The position numbers and the translations under genes were made by a program. A model generated the notes under the pieces. It had not been told where the DNA came from and did not search any database. It was given only the letters and a program-made list of their open reading frames with translations. A stretch of DNA of 64,000 bases from Isoetes taiwanensis (Eukaryota > Streptophyta > Lycopodiopsida > Isoetales > Isoetaceae). Shown here one piece after another: positions 1 to 64,000 of this stretch; position 1 is the stretch's first letter; each line of letters starts with the position of its first letter. The stretch is from assembly GCA_021234155.1 (NCBI GenBank), contig JAJEKV010000071.1, positions 2,910,483 through 2,974,482 on the forward strand, read 5' to 3'.

Positions 1-513
1 TGGAAAAGCTTACAAGACAAGATGACAAAGGATAGAAGATTAAGCTGAAAAAATAAAACAATCTATTACGTCATTGATTCGGCAACAATGTAGTGACCTC
101 TAGGCCTTGAAAATTATTTTGTACGGAATATGCTGGCTAAGGTCAGTGCTTTCATATCAAATGATTCAGGTTTGATAATTTGTTAATCTAAGTCTGCTGG
201 ATATTTTAATCCCAGTCTAGAAAAAGCAGTCTTTTAGACTTCAAAAAGTATATTAACATTGGTAATACAAAGATTTATGGAGAACTTTTTTGGACTCTGA
301 ATGAAATTATGTTTATAAGATCTAGGGAAGGGGGAACTCCTTGTAGATTGCAGAATATGGTAATTGCTTTTGCCTTGATAAATGCTAACCATTTTAAGGC
401 TTAAGTCAAATGTACACCTGATTTGGCTTAAAAGTCGCTTATTGACCTAAGTGGTCTTTGCAAAAGTCCATGAAAGGTAAAAGTCCTGCTTTTAACAGTT
501 TAAAAGGTTTTTT
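1..513. repeat. Left copy of ~510 bp direct repeat
   Basis: The first ~513 bases recur at 3522-4031 in the same orientation with only scattered differences. Identity stops just after a run of T following 'TTTAAAAGG'. The left copy may extend beyond the window edge. The pair could be two LTRs of a non-autonomous element or one step of a ~3.5 kb tandem duplication. I see no coding sequence in it. Confidence 0.85.
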
Positions 514-3500
514 TCATTAACTTCGGTTCTCTAGTTATACTAGGGACCTTAAAATGGTTGGAATACAGTGTATATAATTTCTTATTAATACTTATTGGAT
601 ATTTATAGGGATTGGCATAGGGTTGGAAATGGGAATTATAATTCTTTCTAAGCTGATTTTAAGCTCTTTACTGCCCGGCAGACATAAGGAAATCCATTCA
701 AAAATAACGGTAACATGACATTTGTTTTGAAATTATGCCGATTGAATTTTTACACAAAATTGGATTATAGAAAGAGTTCTGGCTCTTTTAAACTAGTCTT
801 TTGGCATTGGCCCAGACTAGATCAATCTGTTTGCCATTTGGCTCTCTTAAAAGAGAAATAATACTTGCAATAAGAGTTAATTAGGCAATATAGGTAGGGT
901 AGGGCTTTGGCAACAAGGTCCTACTCTCCTTGTTGCTAACTCTATTTATGACTTGCCCATCCTGACCTACGGTAGGAGGCAGGCTTTTTTTATTATCCTG
1001 AATTGTATTTTATTTCAGGGTAGTAATCCTGAATGCATGAGCACTACCTATTCTAAAAATGCTAACTTTTGCAAGACCTGAGTCAACATGGACCATTAGA
1101 TCCTGATATCTTTACTACTATGGCACATGGCAAATGTTTGAAGTTGTGTAAACCAATGGGGCATAGTACATAGTGGGAATAAAGTTCATGCAATGATATT
1201 ATAAGGATCACTTGGCATCTTTCGTCTTCATGAGTACATGGGCATTATACCTTGTTTGAAAATACTAAAGTGTACTACGAGTTAATGGACTAATATATTT
1301 TGACAAGATATACACTAATGGACTACCGTTGCATGGCATACCATTGGAAAAATAAGACGTCTTCAACCCTAACGGATGCACAAGCTTGCTAACTAATTCT
1401 GCAAGAATAGAATGACTTGTTGAGGAGAAGAAGAAGAAGAGATGAATATTCTTTTTGAAATCTTCAAATTATTGATTGATACTAATGACGATGAAATATG
1501 AATATAGATTTGCAATATGGTTTAATAGTTCATATCTTGAGAACCTACTCTTATTTGAGCTTTAATTGAAGAAGAAAAAATTGATAAGGAATTTATTGCC
1601 CAAATATTTAAGGGAAAGTCTATTTTTGCATTCCTTCAATACCATTGGTATTACATTGTGGAAAAATGGGCTACATACATGCCCTTGCATATGGATGTCC
1701 TTGCATATGGATGCCTTGACATTATACACATGAGGGAGAACATTGTACCATTAAAGGTAAAGAGGCCTTTGTGGTTTATTACGTAGGCCACACTTATGCC
1801 TTTAAATTCTTAAAACTACCCTATCTTGAGAGAAGCAATCCTTGTACCTCAATTGGGAAAAGGGCTTATTGGTAGGCCTAGTGAGAATTTGAGGACCTAG
1901 TAAGTTGTCATTTCAAGAACTACCATAAGAATGTTTCTTTGGATGTACGTACCTATTTATTTCACAAGGGATGCATTTTGAGGATTTCCAAAGCATTTAT
2001 TTATGGTGGCATTTTGGCAACGCTTAGGCCAATTTCGTATACAATAAGATAAAGGAAGGAAGGAAGGAAGCAAAAGTTGAAAGTTATTTAGGGCATGGGC
2101 ATGCGCTTAGAATGTTGCGGAAAAAATAAGGTATAGTTTTGCCAGCAAATGTGTGGCGCTAAAACGGCATGGCTTCTGTTGGAAATCGATTTCTTTGGAG
2201 CTTATTTGGTTCTCTGTTAGTACAAAGAAGATGGATTTGATGGCAATCGGTTGTTTCCACGGTTTCATTTATGCATAAAACATTAGGGCAAATTGCCTGG
2301 CTGGTCATTCGGCCGCTACTATATTTGTTGCCGCATAGACAGTAGTTGCCAAAAAATTCCTTGTGATTCGTTGATTCCTAAATTAGTAGGTCTTGGTTTC
2401 AGAAATTCCAGAGCTAAAAATGGGCTAGTCGGATCTGGTGGTGCTTCTACTGTGTAACATATTTGCTAAAACGGTTGTATAGCCTGATGTTAATTGCTAG
2501 CAATTGTGCATGGTGCCAAAGACTGCCGCATGCAGATTTGCCATAAACGGATTTGCCCTGAAAAGGGCTTGAAAATGGTGTTGTCTAGTTCTTGATGATT
2601 TAAGACAGAGGTATGTAATACAATTTTGGGCTTTATCAAAATACTATGAGTATTATGGATTCTAGATGTGCTTTGACATCTTAATCAAATGCAGTTTTTT
2701 ATACTATCTCTTACCAGGCAGATAGGAAGTTTGGCCTTAATGGCTATTGATCATAACAACATAAACAAAGAAAGCTTTTGAATTAAGATTTATGGTTCTC
2801 ATAAATAGATCTGGTTGCCATGCTCATATGACACTTTCCTGCCACAGCATTGGAGCTATAAGACAGTATCAAAATAGGAGCTATGGTTGAAGTTTCATAA
2901 TAAGCTGGATATATTCCTGCACAAAATGTTGCAGTGGTCAGGATAGCTAAGGCGACCTCCAAATATCAGGTTCTTTATTTTTTCTAGAATGCAATGGAGC
3001 AATGAACAGATTTTGGATCTAAGCATGACCAAATGAGATTTAATTTCACATCTCTGTCTATGACTAAAATATATTTAATGCTGAATTTATTCAAGCATTC
3101 CAATAGGAATTAATGGCCATTGATATAGGTGATGTTCTTATATGTTATAGTTAGATGCTACAAAGTCTAATACTTAAGAAGAAGCTTGTGTTTCTTCAAT
3201 ATTGCTGTTTTTATGTTTTCATAACACATTTCAGGCTGCTTTAATTTATTAAAACGGTAGACATATGGGAGAATTAACATGCAGGCTAATATTAAAATTG
3301 CTTGTGAACTATATGTTAAAGGCAGAGTAAGTTAAGCATTCTTTGCTATCTTTCTATTGTGTTAAGGATTACATCCAAAGGTGAAGGGCGAAAAGCCCAA
3401 GAAATCTAAGCTTACCTGTTAGTGACTTAGGCTCTTACCCTTCTTAGGCTAACTGTCCTCTGGTTTCACTGCAGGTAACGGGATTTCTTGCTCCTACGTG

Positions 3501-3521
3501 TGTTTTCCCATTATTTCAAAT
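514..3521. other. Non-coding spacer between the direct repeats
   Basis: AT-rich DNA with stop codons in all frames and no recognisable protein domain. It has a (GGAA)n run near 2045-2070 and a GAAGAA-rich patch near 1424-1441. If the flanking repeats are LTRs, this would be the interior of a non-autonomous (TRIM/LARD-like) element, but I did not find a clear primer-binding site or polypurine tract. Confidence 0.5.
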
Positions 3522-4031
3522 TGGAAAAGCTTACAAGACAAGATGACAAAGGATAGAAGATTAAGCTGAAAAAATAAAACAATCTATTACGTCATTGATT
3601 CGGCAACAAGGTAGTGACCTCTAGGCCTTGAAAATTATTTTGTACGGAATATGCTGGCTAAGGTCAGTGCTTTCATATCAAATGATTCAGGTTTGATAAT
3701 TTGTTAATCTAAGTATGCTGGATATTTTAATTTCAGTCTAGAAAAAGCAGTCTTTTAGACTTCAAAAAGTATATTAACATTGGTAATACAAAGATTTATG
3801 GAGAACTTTTTTGGACTCTGGATGAAATTATGTTTATAAGATCTAGGGAAGGGGGAACTCCTTGTAGATTGCAGAATGTGGTAATTGCTTTTGCCTTGAT
3901 AAATGCTAACCATTTTAAGGCTTAAGTCAAATGTACACCTGATTTGGCTTAAGGCTGCTTATTGACCGGAAGTGGTCTTTGCAAAAGTCCATGAAAGGTA
4001 AAAGTCTGTTTTAACAGGTTTAAAAGGGGTT
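3522..4031. repeat. Right copy of ~510 bp direct repeat
   Basis: Starts at the same 'TGGAAAAGCTTAC' as base 1 of the window, 3521 bases downstream. Differences from the left copy include CCTAAG/CCGGAAG, AAAAGTCG/AAGGCTG and CCTGC/CTG, so they sit around C-N-G triplets. A poly-T and TTATTATT run follows at 4028-4060. Confidence 0.85.
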
Positions 4032-4739
4032 TTTTTTTTTATTTATTATTATTATAATAAAAACGTATGTACTTTGGGGATAATGGTTAAATTAAGGTTC
4101 GAATCCTCAGAGCTCTTTCTATTTGTTTTTATTGTTTTTCAATTTTGCAAGTTCTTGGAATACTCCTATTGCCAAAGGAAAACCGTAGTGTTATATGACC
4201 ATGCTTTCAAAAATAAGACATTAACGATATATGACCTTGACAACTTCAAAGAACACACCAACTAGGAAGGGTTTTTTCTAACAAAACCCTACTACCTAGA
4301 AAGACTTTGCACTAAGAAACCACTATAAACAAAATGCTAGTGACTTCAAAACAAATGTACAAAACCATCATTTGATACTAAAAGCCTTATGATTTCAATT
4401 TACTAAACATGCAAGGCTTTAGACCATTCAACAATTATAACTTATGACATACAAAAGCACATTGAGAAGCTTATAAATTTACCACATCACTTAGCCATGT
4501 TAGTTTAGCATTCTAAAAACCATGTTAACATAGCATTATACTAAACCTCATCTTATTATCACTATGATGTATCACATTCACAAACCATAGATATAAAGCA
4601 CTATCTTTAATTATTACTATAAAACATGTTAAAAATCCACCTTATTGAACACCATTTCAAACCCATATAAGGTTCTTAATGATATCAACCCACAAAGATG
4701 CATTGGTTTTATTAAATGGTTTTTTATATATAACTAGCG
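4032..4739. other. AT-rich stretch, nothing recognised
   Basis: A 63-residue open frame at 4074-4265 has no recognisable domain and no support beyond its length. The rest is AT-rich without structure that I can name. Confidence 0.4.
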
Positions 4740-6075
4740 TGAAAACCCATATTGGTTTTATTTTTGGGTGCCTTGCCATTGCACCGCCGTGATGTTCTCC
4801 GTAGGCTGTGCTGGCCTGCAGAGTACCCTGCGCCAGAAAATTCTCGGGTGGGCCTCCAGTAGGCCGAACATTTCTCCTTGGTGCCTTGCCAGGTGCCTTG
4901 CCTTTGTTTCCTTGAGGAAGGCACGGTAATGGCTGGTGGCCTGAGCTCGCGTGTCCTGATCCACGATGAGACGGAGTGCGCGTTTGCATTCCTTACACTC
5001 AGCATCAAACCATCTGTTACGCGGGAAGGTTGCGGCCTCTGATCTCTGGCGTGGGGGAGGTCTCCCAAAGCACTTGTCCGCCCTCGCTGCGAGGAGCTCA
5101 ACCAAATGGTCGATTTGCTCCTCCGGTGTGTGCCCGCAGAACCTGCGGGAGGGCTTCTGCGAGCATGTCGGCGTAAGCCTCAGCTGCTCATAATCCAAAG
5201 CGCCAAACCGAGGCAAGGTAATCGCTCTCGAGGGGCCGCAGCGGCCGCCCGTGCCGACTTCACATAGAGTGGGAGGTGATCCGAGTCGGCCTCCTCCCGA
5301 ATCCCGGCTATGCGGCTGATGTGAAAATGGCCGACAAGGTGTACATCTGCTTGTGACCCACTATGACATAATCCACGACACTAGTTCCGCCCGTGATTGT
5401 CCCGTTTGCAAGTGTACCCGTGGGAAGAGGGCCATTGTGGTAGGCCATTGCATATGAGCGGTCAAAGATACCGCACATCGAGGAGCAATTGTCTGCGCGG
5501 CGGGTGACGGACCGCCATCCGAGTGCCGTGTGCAAAGCTCGCCTCTGCGGGGCGACCGCGACGCCATCCGCGAGGGGTCCAAATAGCATGGCCTGTTCCA
5601 CCCCCTGCTCGCGCATTGAAGTCTCTAAGGAGCATGACTCGCCCATCCGCTTTGTGTTCTTTGTATGTCATCATATAGAGCGGCGTCTGGGGTCCATCCC
5701 CACCTCCGGGTGGCGTGATAGAAGGGACTCTCTCGCATGGGGAAAGTAGCAAGCGCCTAGGAAGAGAGGATCTCCGCCGGTGGTGCAACGGATCCACATG
5801 TAGCGCTTATGTCCGCCGGTCTTACGGAGGGAAACCAAATGTGCCAAGGCTACCCTAAGTAGTAGCAGCAACCCCACCGTGCCCACTTCTCCCTGTACAA
5901 CCATTGAACACTGAAAAATGCTGGTACCCTGGCAGATCGGGCAACCTGTGGCCTGGGTGTTCCCATGTCTCCATGAGGAAGATGAGGTCCATGTCCACAG
6001 CTACTGAATTGAGGCTATCGCCCTTCTGCCACGGGAAACCCCGACAGTTCCAGACCACCACCCGGACGCACAATT
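4740..6075 (-). mobile_element. LINE fragment: APE endonuclease and EN-RT linker
   Basis: Minus-strand remnant of a non-LTR retrotransposon ORF2. Near 6075-5860 it encodes the start of an AP-endonuclease-like domain, with VWNCRGFP followed by DMDLIFLMETWE. Further on (5797-5460) a LLRDFNAR-type segment matches the catalytic GDFNA region of this family. 5216-4758 is one uninterrupted 152-residue frame containing RNRWFDAECKECKRALR and YRAFLKETKA, typical of the stretch between EN and reverse transcriptase. The RT itself is absent, so the element is cut at its 3' side. That is unusual, since LINEs normally lose the 5' side. The same family is present at 24-29 kb and 40.7-45.6 kb. This fragment is less broken over its linker than those copies. 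Confidence 0.75.
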
Positions 6076-6224
6076 CCTATTGAGCGGTCGGAGATGCTTG
6101 TGCAGTTTGTGTCACGGATGGACCAGTAGCGGGAGCAGACTGAGTTGCGGGGGCAGACTTCGGACAAACAGAAGCAGAGGCAGCAGGGGCAGCATTTGGC
6201 TGAGCGGGAGGAGGGGAGACTTGC

Positions 6225-6302
6225 TTCCAGCATGTGATGTGTTGCCCAAGAGCAAGTGTAGTCTTGATGCTGAGGACAATATCCTTTTTAAAGTGGGGAG
6301 AA
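6225..6302 (+). other. Possible LTR-retrotransposon 3' internal end with polypurine tract
   Basis: The frame reads SLDAEDNILFKVGRM and then stops. That style (acidic patch, then hydrophobic, then GxM) is seen at the C-terminus of Ty3-type Pol. It is followed at once by 'AAAGTGGGGAGAA', which looks like a polypurine tract directly before TGTGATGT (6303). Only about 80 bp of internal sequence remains, so this is suggestive rather than certain. Confidence 0.35.
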
Positions 6303-6470
6303 TGTGATGTTTCACGTATTTATATGCTATATGTACAAATATATGATACGTCACCACAGGTACGTAATAGTACATTAGACATTCTTGAACTTGAGTAAAA
6401 AAGATTAAAGTTAGCTATGTTGATTTGCCATTTAATTATCTTAATTAATCTTTATCTTATGTTGATATGG
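6303..6470 (+). mobile_element. LTR-like start (TGTGATGT...)
   Basis: Begins TGTGATGTTTCACGTATTTA after a purine-rich run. The first ~55 bases resemble the sequence starting at 9522, including the GTATTTATA word, the AAATATATG word and the CGTCAC that follows. I could not find a matching TG...CA end or target-site duplication, so length and element type are open. Confidence 0.35.
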
Positions 6471-6489
6471 CAGCCCAGGGCGAAAAGCC

Positions 6490-6900
6490 ATAGAGCAGGG
6501 AGCAGCCAAAACAGGGGCAGCCGGATTGAGCCAAGGGGCAGCCGGATTGAGCCAAGGGGCTGCCGAAATTTTCAAAGGGGCAACTGGGGTAGCCGAATTT
6601 TGCACAGGAGCAGCTGTATTAGCGGAGTCAGCCGGATTCTAAGCCAAGGCAGTCGGATTCTGAGCCAAGGCAGCCAGATTTTGATGTGGGTGGGCTGCTG
6701 GGCCATGAAATCCGGAGGAAATCCGAAGATTTCGAGCAGAAGAAGCGGTGGCATGAGCAAAGGCGGCTGGGTTTTGAGCAGAGGCAGCCGGATTTGGAGC
6801 ATGGGCACCTGGATTTGTATGGGCAGCCGGATTTTGGATGGAAACATCAAGATATGGTTGAGGTATGGTCGGATTTGAAGCAGGGATGCCCTGATTAGAG
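6490..6900. repeat. Minisatellite of ~30 bp units (GCAGCCGGATT...)
   Basis: Imperfect tandem copies of a unit around 'GGCAGCCGGATT(TT)GAGC'. On the minus strand (6986-6639) the array stays open and encodes repeated QNPAA-type peptides (AQNPAA, ANPGA). This could be a low-complexity segment of a LINE ORF1 or Gag-like protein, or simply an open satellite. Neither is proven. Confidence 0.65.
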
Positions 6901-8054
6901 GTAACAGACGAAAAAGGCAGAGAACATGCCACCATAGCTGAAGATCTGCCTGCAAAACTAGAGGTGGGCATGCTAGAGGTGGGCAAGTCTTAATTAATGT
7001 CAAAGGAAAATTGTTATGATGCCAACATGGTTATACCTTTTAGTTTAGAAGGTGAGATGCGAGTCATGGAAGTAGCTACGTGGGCTAATTAGCCTTTAGC
7101 AGGAACAAGATTGTTGGTTCTAGATGGGCCTGGAAATATCCATAGTTCAAGATTTATTTTTGAGTTTCATGATAGGAGCTTGGTAGCTGCTCCCTGCATA
7201 GTTTACCAAGTAGACGTACAGAACCAGCAAATCACAGAAGATTGATGTAATCAAAAGCAAAACACATACCTCAGCTTGGTGGGTTTAATCTTACGCCGAT
7301 TTTGATGGGTTTTGGAGCATGTTCCACAGGGTAAATTTCTTGGTTCTTTGTTCTATGTTTTTGTCCAGAATTTAACCCAAATCTGCAGATGCATGGCTTA
7401 TCTTCTAGGGAGCTGCTGGATGGGCTTCAACATTTGGAAAAATTACTGGCATTTGGTCTTGGGGTTTACAAAACCGCCAAAGCATGTTGGATGTGGTCGT
7501 GTTTAATTCTATGCCACATCATTGATATATGTCTCTGATCCTTTGGCCTTGCTCCCTATCTATAATGTATGACTGATTTAATAGAAGGAAGTACAGGTCT
7601 TCTCCAGCTCCATTCTGTATGGTTTCTCTCTTAGGCTATGTTTACTACAGGCTGCACATGATGTTTATGTGAAGTATCGATTAACTTCACTTATTAATAT
7701 CTAATTGTTATTTGCTTGCAGGGACCATGGCATCTCCCATGATGCCAAGTCTATGATGCCAAGTCTATGTGCTGGTAAGCATATTCTATAGATGCCTTAC
7801 AAATGTAAATGTTGACAACAAGGGCAACAAGGGGAAGAAATATGCAATGGCAGAGGAACGTCGAAATTTCTCACATAAGGCATTAGAGGAAAAATGAGAT
7901 CACATTTTGTCCCATTAAGGGATGCTTAAAATGCCATGTCAGCTTTTTAAACTGTCCAATAAGAGAAGAGCTTCAGTATATCTCATTCCAGTATTATGTG
8001 GCAGCCTGTAATTAATGCAGCTGCAACTAACTTCTGTAGAATCATTTTTTCATT
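6901..8054. other. Non-coding stretch, nothing recognised
   Basis: No domain-bearing frame. A 64-residue open frame at 7312-7506 has no recognisable features. 'TCCCATGATGCCAAGTCTATG' is partly repeated near 7736-7770 as a very short local duplication. Confidence 0.4.
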
Positions 8055-8316
8055 ATAACTTTTGATCCAAAACTCCGATTCGAAAACTTTTTGTAGCAAT
8101 GGGTTCGTCTTCACAAGATCTATCTAGTGATAACCCATTCATACATCTTTTACGATATAAATATATAAAAAATAAGCAAAACATCATATTTTTTTAAGGT
8201 TAACGCATATGACCATATTGAAATACATCATAACCATATATCATTGGAAAGATCTTTTCATTCCGCATCTAATGCAACGAACGCCGCAACATTTTGACAA
8301 GTGGATCAAAAGTTAT
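8055..8316. mobile_element. MITE-like element with 15 bp inverted ends
   Basis: ATAACTTTTGATCCA at 8055-8069 is matched exactly in inverted orientation by TGGATCAAAAGTTAT at 8302-8316, 262 bp end to end, with no coding content. I could not assign a clear target-site duplication, so the superfamily is unknown. Confidence 0.55.
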
Positions 8317-9041
8317 GGGGGAAAAACAACAGCAATGAAGTTGTTGGTGTTGCATTAATTGCAGTTAATAGAGGGTAGCCATTCTATTGGAGGATTCTTA
8401 TGGGGATGAAATGAGATCTCAAATTTCCTCTAATGAAGGTAAGGCATATTGTTGCTTTATGCTGTGGCATTTTGAAAGCTATGATGTATGTTCAATGGCC
8501 TCCCTTTTGAAACTTCTTGGTATTTTTAAAGTTCTGCTCAGATACAAAATTTGAGGAATGATTTCTTTGGAGCATTGCATTTTCTGTCATAACTCATAAA
8601 ACCAGTATCTTTTCAATCATTCAATCTTTTTATGGTTATTGAATTGTGCAGGCTCAATGTAAGTCTATTCTCTTTCTTAAATTCTCACCGTTTCTCATTC
8701 AATTTTATGATGCTTTGCATGAAATTGTAGACAAACTTCCTCCTTGAAGGCTTTGCAGATACTATATTGGAACACTTCTAACAAGATAGATCGTTGCACT
8801 TGGATTTATTTTGCTTGCATAGCTTGAAAGATGGCGAATTTATTGCAAATCTTATGTAGAAAGTGGATGCAGCTAGATGTTGCAGAAGAATGCCTCACAC
8901 ATGCAAAAGGCCTCAGTGGATTGCTTTGCGTTATACCTCATTAGAGAACAATGTATCTTTAGAGGAAACCAACTTTTTCTAGCTACAATAGGCTTCTGCA
9001 TTCCTTTTATGTAGCCCTTAGATTATTAGTACAAATGACTT
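8317..9041. other. Spacer upstream of PPR remnant
   Basis: No recognisable gene. Upstream PPR coding, if it was ever present here, is too decayed for me to see. Confidence 0.4.
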
Positions 9042-9517
9042 CTTACATACTTGAGGAGCCAATATATGTGTCCAATGCAAGATGTTATTATCTATTCTGC
9101 AATTATAAGAGGTTACGGAATGAATCATGATGGTCACATGGCCGTGCAGCGTTTTGAGAACATGCAAAGCCAAGATGTCAAACCAGATGATGTTAACTTA
9201 CATTTCTATCTCTTCTTACAGCATCTAGCCATGCCAGCTTGATGAGTCAAGGTCAGCAATATTTTAGCATGATGAGAGCGAGCTATGGCATCATACCGAC
9301 AATTGACCATTACAATTGCATGATTCTTCTTGGACGATCTGGACATTTGCATGAGGCAGTGGAATTACTTGAAAATGCAGGATCATTGCCATCTAAAGAA
9401 ACATGGTTAGCTTTGCTTAGTGCATGCAAAACATATACAAAGGTAGATTTAGGATTAAGGTGCCTTCAGAGGGTGGTGCAAATAAAGCCAGAGCATTCTG
9501 CGTCTTATGTACTCATG
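9042..9517 (+). pseudogene. PPR protein fragment (PLS/E type), frameshifted
   Basis: Encodes the C-terminal half of a plant pentatricopeptide repeat protein. Visible PPR signatures, in order, are DVIIYSAIIRGYGMN, AVQRFENMQSQDVKPDD, then after a frame change TFLSLLTASSHA, IPTIDHYNCMI, LLGRSGHLHEAVELLE and ETWLALLSACKTY, ending in the E-motif words KPEHSASYVLM. PPR proteins of this class bind organellar RNA, often for C-to-U editing. One frameshift near 9203-9212 breaks the frame. The reading stops at TAG (9518-9520), exactly where a normal E domain would continue (…NIYAAAG), and an LTR-like start follows at 9522. A truncated pseudogene is the best reading. A base-calling error could account for the frameshift but not for the truncation. 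Confidence 0.8.
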
Positions 9518-9521
9518 TAGC

Positions 9522-10200
9522 TGTGACGTTCCAAGTATTTATACGGTGTACGTATAAATATATGCACGTCACACGGTATAAGGCACGCCACCTGGGGGAT
9601 GATAACCTAGGGGGTTGGCCACAATGGATTTAATTAACTATGTTAACCAAATTATTAAGGATAATTATCAAAAGACATGTGATTAAGTCAAACCATAGTA
9701 GGAAGGCGCCATTTGGCTTCACCCGGGTGGCCAGCATATTGGTTGCTAAACTAGGCCACCAAAGGGCAGCGCCATCCTCAGATCAGACCAATTTCGACCC
9801 AGCAAAGCACCAGGAGCAGCTGAGCGCTCAGGAAATCGTTGATGTTCGCCCCCAGATCGCCAAACACCCTTTTACTGTTGCTGCTACCCCGGTACAGCCA
9901 TGGAAGCACCCCTTGACAACGGGTCCAGTCGAAACTCTGGTTAGTGGTAGTTAAATTGCGTTTGTAGAATAACACTCTAGGATTCTTTTCTGGATGGTTT
10001 TGGGTGAGACTGACCCTTCTCTGGTAATTAGGAATACTTTTCAATTATGAATGATGCTCTGTTATGAGATGGGTCGATGTCTCTATGAGTCAGTTAGTCG
10101 TTCCAGTAAACAGGGATTAAAAGGAGGGTAGAGGCCTCTGAGCTTGAGTATAGAATGCTCCTAGTGCTTCCTGTAACACCCTAGTAGTTTCGGCCTGTGC
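9522..10200 (+). mobile_element. LTR-like sequence abutting the PPR remnant
   Basis: Starts TGTGACGTTCCAAGTATTTA and contains a TATA-like TATAAATATA at 9552-9561. It resembles the start at 6303. The right end is not resolved: no clear CA end or 5 bp target duplication was found by eye. A solo or truncated LTR inserted in the PPR gene is plausible. Confidence 0.35.
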
Positions 10201-11639
10201 GCAAGAGCCCACCGGGTCATAGACGCTATGGTCTGGCTTAGCACCCGATAAGGGACACAGTGGTGAAGTAGGGGGTGGGGTAGTCTTGTCAATTTCTTTC
10301 GCATGATGAAGAAGCATAATGGCAGATTGACAATAGCTTCTCGACCATGTCCCAAGTGCAACCGACTAAAACTCGACCTCTATACCGCAAACCTTTCAAT
10401 AACCTAGCAACACACAGGTTTATATTTTGGAGGTCGTATCCTAGTCAGATTCAACCAGGATCTTGCACAATGTCATCACATAGAGGGAGGGTGTTGATGC
10501 CAGAAGACGGACCCTTAAAACCTTTCGGAAGCAGTTCGTCCCATAGGTCCTCTCCCGAAGGCCCCTGGCCACGGACGGACAACTCTCTCACTTTGGAACT
10601 ATGAACTGACTCTGCCAATGGACTCAAAACATGGACATTACCTTGGGGACCAAGTTTCGTGGGCAGAAGACCACCCCTTCTCCAAGACAATTGTTGTATG
10701 CCAGGCAATTTTGGTTATGAGAACCTTATTCTATCAGACCATGATGGTGCTTCCTTTTCTCCAGTCATGCTTTGATGCATTTCAAATTAGCTGTAGTATG
10801 TCATATAGCCTTAGTATATCAGACGTGGTTGAAGGCATTTAACAATTTTACAAGCTCACATGCTACATGGTTCACAAAAGTAACGGGAACAAGAGGACTC
10901 AGTAATTGATTTATTTTCTATTATTTAACACCTTCTACTAAAGTTTTGGCATTCCTTGCAGCCACATTATTCTTCTCAAAACGAATTTTGAATTGTGTTC
11001 CATTGAGGCATTGCAATTTCTATAGGCTTTTCCAACTGCATAAATAATGTTCAGAATCACTTTATATAGTGAATTTCCATATGCGCTAGAGTATTTGTTG
11101 AAGCTGATTATTATCCGAGTAGTTTTTGTGCCTTGAAAGAACATGATGTTATACACGAAACTTAGTAGTGTTCAAGAAAATTGCATATGTTCAAGAAAAT
11201 TGCATAGGCCTGATACTGATTGGTTACTACAGGTTGCAAAAGTTTGATGTTATTTTGTGTGCTTAGTTATTCTATGGCAAGGCAGTAATATTTAAAACAT
11301 GTTTGTGGCATGAAGTCCATTGTCCTACCTTAACCTAGAAGATTTTTTTTTTTGGAAGATATATTCGGCAATGAGACTTCTATTTGGCAATATAAACTAT
11401 AAAACGTGGCTTTTGCGAATATGAATGTGGTAGTACCGATGCATTTCACATCTATTGTTAAATGCCACTTCTCCAAAGAATTTGTCAACCTTGAGCATTT
11501 AGAAGATATTACCTCAAGTGGGGATTTCTATTATATTGGTGATATCTAAGTTCAACCCTTGCCTGTGTCTCTACTATTGTTTCAGTTGTTACCTACATTT
11601 GTTTTGCATGCCAAAATAATTGGGCATTACAAAGCATAT
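10201..11639. other. Unassigned stretch, possibly retroelement interior
   Basis: Several short open frames (for example 10347-10604, 85 residues) have no recognisable domain. A (T)10 run lies at about 11344. Nothing else is supported. Confidence 0.35.
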
Positions 11640-12240
11640 CTGTAATAGTTTTCTTAGGTAAGGTCATTAAATATTTGTACAAGTATGTTTATAAAGGGCC
11701 AGATATGATCAATGTGAACTTAGACGCAGCGAGTGATAGTGCATCACTAGCAGAGCACCCACCATAAACCATGATGAGGTTGAACAATGTTTGAATGCAC
11801 GCTATTTCTCAGCTTCTCAAGCACCATGAAGAATTCTCTCATATAAAATACAACAACAGTTTTCTCATGTCTATAGACTGGCTGTGCATCTCCCAATGAA
11901 ACAAGATGTATACTATGGAGAAGGTATGAGTGTGGACACTATAAGAGGTAAGAATAATGGGACAGTTTTAACAGCCTTTTTCGAGATGAATGCATCTGGA
12001 AATAAAGAGGCTACTCAATTGCTTCCACCATGATTTTCTTAAAATTCTTACCAATGATAAATCTAGTAGAAAATTGCAGGTTAGATCTAACAACCAGAAG
12101 TTTCCCACTATTGGATGCATGTACTTTGTTAATCCTTTAGAAGAATAGCGATACTATCTATGACTTTTATTGACCCGCGTAATGGGTGCAATTAGTTTAG
12201 AAGATTTACACTCTTTCAATGGAAAGTTGTGGGGCATGCC
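11640..12240 (+). pseudogene. Decayed Helitron Rep region
   Basis: At 11663-11701 the frame reads VIKYLYKYVYKGPD, a hallmark of the N-terminal Helitron-like (Rep) region of Helitron helicases. Further on, with stops and frame changes between, come words for the usual downstream blocks: HDEVEQCLNARY (near 11770-11806), IGCMYFVNPLEE (near 12112-12147) and RYYL.LLLTRVMGAIS (near 12150-12198) followed by LEDLHSFNGKLWG. In intact elements this leads into the conserved TFREAC region and a PIF1-type helicase. Here the match stops after LWGMP and within ~45 bp runs into the Helitron 3' terminus, so the helicase is deleted. The upstream HUH motif was not found. This is a dead, internally deleted copy on the same strand as the terminal hairpin. 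Confidence 0.75.
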
Positions 12241-12275
12241 ATCAGAATTGCATCACATAGACGTTAAAGGCCAAG

Positions 12276-12324
12276 AATACATGGTAGGACATTAGCCCGG
12301 CAACGCCGGGCACACGTTTACTAG
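12276..12324 (+). mobile_element. Helitron 3' terminus, type 1 (first)
   Basis: Stem-loop GCCCGGCAACGCCGGGC (12295-12311; 7 bp stem, AAC loop), nine bases, then CTAG at 12321-12324 and a T, as expected for RC/Helitrons inserting between A and T. It closes the element containing the Rep remnant. That element's 5' end was not located. Confidence 0.85.
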
Positions 12325-13062
12325 TCTACTTACTTAAAATGTGTTTGGGGTGTGTCCTCTTTTTTCCGGCCGCATGTGGACATCAAAATCCGGCCAAAAA
12401 GCGAAATTTTGTCATCAGAAAATTAAAATCCAGCGAGAAAAATAACTTCCCCAATATCGCAAGTTTTTCCAACTTTTTATTTCCTCTGCATTCAATTCTT
12501 AAACCTACGTTTTCTTAAACATACGTTTCCTTCCTCTAAAAAGTGGCGGGATCGTCCTCCTCCAAATCATGATTATTAGTGCTTAGCTAATTGTCCTGAA
12601 GAATAACTTGCTTTGCTTAAAACATTCTTACCACGACCTCCTTTCATTATATTTTTCCAGCCCATTCTTTGAAATAGCTTTAGGTATCGGCTTCGGGTAA
12701 TCGCTTGATCCAAAGAACGCCAGATTCTTTGCATTCAGAAGCGGTTGCCACACACTGTGATTCTTAGCGCCCGTAGTTAGAGAGCTTCGATTCAATGCAG
12801 GTACCTTTCTTTCTCTTTCTTCATGCATGAAACAGAGGATACATAAGAAGTCGTTTTTGTTCTTCATTTTATATGTATGCAAGCTCTGTTTCAGAATAAT
12901 CCCTCTCTGTTTCTCCAGATTTGAGTTTGCTATTGTGGTTTAGAAAGTGATGATTTGATCTGGGAAACTCCCAAAAAAATTCCGTGCGGTACGACACGTA
13001 ATACTCTGTGTCGTTTACACATCATCAATTTTGGAAAAATTTCATACTTTGTGTCTTTACTA

Positions 13063-13093
13063 TTCTATTCTATTCTATTCTATTCTATTCTAT
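13063..13093. repeat. (TATTC)n microsatellite
   Basis: Six tandem TATTC units followed by TATAT. The complementary (GAATA)n run abuts the 3' side of the minus-strand LINE at 23921-23941. Confidence 0.9.
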
Positions 13094-13688
13094 ATCATTA
13101 ATTTTGGATCAATATTTTGGAGATGGAACATCTTAGAAAAAGCAACAAATATGGCCATGACATAATAAACTTTGGTAGCTTTAGAGGCATTCTTACAAAT
13201 TAGTTATCTTCCATTAGTTACTGAACTATCAGATTGTAAATCTTCATAAATCTTTCCTTTTCCATTGTTTTGAACTTTCCCATATGCGTTTGCTTTATGC
13301 TTGGTTTTGCATTAGAGTTTGCCATTTCTGGAAGTTTTTCGAGCGGTGCTGTAACGCTCGGACAACAGAGGCAAAAAATACAGGGGTGATTGATGAGAGG
13401 TTCGAAAAATAAAAGATGTTTGGTTTCTCAAGCTTGAGGTTCTTGGTTTGGAATTCAGCAGAGCTTCTTGAAGCATTTGATGAATCTATGACATATTGAA
13501 GCTGCAAACATAAGTAAGGTACATTCTGGTGCTTATTTTTAAGTTTGTGTATATCGGCAGAACAAATCTGACTGGGTCAATCCTCTAATCCTTTGTTGGA
13601 AGCCTGACGACACATGCACTGACGAATTGGCATTTTAGTACATTATAGAACGCATTTTATGGTCTACAAATAGTTTAGTCCTGAGGCG

Positions 13689-13864
13689 GTATCTGATTCT
13701 ATTATACGATTCTACCTTTGGGATGAGTTGTCTCACGTGCTTGGTAGTCACGAGACATCGTGGATAGTTCGAATCAGTATCTGATTCTATTACACGAGCC
13801 TACCTTTGGGATGAGTTGTCTCACGTGCTTGGTAGTCATGGGACATCGTTGGCAGTTCGAATCA
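13689..13864. repeat. Two tandem 88 bp units
   Basis: 13689-13776 and 13777-13864 both begin GTATCTGATTCTATTA and end CAGTTCGAATCA or TAGTTCGAATCA. The last words resemble a pol III B box, but I see no convincing A box. It lies inside Helitron H2. Confidence 0.85.
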
Positions 13865-14408
13865 ATTGCTCGCCCATGCATTTCACTCTTACCATGGCTA
13901 AGATGTTATCTATCGGAGAAGTGACGATATCATGGGAGCATCCACAAAGTACAACATTAGGGCCTTGGTGATGTGCGCCATGTGGAGATACATATTTAGA
14001 GTTCTATCATGAACTAAAGTACTCAAATGAACCAGAACAAAATTTTATATTCTGTATTTTTGTATCTATTTTTGTTGATGTACTTAACTACTTCTAAGGG
14101 TGACATTTTGAGTATAAGTTTTAGATCTGTCTTTCCAATTTTTTGTCTTTAGAGGTAGATTTAACTGCCTCCCACATTCCTTATAAAGCATTGTTTTCTC
14201 TACTGAAATCTATAAATGCAAAGTTAATACATTGATGATGCTGTGATTAGACAATTTCAAAAACAAAAATAATTACAAAAGTAAATAATGTCCATTCTTG
14301 CCAATACCAACATGCAATGTTGTCGTAGTTGCACATATGGACGTTATAGGCTGAGTAAAATCACACGCCAAGACGTTAGCCCGACAACGCCAGGCACCCA
14401 TTTACTAG

Positions 14409-14916
14409 ATGTTAGATTCAAAGGGCAACCCCGGGTAAGATGTTATCTGTCGGAGAAGTGAAGATATCACGAGAGCATCCAACAAAGTACAATATTAGTC
14501 CCTTGGTGATGTGCGCCATGTGGAGATGCATATTTAGAGTTCCATCATGAACTAAAATACGTCAATGAGCTAGGATAAAATTTTGTGTTTTGTATTTCTG
14601 TACCTACTTTTTGTTGGTGTACTTAACTACTTCTAAGGCTGACATTTTGAGCATAAGTTTTGGATCCATCTTTCCAAATTTTTGTTTTCCGAGGTAGATT
14701 TAACACATTTGTTATAAAGCATTATTTTCTGTTGAAATTGAAAAATGCAAAGTTAATACGTTGATGATACTGTCATTAGACAATTTCAATAATAAAAATA
14801 TTTACAAAAGGAAATATTGTCTAATCTTGCCTATATCATGCATATGGACGTTAAAGGCCGAGGAAAAACACATGCCCAGGACATCAGCCCGGCAACGCCG
14901 GGCACACGTTTACTAG
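14409..14916 (+). mobile_element. Helitron 3' fragment, partial tandem copy
   Basis: About 14430-14880 repeats 13898-14370, then ends in a perfect stem-loop GCCCGGCAACGCCGGGC (14887-14903) and CTAG at 14913-14916. It lacks its own TCTACTTAC start, so it is a 5'-truncated copy or a tandem 3' duplication. Confidence 0.75.
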
Positions 14917-15808
14917 TCTACTTACTTAAAATGTGTTTGGGGTGTGTCCTCTTTTTTCCGGCCGCATGTGGACATCAAAATCCGGCCAAAAAGCGAAATT
15001 TTGTCATCAGAAAATTAAAATCCAGCGAGAAAAATAACTTCCCCAATATCGCAAGTTTTTCCAACTTTTTATTTCCTCTGCATTCAATTCTTAAACCTAC
15101 GTTTTCTTAAACATACGTTTCCTTCCTCTAAAAAGTGGCGGGATCGTCCTCCTCCAAATCATGATTATTAGTGCCGGCTAATTGTCCGGGAAGAATAACT
15201 TGCTGCAGAAACGTTCTTACACAGCCTCCTTTCATTATATTTTTCCAGCCCATTCTTTGAAATAGCTTTAGGTATCAGCTTCGGCAATCAGCTTCGGCAT
15301 CCAGCAAACGCCAGATTCTTTGCATTCAGGAAGCAGTTGCCACACCAGATTCTTAGCGCCCGGCAGGCTAGAGAGCTTCGGATTCAATGCAGGTACCTTT
15401 CTTTCTCTTTCTTCATGCATGAAACAGAGGATACATAAGAAGTCATTTTTGTTCTTCATTTTATATGTATGCAAGCTCTGTTTCAGAATAATCCCTCTCT
15501 GTTTCTCCAGATTTGAGTTTGCTATTGTGGTTTAGAAAGTGATGATTTGATCTGGGAAACTCCCAAAAAAATTCCGTGCGGTACGTAACGTAAGGCCGGC
15601 CACCGTTACGAAGGAAGGATATGGCGGGGAATTCTCCTTCATTGGTTTCTGTCGCAGGAGCAAATCACAGGAACAGAGATCACAGCAGCAGATCGTAGGT
15701 TTTTCTTTGTTGCTATGGCATTTTTTTCATATTTTTGCATATTTCTCATGCAGTCTTATTCTCTTTTCCAGTTTTTACGTATCCTAATCATTTTCTTTGA
15801 TTTTGCAG

Positions 15809-15927
15809 CTACGATTATGGGTAAAAACCCAACTATGCCATCTCCCTTGATATATGTAAGAGGCTGTAGATCTGATTTCTTTTCCACTTTCAGCAGCAGG
15901 AAAGGGAGGAAGCTTGCAGGTAAATGA
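15809..15927 (+). pseudogene. Exon-like gene fragment inside Helitron H3
   Basis: A pyrimidine-rich run and TTTTGCAG precede an open segment starting MGKNPTMPSPL and containing RGCRSDFFSTFSSRKGRK, ending at TGA after LAGK. A basic patch is the only feature. It repeats at 36028-36143 in copy B with one residue change. It resembles a captured exon with flanking intron, which Helitrons often carry. Parent gene not recognised. Confidence 0.35.
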
Positions 15928-17139
15928 GGTTACAAAATCTTCTCTATGATGCAGATTAACCCTGCTCTTGCAATCTATGAATCAGGAGGTCTCAGGGGAA
16001 GATCTGTTGGTACGGGCCATTCCTCTCCATTTTTAACTTTCTCTTTTGATGTTAAGTCATCTTCTGATCTTCATTCAGGCAGAGGTAAGGGTGTCTTGGA
16101 ATACTTATCATTTATTGAAAACTCCAGTTTTCATGTCCATTTATGGCAAAATCTGGCACCATTTGTTACAACACTTATGTTGAGTGATTGGACAATTTGT
16201 TAAGCCAAGTAGCAGCATAGGGAAAACAAAATTATTTTTACTTGGTATCAAGTCTAAAAATCCTGAAGTTTAATTGTACATATGAACCTATTCATAAAAT
16301 TTGTTAGCAATTAAGTTTTAAAGGAGCTCAGAAGTATGTGCGAGTTTGTCAAGTGGTGCAGCAAATGGCTTATGTCTTATAGGTGAGAACGTTGATAAAC
16401 ATTCATAAGAGTTTGTTGAAGACCTGTTTCAATGCAGGGTATAAAAGAAGATTAAAATACAAGCAAATTGTGTTGTTAATTTTAAGTGGTATACATCTCA
16501 TTCGTGTTGGCATCTAATGTGTCTGTATCTAAGGTGCCTATATGGATATGTAGAGCATGAACATGCAAAATACTGTGTTATCTCCTGTTGTCATTCTCTA
16601 TTATGTTCAATATATCATGGGATAAATAGAAGCGCAATCTTTTCTCGCTGAATTTGTCACAAATTCTTTGTGTAATTGTTGAGGGCTAAAATACAGTTTT
16701 AAGTATTTGACGGTATTTGAGGTTCAAATTGTGGTAACTGGCATTTGAGGTTCAAGCTGTTGTAATTAATCCAATTTACTTGATATTGCTTGCTGGGATC
16801 GCAGTGAAGGGAATGGAGATGGTCCTTTGGTTTACAGATGACCCGCTCCTAGCTAACGGGACGCCCACCTGCAAACTGAGATTTCAGTCCCAACCTTCTA
16901 ATCTCTATTCCCCTACATTTCAGTCCCCCCACCCCCCACCCCCCCAAAAAAAAAAAAAAAAAAAAAAAAAGGGAAAAAGAGAAAAGAGAGCAAATGCAAA
17001 AAACTTTTGCCTCCAAGGAACTTAGAGCAATAATGCAGCTAAAGTTTCCAATGTGTCTTACAAACCTAAAGGTTTTGGAGCCTAGATTTCATTGTTTCTG
17101 AACTTAGAGCCTAAATCATTCTTTTTGTGATTATATTAA

Positions 17140-17330
17140 GATAGATAGATAGTATTTTTACGTCATGCCACATTGGCAGCGTCCATGAGGACATATTACG
17201 GACCCCCAGAGACTTGAACACAATAAATTGAACTATATCCCGTAACCTATTCGAATATTAATATTCCAAAGCGACTTCACCGGGGGTTGAACCTGGAATC
17301 TCCAGTTTCGTGCCTTATCCATTGGGAAGG
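17140..17330 (-). mobile_element. tRNA-derived SINE-like element
   Basis: On the minus strand, AATGGATAAGGCA (17323-17311) fits a pol III A box and CCAGGTTCAACCCCC (17295-17281) fits a B box, about 15-30 bases apart as in tRNAs. The body then runs to a (CTAT)n-like tail at 17152-17140. The tRNA cloverleaf is not intact, so it is not a functional tRNA. Short related flanks (GCCTAGATTTCATTG) lie on both sides. Duplicated at 37323-37513. Confidence 0.6.
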
Positions 17331-17834
17331 AAAGACTTGGAGCCTAGATTTCATTGCTTTTGCAATTTTGGAGCCTAGATTTCGTTGTTTTTATGATTAT
17401 ATTAAAGAAAGACAACGAACAACTGCTAATTTTATGTGCAATCATTAGCTTTTTGGCCAAGCTTAGTTCTAAAGTTAAAGATTGATCTTTTGAAGTTGTA
17501 TGCCTAAGAGGATACTATAGTATAGAGGCAACAATGACTTGCATCTGCGTTTCACTTTTACCTTGGTTACCATATTATAAAACGTTGTTTTCGCTACTGA
17601 AACTCAAAGTTAATACATTGATGATACTTTTGTTAAACAATTTCAATAATGTCCATGCTTGCCAATATCAACATATGCTATTTTGGAAGTAGCACATGTG
17701 GATATTAAACCCGAGTAAAAGCACATGCCCTATTTTGAAAGTTGCACATCTGGATGTTAAAGCGGAGTAAAAGCACATGCCCAGGACATTAGCCCGGCAA
17801 CGCCGGGCACCCGTTTACTAGTAGTTATTGGGTT

Positions 17835-18965
17835 CCAAACATGATAATGTTTTCCACATCCAATAAGTGGATCTACATGATAGCACACAAGTTGCACTTT
17901 GCAAAGTGGTTCGAAGTGGCTATAGTGACATGCTTGAAGTGCTTGCTCCATAGTCTACTGAAGCTGGGTTGAGATATTGCAGGTACCATTAGTTCTCGAA
18001 GCAAAGCATTCACTTAATCCAATATACTCTTCTGGGTACAATGAGATGGCAATCTCTTATCGACAACTATTTTTCCCTGTTGATCTTTCCTACTTTTATG
18101 TGGCATATTCTCAGCATTGAATTCAACATATTTATCAAAAACCTCCCTAGCAGCCAGATCCTAGAAGTTGGACTCAACATGCCATTATTTCCATGTAAGG
18201 CAATTTTGCTCCCCTTTGCATGACTTGCTTGCCAATTTTGCCAAGATGAAATTGGAATGCCATGAATATTTATCCATGCAACTTTACATATCCATGCCCC
18301 TTGCAGTGGGTATCTTTTTTTCTTTGGATATTTTTCATCTTGAAGTGCAAGCTCGTGAATGGAGTACATGTAAGTCCTCCTCTCATATACTCTTGGAAGG
18401 TGGCTCTTACTTCCACCAATTCGTCAATTTCAAAATTCTGAACACAATTAGCCCAACAACATTCCATTCCCCTTACCTTAGCCATAACTTCATGTGAACA
18501 ATCACTACTTGACTTGGACGTCTTGCTAGGATAATGTTTCACCACTGAGTGTGCCCTCTTCTCTGAAAATGTGGTCCCGCGGTTATTGGAGGTGCATTAA
18601 GAAAAATCTGTTATCCACAACCTCCGCTCGGTAAAGAAATTCTCCTATAAACTCAATGCAGGCTATAGGCTATGGCATGATGCATGGAACCTCCAATTGT
18701 TTAATACAAGCAATGCAATCTTGGTGATTTGACCATTTTTCCTTCCATTTTTCTTCTAAACTTGTTATGGCCACATCCACTTTATCCTTTCTAACCTTTC
18801 ATCATTGACAGCTTGGATAGGATCAGCTAGTATGATAGTTCCTTCACCTGCTAGCTCCTTATTGCATTGGTGCTTCACTTTCATCTTCTTATTCTTCCAA
18901 TCCAACCTCTTGTAGAGAATAATTTGCTTAGTAGTCTCAGCCTCAACACCCTTTGGGTGGTCCAC
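17835..18965 (-). pseudogene. Unrecognised minus-strand coding remnant
   Basis: Several minus-strand open pieces seem to belong together: 18965-18765 (MDHPKGVEAETTKQI), 18545-18270 (HYPSKTSKSSSDCSHEV, then MECCWANCVQNFEIDE), 18369-18067 and 17951-17757. They are Lys- and Cys-containing with no domain that I recognise. Copy B (38005-39153) keeps a longer open frame across 38803-38453 because of small base differences, which suggests that one copy's break is recent or an error. It could be a captured host gene or an uncharacterised transposon gene. Function unknown. Confidence 0.4.
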
Positions 18966-19282
18966 ACCATTGAACTACAAGAACAATATTAACAACGGGG
19001 TAACAATGTGATAAGAACATGTGGTAACAATGTTGATACATGTTGGGGTGAAAGGCATTACATTTTTACCCTTTTTAGGATCCACACGCTTCACCTATAT
19101 AAAGTTAAATGTCTTAATATTAGCTCGGAAAAAGGACAAAGTAATTATGAGCATAGATTAAAGGAAACTTCAAAAAATACAAAAAAAAAAACATTAAATG
19201 GGCAAATATATGTTGTAAGTGTAGGCAAAAATAGGTGGTAAGTATAGCTGACGTATAGGTAATTATACAAAATTAATGATAA

Positions 19283-19616
19283 GGGTGCATTCCCATTACG
19301 CTAAAAAATGGCCGGTACCTGTGACACCGTGCAAGTTACAGGTACCGAGGCGCATTCCCATTCTACAACCGGACGCACAGGTACCTGGAACTCCAATTCA
19401 GATGGATTTGAAATTTTCTAAATACCCTAAATCAGAACTGAGTTTGTCTTCTAGCAAGATTTCATTTGTCCTCTTTCTGATTTCGTTTGTCTTCTTCCTC
19501 AGAACTGCCCAAAACACATCACAGGTGCAATAGGAATCGTGATCTTCAGAAACTGGCAATTGGGACCATGAAATCGGTGCATAAAATTGCCGGTGCTGGC
19601 TAATGGGAATACACCC
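19283..19616. mobile_element. Tourist-like MITE (PIF/Harbinger)
   Basis: Terminal inverted repeats GGGTGCATTCCCATTA (19283-19298) and TAATGGGAATACACCC (19601-19616), flanked by TAA on both sides (19280-19282 and 19617-19619). A 3 bp TAA target duplication is diagnostic of PIF/Harbinger. 334 bp, non-coding. It sits between two related stretches (…AGGCAAAAATAGGTGG…), so it inserted in or next to a short tandem repeat. Copy at 39471-39792. Confidence 0.8.
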
Positions 19617-20869
19617 TAACATAGGGTGTATGTAAGTAGTACTAAAGAGTTAAGCATATTGTAATTCTAGAGTATTAAGTATAGGCAAAAATAGGTGGCA
19701 AAAATAGTTTGTAAGTATAGCTGACATCTGGGTAATTCTAGAAAATTAATGATAATCTAGGGTGTAATCAATTCAATAGAATTAATGATAGCTAATTCAT
19801 ATAGGCTATAATTCGTATATGAAGTGATAGAATCATAATTACAACCGTGCCTAACAAGATTGCATATTAAACGGGAGTGTTGCAGCACTCCCGTTTGAAG
19901 ATTCCCTTCTAAAAAACATATCAATTATTTGAAATGGCCATTTTGTGGTATAAGTCCACAAACTCATGGTGATTACAATTTAGTATGTGCTATTTTAGCC
20001 CCCTCCCCCTTTTTCTACTGCTGTGTCTACATATCAAACACTTGAAATGGCAATTTTAGGGGTTAAGTTCAAAACATTAAGGTGATTATGATTTAGTATA
20101 TGCTATTTCAACTACATTTTTATTTTTTCCCACCAAGTTATTATAAACTCAGGACAAAAAGAGGCTTAATTTATAATAGTTCATAAATCAAATTACAAAC
20201 ATTAGACAGAAAGTGCAAGATGTGATCAAGTGGTCAAGCTCTAGATGATTGATACAAGAATGAAGCTTGTGCAAACTTGCCTCATTAGTTTTTTTACATT
20301 GTCAAATAAGCCTTAATGTTCTTCACATTGTCAAATAGGCCTTAATGTTCTTTCATTTGGCAGTCCTCCATCCAAGTGAAAAAAAGGCAGCTTCAAATCT
20401 GTCTGGGTGTATTTAGACTTGAAAAAATTTTACACTTCTACACTTATATTGAAGGCAATTTATTTCAGCTACATTTGTCATCTCCCATTTCAAAGTCTCA
20501 TGTCAATTTTAAATATCCTTATTAAAGAAAATACAGTAACCAAAGATTGAACAACCATTTGGCTCCGACGAAAATGCCAAAATCTTTTCTCAGCTCAAGG
20601 TTGTGACCTTTTGTTGAGCCTTCAGAACAACATTACAAGTGAGGGCAAAAATTATCAACGACTCTCACACAACTCTCAAGCAATCTAATTGACAACTTTG
20701 ACTAAGGGTACCAAATGCATTCCTGTCCCAACTTGCACAGCATTCTGCATTACACTAATGCCGGCATAGGCATCCAGCAGAAGCAAATATCCAGCAAGAA
20801 AATTAGGATTCAGTTTGACAAGCATTCCATACCTAGTTCCATGTTCCCATGCATTTGGCAAGCACTAAG

Positions 20870-21680
20870 CAGAGACATCCAACTGATAACATTTGGCAGG
20901 GAAGTACTCCAAGCATATTTCGGGCCTCTTTCCAACATGCTGCATGACCAAGAAGATCAATCACACAGTTGTAGGCCCACACGACTGCATGCAATGAGAA
21001 TATTGACAAAAGTTGCCTTGTTTGGCTTAATGCCTTCCCTTTGCATATTTTTAAAATATTGTTCCCTTTGCCTTTGCATTGCATATCCATTATTGGCATA
21101 TCCAGTAAGCATAGCATCCCATACCAGACAATCTCAGTCTGATAATCCATTGAATGCTTTGCAAGCCTCATTCATGCAGCCACATTTTGCGTACATATCC
21201 AGAAGGGCAGTTCCAACCACAACATCTGTCACATTTCCTTTCTCAACTATCATCCCATATTTTACGGCACCTGCATATTTTGTGGTACCTGCATGTCGAG
21301 CTGCATATTTTGTGGCACCTACATGTCCACATGCTTTCAGAACGCTTGAATATGTAACTTTGTCTGCTTTTATGTTCATCTTCTGCATTCTATTGAAATA
21401 TTTCAATGCAAGAAGACCACCTTCCGGCTGGGTATATCCAGAAATCATTGTACCCCATAAGACTAAATTTTGATTTGATAATTGATCAAGAACTGTTTGT
21501 GCCTCCTCCAGGCTTTTACATTTAGCATAAACATCAACCAGAAAGCTTCATACAACAATATCAGACAAATGTTGAGTCTTAATAATCTGTTCTTGGATAA
21601 CTCTGCCTCGTTGCATGTCTTCTGCAGTTGCACATGGCCTTAAAACACTGATTCCATCTTGTTTTAGCTCTTTTAGCATG
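20870..21680 (-). pseudogene. Captured PPR gene fragment in the TIR element
   Basis: Minus strand, 5' to 3': FLVDVYAKC, SLEEAQTVLDQLSNQNLVLW, GTMISGYTQPEGG, YFNRMQKMNIKADKVTYSSV, LKACGHVG, GTALLDMYAKCGCMNEACK, then after breaks GIKPNKATFV and WMSLLSACQMHGNMELGMEC. These are ordinary PLS-type PPR words; the parent would encode an organellar RNA-binding protein. The longest frame is 21448-21134. Stops and frameshifts follow. A ~20 bp stretch is tandemly expanded inside (GATKYAARHAGTTKYAGAVKY, bases ~21255-21320). Flanking transposon ends make this a transduplicated fragment rather than a resident gene. Confidence 0.8.
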
Positions 21681-21681
21681 C

Positions 21682-21800
21682 ATGACTGTGGCAAGCAGAT
21701 ATTCAGGCAGATCTTCATGGCAGTGGCAGGCAGATCTTCATGGCCGTGGTGGGCAGATCTTCATGGCAGTGGCAGGCAGATCTAGCATAGATGTGGCCGT
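21682..21800. repeat. Tandem ~22-27 bp repeat (GGCAGATCTTCATGGC)
   Basis: Four imperfect copies of a unit containing AGGCAGATCTTCATGGC between ~21695 and 21790, inside the TIR element next to the PPR remnant. Confidence 0.8.
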
Positions 21801-22109
21801 TGTAGGCAGTTTTGATAGGCATCAGGCATGGGTTTCGAAAGCCATAGGCACACACAGCACAAGGTTCGATAGGCTTAGGCGATGGTTCCGATAGGCAAAA
21901 CTGACAGTAGAGCGAGATAAAAGGGAAGGAGCAATAATTGAACAAGAAAAATAAAACCTAACTAGGTAAAACTACAAATGATCTACACAACCAGGGCTTC
22001 AAATCACGCTACCAGAGCCGAAATAGATCACCATGCCAGTAGATCGCCGGATCGAAAAGGAAGATGCAGGAAAAAAAATTCGCCTCCCCTCCCGTTCAAA
22101 CTAAAATCT

Positions 22110-22989
22110 TATTCTGGAATACAAAGTGTATTCCAGAATACATTTTCCTCTTTCTTTTAGAACCATGACCCAGTATCCCCAATTATCTTGTATCCCCACA
22201 ACAGAAACAAATGACCTACGATGAGAGCATCTTATTCTGCCATCGACCTACAATGAGAGCTACGACTAACCCTAATGAAAAATAATTTTTGAAGGACGCT
22301 TAGCCAGCGCCTTGGCTTAACCTTTAGCTAATGCCATCGCCTTATCCAATCTGAAACTAAAATGGTAGCGCGAGGTCCATAGAGAAAGATCGTCGGAGCA
22401 AAAAGGGCAAAAAAAACAAGTCTCTCTCTTTCTGGAAAAACAAAATGTATTCTGGAATACAAAGTGTATTCCGGAATACATTTCCCTCTTATGATTTGGA
22501 ACCAAGATCCAGTATCTCTGATTTTAAAAACAAAAAAATATCCAAAAAAAAAAAAAAAAAAAAAAAAACAAAATTAAAGGTCATCAAAATAAATTGAAAA
22601 TGCCAAAAAATCTAGTTGTTGTTTGTTTGTTTTTCCCTTTCGCTAATCCCTTCATTATTTATACTTTGTTCCTGTATCCCCGCATAAAAAACAAATAAAA
22701 TCGTAAGGTCATTCAAATCAATTGAAACAAAAAAAAAAATTGCAAGGTCACTGAAAATGCCGAAAACCCGAAAAACCTAGAAAATTGCAAGATCAGTGTT
22801 GAGTCTCAAAAACTTGTACAGCAAAAGTGTATTCCGGAATACACTTTGGACTTCAAGCAAAACCATAAGTGTATTCTGGAATACACTTTGACTTTCAAGT
22901 AAAGAAAAAATGTATTCCGGAATACACTTCTATTATTCTCAAATAGCAAAAGTGTATTCTCAAATAGCAAAAGTGTATTCCGGAATACA
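22110..22989. repeat. Dispersed palindromes TGTATTCCGGAATACA
   Basis: The 16 bp self-complementary word TGTATTCCGGAATACA, or a close variant with CTGGAA or CCAGAA, occurs at about 22111-22142 (pair), 22446-22481 (pair), 22827-22844, 22869-22886, 22911-22927 and 22973-22989, plus a half site at ~22953. Most are flanked by AAAGTG or CACTTT. The core TTCCGGAA is palindromic. The array is confined to the right half of the TIR element. Confidence 0.9.
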
Positions 22990-23491
22990 ATTTTGGTACT
23001 TTGAAATATTATATCATTAAAAAATGGCTCATTGTAACCTAAAAGTACCTTTTCTGGAAAATAATCCAAGCTAACAAAATGTTGTATAGGACGTACACGT
23101 AAATTACTGGTTTACTCTAAAAACACACTTCAGGTAAATTCTAACTGTTAGAAAAAGTGTCACTTTGACATAGTCAATTTTCTCTTTGCACAAAAAAATG
23201 AGTGATTTTGGGGGGGTCAAAATGAAATTTTATGACCAAAATAATTTTTTTACCTCATTTTAGCTCTTTTTTTGGGAAAAAAAAGAATCTTCGAGGAATA
23301 TTCCTTTTGCTCCCATTTCAATGATTTGCTCCCGTTTAATATGCAACCTTGTTGCCTACTAAGTTATACGAAATCTTGCATGCAACTACTATATCTTGCA
23401 TGAAACCCTTCATTCCTTTCAAGCGCCCATCCTTTCTTCCTTCAAGCGCCCATCCTTCCAGCGCCCATCCATCCTTCCTTCCTTCCTTACC

Positions 23492-23926
23492 ATGGGGAGC
23501 CACGCCGCCCAGCCTGCACCATCCCGTCGGACTCGCCTGAGAGAGACGAAGAAGGAGATCAAGAAATTGATCAAGAAATCCATTCCCCCCTCCTGCAGAT
23601 GATGATGTGGCTGCCTTCCGCACCACAGTCAGGATGAATGCGAGTACCTGTTTCTGGAGGGCAAGCTTCGCCCAGGAAATCCAAATCTTAATAGCAGCAC
23701 TAGTAGTCTGACGTCCCCTCACACACCTGCAGATTCTGATGAAGAGCTAGAGAAAGAGGTCAAAAAAATAGAAGAAATAGAGGAAGCAGATGAGGAGTGG
23801 CGCAAAGAATTGGAGGAAGAGAAGAAGCAGATTATCATGAATGCCCTCTCCTCCTCAGATGATGAAGATGTTGCAGAACCCATTCTTGAAGAGATGGCAG
23901 AAGAAAGCGAAGGGGAAGAAGAATAG
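23492..23926 (+). pseudogene. Acidic coiled-coil ORF with internal stops (copy A)
   Basis: ATG at 23492 in a good context (ACCATGG) opens MGSHAAQPAPSRRTRLRETK, then a Lys-rich helix (KEIKKLIKKSIPP). TGATGA at 23600-23605 stops it. The same frame then stays open to TAG at 23924: ECEYLFLEGKLRPGNPN, a Ser/Thr-rich linker, and an acidic heptad-like helix (DEELEKEVKKIEEIEE, WRKELEEEKKQ), ending in EESEGEEE. Between the stops and this part another frame reads PADDDVAAFRTTV, so two compensating small indels (or a short intron) would give one protein of ~140 residues. Copy B at 40163 has the same breaks. Protein not recognised; charged, probably nuclear if real. Confidence 0.5.
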
Positions 23927-24054
23927 AATAGAATAGAATATGATTTTATCGTCCACGGAGACCAACTGGCCTATGGGACCCAAGTACAAAGAGAGAGCAG
24001 CAGGCGTATTACTACCAGGATTAAAAACCCCGCCAAGGGTTTTCGGGAAAAACC

Positions 24055-27000
24055 TTAGTAGCAATAAGGATGCCGATATCTCGCACGCTTATATACATAA
24101 TCACAAGTACAACTAAGGTTAATGCCTGACGGGGGGCATAACCGAGTCCGCGTATCCATTACCTCCCGGAAGGTACGATCCCAACAAGCCCTACAGAGGC
24201 CGTGGCTTCGATAGCTCATGCAAGGCCCGATGGGACACAACTAACCGAAAGCATACCGAGCCCGAATATGCTCGTGCGACGCCGGATAGGCCCGGAGGGC
24301 GTGACTTTCATCCTCAATGGCGCTCTGCTGACAACATTGACGGACTCTGTCCCTCACGCGGCTCCCCGATCCATCTCCCCGTCTCAATGCGGAGGTGGTG
24401 TGCACTGTCGCGAATGGAAGCAATCACCACTGCGCTTTTTCATGGGTAGATGGGTGCACGTGTAGTGGTGTGGGCCCCTCGTGAGCATGGGATTAACCTC
24501 GTTGTCGATAATTTGCCACCTTGACATGTGACGGGGGCCTCTCGCATCCCAAAGCTTGGCCATGAAGCAAGCATCCAAATCTTGCTTCAAGGCGGCGCTA
24601 GCGTTCCTTCCGGTGTATGCACCGGGTCCACATCTCTGTGCTGCACATTCCATAGCGAGAACCACCGGGCTTGCTTGTCTTTCCAAAGCCGGGCTTTGAG
24701 TCGCCAAGGGCCCATCGCCACGCCAAAGCAAGGTTGGGCAGCCGGGCTTCATCCATAGCCACCACCTTCGGAAGTAAATAATGTGACGTTCCAAATAAGA
24801 CCCTCTCAGAATGGAAGGAAGCATGTCTCCTAGAGCAAGATCTGATATGGGACCGTGGATTTCACTCCCGTGCTCGGGCCAAGAAGGCCTTCAGACTGCT
24901 CTAGATCGTTCCAAGTGGTGAGGGATATCACCGCCCCCACACTTCTACCCCATAGAGGAGGACCGGTTCAACCAAGGCCCTCGAACAAGTGTGCCTGGTG
25001 ACCCCATGCATACTGACTACGCCTTGTGATTGTTGTTTTGCATTGCATACATGGCTTTCCGGCCTGCGGTGACCCGTAACGATGGATGCATCCCAAAGTG
25101 TGGTAGTAGAAAACTCAATGCCCAAATACTTATAAGATCGAGCCACCTCCACTACACTGCCCCGGTAAGTGAATGAGGGAAGCGTGGGTGCGGATGATGG
25201 GACCAGCGGTACCCTTTGTCTTGGCCAAGTTAACTCTCATGTCGCTGAATTGGCGTAAAGTGTCCAAAGCGTCCGGTGGCGTTGCATGTCCTCCTCGGGT
25301 ATATGCGAGCAGGTCAACATCATCGGCATATATGAGTTGCGGATTATGTGGTGCATCAACCGAAGCGCCTCCCCGTGCTTTCGAATAGCCATTCTTCTAG
25401 CTGGTCAATGTACAAGCCGAAGAGCCGCGTCGGGGATAGAGGGCAGCCACCGGCGCACCCCAATGCTACTAACAACAACGGGCTCCCCCGATTAAGGAGA
25501 GACGGCCGGAGCAAGCCTCCTCAGATAGTGCAGATATAGCATTCTCGCAAGTCGACGGGGTCCCTAGTCTGTCTCAATCTATCCCACAACTTATCCCGAG
25601 GCACCGCGGTCAAAAGCCTTTGCGAAATCCACAAAGCAACAAAGATGCATTCTCAAGGCCGATTACGGCTATCCTCTATGAGTGTTCGCAGAGTGAAGAT
25701 ATGGTCAATAGTAGAATGCCGGGGCGAAGCCTGCCTCAAGGCGAGAGCCCGCGACTTCTCCATCCTCTCGCCCAAAGTGTCAATCGCCGCCAAGAATCCC
25801 AAGCAACTTGGCAAAGACAGGCCCGACCATAATGGTACGATAGTTGGCGGGCTGTGGGGGTCCCCTCGCTTTGTATATGGGCACAACTCTACCGGTAGTC
25901 CGTCGGCGGGGAAGCCTTCTTGCAATGCCTTGTTGAAGAGTCTTTGGAGAACCGCACCATTGGGGCCCGCCCCACTTGAGAAGCTCTGCCGCATACCATC
26001 CAAATCTGGCCGCCTTCCCCTTAGGGCTTAGGGCGCTACCCAGCCCATTATGACATCCCTTCATGAATGACCCGGTGCTAGGCCTGCGGAGAATGGAGGT
26101 ACTGGTGCCGGCTTCCCATTGGGTCATCACCGCCGCAAATTATCTCACCCATTGTTCCGGGTAATATTTCCCGTGGGTCGTGGCGGGCTTACTCAAGACC
26201 TTTCTCCGTAAGGCCCTAGGGTGGCGGGCCTAGAAGACCAAACATCTTCTTTGGGTGCTCGCAAAGGTACCGGCTTTCTTGGTTTTGAGGAAGGAGCGGT
26301 ATTGACGGGACGGCTCTTGGGCGAATGGTGGGGTCCAAAGACTTGGCGGAGCCATCGTTTCAACTCCCGACATTCGTCATCGAACCGGTGATTGCGAGGG
26401 AAGGTGATTGCAGCCCCCGTGGATCGCCGAGGCGGCCTCTCCCAAAGCATCCGCCCCTACCCTCGGAAGAGCCGGTTCACCGTGGCCGTCTGGCGCTGAA
26501 GTGTGGGGAGTTGCGAGCACTTCCGCAGCTCATACTCAAGCATCCTCGCATAGACCGCCGCATGATCACAACCGTGGTACATGGGGTGTTGGGGCAATGG
26601 GTGCTCGGGTTGGCTGCCAATCTATCTGCAAGAACAGGCTGATGGTCGGAGTCTACTTCCTCATCCCGGCCACTGTCCCGACAATCGGCGCAGTGATCAA
26701 GTGTAGGCATTGCTCGCCCGCTAGCACGTAATCCACCACACCGGTGCCCCCCCGGTTCTCTCCCGTCTACAAGTGAAGCGGTGGAGGGGACGCCATCATG
26801 CCGACCCCATTGCAAATGACCGTGTCAAAGATATCGCCCGAAAGAATAAAGAAATTTCGCCGCCATACCGCGGTCACTGGGCGTCATCCGGCGCCCTTGG
26901 CCAAACCATCTCTCCGGGTCCATTTGCAACACATCCTCGCCTAGAGGTGCGAATTTTGGGATCCGCCTCGGTCCCTCGCGGCGCGCATTGAAGTCTCCAA

Positions 27001-27435
27001 GCAACATGACCTTGCCCAATTATACATGACTGGCGTATGTCATCATATAGATCGACATAGGGCTCCCCGCATCCACATCCAAGTGCGTGTTGTAAAAGTT
27101 GCTCTCGGCATGTGGGAAGTAGCAAGCCACCACAAAGAGGGGCTGCCATCGCCGTTTCGCACTCGCATACCCGCATTATCTGTTGTGCACGCCCGCCTTT
27201 GCACAAGGAGACCGATTGGGCCAAGGTCGCCCGGGTAGTAACACGCACCTCCTCGGTCCTCGTTTCCCGCATTCATTGAAGACTGAGTAGCGCCGTATCC
27301 CTCGCAAATCGGTAGCCTCAGGACCAAAGATGTTCCCATGTTTCCATGAGGAAGATAAGGTCCATGTCCATGGCGACGGAATTGAGATCCCCCCTTCGCC
27401 ATGGAAAGCCACGGCAATTCCGAATACCCACCACG
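24055..27435 (-). pseudogene. LINE ORF2 (APE endonuclease + RT), broken, copy A
   Basis: Non-LTR retrotransposon ORF2 on the minus strand. EN: NCRGFP near 27420, MDMDLIFLMETW-type sequence, LLGDFNAR near 27005. Linker: RNHRFDDECRELKRWLRQVF (26411-26350). RT: LQRLFNKALQEGFPADG, NYRTIMVGPVFAKLLG, RHSTIDHIFTLRTLIED, then LIYADDVD near 25330 carrying the catalytic YADD, SYKYLGIEFSTTT (25130) and ALVEPVLLYGVEVWG (24975). The C-terminal part is Cys/His-containing. The enzyme would nick DNA and copy its RNA by target-primed reverse transcription. Many small indels break the frame, mostly in GC-rich CNG contexts. The 3' side meets a (GAATA)n run at 23921. Confidence 0.8.
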
Positions 27436-29011
27436 CCAGGCACGATCCCTATTTAGTGGCATGCATCGCCACCGAGGTCCGTGGTAGTGGTGGTCCTGTG
27501 GGGGCGGAAGATGTGGATGCCGTGCATTTGGGCCCCCTCGAGGGGACTCGAGGGGCGGAGTGCCGGCATCCCCGTTTGGTTGCCCAATTCCCACATCCTT
27601 CCCCGACCAGCCCCGCCCCCCTCCATGTCCGCGGCAGTCCCTCGACTTTGGCCAGCTCACGCCCGGGTCTCTTGTCGTGGCCGGGGTCAAGTCCCGGTCA
27701 ATGTCTGAGTCCGCCCCTTCAACGTCCGGCCCGACGCAGATGGCCACCCGCCTCGCACGCTCTCAACCGTGAAGATAACCACCCGGGGCGATCGGTGGCT
27801 GAATTCCATGGCGACTTCGCGGTCCGCAGTCTTTGGGAACATCATCCGGTCCAAGATGCGTATGCGGAGCTCCGAAGTGAGATGTTCTCCGACTCCTCCG
27901 CCGGGCCTCGCACTACCACATTGCGGCTCCTGCGTCTCGTTCCCGGAGTTCGGCGGGGGCCGCACCCGGTGTTGGTTGAGGTGGGTGAGGCATAGGTCAG
28001 GCCGGGCGCCCGGGTGGCGGCCAGCGTGATCGATAATGTCCGCGGCATGTGTTCGGGGTTGGCGTCTGGCGTAGGTTGGTGGGTTCAGCGGGGTTGGTAT
28101 GTTCTTTCTTTGTGGTTTTACGTTCTCCGGTCACGGGCTCGGCTCTTGCGGGGCGTTGTCATGTCTTGCCATCTCCAGCGTGCAATGGCGGAGTTGCTCA
28201 TGTGCCTCGGCATGGAGGCCCTTGCCTTGCTGGGCAGCGGCCGCCCGCCCGAAACTCTGTAGCTCCCGATCGTGCTAAATCCTTACTCCGGCGCTCATTT
28301 TACGCACGGCTAGCTTCCAAAGCGGCTGGAATCCTTGTCTCCCGCGGTGGCGGCCTCCGCGGCTTTGTGGCCAGGAGGGCGACTTTGTGCTCCTCGTCGC
28401 CGTGGCCTTAGCCTCCTCAACCTGCGGCTGGATCGAGGCGAGGGTTTACAGTGTCTCTGCTCTACCGGTTCACATCCTGCGTCCCGGCTTCCATAAACGT
28501 CCAACCGCGGTGTCTACACGCCCCTCATATCGCAAGCTCCTGGCCGGGTATTGCCAATGCACAAATTGTAGCAAGTGGATGCTATCATCCGCACGTCGTG
28601 CGCGATCCTCCAATTACGTGATTCGTCGTTTTTCCGGCACCAATCTGCTGCGCAACATCCAGAGATGTTATGTTCTCCACCACCTCGTCGGGGAGGCCTG
28701 CAAAGGCGTGCTTCGCTGGCCTCAACCCTTGCCCGGATCGCGGCTCCAAGGTTCGACCGGGCGGATTGCTGTATGGCCCTTTGTCGGGTCGGTAGGGCCT
28801 TGGCTCGGGCCTCCCTCTTCATGGAAGACGTCTCTCCCTCTGCCCGAGGCCTCTTCCTTGGTGGCCCCGCTTCATTGTCTTCCCCAGAGGGCTCTGCCTG
28901 CGTGGGGGTCAACCGGTGGTTGGTGTGTTTGGGCCTTCCCAGGATGGGTTGGTGTGGTCTGAGCTCACCAACCAAGTGTGGGTCCACACACGGGACTGTG
29001 TCTGTGGCCAT
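27436..29011 (-). pseudogene. LINE ORF1, broken, copy A
   Basis: Upstream of ORF2 on the minus strand. A likely start is ATG at 29011 (MATDTVPCVDPHLVGEL), followed by a nuclear-localisation-like GPPRKRPRAEG. The rest is Pro/Arg/Gly-rich and repeatedly frameshifted. I see no clean CCHC knuckle. Position and composition fit an RNA-binding ORF1 of the LINE. The order (5' repeats, ORF1, EN, RT, simple-repeat tail) is that of a full-length element. Confidence 0.6.
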
Positions 29012-29063
29012 GACTTGGGGTATGACTTGGGCGACGACTCCTGGATATCTGGTGTGTACCGGC

Positions 29064-29755
29064 TGCCACAAAAACCCTAGCATAGTTCAGAAAAGTGCAG
29101 ATTTGAGCACTGAAACAAAGACAAGCATGCAGGTATCATACACCGTTAGAAAGCTCCTTGAACCAGCTTTCCAACAAGCCCAAGCACATGAAAATCGGAC
29201 ACTGGATGTGAGAGATACAGTCCGTTGAAGTGTCTACCGATTGCCACAGAAACCCTAGCACACAGCCCGGAAAAGTGCCAATTTGAGCACAGAAACAAAG
29301 CCAAGCATGTAGGTACCATACACCGTTGGAAAGATCTCTGAACCAGCTTTCCAACAAGCCCAAGCACATGAAAATTTGACACCGGATGCGAGACATATGA
29401 CCGATCAAAATTCTGCCACAAGACGAGACCAATCGAATACTTACTAAAACATACGCCAATCCCTATATTGGTGTCAGACTTTCATCAACAACACCATCAG
29501 GAACTAGGGTATGAATTAGTAAAACATTCTCGTAACCTTCAATAAGAGTACAACACACACCTTTCAACACCGCGTGGCCAAGGCCAACAACGGCATCAGG
29601 CGAGGGCTATACTTCTCAAAGAAGGAAGAAGAAATGCTGCCACAAAAACCCTAGCACACAGCCCCGGAAAAATGCGGTGATTTGAGCACTGAAACAAAGA
29701 CAAGCATGCAGGTATCATACATCGTTGGAAAGGTCTCTGAACCAGCTTTCCAAAG
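29064..29755. repeat. ~180 bp tandem units at LINE 5' side, copy A
   Basis: 29064-29242 and 29243-29413 are adjacent copies starting GCCACA[A/G]AAACCCTAGCA and sharing GAACCAGCTTTCCAACAAGC and CCAAGCACATGAAAAT. A partial third unit is at 29638-29755 after a ~220 bp spacer. They lie immediately upstream of the LINE ORF1 start, where some LINEs carry promoter monomers. Confidence 0.85.
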
Positions 29756-30430
29756 AGGAGGACGAGGAGGATGAGGGCTTTTTTTTTTTTGTTATTTTAT
29801 TTTTAGTTCAGGAAAGCGAGCTGGGCATCTCCAAAAAAGGCCTCACCTGAAGATTTTGAATGGAGCTAGGCATCTCCTTAAACTGCCTTGAACTTTTGTT
29901 ATTTTGGATGAAAGAGCTGGGCAACTCTAATAAAAGGCCTTCCTTATGTAAAATATTTTTCTGATAATATGAAGACTTAATTCTTTTAATTTGTTTCTGT
30001 AGTTTCTACTCTCACTTTAATTTCTACTCTTAATTTAATGATGTACTTTAATTTCTTCGGAAATTGTTTTGAATTCTCGCTTTTTCAATCTTAGTTTTGA
30101 GAGAGCTCAACTTAATTTTGAAATCACGCCAGTCGCGAATTAAGTTTGTGTGCAAAATGTTTAAATTGCAAAGTAGTCCAATACACGTCTGGCATGAATT
30201 GCATAGAGTAACTAGCTTTCTTATCTTAATATTAATCTCTTACAACAAAGACTTCTGCTAATTCTATTAATGCATTCAAAGAGTTTAAACTTTAAATTAG
30301 CATCTGCACGTCCATGCAACGTCCATGATAATTCGTTAATCCATGCATCTACACGTCCATGATGAACCTCTTTCTGCACTTCATTTCTTTTCGGTACACA
30401 TTTCTTTCTTTTTCCACAATTTCTAGAGTT
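29756..30430. other. Non-coding stretch
   Basis: Contains a GAGGACGAGGAGGATGAGG purine run, poly-T (29780) and three imperfect GAGCTGGGCATCTCC/GAGCTAGGCATCTCC/GAGCTGGGCAACTC repeats (29818-29930). No gene recognised. Confidence 0.5.
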
Positions 30431-30449
30431 CATCACATATTATTTTTGC

Positions 30450-30775
30450 GCCCCGCAATGCCGGGCAAAAGAGGCTGCAATCTGCAAAACATATACTTCA
30501 ATTAAAACCATCATTCAAATAGTTTTAGAATATGTCTTAATTTTGGGACAAAATTAGATTGATACTTTTTGCCGCCGTTGCCACTTTTTCTTTTCCCGCC
30601 CGTGTGCTTAAAATTGTTTGATTTCCTTTCCCTCGCGTCACGCCCGTTTTCTTTTTTCCACTTTTGTTTTCCTCCCCTTTTTTTTCTTTCCTTTCCCATT
30701 TCGTTTTTTCCCCTCTCCCATTTTATTTTTCATTTCCGCCAGATTAAACTTCCCTCTCCCATTTCGTTTTCTTTT
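30450..30775. other. Imperfect Helitron-like hairpin followed by pyrimidine tract
   Basis: GCCCCGCAATGCCGGGC at 30451-30467 differs by one base from a perfect stem and has the same GCAAYGC core as the proven Helitron ends, but no CTAG lies ~10 bases away. About 120 bp to the right, a C/T-rich tract (30585-30775) begins. Copy B has the same at 47041 onward. It may be a decayed end of a third Helitron type. Not proven. Confidence 0.3.
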
Positions 30776-30784
30776 CTGCCCTAG

Positions 30785-30960
30785 CATGGAGCGGATATGG
30801 CATGAAGTAGCGGGTATGGACAGCAAAGGATATGGCATGAACATCAGCGGATATGGACAGCAAAGAATATAGCATGAACAACAGCGGATATGGCATGAAG
30901 TAAGGTACAGAATATGGCTGCAGTATGAAATATGATATGAAATAGCATACGCAAAACGGC
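30785..30960. repeat. GGATATGGCATGAAC minisatellite, copy A
   Basis: Imperfect repeats of GGATATGGCATGAA or GGATATGGACAGCAAAG, several in a row. Copy B at 47379-47535 has slightly different unit lengths. Confidence 0.75.
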
Positions 30961-31591
30961 AGAAGAAGGTGGATTTTGCAAACAGTAGAAGAAGATGGCC
31001 AAATTTTGGAGCGAAAGACAAGCATGGAAAATCGGACTTGGAATGGGGGTTTTGTGCAGTTTTGTTTCAGAATACTTGCTTGGATTATAGTCAATGATTA
31101 AGTAGCACCTATGATGATTTGTCTATAAATTGTTAAATGAGTTTTGCTCTTCAGCATTAGCAATATGCAACGAGCATGCTTCTGTGTTGGAATTGGAGCC
31201 AATGTTTAATAATCCTTTTTTAGCCACTTCTGTAGGAGAATTAGATGGAAAATAGAACTGCAATGAGCCTGTGGTTTCATGTGTTTCTTCAAATAGCAGG
31301 GGATTACTAATCATAAGATATATGCTTTTCTCAGTGGCCAAGATCTGCAGCATGTTGGGCCGTCTCTGGTGTCTCTTAGGCTCTGGTGGTTTGTATTTTT
31401 GTGCATGCTTAAATAAAAAAATATGGGAAGACTATGTAGATATGGCCCTCATTGCAGATATCAACAATGGCAATCACAGGTGCGCAGGTGAGCAAAACAG
31501 AATAGAAATCTATATTTGATGGGGTTATAAGATTCATAGTCTATTTGATTTTCAAGTTACACAGTTATACATTTTCAGACGAAATTTATAG

Positions 31592-32074
31592 ATGATGTTC
31601 TTGTCTGAAGGTAGTACAATAACACCAGGTGCTGAAGAAGATGAAGAAACAGGGGCTTTGGAGCAGATTCAAGCAGTAGAGATTGAAGAAAATGGGGCTC
31701 CATTTTCTGGTCGGATTTTGAGCCCTATAAGGTTTTCTTTTGGTCTTCTTTTGTATTATCTTTCAAAGATCTATAAACTTTTGGGTACACTGGTTGTGGT
31801 GCTGCGAAAGTGTCATATTACTCTGTTTCATGAGACATTGGAAGCCTTTTCATGGTCTGAATATATTTATTCTTCTCAAGTTGTCATATTTCTTGCATTT
31901 ACCGCACTCAGGACCTTTGTATATGGTTATTTCTTTCTTTCTAGTCTGGGATTCAACCCACTGTGGAAGAAAGTTGTAACTGAGATGCAGATTTTGCAGC
32001 TATTTCTGAGTCTTATAGCATCTGCAGCTCTTTTGTATCTCCAGTATAAGGAAGGGAAGAATGTTCAGGGCTAG
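31592..32074 (+). pseudogene. Membrane-protein fragment, copy A (CASP-like?)
   Basis: A 160-residue frame: acidic N-terminus (GAEEDEETGALEQI), a hydrophobic segment around residues 50-70 (SFGLLLYYLSKIYKLLGTLV), then a Ser/Tyr stretch SWSEYIYSSQVVIFLAF and VYGYFFLSS forming a second likely membrane span, and LFLSLIASAALLYL near the end. The spacing loosely recalls CASP-like (DUF588) four-span proteins, but that is a weak impression. Copy B (48263-48703) reads differently at the end (DADFADYFSSLIASA) through small indels, and there a CASP-like reading is somewhat better. No convincing start or promoter. Probably a captured fragment. Confidence 0.4.
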
Positions 32075-32457
32075 ACATATGCATATATAATAGTTTCAAC
32101 AATCTGGTATTGTTGCTTCTGTTGATGATGAATACAGAAGGAATTAGTTGGTCTCTGTTACTTCCAAAAAAAAAAGAGATTAAAAAAGAGTAATCTGGAA
32201 CTGCCATCCATAGCTCACTCATCTCAAACAGGGGTCGGAGCAGATCCATCGGTATTATTGCAAAGGGAACGTATTGAAGCTAAGGTTGGTGAAGAAGATG
32301 GCGCTTTGAATAAGAGTTGCGATTACATGATCTAAAAAAGGATGGCAGTTTGTGGGTTCCCAATTGCACAACAGTCTTAAACTTTTCTACATTCTAAAGC
32401 ATCAGTTACGCCACAGCTACACGTAGAAGCGTGACTGTTGCACTAATGTAGCTCGTG

Positions 32458-32478
32458 AAATCGCGCTTGGCGCGATTT
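32458..32478. repeat. Perfect 9 bp hairpin (AAATCGCGC/GCGCGATTT)
   Basis: Arms 32458-32466 and 32470-32478 with loop TTG. The same hairpin is in copy B at 49083-49103. No CTAG follows at Helitron distance. Confidence 0.8.
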
Positions 32479-32655
32479 AACCCTGACGTCTTGTCACAAT
32501 TTTATCTTCTAGAGTGTTTTTTAAGACATCACCTTTATTAATTGGGGGCAGCTTTATTTGGCTAAAATACTACAAGGAATTGGTAAAAATATGTGAATAT
32601 ATTTAGATATTGGAGTGATTTTATGTATTATATATTCTAATATTTGCTTGATTTC

Positions 32656-32783
32656 ATTAAATAAGTGATTATTTTCTTTGTAATGTCAATATATAAATTG
32701 TTATTTCAAGTATATTTTTATTAAATAAGTGATTATTTTATTTGTAATGTCAATATATAAATTGTTATTTCAAGTATATTTGT
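32656..32783. repeat. Two tandem 64 bp AT-rich units, copy A
   Basis: ATTAAATAAGTGATTATTTT begins both 32656-32719 and 32720-32783. Copy B has the pair at 49269-49396. Confidence 0.9.
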
Positions 32784-33110
32784 TGTTGTGATGTCAGATT
32801 TTGTTGATGTTAAGTTCAAGCAAATAGGTCTTTCCCTTGCCTTATTTAACGCAAATGTGAAAAAGGTAACAAAATATACAACATACACTACAGTTTTTTA
32901 AATGCAAAAAATGGAATTAAAAACCATAAATGCACTGAAAATAATGCTTATGTGGCGTGATTTTGGAATAGACATAATCCCAAAATCTTATATTATAATG
33001 TTGTGTAATGGACCGCACCCTAAATCGGACGGTCGAGGATTTGATTGATCAATGGTGGAGATGATGTGTGCGTGTCTTCAACTAAAATTTCATCTTGACT
33101 ATGGCTTCAA

Positions 33111-34983
33111 TATGAAAGGGAAAAGGAAAAAGGAAAAGGAAAAGGAAAAGGGAAAAGGTAAAAGGGAAAAGGGGAAGGGGAAGGGGAAGGGGAAGGGAAA
33201 AGGAAAAACGATGAAAGGGAAAAAGGGAAAAGGGGAACGGAAAAGGGGAAGGGAAAAGGAAAAACGATGAAAGGGAAAAGGGAAAACTATGAAAGAGAAA
33301 AGGGAAAAGGAAAAGGGAAGGGAAAAGGAAAAAGATGAAAGGAAAAACGAAAACTAAAAGGGAAAAGGGAAAAGGGAAAAGGAAAAGGGGACGGGAAAAG
33401 GAAAACGATGAAAGGGAAAAAAGGGAAAAGGAAAACGGAAAAGGGAGGAAAAGGAAAAATGATGAAAGGGAAAAGGAAAAAGGGAAAAGGGAAAAAGAAA
33501 AGGGGAAGGGAAAAGGAAAAAACGATGAAAGGGAAAAGGGGAAAAGGAAAAGGGAAAAGGGAAAAGGAAAAAGGGAAAAGGGAAAAGGGAAAAGGAAAAG
33601 GAAAAACGATGAAAGGGAAAAGGAAAAGGGAAAAGGGAAAAGGGAAAAGGGAAAAGGAAGAGGGAAGGGAAAAGGAAAAACGATGAAAGGGAAAAGGAAG
33701 AGGGAAGGGAAAAGGAAAACGATGAAAGGGAAAAGGGAAAAGGGAAAAGGAAGAGGGAAAAGGGAAAAGGAAAACGATGAAAGGGAAAAGGGAAAAGGGA
33801 AAAGGGAAAAAGGAAAAGGAATAAAGGAAAGGTAAGAGGAAAAAGGAAAGAGAAGGAGAAAAGGAAAATGGAAAGATAAAAGAAAATAGAAAAAGGAATA
33901 GAATAGGCGAGGGGGAAAGGGAACGGAAAAAGAGCACCGCGAGAAGGGTAAGAAGTAAAGGTGAGAAAAGGAGAAAAAGGTAAGGGAAAAGAAGAAAAGG
34001 TTGCAAAGTCTATGGGAAAAAGAAAAGTAAAAAGGAAAAGAGAGGGGGAAAAGGGAAAAGAGAACTTGGGAAAAGGAACGAGAAAAAGAGAAAAATGAAA
34101 GGGCGTGAAAAAAGGGGGGAAAAGAGAAAGGGTGAAGAAAGAGAAAAGGAAAGCAAAAAAGAGCATCGAAAAAGGAAGAGGGAAAGGATGGAAAAATGAG
34201 GAAAAAGGTGGGGGGAAATTAGAATAGACAAAGGGTAGGGAGCAAGGAATAGGAAAAGAGGAAGGAGAAAAGGGCACGAGAAAAAAGGGGAGAGGGAAAG
34301 GGTGAGGAAATAGAAGAAAGAAAAGGAAAAAGAGTATGGGAAAGGGAAAAGAAAAAAGAAACAAGAAAGGAGAAAGTGGAAAGGGGAAAAAGGGGATGAA
34401 GATGGGGAAAGAAGGAAAAAGGGTACATAAAAAAGGTTGAGAAAAGGGAATGGAAAGAGGCATATGAAAAGCGAAAGGGAACGGGAAAGGGAAAATGTAA
34501 AGGAAGGGGAAAGAGAAAGGAAAGGGAAAAGGGAACATCATAGAAAACAAAAGGGTGGGGAAAAGTATGAAAAGGGAATGGAAAGTTGAAAGGAAAAGGG
34601 AAGGAAAAAAGGAGAAGGGAAAAAAAAAGAGCATGAGGAAAAGAGGAGAGAGAAATGGGAAAAGAGATGGGGAAAAGGGCACGTGATCAAGAGGAAGAGG
34701 GTGGGGAAAGGAAGAAAAGGGCACATGAAAAGGTAAGCAAAAGAGAACGAAAAAAATGCATGAGAAACGGGAAAGAGAAAAGGAAAAGGAAAAGGAAGAG
34801 GAAGGGGAAAAGGAAAGGGAAAGAGAGTAGTGGAAAAATGGGAAGAGCGGGGAAAGATAAAAAGGAAGGGAAAAAGCTTATAAGAAAAAGAGAAAGAAAA
34901 AAAGGGAAAGGGGAAAGGGAAGGCAAAGGGAGGGAGAACGGGGTTAGAAAAAAAAAAGGGAGAATAAAAAAAGAAAGAAATTA
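33111..34983 (+). repeat. Long polypurine tract, copy A
   Basis: About 1.9 kb of almost pure A/G on the plus strand, built from GGGAAAA, GGAAAA and GGGGAA units. The first ~730 bp are punctuated every ~40-85 bases by ACGATGAAAGGG or a close variant (for example near 33208, 33263, 33404, 33523, 33606, 33677, 33717, 33767). The second part is less regular, with GCAC and TATG interruptions. The tract ends about 10 bp before a type 2 Helitron 3' end. Long open frames across it (Phe/Pro/Leu/Ser on minus, Lys/Gly/Arg/Glu on plus) are composition artefacts. Confidence 0.9.
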
Positions 34984-34993
34984 AAGGTTCCTA

Positions 34994-35030
34994 ATTTATG
35001 CCTCCAAAGAAGGTCGGGTACCATTACTAG
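34994..35030 (+). mobile_element. Helitron 3' terminus, type 2, degraded (copy A)
   Basis: CTAATTTATGCC, a disrupted stem, then GGGTACCATTACTAG with CTAG at 35027-35030 followed by T. Copy B (51642) has the intact stem. Here the CCCAGC and GCTGGG arms read CCTCCA and GGTCGGG. Confidence 0.7.
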
Positions 35031-35158
35031 TAAATGAATAATGGTTTTAAAAGTAAAAGCAAAGATAGGCAAGCTAACATAAATGTTGATAATGTCGAGC
35101 TTGTTGTGGAAGATGAAGTCGTTATTTCATGGGCAAACTTGTGGGAGAGGTGCTCGGG

Positions 35159-35406
35159 TTATAGCATATTAGGGTGTGCCTAAAAAACTACACAATTGTG
35201 TATTTTCTGTGTATTTTTAGCAAGTACACATTTGTATTTTAGAGTACATAAAAGTCCTTCTTTACTAAAACTAATTGCGCTATCTTCAAAGTGACATACT
35301 TTTTCAAGTCAACAAGATGGCAAGAACCCAGCTAATATCATCATCTTTAACTACCTAGGTACTTTCCTGATATGTGCCAGAATAGGCACACCCTAACATG
35401 CTATAA
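35159..35406. mobile_element. MITE with 23 bp inverted ends, copy A
   Basis: TTATAGCAT…GGGTGTGCCT (35159-35181) and its inverse (35384-35406) differ at one base. 248 bp, non-coding. Target duplication not clear (GTGCTCG/GCGCTCC flanks are imperfect). Copy B at 51777-52024. Confidence 0.75.
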
Positions 35407-35899
35407 CGCGCTCCTCCTTTTGGTGACAGTATAAGAGACGACTAATATCTCTGGAGTATCGAAATACTATGAGAGTTGTGTTCATGGTGTTCATCCCAAG
35501 TCCTTGTGGAAGTGCAATCATTAATCAAAGCTTAGCAAGCTCAGCTGAAATTGATTGTTGAGGACTTCCAACTTGTTAAGCTTTAGAATGCACGAAAGAC
35601 TACACCCAGGTTTGGAAAAACATGCTAAAAATAAACGAATTAAATTGAATAGATTGTAATTGAATTTTAATAAGGTGGAGGCAATTAAGCAAAAATATTC
35701 AAACATAAATGCCTTGAAGGGCTGCCTAGGTCGAAGCATATTTCCTTCGAAGGTGGCCTCTGATGGGTTCTGTATTAATCACTACAAAAGGATGCTTGCA
35801 TTTACTTTTTCTCTTGATATTGTATTGCAAATTGTTTCTAGATAATACTAAAAGGTCTTCCTATGAGCATATCTATTTGATAACTTCTTGATATAACAT

Positions 35900-38004
35900 A
35901 GCAGCTGATCGTAGGTTTTTCTTTGTTGCTATGGCATTTTTTTCATATTTTTGCATATTTCTCATGCAGTCTTATTCTCTTTTCCAGTTTTTACGTATCC
36001 TAATCATTTTCTTTGATTTTGCAGCTACGATTATGGGTAAAAACCCAACTATGCCATCTCCCTTGACATATGTAAGAGGCTGTAGATCTGATTTCTTTTC
36101 CACTTTCAGCAGCAGGAAAGGGAGGAAGCTTGCAGGTAAATGAGGTTACAAAATCTTCTCTATGATGCAGATTAACCCTGCTCTTGCAATCTATGAATCG
36201 AGGTCTCGTGGGAAGATCTGCTGAGTACGGGCCATTCCTCTCCATTTTTAACTTTCTTTTTGATGTTAAGTCATCTTCCGATCTTCATTCAGCAGAGGTA
36301 AGGGTGTCTTGGAATACTTATCATTTATTGAAAACTCCGGTTTTCATGTCCATTTATGGCAAAATCGCACCATTTGTTACAACACTTATGTTGAGTGATT
36401 GGACAATTTGTTAAGCCAAGTAGCAAAGATAGGGAAAACAAAATTATTTTTACTTGGTATCAAGTCTAAAAAATCCCGGGTTTAATTGTACATATGAACC
36501 TATTCATAAAATTTGTTAGCAATTAAGTTTTAAAGGAGCCTCGGTATGTGCGAAGTTTGTCAAGTGGTGCAGCAAATGGCTTATGTCTTATAGGTGAGAA
36601 CGTTGATAAACATTCATAAGAGTTTGTTGAAGACCCGTTTCAATGCGGGGGTATAAAAGAAGATTAAAATACAAGCAAATTGTGTTGTTAATTTTAAGTG
36701 GTATACATCTCATTAGTGTTGGCATCTAATGTGTCTCAGATCTAAGGTGCCTATATGGATATGTAGAGCATGAACATGCAAAATACTGTGTTATCTCCCT
36801 TTGTCATTCTCTATTATGTTCAATATATCATGGGATAAATAGAAGCACAATCTTTTCTCACTGAATTTGTCACAAAATTCTTTTGTGTAATTGTTGAGGG
36901 CTAAAATACGCTTTTAAGTATTTGACTGTATTTGAGGTTCAAATTGTGGTAACGGCATTTGAGGTTCAAGCTGTTGTAATTAATCCAATTTACTTGATAT
37001 TGCTTGGCCGGGATCGCAGTGAAAGGGAATGGAGATGGTCCTTTGGTTTCTGGATGACCCGCTCCTAGCTAACGGACGCCCACCGCAAACCGAGATTTCA
37101 GTCCCAACCTTCTAATCTCTATTCCCCTACATTTCAGTCCCCAAAAAAAAAAAGGAAAAAGAGAAAAGAGAGCAAATGCAAAAAACTTTTGCCTCCAAGG
37201 AACTTAGAGCAATAATGCACTAAAGTTTCCAATGTGTCTTACAAACCTAAAGGTTTTGGAGCCTAGATTTCATTGTTTATGACAACTTAGAGCCTAAATC
37301 ATTCTTTTTGTGATTATATTAAGATAGATAGATAGTATTTTTACGTCATGCCACATTGGCAGCGTCCATGAGGACATATGACGGACCCCCAGAGACTTGA
37401 ACACAATAAATTGAACTATATCCCGTAACCTATTCGAATATTAATATTCCAAAGCGACTTCACCGGGGGTTGAACCTGGAATCTCTAGTTTCGTGCCTTA
37501 TCCATTGGGAAGGAAAGACTTGGAGCCTAGATTTCATTGCTTTTGCAATTTTGGAGCCTAGATTTCGTTGTTTTTATGATTATATTAAAGAAAGACAACG
37601 AACAACTGCTAATTTTATGTGCAATCATTAGCTTTTTGGCCAAGCTTAGTTCTAAAGTTAAAGATTGATCTTTTGAAGTTGTATGCCTAAGGGGATACTA
37701 TAGTATAGAGGCAACAATGACTTGCATCTGCATTTCACTTTTACCTTGGTTACCATATTATAAAACGTTGTTTTCGCTACTGAAACTCAAAGTTAATACA
37801 TTGATGATACTTTTGTTAAACAATTTCAATAATGTCCATGCTTGCCAATATCAACATATGCTATTTTGGAAGTAGCACATGTGGATATTAAACCCGAGTA
37901 AAAGCACATGCCCTATTTTGAAAGTTGCACATCTGGATGTTAAAGCGGAGTAAAAGCACATGCCCAGGACATTAGCCCGGCAACGCCGGGCACCCGTTTA
38001 CTAG
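35900..38004 (+). mobile_element. 3' part of Helitron H3, copy B
   Basis: Matches 15684-17821 and ends with stem-loop GCCCGGCAACGCCGGGC (37975-37991) and CTAG at 38001-38004. The 5' ~770 bp of the element are missing because the duplication starts inside it. The poly-C/poly-A run of copy A (16926-16970) is much shorter here (37139-37152). Confidence 0.85.
37323..37513 (-). mobile_element. tRNA-derived SINE-like element, copy B
   Basis: Same A-box and B-box arrangement and GATA-rich tail as 17140-17330, with a few substitutions. It was in place before the duplication. Confidence 0.6.
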
Positions 38005-39153
38005 TAGTTATTGGGTTCCAAACATGATAATGTTTTCCACATCCAATAAGTGGATCTACATGATAGCACACAAGTTGCACTTTGCAAAGTGGTTCGAAGT
38101 GGCTATAGTGACATGCTTGAAGTGCTTGCTCCATAGTCTACCGAAGCCGGGTTGAGATATTGCAGGTACCATTAGTTCTCGAAGCAAAGCATTCACTTAA
38201 TCCAATATACTCTTCTGGGTACAATGAGATGGCAATCTCTTATCGACAACTATTTTTCCCTGTTGATCTTTCCTACTTTTATGTGGCATATTCTCAGCAT
38301 TGAATTCAACATATTTATCAAAAACCTCCCTAGCAGCCAGATCCTAGAAGTTGGACTCAACATGCCATTATTTCCATGTAAGGCAATTTTGCTCCCCTTT
38401 GCATGACTTGCTTGCCAATTTTGCCAAGATGAAATTGGAATGCCATGAATATTTATCCATGCAACTTTACATATCCATGCCCCTTGCAGTGGGTATCTTT
38501 TTTTCTTTGGATATTTTTCATCTTGAAGTGCAAGCTCGTGAATGGAGTACATGTAAGTCCTCCTCTCATATACTCTTGGAAGGTGGCTCTTACTTCCACC
38601 AATTCGTCAATTTCAAAATTCTGAACACAATTAGCCCAACAACATTCCATTCCCCTTACCTTAGCCATAACTTCATGTGAACAATCACTACTTGACTTGG
38701 ACGTCTTGCTAGGATAATGTTTCACCACTGAGTGTGCCCTCTTCTCTGAAAATGTGGTCCTGGCAGTTATTGGAGGTGCATTAAGAAAATCTGTGTTATC
38801 CACAACCTCTGGCTCTGGTAAAAGAAATTCTCCTATAAACTCAATGCAGGCTATAGGCTATGGCATGATGCATGGAACCTCCAATTGTTTAATACAAGCA
38901 ATGCAATCTTGGTGATTTGACCATTTTTCCTTCCATTTTTCTTCTAAACTTGTTATGGCCACATCCACTTTATCCTTTCTAACCTTTCATCATTGACAGC
39001 TTGGATAGGATCAGCTAGTATGATAGTTCCTTCACCTGCTAGCTCCTTATTGCATTGGTGCTTCACTTTCATCTTCTTATTCTTCCAATCCAACCTACTG
39101 TAGAGAATAATTTGCTTAGTAGTCTCAGCCTCAACACCCTTTGGGTGGTCCAC
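38005..39153 (-). pseudogene. Unrecognised minus-strand coding remnant, copy B
   Basis: Partner of 17835-18965. The frame 38803-38453 is 116 residues here (it starts MDNTDFLNAPPITARTTF) against 91 in copy A. Neighbouring pieces 39153-38953, 38552-38250 and 38134-37940 match copy A. No recognised domain. Confidence 0.4.
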
Positions 39154-39470
39154 ACCATTGAACTACAAGAACAATATTAACAACGGGGTAACAATGTGAT
39201 AAGAACATGTGGTAACAATGTTGATACATGTTGGGGTGAAAGGCATTACATTTTTACCCTTTTTAGGATCCACACGCTTCACCTATATAAAGTTAAATGT
39301 CTTAATATTAGCTCGGAAAAAGGACAAAGTAATTATGAGCATAGATTAAAGGAAACTTCAAAAAATACAAAAAAAAAAACATTAAATGGGCAAATATATG
39401 TTGTAAGTGTAGGCAAAAATAGGTGGTAAGTATAGCTGACGTATAGGTAATTATACAAAATTAATGATAA

Positions 39471-39792
39471 GGGTGCATTCCCATTACGCTAAAAAATGGC
39501 CGGTACCTGTGACACCGTGCAAGTTACAGGTACCGAGGCGCATTCCCATTCTACAACCGGACGCACAGGTACCTGGAACTCCAATTCAGATGGATTTGAA
39601 ATTTTCTAAATACCCTAAATCAGAACTGCCCAAGATTTCATTTGTCCTCTTTCTGATTTCGTTTGTCTTCTTCCTCAGAACTGCCCAAAACACATCACAG
39701 GTGCAATAGGAATCGTGATCTTCAGAAACTGGCAACTGGGACCATGAAATCGGTGCATAAAATTGCCGGTGCTGGCTAATGGGAATACACCC
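39471..39792. mobile_element. Tourist-like MITE, copy B
   Basis: Same inverted ends and TAA flanks (39468-39470 and 39793-39795) as 19283-19616, with a 12 bp internal deletion. Confidence 0.8.
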
Positions 39793-40024
39793 TAACATAG
39801 GGTGTATGTAAGTAGTACTAAAGAGTTAAGCATATTGTAATTCTAGAGTATTAAGTATAGGCAAAAATAGGTGGCAAAAATAGTTTGTAAGTATAGCTGA
39901 CATCTGGGTAATTCTAGAAAATTAATGATAATCTAGGGTGTAATCAATTCAATAGAATTAATGATAGCTAATTTATATAGGCTATAATTCGTATATGAAG
40001 TGATAGAATCATAATTACAACCGT

Positions 40025-40028
40025 GCCT
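40025..40028. other. Empty target site for the TIR transposon
   Basis: CCGT-GCCT-ACTAAG is uninterrupted here. In copy A the GCCT is duplicated around the 3.5 kb insert. No footprint is visible, which favours insertion into copy A over excision from B. Confidence 0.85.
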
Positions 40029-40162
40029 ACTAAGTTATACGAAATCTTGCATGCAACTACTATATCTTGCATGAAACCCTTCATTCCTTTCAAGCGCCCA
40101 TCCTTTCTTCCTTCAAGCGCCCATCCTTCCAGCGCCCATCCATCCTTCCTTCCTTCCTTACC

Positions 40163-40597
40163 ATGGTGAGCCACGCCGCCCAGCCTGCACCATCCCGTCG
40201 GACTCGCCTGAGAGAGACGAAGAAGGAGATCAAGAAATTGATCAAGAAATCCATTCCCCCCTCCTGCAGATGATGATGTGGCTGCCTTCCGCACCACAGT
40301 CAGGATGAATGCGAGTACCTGTTTCTGGAGGGCAAGCTTCGCCCAGGAAATCCAAATCTTAATAGCAGCACTAGTAGTCTGACGTCCCCTCACACACCTG
40401 CAGATTCTGATGAAGAGCTAGAGAAAGAGGTCAAAAAAATAGAAGAAATAGAGGAAGCAGATGAGGAGTGGCGCAAAGAATTGGAGGAAGAGAAGAAGCA
40501 GATTATCATGAATGCCCTCTCCTCCTCAGATGATGAAGATGTTGCAGAACCCATTCTTGAAGAGATGGCAGAAGAAAGCGAAGGGGAAGAAGAATAG
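40163..40597 (+). pseudogene. Acidic coiled-coil ORF with internal stops (copy B)
   Basis: Partner of 23492-23926, starting ACCATGGTGAGC. The same TGATGA interruption and the same open acidic C-terminal frame are kept. The shared break therefore predates the duplication, or marks a short intron or other feature common to both. Confidence 0.5.
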
Positions 40598-40739
40598 AAT
40601 AGAATAGAATATGATTTTATCGTCCACGAGACCAACCGCCTATGGGACCCAAGTACAAAGAGAGAGCAAAGCAGCGATTACTACCGATTAAAAACCCCCG
40701 CCCGGAAGGGTTTTCGGGGAAAACCTTAGTAGCAATAAG

Positions 40740-43700
40740 GATGCTGATATATCGCATTTATATACATAATCACAAGTACAAACTGAGGTTAATGTCGACA
40801 GGGGCATAACCGAGTCCGCGTATCCATTACCTCCCCGAAGGTACGATCCCAACAAGCCCTACAGAGGCCGCGGCTTTCGTCGCTCATGCAAGGCCCGATG
40901 GGGCATAACTAACCGGAGCATACCGAGCCCGAATATGCTCGTGACGGGATAGGCCCGAGGGCGTGACTTTCATCCTCAATGGCGCCTCGCTGGCGGATTG
41001 ATGGACTCTCTGCCTCACGCGGCCCGAATCCATCTCCCCTGTCTCAATGCGGAGGTGGTGTGCACTGTCGCGAATGGAAGCAATCACCTGCGCTTTTCAT
41101 GGGTAGATGGGTGCACGTGTAGTGGTGTGGGCCCCTCGTGAGCATGGGATTAACCTGGCTGCCGATAATTTGCCACCTTGACATGTGATGGGGCCTCAAG
41201 ATCCCAAAGCTTGGCCATGAAGCAAGCATCCAAATCTTTGCTTCAAGGCGGCCGCATTCCTTCGGTGTATGCACTGGTCCACATCGTGTGCCTGCACATT
41301 CCATAGCGAACCACCGGGCTTGCTTGTCTTTCCAAAGAAGCTTTGAGTCGCCAAGGGCCCATCGCCACTGCCAAAGCAAGGTTGGGCAGCCGGGCTTCAT
41401 CCATAGCCACCACCTTCCGAAGTAAATAATGTGGCGTTCCAGCGACCCTCCTGTAATGGAAGGAAGCATGTCTCCTAGAGCAAGATCCGATATGGGACCG
41501 TGGATTTCACTCCCCTTAACTCGGGCCAAGAAGGCCTTCCTCACACTGCTCTAGATCGCTCCAAGTGGTGAGGGATATCACCGCCCCCACACTTCTACCC
41601 CATAGAGGAGGACCGGTTCAACCAAGGCCCCCGAACAAGTGTGCCCGGTGACCCCATGCATACAAACTCGCCTTGTGGATCATTGTTTTGCATTGCATCT
41701 GTGGGCTTTCCGGCCGCAAAGGACCCGTAACCCTGATGGATGCGCCCCAAAGTGTGGTAGTAGAAAACTCAATGCCCAAATACTTATAAGATCGAGCCAC
41801 CTCCACTACCTGCCCCGTAAGTGAATGAGGGAAGGCGTGGGTGCCGGATGATGGGACCAGCCAGTACCCTTGTCTTGGCCAAGTTAACTCTCGTCGCTGA
41901 ATTGGCGTAAAAGTGTCCAAAGCGCCCGTGTGGCGTTGCATGTCCTCACCGGGTATATGCGAGCAGTCAACATCATCGGCATATATGAGTTGCCGGATTA
42001 TGTGGTGCATCAATCGAAAGCCTCCCCGTGCTTTCGCCTAGCCATTCTTCTAGCTGGTCAATGTACAAGCCGGAGCGTCGGGGATAGAGGGCAGCCACGG
42101 GCGCACCCCAATGCTACTAACAACGGGCTCCCCGACAAGCAGGAGACGACAGGAGCAAGCCTCAGATAGTCCAGATATAGCATTCACGCAAGTCGGCACG
42201 GGTCCCTAGTTGTCTCAATCTATCCCACAACTTATCCCGAGGCACTTTGGTCAAAAGCCTTTCGCGAAATCCACAAAGCAACAAAGATGCAGTTAAAGGC
42301 CGATTAAACTATCCTCTATGAGTGTTCGCAGAGTGAAGATATGGTCAATAGTAGAATGCCTGGGCGGAAGCCCCACACTGAGAGCCCCTGACTTCTCCAT
42401 CCTCCTCCGCCCAAAGTGTCAATCACGCCAAGAATCCCGGCAAGCAACTTGGCAAAGACAGAATCGACCATAATGGTACGCGATAGTTGGTCTGGTACAT
42501 GGGGGGTCCCCGCTTTGTCTATGGGCACAACTCTACCGGTAGTCCGGTCGGGGGAAGCCTTATTGCAATGCCTTGTTGAAGAGTCTTTGTGAGAACCGGC
42601 ACCATTGGGGGGCCCTACCCACTTGAGAAGCTCTGCGATACCATCCAAATCTGGCGCCTTCCCGCTAGGCGAGGCATTGCAGGCCCATTATGACATCCCC
42701 TTCAGTAATGACCAGTGCTAGGCCTGTCTGGAGGAATGCCGTGCCCGCTTCCCATTGGGTCATACCGCCGCAAGTATCTCACCCATTGTTCCTCGGGGTA
42801 ATATTTCCGTGGGTGCGTGGGGCTTACTCAAGACCTTTCTCCGTAAGGCCCTAGGGTGGCGGTCTAGAAGACCAAACATCCGCTTTGGTGCTCGCGAAGG
42901 TACCGGCTTTCTTGGTTTTGAGGAAGGAGCGGTATTGGGGACGGCCTCGCGCTAATGGTGGGGGTCCAAAGACTTGGCGGAGCCATCGTTTCAGCCCCGG
43001 ACATTCGTCATCGAACCGGTGATTGCGAGGGAAGGTGATTGCAGCCCCCGTGGATCGCCGAGCGGCCTCTCCCAAAGCATCTGTCCCCTACCCTCGAAGA
43101 GCTGGTTCAGGTAGGGCCGTCTGGCGTTGAAGTGTGGGGAGTTGCGGCACTTCCGGCTCATACTCAAGCATCCTGCGCATAGACCGCCGCATGATCACAA
43201 CCGGTGGTACATGGGGTGTTGGGGCAATGGGTGCTCGGGTTGGCTGCCAATCTATCTGCGCAAAACGAGGGGCTGATGGTGGGAGTCTACTTCCTCATCC
43301 CGCCACTGTCCCCGGCAACAAGCGGTGATCAAGTGTAGGCATTGCTCGCTCTGCTAGCACGTAATCCACCACACCGGGTGCCGCCCCACAGTTCTCCCCG
43401 TCTACAAGTGAAGCGGTGGAGGACGGCCACCAATGCCCGACCATTGCAAATGACCAGGTCAAAGATCTTGCCCGACAGAAATTTAAATGCCGCCATACCG
43501 CGTGTCACTGGTCCGTCATCTGACGCCCTTGGCCAAACCATCTCTCCGGGGTCCATTTGCAACACATCCTCAGCTAGAGATGCGAATTTTGGGATCTGCT
43601 CTGTCCCTGTGCGCGCATTGAAGTCTCCAAGCAACATGACCTTGCCCAATTATCTGTACTGCTGTATGTCATCATATAGATCGACATAGGGCTCCTGCCT

Positions 43701-44065
43701 GTCCACATCCAAGTGCGTGTGGTAAAAGTTGCTCTCAGCATGTGGGAAGTAGCAAGCCGCCACAAAGAGAGGGCTGCCATCGCTGTTCTGCACTCGTACC
43801 CACAGTTATCTGTTGTGCCTGTCTGCCTTGCACAAGGAGACCGATTGGGCCAAGGCTGTCTGGTAGTAACACGCAATTCCTCCGTGTCCTCGTTTCCCGG
43901 TGCATTCATTGAAGACGGAGTAGCGCTGGTATCCTGGCAAATCAGGTAGCCTGTGACCAGCATGTTCCCATGTTTCCATGAGGAAGATAAGGTCCATGTC
44001 CATGGCGGCGGGTAATTGAGATCGCCCCCTTCTTCCATGGAAAGCCACGGCAATTCCGTATACCC
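40740..44065 (-). pseudogene. LINE ORF2, broken, copy B
   Basis: Partner of the copy A LINE. A 131-residue frame (42013-41618) keeps RQLIYADDVD with the RT catalytic YADD and SYKYLGIEFSTTT. A 106-residue frame (43649-43329) keeps MGKVMLLGDFNAR and FDLVICNGRAL from the EN domain. The linker RNHRFDDECPGLKRWLRQVF is at 43035-42976. The breaks are mostly at different points from copy A, so the two copies could be used to polish each other. Confidence 0.8.
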
Positions 44066-45610
44066 ACGGCGAGGCACGATCCCTATTTAGTGGCATGCAT
44101 CGCCCGCCGAGGTCCGTGGTAGTGGTGGTCCTGGGGGAGGCGGAAGATGTGGATGCACATTGGCTGGGCCCCCCTCGAGGGGGACTCGAGGGGCGGAGTG
44201 CCAACATCCCCGTTTGGTTGCACGAATTCCCATCCTTCCCCACCAGCCCCGCTGCCCCTCCATGTCTGCGGCGGTCCCTCGACTTTGGCCCGACTCACGC
44301 CGGGTCTCTTCGTGTCTTTGGGGTCAAGTCCCGTCAATGTCGAGCCGTCCCCTTCAACGTCCGGCCACGCGGGGATGGCCACCAGCTTCAACTTGCGCTC
44401 TCAATCAGAAGATAACCACCGGGGCGTCGGTATGGCGAATTCCATGGCGACTTCGCGGTCACATGTCTGCTGGAACATCATCCGTCCAAGATCACGTATG
44501 CGAGTCCGGAAGTGAGATGTTCTCCGACTCCTCGTCGAGCCTCGCATTACCACATTCGCGGCTCTGGCGTCTCGTTCACGAGTTCGGGGGGCCGCACGTG
44601 TTGGTTGAGTGGGTGAGGCATAGAGGCATTGCCCGCCCGGGGGTGGTGGCGGCGGCGTGTCGATGTGTCCGCGGCATGTGTTCGGGTTGGCGTCACGTAG
44701 GTTGGTGGGTTCGTGAGGGTTGGTATGTTCTTTCTTTGTGGTTTACGTTCTCCGGTGCGGAGCTCGGCTCTTGCGGGGCGTTGTCATGTCTTGCCATCTC
44801 CGTGCAATGGTGGAGTTGCTCATGTGCCTGGGCATGGAGGCCCTTGCCTTCGGGCAGCGGCAACGCCCGCCCGGCTCAGCTCCCCGATCTCGTGCTAAAT
44901 CCTTACTCAGAAGCTCATTTTCTGCACAGCTAGCTTCCAAAGCAGCACGGAATCCTTGTCTCCGATGGCGGCCTCCGCCAACGTGGCGAGGGCGGCTTTG
45001 TGCTCCCTCGTCGCGTGGCCTTAGCCTCCTCAACCTCGGCACGGATCCGAGGCGGGGTTCTGATGTCTCTGCTCTACCAGTTCACGTCTGGCGTCCCGGC
45101 TTCCATAGCGCCAACCGCGGTGTCTACGCCCCCTCATATCGCAAGCTCTGGCGGTTTATTCTTTGTCTGTCAAATTGTAGCAAAGTGGATGCTATCATGC
45201 GCACGTCGTGCGCGATCCTCCAATTACGTGATTAGATGGTTTTTGCGGCACCAAGCTGCACAGCGCAACATCCAGATGTTATGTTCTCCACCTCGTCGGA
45301 GGCACGCAAAGCGTGCAGCTGTTGGCCTCAACCCTGCGCTTTGAATCGCGGCTCAAAAGGTTCGGCCGGATTGCACGTATGGCCTTTGTCGGTCGTGGAG
45401 CCTTGGCTCGGGCCTTCCTCTTCATGGAAGGCGTCTCCCTCTGAGGCCTCTTCCTTGGTGGCCCAGCTTCATGGTCTTCCCCGTGAGGGCTCGCTGCGTG
45501 CGTGGGGGCCAACCGTGGTTGGTGTGTTTGGGCCTTCCTGGATGGGTTGGTGTGGTCTGAGCTCACCAACCAAGTGTGGGTCCACTCACGGATCTGTGGT
45601 GCAGGGCCAT
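44066..45610 (-). pseudogene. LINE ORF1, broken, copy B
   Basis: Likely start at 45610 (minus), equivalent to 29011 in copy A. The basic GPPRKRPQ motif is kept. The remainder is frameshifted relative to copy A at many GC-rich positions. Confidence 0.55.
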
Positions 45611-45662
45611 GACTTGGGGTATGACTTGGGCGACGACTCACGATATCCGTGTGTGTACCACC

Positions 45663-46345
45663 GCCACAAAAACCCTAGCATAGTTCAGAAAAGTGCATAT
45701 TTGAGCACTGAAACAAAGACAAGCATGCAGGTATCATACACCGTTAGAAAGCTCCTTGAACCAGCTTTCCAACAAGCCCAAGCACATGAAAATCGGACAC
45801 TGGATGTGAGAGATACAAATCGTTGAAGTGTCTACCGATTGCCACGTAAACCCTAGCACACAACCCGGAAAAGTGCCAATTTGAGCACAGAAACAAAGCC
45901 AAGCATGTAGGTAACATACATCTTTGGAAAGATCTCTGAACCAGCTTTCCAACAAGCCCAAGCACATGAAAATTTGACACCTCATGAGACATATGACCGA
46001 TCAAAATTCTGCCACAAGACGAGACCAATCGAATACTTACTAAAACATACGCCAATCCCTATATTGGTGTCAGACTTTCATCAACAACACCATCAGGAAC
46101 TAGGGTATGAATTAGTAAAACATTCTCGTAACCTTCAATAAGAGTACAACACACACCTTTCAACACCGCGTGGCCAAGGCCAACAACGGCATCAGGCGAG
46201 GGCTATACTTCTCAAAGAAGGAAGAAGAAATGCTGCCACAAAAACCCTAGCACACAGCCCGGAAAACAGCAGATTTGAGCACTGAAACAAAGACAAGCAT
46301 GCAGGTATCATACATCATTGGAAAGATCTCTGAACCAGCTTTCCA
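45663..46345. repeat. ~180 bp tandem units at LINE 5' side, copy B
   Basis: Units at 45663-45840 and 45841-46012, partial third at 46235-46345, matching 29064-29755. Confidence 0.85.
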
Positions 46346-47378
46346 AAGAGGAGGACGAGGAGGATGAGGGCTTTTTTTTTTGTTATTTTATTTTTAGTTC
46401 AGGAAAGCGAGCTGGGCATCTCCAAAAAAGGCCTCACCTGAAGATTTTGAATGGAGCTAGGCATCTCCTTAAACTGCCTTGAACTTTTGTTATTTTGGAT
46501 GAAAGAGCTGGGCAACTCTAATAAAAGGCCTTCCTTATGTAAAATATTTTTCTGATAATATGAAGACTTAATTCTTTTAATTTGTTTCTGTAGTTTCTAC
46601 TCTCACTTTAATTTCTACTCTTAATTTAATGATGTACTTTAATTTCTTCGGAAATTGTTTTGAATTCTCGCTTTTTCAATCTTAGTTTTGAGAGAGCTCA
46701 ACTTAATTTTGAAATCACGCCAAAATCGGGTTAAGTTTGTGTGCAAAATGTTTAAATTGCAAAGTAGTCCAATACACGCCCGCATGAATTGCATAGAGTA
46801 ACTAGCTTTCTTATCTTAATATTAATCTCTTACAACAAAGACTTACTTAATTCTATTAATGCATTCAAAGAGTTTAAACTTTAAATTAGCATCTGACGCC
46901 CATGCAACGTCCCATGATAATTGTTAATCCATGCATCTACACGCCCATGATGAACCTCTTTTCTCGCACTTCATTTCTTTTCTATTACACATTTCTTTCT
47001 TTTTCCACAATTTCTAGAGTTCATCACATATTATTTTTGCGCCCCGCAATGCCGGGCAAAAGAGGCTGCAATCTGCAAAACATATACTTCAATTAAAACC
47101 ATCATTCAAATATTTTTAGAATATGTCTTAATTTTGGGACAAAATTAGATTGATACTTTTTGCCGCCGTTGCCACTTTTTCTTTTCCCGCCCATGTGCTT
47201 AAAATTGTTTGATTTCCTTTCCCTCGCGTCACGCCCGTTTTCTTTTTTCCACTTTTGTTTTCCTCCCCTTTTTTTTCTTTCCTTTCCCATTTCGTTTTTT
47301 CCCCTCTCCCATTTTATTTTCCATTTCCGCCGCCAGTGTCGCTTCCCTCTCCCATTTCGTTTTCTTTTCTGCCCTAGC
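46346..47378. other. Non-coding stretch, copy B
   Basis: Partner of 29756-30784, including the imperfect GCCCCGCAATGCCGGGC hairpin (47041-47057) and the pyrimidine tract after it. Confidence 0.5.
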
Positions 47379-47535
47379 ATGGAGCGGAGATGGCATGAAG
47401 TAGCGGGTATGGACAACAAAGGATATGGCATGAACATCAGCGGATATGGACAACAAAGAATATAGCCTGAACAACAGCGGATATGGCATGAAGGTACAGA
47501 ATATGGTTGCAGTATGAAATATGATATGAAATAGC
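47379..47535. repeat. GGATATGGCATGAAC minisatellite, copy B
   Basis: Partner of 30785-30960, with CAGCAAAG changed to CAACAAAG in the units. Confidence 0.75.
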
Positions 47536-48262
47536 ATACGCAAAACGACAGAAGAAGGTGGATTTTGCAAACAGTAGAGGAAGATGGCCAAATTTTGGAG
47601 CGAAAGACAAGCATGGAAAATCGGACTTGGAATGGGGGTTTTGTGCAGTTTTGTTTCAGAATACTTGCTTGGATTATAGTCAATGATTAAGTAGCACCTC
47701 TGATGATTCGTCTATAAATTGTTAAATGAGTTTTGCTCTTTAGCATTAGCAATATGCAACGAGCATGCTTCTGTGTATTTTGGCACTAGAAGACAGCTTT
47801 TCGTATGGAATTGGAGCCTATGTTTAATAATCCTTTTTTAGCCACTTCTGTGAGGAGAATTAGATGGATGGAAAATAGAACTGCAATGAGCCTGTGGTTT
47901 CATGTGTTTCTTCAAATAGCAGGGGATTACTAATCATAAGATATATGCTTTTCTCAGTGGCCAAGATCTGCAGCATGTTGGGCCGTCTCTGGTGTCTCTT
48001 AGGCTCGTGGTTTGTATTTTTGTGCATGCTTAAATTAAAAAAATATGGAAAGACTATGTAGATATGGCCCTCATTGCGAGATATCAACAATGGCAATCAC
48101 AAAAGTCTTGCAGTGAGCAAAAAGAATAGAAATCTATATTTGATGGGGTTATAAGATTCATAGTCTATTTGATTTTCAAGTTACATAGTTATACATTTTC
48201 GTGACGAAATTTATAGATGATGTTCTTGTCTCAAGGTAGTACAATAACACCAAAATAAGAAG

Positions 48263-48703
48263 ATGAAGAAACAGGGGCTTTGGAGCAGATTCAAGCAAAG
48301 AGAGATTGAAGAAAATGGGGCTCCATTTTCCGGGTCGGATTTTGAGCCCTTGGTAAGGTTTTCTTTTGGTCTTCTTTTGTATTATCTTTCAAAGATCTAT
48401 AAACTTTTGGGTACACTGGTTGTGGTGCTGCGAAAGTGTCATATTACTCTGTTTCATGAGACATTGGAAGCCTTTTCATGGTCTGAATATATTTATTCTT
48501 CTCAAGTTGTCATATTTCTTGCATTTACCGCTTTCGTGACCTTTGTATATGGTTATTTCTTTCTTTCTAGTCCGGGATTCAACCCAATCGTGGAAGAAAG
48601 TTGTAACCGAGATGCTGATTTTGCAGACTATTTCTCGAGTCTTATAGCATCTGCACTCTTTTGTATCTCCAAAGATAAGGAAGAAAGAATGTTCGTGGGC
48701 TAG
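48263..48703 (+). pseudogene. Membrane-protein fragment, copy B (CASP-like?)
   Basis: 146-residue frame with the two hydrophobic segments SFGLLLYYLSKIYKLLGTLV and SSQVVIFLAFTAFVTFVYGY and an acidic DADFADYFSSLIASA stretch before a third, short hydrophobic run. Compared with 31592-32074, small indels change the frame at both ends; the acidic N-terminus is interrupted by TAA at ~48255. A multi-span membrane protein is clear from hydrophobicity. The CASP-like assignment is weak. Confidence 0.4.
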
Positions 48704-49082
48704 ACATATGCATATATAATAGTTTCAACAATGGTATTGTTGCTTCGTTGATGATGACTACTGAGAAGGAATTAGTTGGTCTCTTTACTTCCAAAAAAAA
48801 AAAAAGAGATTAAAAAGAGTAACTGAACCGCCATCCATAGCTCACTCATCTCAAACAGGGGTCGGAGCAGATCCATCAGGGTATTATTGCAGTGGAACGT
48901 ATTGAAGCTAAGGTTGGTGAAGAAGATGGCGCTTGAATAAGAGTTGCAGTTCTGTTGATCTAAAAAGGATGGCAGTTTGTGGGTTCCCAATTGCACAACA
49001 GTCTTAAACTTTTCTACATTCTAAAGCATCGATTCACGCCTACTACGTAGAAGCGTGGATCATTGCACTAATGTAGCTCGTG

Positions 49083-49103
49083 AAATCGCGCTTGGCGCGA
49101 TTT
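49083..49103. repeat. Perfect 9 bp hairpin, copy B
   Basis: Identical to 32458-32478. Conserved although neighbouring bases (CGATTCACGCCTACTACG) changed. Confidence 0.8.
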
Positions 49104-49268
49104 AACCCTGACGTCTTGTCACAATTTTATCTTCTAGAGTGTTTTTTAAGACATCACCTTTATTAATTGGGGGCAGCTTTATTTGGCTAAAATACTTAAA
49201 AATATGTGAATATATTTAGATATTGGAGTGATTTTATGTATTATATATTCTAATATTTGCTTGATTTC

Positions 49269-49396
49269 ATTAAATAAGTGATTATTTTCTTTGTAATGTC
49301 AATATATAAATTGTTATTTCAAGTATATTTTTATTAAATAAGTGATTATTTTATTTGTAATGTCAATATATAAATTGTTATTTCAAGTATATTTGT
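49269..49396. repeat. Two tandem 64 bp AT-rich units, copy B
   Basis: Partner of 32656-32783. Confidence 0.9.
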
Positions 49397-49730
49397 TGTT
49401 GTGATGCTGTATTTTGTTGATGTTAAGTTCAAGCAAATAGGTCTTTCCCTTGCCTTATTTAACGCAAATGTGAAAAAGGTAACAAAATATACAACATACA
49501 CTACAGTTTTTTAAATGCAAAAAATGGAATTAAAAACCATAAATGCACTGAAAATAATGCTTATGTGGCGTGATTTTGGAATAGACATAATCCCAAAATC
49601 TTCTTATATTATAATGTTGTGTAATGGACCGCACCCTAAATCGGACGGTCGAGGATTTGATTGATCAATGGTGGAGATGATGTGTGCGTGTCTTCAACTA
49701 AAATTTCATCTTGACTATGGCTTCAATATG

Positions 49731-51602
49731 AAAGGGAAAAGGAAAAAGGAAAAGGAAAAGGAAAAGGGAAAAGGGAAAAGGGAAAAGGGGAAGGGGAAGG
49801 GGAAGGGGAAGGGAAAAGGAAAAACGATGAAAGGGAAAAGGGAAAAGGAAACTAAAAGGGGAAGGGAAAAGGAAAAAGCGATGAAAGGAAAAGGGAAAAC
49901 TATGAAAGAGAAAAGGAAAAGGAAAAGGGAAGGAAAAGGAAAAAAAGATGAAAGGGAAAACGGAAAAGGGAAAAACGGAAACGGAAAAGGGAAAAGGAAA
50001 AGGGAAAAGGAAAAGGGACGGGAAAAGGAAAAAAAAATGAAAGGGAAAAGGGAAAAGGAAAACGGAAAAGGGGAAGGGAAAAGGAAAAATGATGAAAGGG
50101 AAAAGGAAAAAGGGAAAAGGGAAAAGGAAAAGGGAAGGAAAAGGAAAAACGATGAAAGGGAAAAGGGAAAAGGGAAAAGGAAAAAGGGAAAAGGGAAAAG
50201 GGAAAAGGAAAAAGGAAAAGGAAAAAACGATGAAAGGGAAAAGGGAAAAGGGAAAAGGGAAAAGGAAGAGGGGAAGGGAAAAGGAAAAACGATGAAAGGG
50301 AAAAGGAAGAGGGGAAGGGAAAAGGAAAAACGATGAAAGGGAAAAGGGAAAAGGGAAAAGGAAGAGGGAAAGGGAAAAGGAAAAACGATGAAAGGGAAAA
50401 GGGAAAAGGGAAAAGGGAAAAGGGAAAAGGAAAAGGAATAAAGGAAAGGTAAGAGGAAAAAGGAAAGAGAAGGAGAAAAGGAAAATGGAAAGATAAAAGA
50501 AAATAGAAAAAGGAATAGAATAGGCGAGGGGGAAAGGGAACGGAAAAAGAGCACCGCGAGAAGGGTAAGAAGTAAAGGTGAGAAAAGGAGAAAAAGGTAA
50601 GGGAAAATAAGAAAAGGTTGCAAAGTCTATGGGAAAAAGAAAAGTAAAAAGGAAAAGAGAGGGGGAAAAGGGAAAAAGAGAACTTGGGAAAAGGGAACGA
50701 AAAAAAGAGAAAAAAAATGAAAGGGCGGAAAAAAAGGGGAAAGAGAAAGGGTGAAGAAAGAGAAAAGGAAAGCAAAAAGAGCATCGAGAAAAGGAAGAGG
50801 GAAAGGATGGAAAATGAGGAAAAGGGTGGGGGGAAATTAGAATAGACAAAGGGTAGGGAGCAAGGAATAGGAAAAGAGGAAGGAGAAAAGGGCACGAGAA
50901 AAAAGGGGAGAGGGAAAGGGTGAGGAAATAGAAGAAAGAAAAGGAAAAAGAGTATGGGAAAGGGAAAAGAAAAAAGAAACAAGAAAGGAGAAAGTGGAAA
51001 GGGGAAAAAGGGGATGAAGATGGGGAAAGAAGGAAAAAGGGTACATAAAAAAGGTTGAGAAAAGGGAATGGAAAGAGGCATATGAAAAGCGAAAGGGGAA
51101 CGGAAAGGGAAAATGTAAAGGAAGGGGAAAGAGAAAGGAAAGGGAAAAAGGGAACATCGCAAAGCAAAAGGGTGGGGAAAGTATGAAAAGGGAATGGAAA
51201 GTTGAAAGGAAAAGGGAAGCGGAAAAAGGAGAAGGGAAAGCAAAAAGAGCATGAGGAAAAGAGGAGAGAGAAATGGGAAAAGAGATGGGGAAAAGGGCAC
51301 GTGATCAAGAGGAAGAGGGTGGGGAAAGGAAGAAAAGGGCACATGAAAAGGTAAGCAAAAGAGAACGAAAAAAATGCATGAGAAACGGGAAAGAGAAAAG
51401 GAAAAGGAAAAGGAAGAGGAAGGGGAAAAGGAAAGGGAAAGAGAGTAGTGGAAAAATGGGAAGAGCGGGGAAAGATAAAAAGGAAGGGAAAAAGCTTATA
51501 AGAAAAAAAGAAAGAAAAAAAGGGAAAGGGGAAAGGGAAGGCAAAGGGAGGGAGAACGGGGTTAGAAAAAAAAAAGGGAGAATAAAAAAAGAAAGAAATT
51601 AA
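49731..51602 (+). repeat. Long polypurine tract, copy B
   Basis: Partner of 33111-34983. Same GGGAAAA units and ACGATGAAAGGG punctuation in the first ~700 bp, but unit number and phase differ from copy A, while the irregular second part is nearly the same. The apparent 548- and 480-residue minus-strand frames are low-complexity artefacts. Confidence 0.9.
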
Positions 51603-51610
51603 AGGTTCCT

Positions 51611-51645
51611 AATTTATGCCCAGCAAGGCTGGGTACCATTACTAG
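51611..51645 (+). mobile_element. Helitron 3' terminus, type 2 (copy B)
   Basis: TTTATGCCCAGCAAGGCTGGGT: stem CCCAGC/GCTGGG (51619-51624, 51628-51633), then ACCATTACTAG with CTAG at 51642-51645 and a following T. The element lies to the left and includes the polypurine tract. Its 5' end was not located. Confidence 0.8.
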
Positions 51646-51776
51646 TAAATGAATAATGGTTTTAAAAGTAAAAGCAAAGATAGGCAAGCTAACATAAATG
51701 TTGATAATGTCGAGCTGATTGTAGTGGAAGATGAAGTCGTTATTTCATGGGCAAACTTGTGGGAGAGGTGCTCGGG

Positions 51777-52024
51777 TTATAGCATATTAGGGTGTGCCTA
51801 AAAAACTACACAATTGTGTATTTTCTGTGTATTTTTAGCAAGTACACATTTGTATTTTAGAGTACATAAAAGTCCTTCTTTACTAAAACTAATTGCGCTA
51901 TCTTCAAAGTGACATACTTTTTCAAGTCAACAAGATGGCAAGAACCCAGCTAATATCATCAACTTTAACTACCTAGGTACTTTCCTGATATGTGCCAGAA
52001 TAGGCACACCCTAACATGCTATAA
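51777..52024. mobile_element. MITE with 23 bp inverted ends, copy B
   Basis: Partner of 35159-35406. Confidence 0.75.
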
Positions 52025-52689
52025 CGCGCTCCTCCTTTTGGTGACAGTATAAGAGACGACTAATATCTCTGGAGTATCGAAATACTATGAGAGTTGTGTT
52101 CATGGTGTTCATCCCAAGTCCTTGTGGAAGTGCAATCATTAATCAAAGCTTAGCAAGCCCAGCTGAAATTGATTGTTGAGGACTTCCAACTTGTTAAGCT
52201 TTAGAATGCACGAAAGACTACACCCAGGTTTGGAAAAACATGCTAAAAATAAACGAATTAAATTGAATAGATTGTAATTGAATTTTAATAAGGTGGAGGC
52301 AATTAAGCAAAAATATTCAAACATAAATGCCTTGAAGGGCTGCCTAGGTTGAAGCATATTTCCTTCGAAGGTGGCCTCTGATGGGTTATGTATTAATCAC
52401 TACAAAAGGATGCTTGCATTTACTTTTTCTCTTGATATTGTATTGCAAATTGTTTCTAGATAATACTAAAAGGTCTTCCTATGAGCATATCTATTTGATA
52501 ACTTCTTGATATAAATATGTAGCACAATAACAGGGGGTTACTTTTAGATTTTTATACGTTTTTTCACATGGTTTTTCTATGATTTTGTTGTTGTATTCGT
52601 TGAGGTGTACTAAATAGTATTTCTAGAGTGCACCCTTTATGGGCCGTTGATTTTTGTTGGTTGGAACAATCCGAGGGTTGTTGTCTTTC

Positions 52690-52973
52690 TCTGCATGTGT
52701 TTGTGCATGAACACATGCACATGCACACACATGCATGCACATGCACACATGCATTACGCATGTGCACATGCACAAATAAGTAGTGTTTGTGCATGAACAT
52801 CATGCATGTGTATGTATAGCATGCATGTGCACATGCATGTGCATGTGCGTGCAAGTGCATGTGCATGTGTATTATGCATGTGCATGTGCATGTGTATTGT
52901 GCATGTGCAAGTGCAAGTGCAAGTGCATGTGCATGTGTGCATGTGTGTGCATGTGTGCATATGCATGTGTACT
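52690..52973. repeat. Alternating purine-pyrimidine simple repeat (ACATGC/TGTGCA)
   Basis: Left part is rich in ACACATGCAC, right part in GTGCATGTGT, so the tract is alternating purine-pyrimidine and also roughly self-complementary. The open frames with Cys/Met/His/Val runs are composition artefacts. Confidence 0.9.
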
Positions 52974-53757
52974 TGCCCTCTTGGATTCTTATTGCCGAAG
53001 TGGATTTTACTACCACGAGATGGATTTTTTGCTCACACTTACAAAGGTATTTGTTTTTAATGTTTCTTCAGCTTAGCATAATGTTTTTTTTTTTTTACAA
53101 GGTATTGGTTTCCCCGATTCTACAATGTAGTGCTGCAAAACCCTTTTTGTTTCCTTCCCAAGATTTGTCATGATTCAAAAAGAGTTTAGAGTTTAGGCCC
53201 TATGTTTGCTTCCAACTCTTGATATTCCTCGCTGCGAATTGTTCATAGCAGCCAACCTTTAGCTTCAATCAACAAACGGATTATTATGCACACAACAAAG
53301 CGGATTATTCCACGCTTTTCCATGTCAATGTAGATCACCAAACAATGGCCACAAGAATGCATTTATATTGTAGGTTTGGAACTTTAATCGAACCATAAGG
53401 TGAATCATGCATTACCTTTAAGCTAGAGATGAAGCATCCAAAATCATATGGATTGATAAACAATGGTGTCATTGTGAAAGAGAAATAGTTGTAGCGGAAG
53501 TAACAATATGTAGCATAATAACAGGGGTTTTCTTTGTATTGCAAACTTTATAACTTTCGTAATAATGGGATCAATCTGCTCTATCTTTATTGTAACTTTT
53601 ACTTATGTTCTATTTGCTTTATTGTGATCAAATTCAAAAAGCTACAGATGAAAGCCTCAAGTGAATTCTAGTTACGTGCAAAATACAATTATGAGCCATC
53701 CAACATATAAAAAATTAAATCCCCAACACATAACAACCATTGACATTAACAACCAAC
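52974..53757. other. Non-coding stretch
   Basis: Poly-T at ~53084-53095. TATGTAGCATAATAACAGGGG near 53506 echoes the sequence just right of the duplication end (52512-52536). GTGCAAAATACAATTATGAG (53676-53695) is inverted at 53880-53899. No gene recognised. Confidence 0.5.
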
Positions 53758-54185
53758 ACATAACTACCATTGACATTAATTAACACAACCATTGGGTCCA
53801 ACACATTTAAATTAAAATCCCCTTAAACCCCTTTGGTTTGGGTGCATATTCACACGGGGGTGACGAGGGCAAATGAGCCCTCATAATTGTATTTTGCACG
53901 CATTTAAATCAACACCATATAGTATTCCGCTTGAAATCTTATAGTATTTTGCAAATCTTGTTATACAGTATAGCAAATTTTGTACTTGCATACCCCACAA
54001 ACGAGGAACTTTACGTACGGTTTAGATTAAGGAATAAGGGGTGAATATGCCTATCCAACAGCTCTCGTTGCCCGGAGTCACCCCCCGTGTGAATATGCAC
54101 CCAAACCAAAGGGGGTTTAAGGGGGATTTTAATTTAAATGTGTTGGACCCAATGGTTGTGTTAATTAATGTCAATGGTAGTTATG
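53758..54185. mobile_element. Fold-back element with ~107 bp arms
   Basis: 53758-53864 and 54077-54185 are long, nearly perfect inverted repeats (outer words ATAACTACCATTGACATTAA and its inverse; inner words CACACGGGGGTGAC and GTCACCCCCCGTGTG), separated by ~212 bp. The small open frame starting at 54041 simply crosses the right arm. It may be a fold-back transposon, MITE or inverted duplication. A transcript through it would form a long hairpin. Confidence 0.85.
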
Positions 54186-54698
54186 GCAGCTCTGCTACAA
54201 GGAAAATTCTAGAAATTGCAAGGATTCAAAGAAGTTGCTATAAAGAAACTTCTAGAATTTGCCCCCACCATTTGCACAAGCCTGCTGTGTTATTTTGTTT
54301 TTCTTAAGCAGACACCATGATGTCAAAACAGTGGTTGGAGATAAAGCTTGCTTTCCATTGTTTGAGAAAATGTGTTATTTATGAGAGCTTCAAAGAAATG
54401 AATAGCAAAAAGCATTTAGTTATAGAATTCCTATAGATACTCTGTTTGATCTTGCACGAATGCTAAGATTTTTATATTTGTAGGGCCTTCTTGTATTTTC
54501 CTTTTCAAGTTCTAGCTCTGAAAAAAAAAAGGAATGCTAAGTTTCTTCAGGGGGAAAAGACCAATTGGTTAAGCTAGACCACTTAAAATCAATTTCAGGT
54601 CAAAGGCATTGCTGAAGATGACATAGCAAACGAGCGAATCAAACATGAAATCCTGCAAAATCTAAATAGCCCTCAATAAAATAGCCAATAATAGAACA
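54186..54698. other. Non-coding stretch
   Basis: No recognisable gene. A poly-A run lies at ~54521-54530. Confidence 0.4.
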
Positions 54699-54960
54699 CT
54701 AGTAATGGTGCCCAGCGTTGCTGGGCATAAGTTGAGAGCCTATAAATGCTTTGGGATGCAGTGAAAAAAGCCCTATCCCTTTCCCTTTCCCTTTCCCTCT
54801 TGCTCTATCCCGCATTTCATTTTTTCTTATTTTCTGTACTTTTTTTTTCTTTTCCTTTTTTTTTCTCGTCTTTCTCACATGTTTCCTTGTTTTCCCATCC
54901 CTTTCCTTCCCCCTTCCCTGTCATCGATAACCTTTTTCCCTTGGGTGCTTTTTTGCTTAA
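54699..54960 (-). mobile_element. Helitron 3' terminus, type 2, minus strand, with pyrimidine tract
   Basis: On the minus strand: CCCAGC/GCTGGG stem (54711-54725), ACCATTACTAG ending at 54699, then T. Inward (rightward) lies a C/T-rich tract at 54772-54960 (CCCTTT units). In element orientation this is again a polypurine tract next to the 3' end, as at 33-35 kb and 50-51.6 kb. TATAAATG at 54741 is TATA-like. Confidence 0.75.
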
Positions 54961-55016
54961 CCTACCCAACTTTTTGAAGTTATAGCACCTTACCAGCACC
55001 TAAATTAACGAGCACG

Positions 55017-55105
55017 GACGGGCTCGGACGGGCTCACGATGGGCTCGTGACGGGCTCATGATGGGCTCTGACGGGCTCGGACGGGCTCATGATGGGTTCT
55101 GACGG
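55017..55105. repeat. GACGGGCTC minisatellite
   Basis: About eight ~10-12 bp units of GACGGGCTCGG, GATGGGCTCGT and GACGGGCTCAT. Upstream of the RING-like gene. Confidence 0.85.
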
Positions 55106-55264
55106 CTTCAATTCCGACGGCCATCATCATAGAATTTTCGCGCGCAGCCACCTTACCTTGCATTCGAGCTTTTCTTCCCAAGCTTTGTGTATCTCCCAAG
55201 CTTTGTGTATTTGTACTCTGTTTTTCTTCCTTTGCAATTCCGGCAGCTCTTTTGCAACTATACC

Positions 55265-56940
55265 ATGAGTTCTCTCCAGGCGCCAGAGGTATCGCATTTT
55301 TTGCTATCTTTTTTTAGAAAATGTTTGTGCTTCAGCAAATTTATAACGCAAAGTACTCAAATGTAAGTGGTTTTTACTGTTTGATTATATTTCAGCTGAA
55401 GCCAGCAAGAACACAGTATGAATTTGCTGAGTTTCGGAAAGTGGAATCGTCTGGAAGAAAGCCAAGCCAAATCAAGGCAAAAGAAGTATCAAATGCTGAA
55501 TTTTTATCGCTTTTGAAGTTCCTTTGAGGTCCCGAAGATCAACATCAAGGAAATCAAGCTCGAATTCCGAGGTAAGTTCAATGAACTCCTTCAAAAGTAT
55601 ACCGTAATGGCCCTACCAACAATGAAGTGAGGACTCGCTTTGCAAGAGCATTTGTATGGCGTAACACCCCTAAGGCTTTGGCCGACCCCGAAAAATTACA
55701 AGGTAAATTGGGCATCTTTAGCAGCAGACTCCCACAGATTTTCTGTAGTTCATAAGAGTAAAGATCATGAAGTAAATTGTTTTGAAGCTAACCTCAATGT
55801 GATTATCAATCACATTAGAAGCTTGTCAGACATGCAAAAGAAAGCTAAAGAAGAAATTAAAGGAAAAAAGGCAGCTTTGTTGAAGAAGGTAGGTGCAAAG
55901 TGTGCAATGTCTTGATGCTACTTGCACTTTATTGTACAAGCAAATTTCAGAGAAGAGAGAATCTATCAAACTTTACAGTGCAGATTTGCCTAACAACCAA
56001 GCTTTGGTTGCATACTTGAAGAAAGAAGAAGCAAATTTAATGGATTTACTTTCTGAAACTATTGGGAGTGCTAATGTTGCTGATGCAGAAAAGTTGAAGG
56101 AAGAAATCAAATCCTTGGAAGTGAATATTGAAGCATATGGCCATAGGATGGAGTTTTGGAATGCAAAGTCCAAACACATATCTCGCTATGCGCACTTCAA
56201 AACAAAAGGTAAGAAGGAACTCAAAGTTCACATGGGTGTTTATGATCTGCCTCGAGATCAATTTGCTGAAAGATGTGAAGGTTGTGGTTTGAGTTTTAGC
56301 TCTGATTACAGTTTTCTTATCAAGTTATCATGTGATCATAAATTTCATGTTTGCTGCTTTGGTTCTGTCTTGGATACTATGCATTGTACAGTGGCAGGTT
56401 GTGGGGTAGAAGTGCCTGACAAGCTTGAGCAAGAACTTGGTTACTTTAAAGCAGATGAAGATGAAGTAACCGAGGAGTATGAAGAGTCTTCTGATGAAGA
56501 TGTGAAGGTGACAAAGGTCACAAGGGTGAAAGGAAAAGGTAAAGACATGGGTGAGGATTCCAACTCTGTTGCAACTGAGTATGACAAACCTATTTCCAAA
56601 GATTTTGTTGCTAAGAGGAAAGGCAAGAAGAAGATTCTTAGGAGCAAAGAACAAGAAAGCAAGATCGTGAAGTCACCAAGTCCTAAGACTGAAACTAGTC
56701 CCGAACGTGAGATCCCAACAACTCCCCACTTACACGGGTTCTCCACTTGCTTCTCCCCGTTACACATGCTTCTCCCCGTTACACCTCGCTTCCAAGCCAT
56801 TCTGGCTCCAACACATGAAGAGCCTACTCCTTCAAAGTCACCATTCACGATATCCAATGGATGAGGAAGACCTCACTCTTGCAGATAAGTTTATAAGGAA
56901 GCCGGATAAGCAGATTGCTAGCTTTGCGTGTTCAAGTTGA
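55265..56940 (+). CDS. RING-H2-like coiled-coil protein gene with frame breaks
   Basis: Likely first exon 55265-55288 (MSSLQAPE) with GT donor, intron to TTTCAG at 55395, then LKPARTQYEFAEFRKVESSG. The frame breaks near 55523 and continues as FEVPKINIKEIKLEF, then NEVRTRFARAFVWRNTPKAL in another frame, then a coiled coil (FEANLNVIINHIRSLSDMQ; AEKLKEEIKSLEVNIEAYG). At ~56272-56420 a RING-H2-like module: CEGC, then C-D-H-K-F-H-V-C-C (C-x-H-x2-H-x2-C), and CTVAGC. It is followed by an acidic stretch (EDEVTEEYEESSDED), Lys-rich nuclear signals and a Pro/Ser tail. The C-terminus is either at 56864 or, in the next frame, at 56940 (MDEEDLTLADKFIRKPDK). It could be an E3-ligase-like or transposon-encoded protein. 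At least three frame changes: pseudogene, unseen introns or sequence error. Confidence 0.5.
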
Positions 56941-58162
56941 AGTTTGGTTTTGAAACAATCTTAAGTTTTCAATGTTAACTCGCTTTCTGTCGTAAATTTT
57001 GAGTATGATCCGCAATTTTGTGAATATATGACAGTGTCTCTAAGTTATTGAACTACATGTTGAATATGTGACAGTCCGCAATTTTTGAATGTGACCATGT
57101 CTCAGAACCACTTGAATATATGAACTTTGTGCTTCTTTAAAATTTTTGTATATTTTTTTTCTTCATTGGTTCAGTTCTCTTGTTTATGCAAAGTGTTTTG
57201 TACCAGAACCAATTCTTACAATTCAAACGATATTCTGCAATACCACAGAAGAATTAAAACAATTCAAATGATATTCAAACAATTCAATTGATATTCTGCA
57301 ATACCACAGAAGTATTCTGCAATACAATTCAAACATGCATACAGCTCAAATTCTATTTGCCCTTTCCCATGGTTTATGGCTTGCACACAATCTTAAAGAT
57401 TATCAGAGACAATTCCAAGTGATTATACTACTAAAGAAACTTTGAACACTCTGTTGCAAATCTTAGCTCACTGCCCGGGTCATTGACCAATTTTTGACCT
57501 GGTCAATGACGATCTTTTGAAATAGCTAAGTGCATCTGACTTGAGAGAAAGTTTTATATCTACTTAAGTACATCTCTCAAGCATATAAACCAGCTGGATT
57601 CAACACGAAATACATTAAGGCCTGCTAGCATTTGGCATTTGAAGTACACAGTCTTTTTCTGGAATTGGGAAATCAATTACAAAACCGTGTAATGAGCTTC
57701 ATTCTTGCAAGATCAAGGTATAGATTGGTTGCCATGTGCAACCTGGAGGTCCTGCACCAACTCAATTGAGGGATTACCAGGATCTGCAACCAAATCTTAC
57801 ATTTCAAAATAAACCTGCAACTAGTTCTTACTATTCAAACTAGAATCTGCAATAGCAAAAAAAGAATGAAACTTTTCTTTATTACTTGAATATGAATGTC
57901 ACAATTGAATATGAATGTTACAATTGAATACAATTTGGTTAGCACTAGCAATGCTTGTATGATAGTAAAGAATTCATTTGGTTCCATTTCTCATTGAAGA
58001 ACTTGGTGCAGGCTCATCCTCATCTACTAAGCTATCTGCATAAAGACTACTCTTGTGCTCCAAAACTCGATCTAAAAGATGATCATGAACATCCTTTGGA
58101 AGTTTGTATATGTTTTCACTTACATGACCACCATATCAAAGCAACACGACATGACCAAGTGG
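56941..58162. other. Non-coding stretch downstream of the RING-like gene
   Basis: AT-rich. GTCATTGACCA (57479-57489) and TGGTCAATGAC (57500-57510) form an 11 bp stem. GATATTCTGCAATACCACAGAAG is partly repeated twice at 57227-57325; GAATATGAATGT[C/T]ACAATT is repeated at ~57888-57930. No gene recognised on the plus strand; the 57955-58257 frame is mostly antisense to the next gene. Confidence 0.5.
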
Positions 58163-61100
58163 TCAGATGCATTGCACTCGTGCATCTTCAAGCAATTCAA
58201 ATTCACTACCTCCTAAAAACTTATAATACTTACCTGAGAGGACCACTTCTCTTCTAGCAAATTTAGCACCCCATGCATCTTTAAAGGCCCTCTCTACAAT
58301 GTGTTTAGGCTTAGTGCATTTGATGATGTAGAAGTCTACCTGTTCCTTGTTGTTGGCCTCAGATGGTACTGCAAAATTATCCCCAACATCAACTACATCA
58401 AAACCCATTCATGATCCCCTTCATAGATAGGACCACGTAATGTTTCCAAATCGTCTTCAAAGACTGAATTAGTTCGAATAAACCCAAGATCCTATTCTGC
58501 TTTTGTTTATGCACTTCCCAAACTTTCCTGCCCAACAGTAATTACAGAAGCAACTGAAATCCATATGAGCAACCTGAGTAGGGTCATTTGAATGCATAGG
58601 TCTGATACAATGCAACTTTCTGGAACCTATTAATGTCTTACAATCATGACTGTCACTTCTATCAACCTCATTGATAGCTATCTCCCAAAAATATTCTTCA
58701 TGATACTTATGAAAATATGAATCATGTAAAATAACATGCAATGCAAACAACATGGCAAAACCTGAACTCTTCATAAGTTTGGCAAGGATGATCTCCTTCA
58801 TTGTCACAATATGATATAAAATGTGCTCAACATGGAATACAAATTTCATCATGTGCATTTTCTTAGTGGTACAAATGCTACTCATTTTTCAACATCTCAT
58901 GTGATTTCAGGGCTCTTTTATTATTAATGAGCAAATCACCAATCCTCATGCTCACCTCGCCTAGGATTGATTAAAAAAATTTTAAAAAAATGCCAATTAA
59001 AAAGAACCAATAGACTAAAATAAAAGTAATTACCTTTTCAATGGAATGATATGATGCAAAATGGATTTTATTTTTTCAAAAGTAGTATTGGTTTTTCAAA
59101 ATTTTGAAAGAACCTAAGCGGGTCCGTGGAAGTAGAACATCCTTGCTTTAAGGAATTAAATTGATGGGAACATCCATTCTAATTCTTCTTGTGACATGAT
59201 TCTTGTAATGGACACCCTTGTGGAAGAATTAGAATTTCTAGGAAAAAAATACATGTTTTTGCAAACAATGTTGAAATGTTAAGAGTACATCATGTTCTCT
59301 ATCATCACTTATGTAAAAATGTGTTTTTTCCTAATGATCTTTCTATTATGTACACTCATGAAGGACAATATGTTGTGGTTTGAAAATGCCTTTATATGTG
59401 ATGTGCACCAAAATGGTGCATTGGTCATTCCTCCAACGACAAGCTTTGTATTTCTTGTTGGATTTTGAAGGTGTAGTTCTCCCAAAAATATCGCAAAAAT
59501 CAATGCAAACAACATGTAAACTATAGTGTCCTTTGGAAAAGCTCCTTCAAACACTCCCTAAAATGTTTTGCTTGCCATCCGCTTCATAATTATGAGGGAT
59601 GAATGGAATGAGGAAGGTTTTTAAGAAATTGGAACAAGTCTCAAGGATTGATGTCGCCTTGTAAAAAAGAAGCTTGTTGACTAAAATTGGGAGCTTCCTT
59701 TGCAAAAGAAGCAAAAAAGATATATCCATTATTGGTTTTGGATTTAACATTTCAAGTTACTTGTAATACCTTCTTCTTTAAAAGCATGGGAACATCCATC
59801 ACCACATGACATGATTTTGAACCCTCAAAAGTACCTACACTTTTTGGTACTTTTTGAAAACCGTACTTCATGTTTTTCTTTCCATTAAAATCAATCGAAA
59901 AATTTTTTTCCTTGAAGGTCAATAGCATGTCAATCTATAGTACTAGAGGATAACAATACTACTAATGACTAAAATAAATGAATTAACTCTCAAACTTATT
60001 TCTTTATTGCGGCATTTTTTGTGTAGTTCCTTGCAAAAGTCACCCTTGAAACTATAGTGTCCTTTGGAAAGTACTTTTCCTAAAAACTAGTTTTGTACTA
60101 CCTAAATAGGTAATTTTGAGATGGTACACCCTAGCATGCTTTCACCCTCTTAGCCTTCTTGATCTTCTTTTTGACCTTGGGAATTCTCAAAAGAAGCAAA
60201 ACATATATCAAGACCACCTTTTTTCTAACATTTCAAGTTATCATAATACCTTCTTCTTAGCCTTGGGACCTTTCTTTCGGTCTAAATTCTCATCATCAGC
60301 AGCCTTGCCAAGACCACCTTTCTTTCCGACCAAGATTACCCGTTTTTCCCTCTTCGACCAGCTTTGTTCTTCTCTCAGTCTTCTCGGCCCCTTTCTTCTT
60401 AACAAGTTTTTCCTTCTCAAAGAACCTTATTAAGATGCTCTTCAACTATGCTCTGTCCCATTTTAACTATTGCTATAAGAATGGCAATTGGCAATACCAA
60501 ACTCTATTAACATTATTTCATCATTAGAAAGCAAAATGTTACCTTGTCCTCCTCATAAACCTGTTATGTTCAAAAGAAGAGTTTGAGCTGAAAAGAATAT
60601 CTCATTTAAGAATAACAATTTGAATTACCTTATCAAATGTCTTCCAATCTACTTGATGGTTCAACTTGTAATCTCTTTCTTTTGGACAAGTTGGCACTTT
60701 GTTTTTTCCACAAGCCTTGCATTTAAGCAAAGAGACAATTATGTTGATGCCACTCTTCTGATTCATTCTTAGGACATACCAAAGATCTCCAAAGCTCAGA
60801 GGTTGAAGCATATGTAGCTTTAGATGCATTGCATGTTGGTCCTATACCACATACATCACAATTGCATGTGCAATTTGGACCATGGAGGTCCTGATCTAAT
60901 CTTACTTTGTTTATGGCCTGTCTCACAAAGTCAACTCTCAAATGGTAGATACAAAGACAAGTCTCTATCTTTTTACCTTCCCGACATATGGAGGCTTTAG
61001 AGCATGGAATGTCAGAATGATATTTGAAAGTATGGATATTGCCTTTCAAATCGTTGGAAGAAAACTTGTCGCAGTAAAACAAAGAACAACATATCAACAA

Positions 61101-62171
61101 CCTTAAGTTGAAAATCTTAAACCTTAACAATTTGAAAACAAATTGCTTTAAAATTACCTCGTGTCTCTTCAAGAAAGTGTAGTGCATGCAATATCTTCTT
61201 TCCGAAGTTGCTTTTATCTTGATGACATGTTTCTTACATGGGGAAACTCTTGTATTGTGTCTCCAAAAATCCACCACTAGTTTTCTCTCTAAATAAGAGA
61301 GTTTGTCACATCTAATCTTATTTTTGAACATGGACCATGGACCCTCACCAAGTTCAAGATCTACTCTTCTTCTTACAAGCTTGTGACAATCTTTCTGTTC
61401 GTGCATAGAGTTCGAGAAAGCTGATTTGTTAATATTGGCATTGACAAAGATAAACCATGGCAAAGCAATTCTTGCCCTCTTAATATCTCTGTTTTCTTCT
61501 CATTCTTATGATCCGCAAAAAGAGTTCTTTAAATTCTCCACAATTTTCTTCATTACAATTCATCCTTGGAGTTAGGAACAACAAGTTCGGGTAGCCACTT
61601 TGCGCCAGACTTAATTATCTCTTTCCTATCCCTACAACTTGCATTACCAAGAACCTTTTTTCACCTTCAACGCAATGCAATCTTTTTGATAGCATTCTCT
61701 TCTTCCATGTGCTTAGATCACCTTGGAGCAATGCTTCTTCATCTGCTGCAATTTCCCTTTCCCTCTTAAGCTCTCTCTTTTCTCCTTAACTCGACTCTAT
61801 ACCTTCTAAAAGCATGACAATCACGCTAGAAAAAAGAATCAAGTGAAAAAAGTCAAAGAAACCTTTGTAAATCAAATCATGCAAACCTTGCTTACCTTGA
61901 AAATGAGGTTGATCATGACATTGGGTTCCTTGTGTATTATCTTGGTGACACCCTTCATAACAAGAAAGACAACAAAGATTAGCAAAAGAAAAGTTCAAAG
62001 TAAATTCAAGGAATCCAATTTCTTGAAATCGACTTAAAGAAGGTTGCACACCTTCTTCACTTTGGACATCTTGAGTTCCCTGCTGGCGCCACCCTTCTTC
62101 GGACTCTTGAAATCACCTTCATGGTAAGAAGGTTGCAAATCTTCATGAAATGCACTCTTCATTGTCTCCAT
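58163..62171 (-). pseudogene. Cys-rich transposase-like gene, multi-piece, broken
   Basis: Minus-strand pieces in order: METMKSAFHEDLQPSYHEG from ATG 62171; CLSCYEGCHQDN (~61965); REREIAADEEALLQGDL (~61750); then a 246-residue frame 61463-60723 with VVDFWRHNTRVSPCKKHVIK, KIETCLCIYHLRVDFVRQAI, a Cys cluster (NCTCNCDVCGIGPTC) and ELWRSLVCP; KCKACGKNKVPTCPKE (60829-60602); a Lys-rich linker (60440-60250); HIFT.V..DREHD and LTFQHCLQKHVFF (~59310-59230); KLHCIRPMHSNDP and FSCFCNYCWAG (58640-58520); and NFAVPSEANNKEQVDFYIIK to 58163. From memory this order (VVDFWR, CLCxxH, CFCxxC, C-terminal beta-rich domain) recalls an uncharacterised transposase-like family common in seedless plants, algae and invertebrates. 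A DDE-type role is my inference. Several stops and missing blocks suggest a dead copy or one with introns. Confidence 0.5.
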
Positions 62172-62940
62172 CGAGGTTCGGGATTGTGACAAGAAACATT
62201 TTCTAGAATTAAAGCAAACATCAACAAATAAGGAAAGAAATCAACAACAAATATGTAAGTTCAAAATTACCCGAATCTATAGGAATTGATGTAGCCATAT
62301 GTAACCGATCTTGTCCAAATTCTTCGCTTCAAATCAAACTCATAGATTAATATGCATTTCAAAGATACATGAAAATGAAATGCATCATGATCCTCAATTA
62401 CCATGGTAAATATCTAGCACAAATTAAACTTGCATTCGCCTGAAACTTGTTGGCTCGTTCTTGAATCTTGCGATTCGCGACAAATTCATCGGCAATTAGG
62501 AACAACCGCCAAAAAAAATTTCACGACTCTGAAAACTTGAGGCTAGATAGCGGTTTTGCAACATCAAAATTAACTTGATTCTTGCAATACGATGCACGAA
62601 AAGCTTCTCTCCATTCCGCCATAGACAGAATTGGAGAAATCTAGCAGCAAAGAAATTCATGGTATTTATACTCTGAAGAACTTCAAAACCGCCAAATTTA
62701 CTTTCAAATTGCTTGCCAAACAAAGCGTCATCACCTTGCATCAGCAGCACGGATCAACAACCCGCACGGATTGCTGAAGTGGCAATTTCCTGGGCTTCGG
62801 ATCGACCAACAGAATTTGGCGCCCAGGAGGAAATGGCGGGTGAAGTGCTATGACGAGCGAAAAAAATTTCACTTGACGGGTCCAGCACCCGACCAGCACA
62901 AGCGTCGCCCACATAAAAAGTTGAGTACCTTAATAAAAAA
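62172..62940. other. Upstream region of the minus-strand gene
   Basis: No coding recognised. At 62880-62930, read on the minus strand, CTCAACTTTTTATG…GGGCGACGC…TGCTGG loosely resembles the type 2 Helitron 3' end (CTCAACTTATGCCCAGC…GCTGGG) but lacks CTAG. Confidence 0.35.
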
Positions 62941-64000
62941 CACACCCCCTTCCCTTTTGCTCCTTTCTCCACCTTTTCCCTCTTCTCTTTTTTCTTTGCC
63001 CTTTTCCCTTCCCTTTTCTCTTTTTTTATGCCTTCTCTTTTCCCCACCCTTTTTCCATGTCTTCCTTTTTTCTCAACCTTTTACTCTTTCGCCCTTTTCC
63101 ATGCCTATTTTCCCTTCTCTTTTCATCATTTTCCCACTCTTTTCCTCTCTTTTTTTGTGTGCCCTTTTCCCTTCCATTTTTCTTTTCTCCCTCCCGTTTT
63201 CCATGCCCTTTTTACCTTCTCTTTTTCCATCTCCTCACCCTTTTCCTCTTTCCCTTTTCCATGTTCCCCTTTTCCATTTTCCTCATTTCCTTTTTCCCGT
63301 GCCTCTCTCTCTTTCCCCCCTTTTCCATTCTTTTTTCTTTTCTATTTCCCTTTTCCCATGCCCTTTTTCCCACCCTTTTCTTCTTTCTATTTTTCCCGTG
63401 TTTCCTTTTTCTCCTTTTCCCACCCTTTCCCTCTTCCCGTGCAATTTTCCCTTCTTTTAACCCTTCCTTTTTCTTTTCTCTTTTCCTTTCCTGATGTCCT
63501 TTTTCCCTTTCCCTCCCCTCCATCACTCCCCTGCTTCCCTTTCCCTTTTTTCCCGTTTCCTTTTCTTGATGGATTTTTTTCTTTCCGTTTTCCTCCTTTG
63601 CCGATCCTTTTCCTGTGCACTTTTTCCCTTCCTTTCCTTTTCCTTTTCCCTTTTTCCATACCTTTTGCACATTTGTTTTATTCTTTTATTTCCTATACCC
63701 ATTTTCCTCTTTTCCCCACCCTTTCTCTCTTGCCCCTTTTCTTTTCCCTTTTTTCTTTTTTCCTTTTCTTCACCATTTTCCTCTTGCCTTTTCTCTCATG
63801 CCCTTCCCCCCTTCCCTTTTCTCGTTTCCCTCTTTATTTTTCCTTGTGACCTTTACCTAGGTTCCCTTTCCCCATTTTCCCTTTCCTTTTTCTTTCTTCT
63901 TACTTTCCCTTTTTCTATGCCCCTTTTCTTTTCCCCTCTCCCCATCCTTTTCTTGTTCCCCCTTGTCCCTTCCCTTTTCCTCATTTTTCCAACCTTTCAC
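62941..64000 (-). repeat. Polypyrimidine tract (polypurine on minus), runs off window
   Basis: Over 1 kb of C/T-rich DNA with CCCTTTT, CCATGCCC and CACCC interruptions. Its complement looks like the irregular part of the polypurine tracts at 34-35 kb and 50.5-51.6 kb (GGGCATGG, GGGTGGGGAAA words). Long Phe/Pro/Ser/Leu frames across it are artefacts. Confidence 0.85.

What the first reader, a model, noticed from the sequence alone, without database searches (positions are those of the whole stretch)
19853..23353. Presence/absence TIR transposon with a clean empty site in the same window
25 bp inverted ends, GCCT duplicated at both flanks, and a single GCCT in copy B at 40025. It therefore moved after (or differs between) the duplicated copies. 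The terminal structure (end repeat immediately followed by an 11 bp hairpin repeating its inner half) and a 4 bp target duplication do not match the common plant superfamilies that I know.
Basis: partly seen in the sequence, partly recalled or inferred. Interest (0 to 1): 0.75.

Follow-up and report, generated by a model that had tools for sequence, protein, structure and literature searches.

The report
Passenger copy of a lycophyte transposon
A 3.5-kb stretch of a quillwort-like plant genome is a jumping gene that has lost its own engine and carries a scrap of a host gene; its apparent engine, found elsewhere in the same genome, pairs a transposase-like gene with a bacterial-type DNA-methylating enzyme.

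Summary
Window 19853-23353 is a 3,501-bp TIR transposon: 25-bp ends (24/25), GCCT on both sides, one GCCT in the tandem copy at 40025-40028. In the host assembly (1.66 Gb; statistics fit Isoetes taiwanensis) the TIR occurs 1,883 times at <=2 mismatches (reversed control 0). Of 19 complete elements read, 18 have an exact 4-bp duplication of varied sequence. Ends are shared, interiors differ: the window copy holds a PPR-gene fragment. Two complete 8-kb relatives have similar TIRs (1-3 differences), the left-end hairpin, 4-bp duplications and TATTCCGGAATA palindromes. They encode a DUF7869 protein with candidate DDD residues and, on the other strand, an N6/N4 DNA methylase gene with a weakly supported ParB-like part. 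The pairing recurs: 22 divergent pairs among 150 DUF7869 hits, 0.4 neighbours expected. The window element is most likely a non-autonomous, gene-capturing member of this family, not hAT, MULE or CACTA. Closest in print is Sola1 (4-bp duplications; an Ectocarpus Sola1 carries a ParB-methylase gene); homology to Sola1 transposase could not be tested. That the methylase acts through the palindromes is a hypothesis.

The parts
19853..23353 (+). Non-autonomous TIR transposon, 3,501 bp, inserted in tandem copy A
   Evidence: filled versus empty site; no match to the family's transposase proteins inside it (tblastn)
19849..19852 (.). Left target-site duplication GCCT
23354..23357 (.). Right target-site duplication GCCT
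19853..19877 (+). Left TIR AACAAGATTGCATATTAAACGGGAG
   Evidence: I10, 96% complementary; 1,883 genomic sites at <=2 mismatches
23329..23353 (-). Right TIR AACAAGGTTGCATATTAAACGGGAG (read on the minus strand)
19869..19896 (+). Left-end hairpin: inverted second copy of the inner TIR half; seen, with at most small changes, in the 21 left ends printed and in both complete 8-kb relatives
   Evidence: (I25)
23310..23318 (-). Direct second copy of the inner TIR half at the right end (CTCCCATTT); also in C, absent from the right end of A
19853..20228 (+). Left conserved end (about 376 bp shared by the family)
23115..23353 (+). Right conserved end (about 240 bp); 82% identical to the right end of complete element A over 227 columns
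22110..22987 (+). Eight TATTCCGGAATA palindrome cores at <=1 mismatch (22110, 22129, 22448, 22467, 22830, 22872, 22913, 22976); none in the other 60,499 bases of the window
20229..22097 (+). Interior specific to the PPR-carrying subfamily (inferred captured DNA)
21134..21547 (-). PPR-repeat ORF, 137 aa, fragment of a host-type gene
   Evidence: PF13041 3.9e-15
40025..40028 (.). Empty site: single GCCT in tandem copy B
15681..35900 (.). Tandem copy A, about 20 kb, holding the element
35897..52517 (.). Tandem copy B, about 16.6 kb, without the element
18229..18929 (-). Relic similar to the N-terminal ORF of the diverged transposase-like ORFs in L031, about 0.9 kb from the insertion (copy A)
38412..39117 (-). 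The same relic in copy B

Best explanation
The window element is a non-autonomous, gene-capturing member of a large DNA-transposon family. It moves by cut and paste when a transposase supplied by other copies acts on its ends. Shown: shared TIRs and end regions, a 4-bp duplication, the empty site, different interiors between shared ends, and complete 8-kb relatives with similar ends. Inferred: the DUF7869 protein of those relatives (candidate catalytic aspartates in DGMDQ, LDNTT and GHTHDQID) is the transposase. It recognises the 25-bp TIR plus its inner repeat, makes a 4-bp staggered cut in the target, and acts on the window copy in trans. The relatives' second gene, on the opposite strand, encodes an N6/N4 DNA methylase with a probable ParB-like part. 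Its likely role, by analogy with the Ectocarpus Sola1 proposal, is to bind and chemically mark element DNA. The nearest described superfamily is Sola1.
For: TIR abundance: 938 + 945 sites, reversed control 0 + 0. Complete elements: 15 of 20 fetched loci plus the window, plus C908, A and C. Exact 4-bp duplications in 18 of 19; L012 differs at one base. Autonomous-type elements: A = C1081, 7,978 bp, AATT|AATT; C = C1034, 8,046 bp, AATG|AATG. DUF7869 E = 4.8e-51 (A), 4.4e-51 (L032), 1.5e-51 (C). N6_N4_Mtase E = 2.7e-16 in C, 60.6 bits against a cut-off of 26.7; the leftward ORFs of A gave no Pfam hit but match those of C at 61-65% identity. ParB hits are weak but fall on the corresponding region in both elements (TIGR03764 0.0021 in A and 0.041 in C; phrog_723 0.39 in A). 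Links between the window copy and A/C: right end 82-83% identical to A and B, 77% to C over about 225-250 columns; the same palindromes; the same left hairpin, in A with an inner arm that matches A's own TIR variant. L021 and L015 still read, about 370 bp from their right end, a tail (DGINEEKDAIEPSLNTPQTFVHN) like the C-terminus of the A transposase (DGINEHEDVLDPSLITPHTFAHN). Of 20 DUF7869 loci sampled downstream, 5 end in this TIR at <=4 mismatches. Gene pairing: 24 of 150 DUF7869 hits have a methylase hit within 15 kb, 22 divergent, 17 of these 4.7-5.6 kb apart; 0.41 expected. Of 100 listed exact TIRs, 3 lie 6.5-7.5 kb from a methylase hit in the geometry of element C; 0.27 expected. Superfamily: Sola has DDD transposases and 4-bp duplications (PMC10741241, passages); Ectocarpus Sola1-1 carries an opposite-strand ParB-methylase gene (PMC12477816, passages).
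Against: The window copy has no transposase sequence; the link rests on ends, hairpin, palindromes and the ORF tail of sister elements. The complete elements are only 77-83% identical to the window copy at the right end, so its actual helper may be another, unsampled copy. None of the 100 listed exact TIRs lies within 15 kb of any of the 150 listed DUF7869 hits (both lists are capped, 100 of 1,883 sites and 150 of 9,903 candidates). In 15 of 20 sampled DUF7869 loci this TIR was not found at <=4 mismatches: five of these end in a related AACAAAG-type sequence, the rest were unresolved. The right end of A lacks the direct inner repeat. Homology of DUF7869 to Sola1 transposase was not tested. No transposition was observed. 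ParB hits are far below curated cut-offs.
Confidence: 0.85

Rival explanations
1. The family belongs to a distinct, unnamed superfamily that shares with Sola1 only the 4-bp duplication and the ParB-methylase gene.
For: The transposase ORFs hit only DUF7869 in Pfam; the A ORF hits nothing in NCBIfam, PHROGs or PDB sequences. A held-library search for DUF7869 gave 0 papers. ParB-methylases are reported from other algal transposons too.
Against: Duplication length, DDD-type motifs, gene arrangement and the listing of Sola1 for a moss (PMC9033089 table) fit Sola1.
Confidence: 0.25
2. A MULE, hAT, CACTA, PIF/Harbinger or Ginger derivative with misjudged ends.
For: A MULE transposase fragment lies in one fetched locus, L019 (PF10551 8.2e-14); gene capture is known from Pack-MULEs.
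Against: 18 of 19 elements have exactly 4 bp duplicated, with near-identical termini. MULE is 7-12 bp, hAT 8 bp, CACTA has CACTA/CACTG ends with 3 bp, Ginger TG..CA ends. The MULE-like stretches in L019 lie about 3.7 and 7.6 kb from the left end and no MULE hit appeared in the ORFs of A and C that were scanned.
Confidence: 0.03
3. The presence/absence pattern is an assembly effect: two haplotypes placed in tandem, the element being a heterozygous insertion rather than one that postdates a true tandem duplication.
For: Copies A and B abut (35900/35897), with only 14 mismatches in 2,902 columns in the block left of the site; nanopore-based assembly (if the species is right).
Against: The block 23353-31187 is only 90.7% identical, although much of that is indels. 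The element and its duplication are real either way.
Confidence: 0.35

Closest known systems
Sola1 DNA transposons, in particular Sola1-1 of Ectocarpus (PMC12477816) and Physcomitrella Sola1 (PMC9033089 table)
   Same: 4-bp target duplications and DDD-type transposase (as given for Sola in PMC10741241); in Ectocarpus Sola1-1 an opposite-strand gene with a ParB-like and an N4-cytosine/N6-adenine methylase domain
   Different: About 8 kb rather than 21.5 kb; vascular plant; arrays of 16-24-bp palindromes; many derivatives with different interiors. Transposase homology not tested.
Pack-MULEs and giant non-autonomous elements (as cited in PMC12477816)
   Same: Shared ends around non-transposase, host-type sequence; presumably moved in trans
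   Different: 4-bp duplications, AACAAG ends and a DUF7869 partner; not MULE
CACTA/hAT elements with subterminal repeat arrays (recalled, no call)
   Same: Arrays of short repeated motifs inside the ends, probable protein-binding sites
   Different: Here the repeat is a 16-24-bp palindrome, often at 42-bp spacing; ends and duplications differ

Membership tests
Sola1 | 4-bp target-site duplication | tested here: met
   18 of 19 complete elements exact; criterion from PMC10741241 passages
Sola1 | DDD transposase | tested here: inconclusive
   Conserved DGMDQ, LDNTT, GHTHDQID in A, B and C; D281/D361/D403 in the element C ORF; catalysis not shown; the third motif is not intact in L013
Sola1 | Sequence homology to described Sola1 transposases | not testable with these tools
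   No Sola1 sequence was at hand; no Sola-named hit in the libraries used
Sola1 with accessory gene (Ectocarpus type) | Opposite-strand N6/N4 DNA methylase gene | tested here: met
   PF01555 2.7e-16 in C; 22 divergent pairs among 150 DUF7869 hits
Sola1 with accessory gene (Ectocarpus type) | ParB-like domain in the same gene | tested here: inconclusive
   Weak hits to the corresponding region in A and C; that ParB-like and methylase ORFs are one gene is inferred from order and strand
MULE | 7-12 bp duplication and MULE transposase | tested here: not met
   4 bp; transposase ORFs hit DUF7869 only
hAT | 8-bp duplication | tested here: not met
   criterion
CACTA | CACTA/CACTG termini, 3-bp duplication | tested here: not met
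   Termini AACAAG..CTTGTT, 4 bp
Ginger | TG..CA termini, TIR 40-270 bp | tested here: not met
   Termini AACAAG..CTTGTT, 25-bp TIR; criterion
Pack-type (gene-capturing) non-autonomous element | Host-gene fragment inside, no transposase | tested here: met
   PPR PF13041 3.9e-15; no transposase match inside; 9 of the 13 best distinct places of the fragment lie within 8 kb of a family end, 4 not linked; intact parent gene not identified

The most novel reading that the evidence does not exclude
The element family carries its own DNA-marking system. The ParB-like methylase binds the 24-bp palindrome AAAGTGTATTCCGGAATACACTTT, arrayed at 42-bp steps as a parS-like site, and places 6mA or 4mC on element DNA in a vascular plant. 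Non-autonomous copies keep the palindromes because they need the mark to be moved or to escape silencing. Supporting facts: 5,235 palindromes at <=2 mismatches in the genome, control 0; on contigs C1-C135, exact palindromes lie within 2 kb of 6 of the 7 listed methylase hits, against 0 of 3 listed DUF7869 hits and 1 of 7 listed exact TIRs; 9 of 16 short spacings equal 42 bp; 4 of 11 palindromes in A and 6 of 12 in C lie between the two divergent genes.
Probability: 0.3. Interest if true: 0.85.

Novelty: new variant of a known kind. Interest (0 to 1): 0.6.

Why it matters
It turns an odd 4-bp-duplication element into a member of an abundant transposon family in an early-diverging vascular plant. 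That genome holds bacterial-type N6/N4 DNA methylase sequences at 150 or more places (some broken by stops), at least 22 of them paired divergently with a DUF7869 gene, and the family spreads host-type gene fragments. A question raised for algae (do ParB-methylase transposons mark their own DNA?) becomes directly testable in a land plant, with a concrete candidate binding site.

Tried and rejected
Rejected: hAT, MULE, CACTA, Ginger (membership table). LINE-, Helitron- and Ty3-like ORFs in L018, L020 and L016 (recognised by eye; the one L020 ORF scanned gave no Pfam hit) and the MULE hit in L019 were taken as nested or neighbouring insertions. C908 (10.97 kb) was tried as the autonomous element: no transposase hit in the five ORFs scanned. 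C907 (16.2-kb pair): the first 10 kb shows a family-type left end and a diverged DUF7869-like relic (weak: tblastn 3.8e-5, local profile 4.3e-8); the rest was not fetched. A 6-bp duplication reading was rejected on the other copies. Rfam and tRNA scans of the window were empty. Structure prediction was not run: the transposase loci came from the fetch from genomes, which is not on that tool's list of allowed sources.

Limits: both 150-hit lists are the best of 9,903 (DUF7869) and 1,442 (methylase) first-look candidates; TIR and palindrome listings show only the first 100 rows. The methylase family also rings in 11 of 14 control genomes, as expected for a bacterial family. Of 40 left-end matches (window's own included), 20 others were fetched; in 5 of those (L014, L019, L020, L027, L028) no right TIR was found at <=5 substitutions, and they were left out of the duplication count. 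In element B (L032+L035) no left end was found. Similarity to the last 427 bp of A was strong in 5 of 20 DUF7869 loci (L048, L049, L050, L052, L055), partial in L054 and weak or absent in the rest. The intact PPR parent was not identified.

Papers: PMC12477816, PMC10741241, PMC8566536, PMC9033089, PMC12730594 and PMC10294476 were seen as passages only; others as search listings; Iyer 2011 and Petroll et al. only as references in a passage. Absence from print rests.
Full report
1. The observation. The two flanks belong to adjoining tandem copies (15681-35900 and 35897-52517). The block left of the site is 98.7% identical, 14 mismatches in 2,902 columns. From this site alone the duplication could be 4, 5 or 6 bp; other copies were needed.

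2. Where it is. The window lies in an assembly of 1,658,258,908 bases in 1,110 contigs. The Isoetes taiwanensis assembly is reported as 1658.30 Mb with 204 scaffolds plus 909 contigs, from nanopore reads with polishing (PMC8566536 passages). That species is an inference from these numbers.

3. Other copies. The first 300 bp found 40 scored left-end places, 86-100% identical over most or all of the query, out of 1,257 first-look candidates, plus one 28-bp hairpin match. The TIR at two mismatches or fewer occurs 938 + 945 times; the reversed pattern 0. Twenty copies besides the window's were fetched. Fifteen of these and the window have both TIRs at <=5 substitutions; C908, A and C add three more. 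Of these 19, 18 have an exact 4-bp duplication and L012 differs at one base. The duplicated words vary (GCCT, AGAG, GTGA, TAGT, AAAA, AATT and so on), without a fixed motif. Termini are near-identical, and the left hairpin is in the 21 left ends printed, with one- or two-base changes in loop or arm in some.

4. Interiors differ. Relative to the window copy, the elements share about 376 bp on the left and about 240 bp on the right (108 bp in L017). Six elements (window, L009, L010, L011, L012, L016) share the PPR interior; L009 is 98.15% identical to the window copy. L023-L025 share the right third but not the middle; L015, L018, L021, L022 and L026 share the ends and small palindrome-bearing pieces. 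The window interior encodes a PPR fragment (PF13041 3.9e-15). L017 holds a bHLH-like fragment at 20.1 bits, just under Pfam's cut-off of 20.7. C908 holds ORFs with weak matches only, mostly TPR. Of the 13 best distinct places of the PPR stretch, 9 lie within 8 kb of a known family end; four (C1030, C15, C790, C907) do not, and of these C1030 and C790 were asked for but not obtained; the remaining places, at 67-77%, look like members of the large PPR gene family. Capture of host sequence is therefore likely, though the parent gene is not pinned down.

5. The likely engine. A DUF7869 ORF beside element L013 prompted a genome search: 150 hits over the cut-off, of 9,903 candidates. Two complete elements were read. 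A (C1081) is 7,978 bp with AATT on both sides. C (C1034) is 8,046 bp with AATG on both sides. Both have AACAAG TIRs (1-3 differences from those of the window copy), the left hairpin (in A its inner arm matches A's own TIR variant; in C the AAACGGGAG core pairs), and 11 and 12 palindromes at <=1 mismatch. Rightward they encode the DUF7869 protein (E about 1e-51) with conserved DGMDQ, LDNTT and GHTHDQID. Leftward a second gene, read only as separate ORFs whose joining is inferred, encodes a ParB-like region (weak) and an N6_N4 DNA methylase (in C: PF01555 2.7e-16; CcrM model 5.2e-10, below that model's cut-off; MboIIA structure 1g60, 2.5e-6). The methylase family has 150 hits over the cut-off, of 1,442 candidates. 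Of the 150 DUF7869 hits, 24 have a methylase hit within 15 kb, 22 divergent, 17 of these 4.7-5.6 kb apart, against 0.41 expected. Of 100 listed exact TIRs, 3 lie 6.5-7.5 kb from a methylase hit in the orientation of element C (0.27 expected), and none lies within 15 kb of a listed DUF7869 hit.

6. Tie to the window copy. Its right end is 82-83% identical to A and B over about 225-250 columns and 77% to C. It has eight copies of the palindrome core; the rest of the window has none. Sister elements L021 and L015 keep a tail like the last codons of the transposase ORF near their right end. Of 20 DUF7869 loci sampled, five end in this TIR at <=4 mismatches, five in a related AACAAAG-type end, the rest unresolved. 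DUF7869 thus spans several lineages, and the closest helper of the window copy may be unsampled.

7. How it works. Most likely cut and paste in trans by the DUF7869 protein at TIRs with an inner repeat, with a 4-bp stagger. The palindrome arrays (31-34-bp steps in left arrays such as L021; 42-bp steps in 9 of 16 short spacings) look like protein-binding sites on one face of the helix. They are tied to the methylase gene: 6 of 7 listed methylase hits on contigs C1-C135 have an exact palindrome within 2 kb, against 0 of 3 DUF7869 hits and 1 of 7 exact TIRs there. I propose, as a hypothesis only, that the ParB-methylase or the transposase binds them.

8. Known or new. Sola elements have DDD transposases and 4-bp duplications (PMC10741241). 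[quoted passage not shown] Sola1 is listed for Physcomitrella (PMC9033089). The window element is therefore best described as a gene-capturing, non-autonomous member of a Sola1-like family, with the superfamily name unproven. In the ten searches listed under Tried and rejected I found no report of this gene pairing in a vascular plant; the held library lacks most subscription papers.

Noticed in passing
window 24000-29000 versus copy B about 40700-45700: The tandem copies differ by 18-44 gap openings per 500 bp in this GC-rich stretch, more than in most other bins (0-12, up to 24 around 31000-34000); this looks like unpolished long-read error rather than biology.
   Followed up: partly
window 18229-18929 and 38412-39117, minus strand: Relic similar to the N-terminal ORF of the diverged DUF7869-like element in L031 (E = 1e-45 and 2.7e-61), within 1 kb of the insertion site in both tandem copies.
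   Followed up: yes
window 31592-32071 and 48248-48703: Fatty-acid elongase ELO gene fragment (PF01151 1.1e-16 for the first), duplicated in the tandem; the second was not scanned.
   Followed up: partly
L031 (G000:C907:16509801-16519800): Strongly diverged DUF7869-like element with a family-type left end, possibly another transposase lineage under the same ends.
   Followed up: partly
L041, L043, L044, L045, L051: DUF7869 elements ending in ...TTTAAACTTTGTT (TTTAGACTTTGTT in L051): a sister lineage with AACAAAG-type TIRs.
   Followed up: no
L019 1624-2127 and 5322-5988, minus strand: Two copies of a MULE-transposase-like stretch (PF10551 for the first; the second, 5689-5988, is alike by eye but gave no Pfam hit), apparently nested in or beside a family element.
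   Followed up: no
window 41618-42037, minus strand: ORF with a YADD reverse-transcriptase-like motif (recalled motif; no Pfam hit), possibly a LINE remnant in the GC-rich part of the tandem.
   Followed up: no
window 12251-15593: Another repeat pair (12251-13001 and 14837-15593, 93%) just upstream of the tandem duplication.
   Followed up: no
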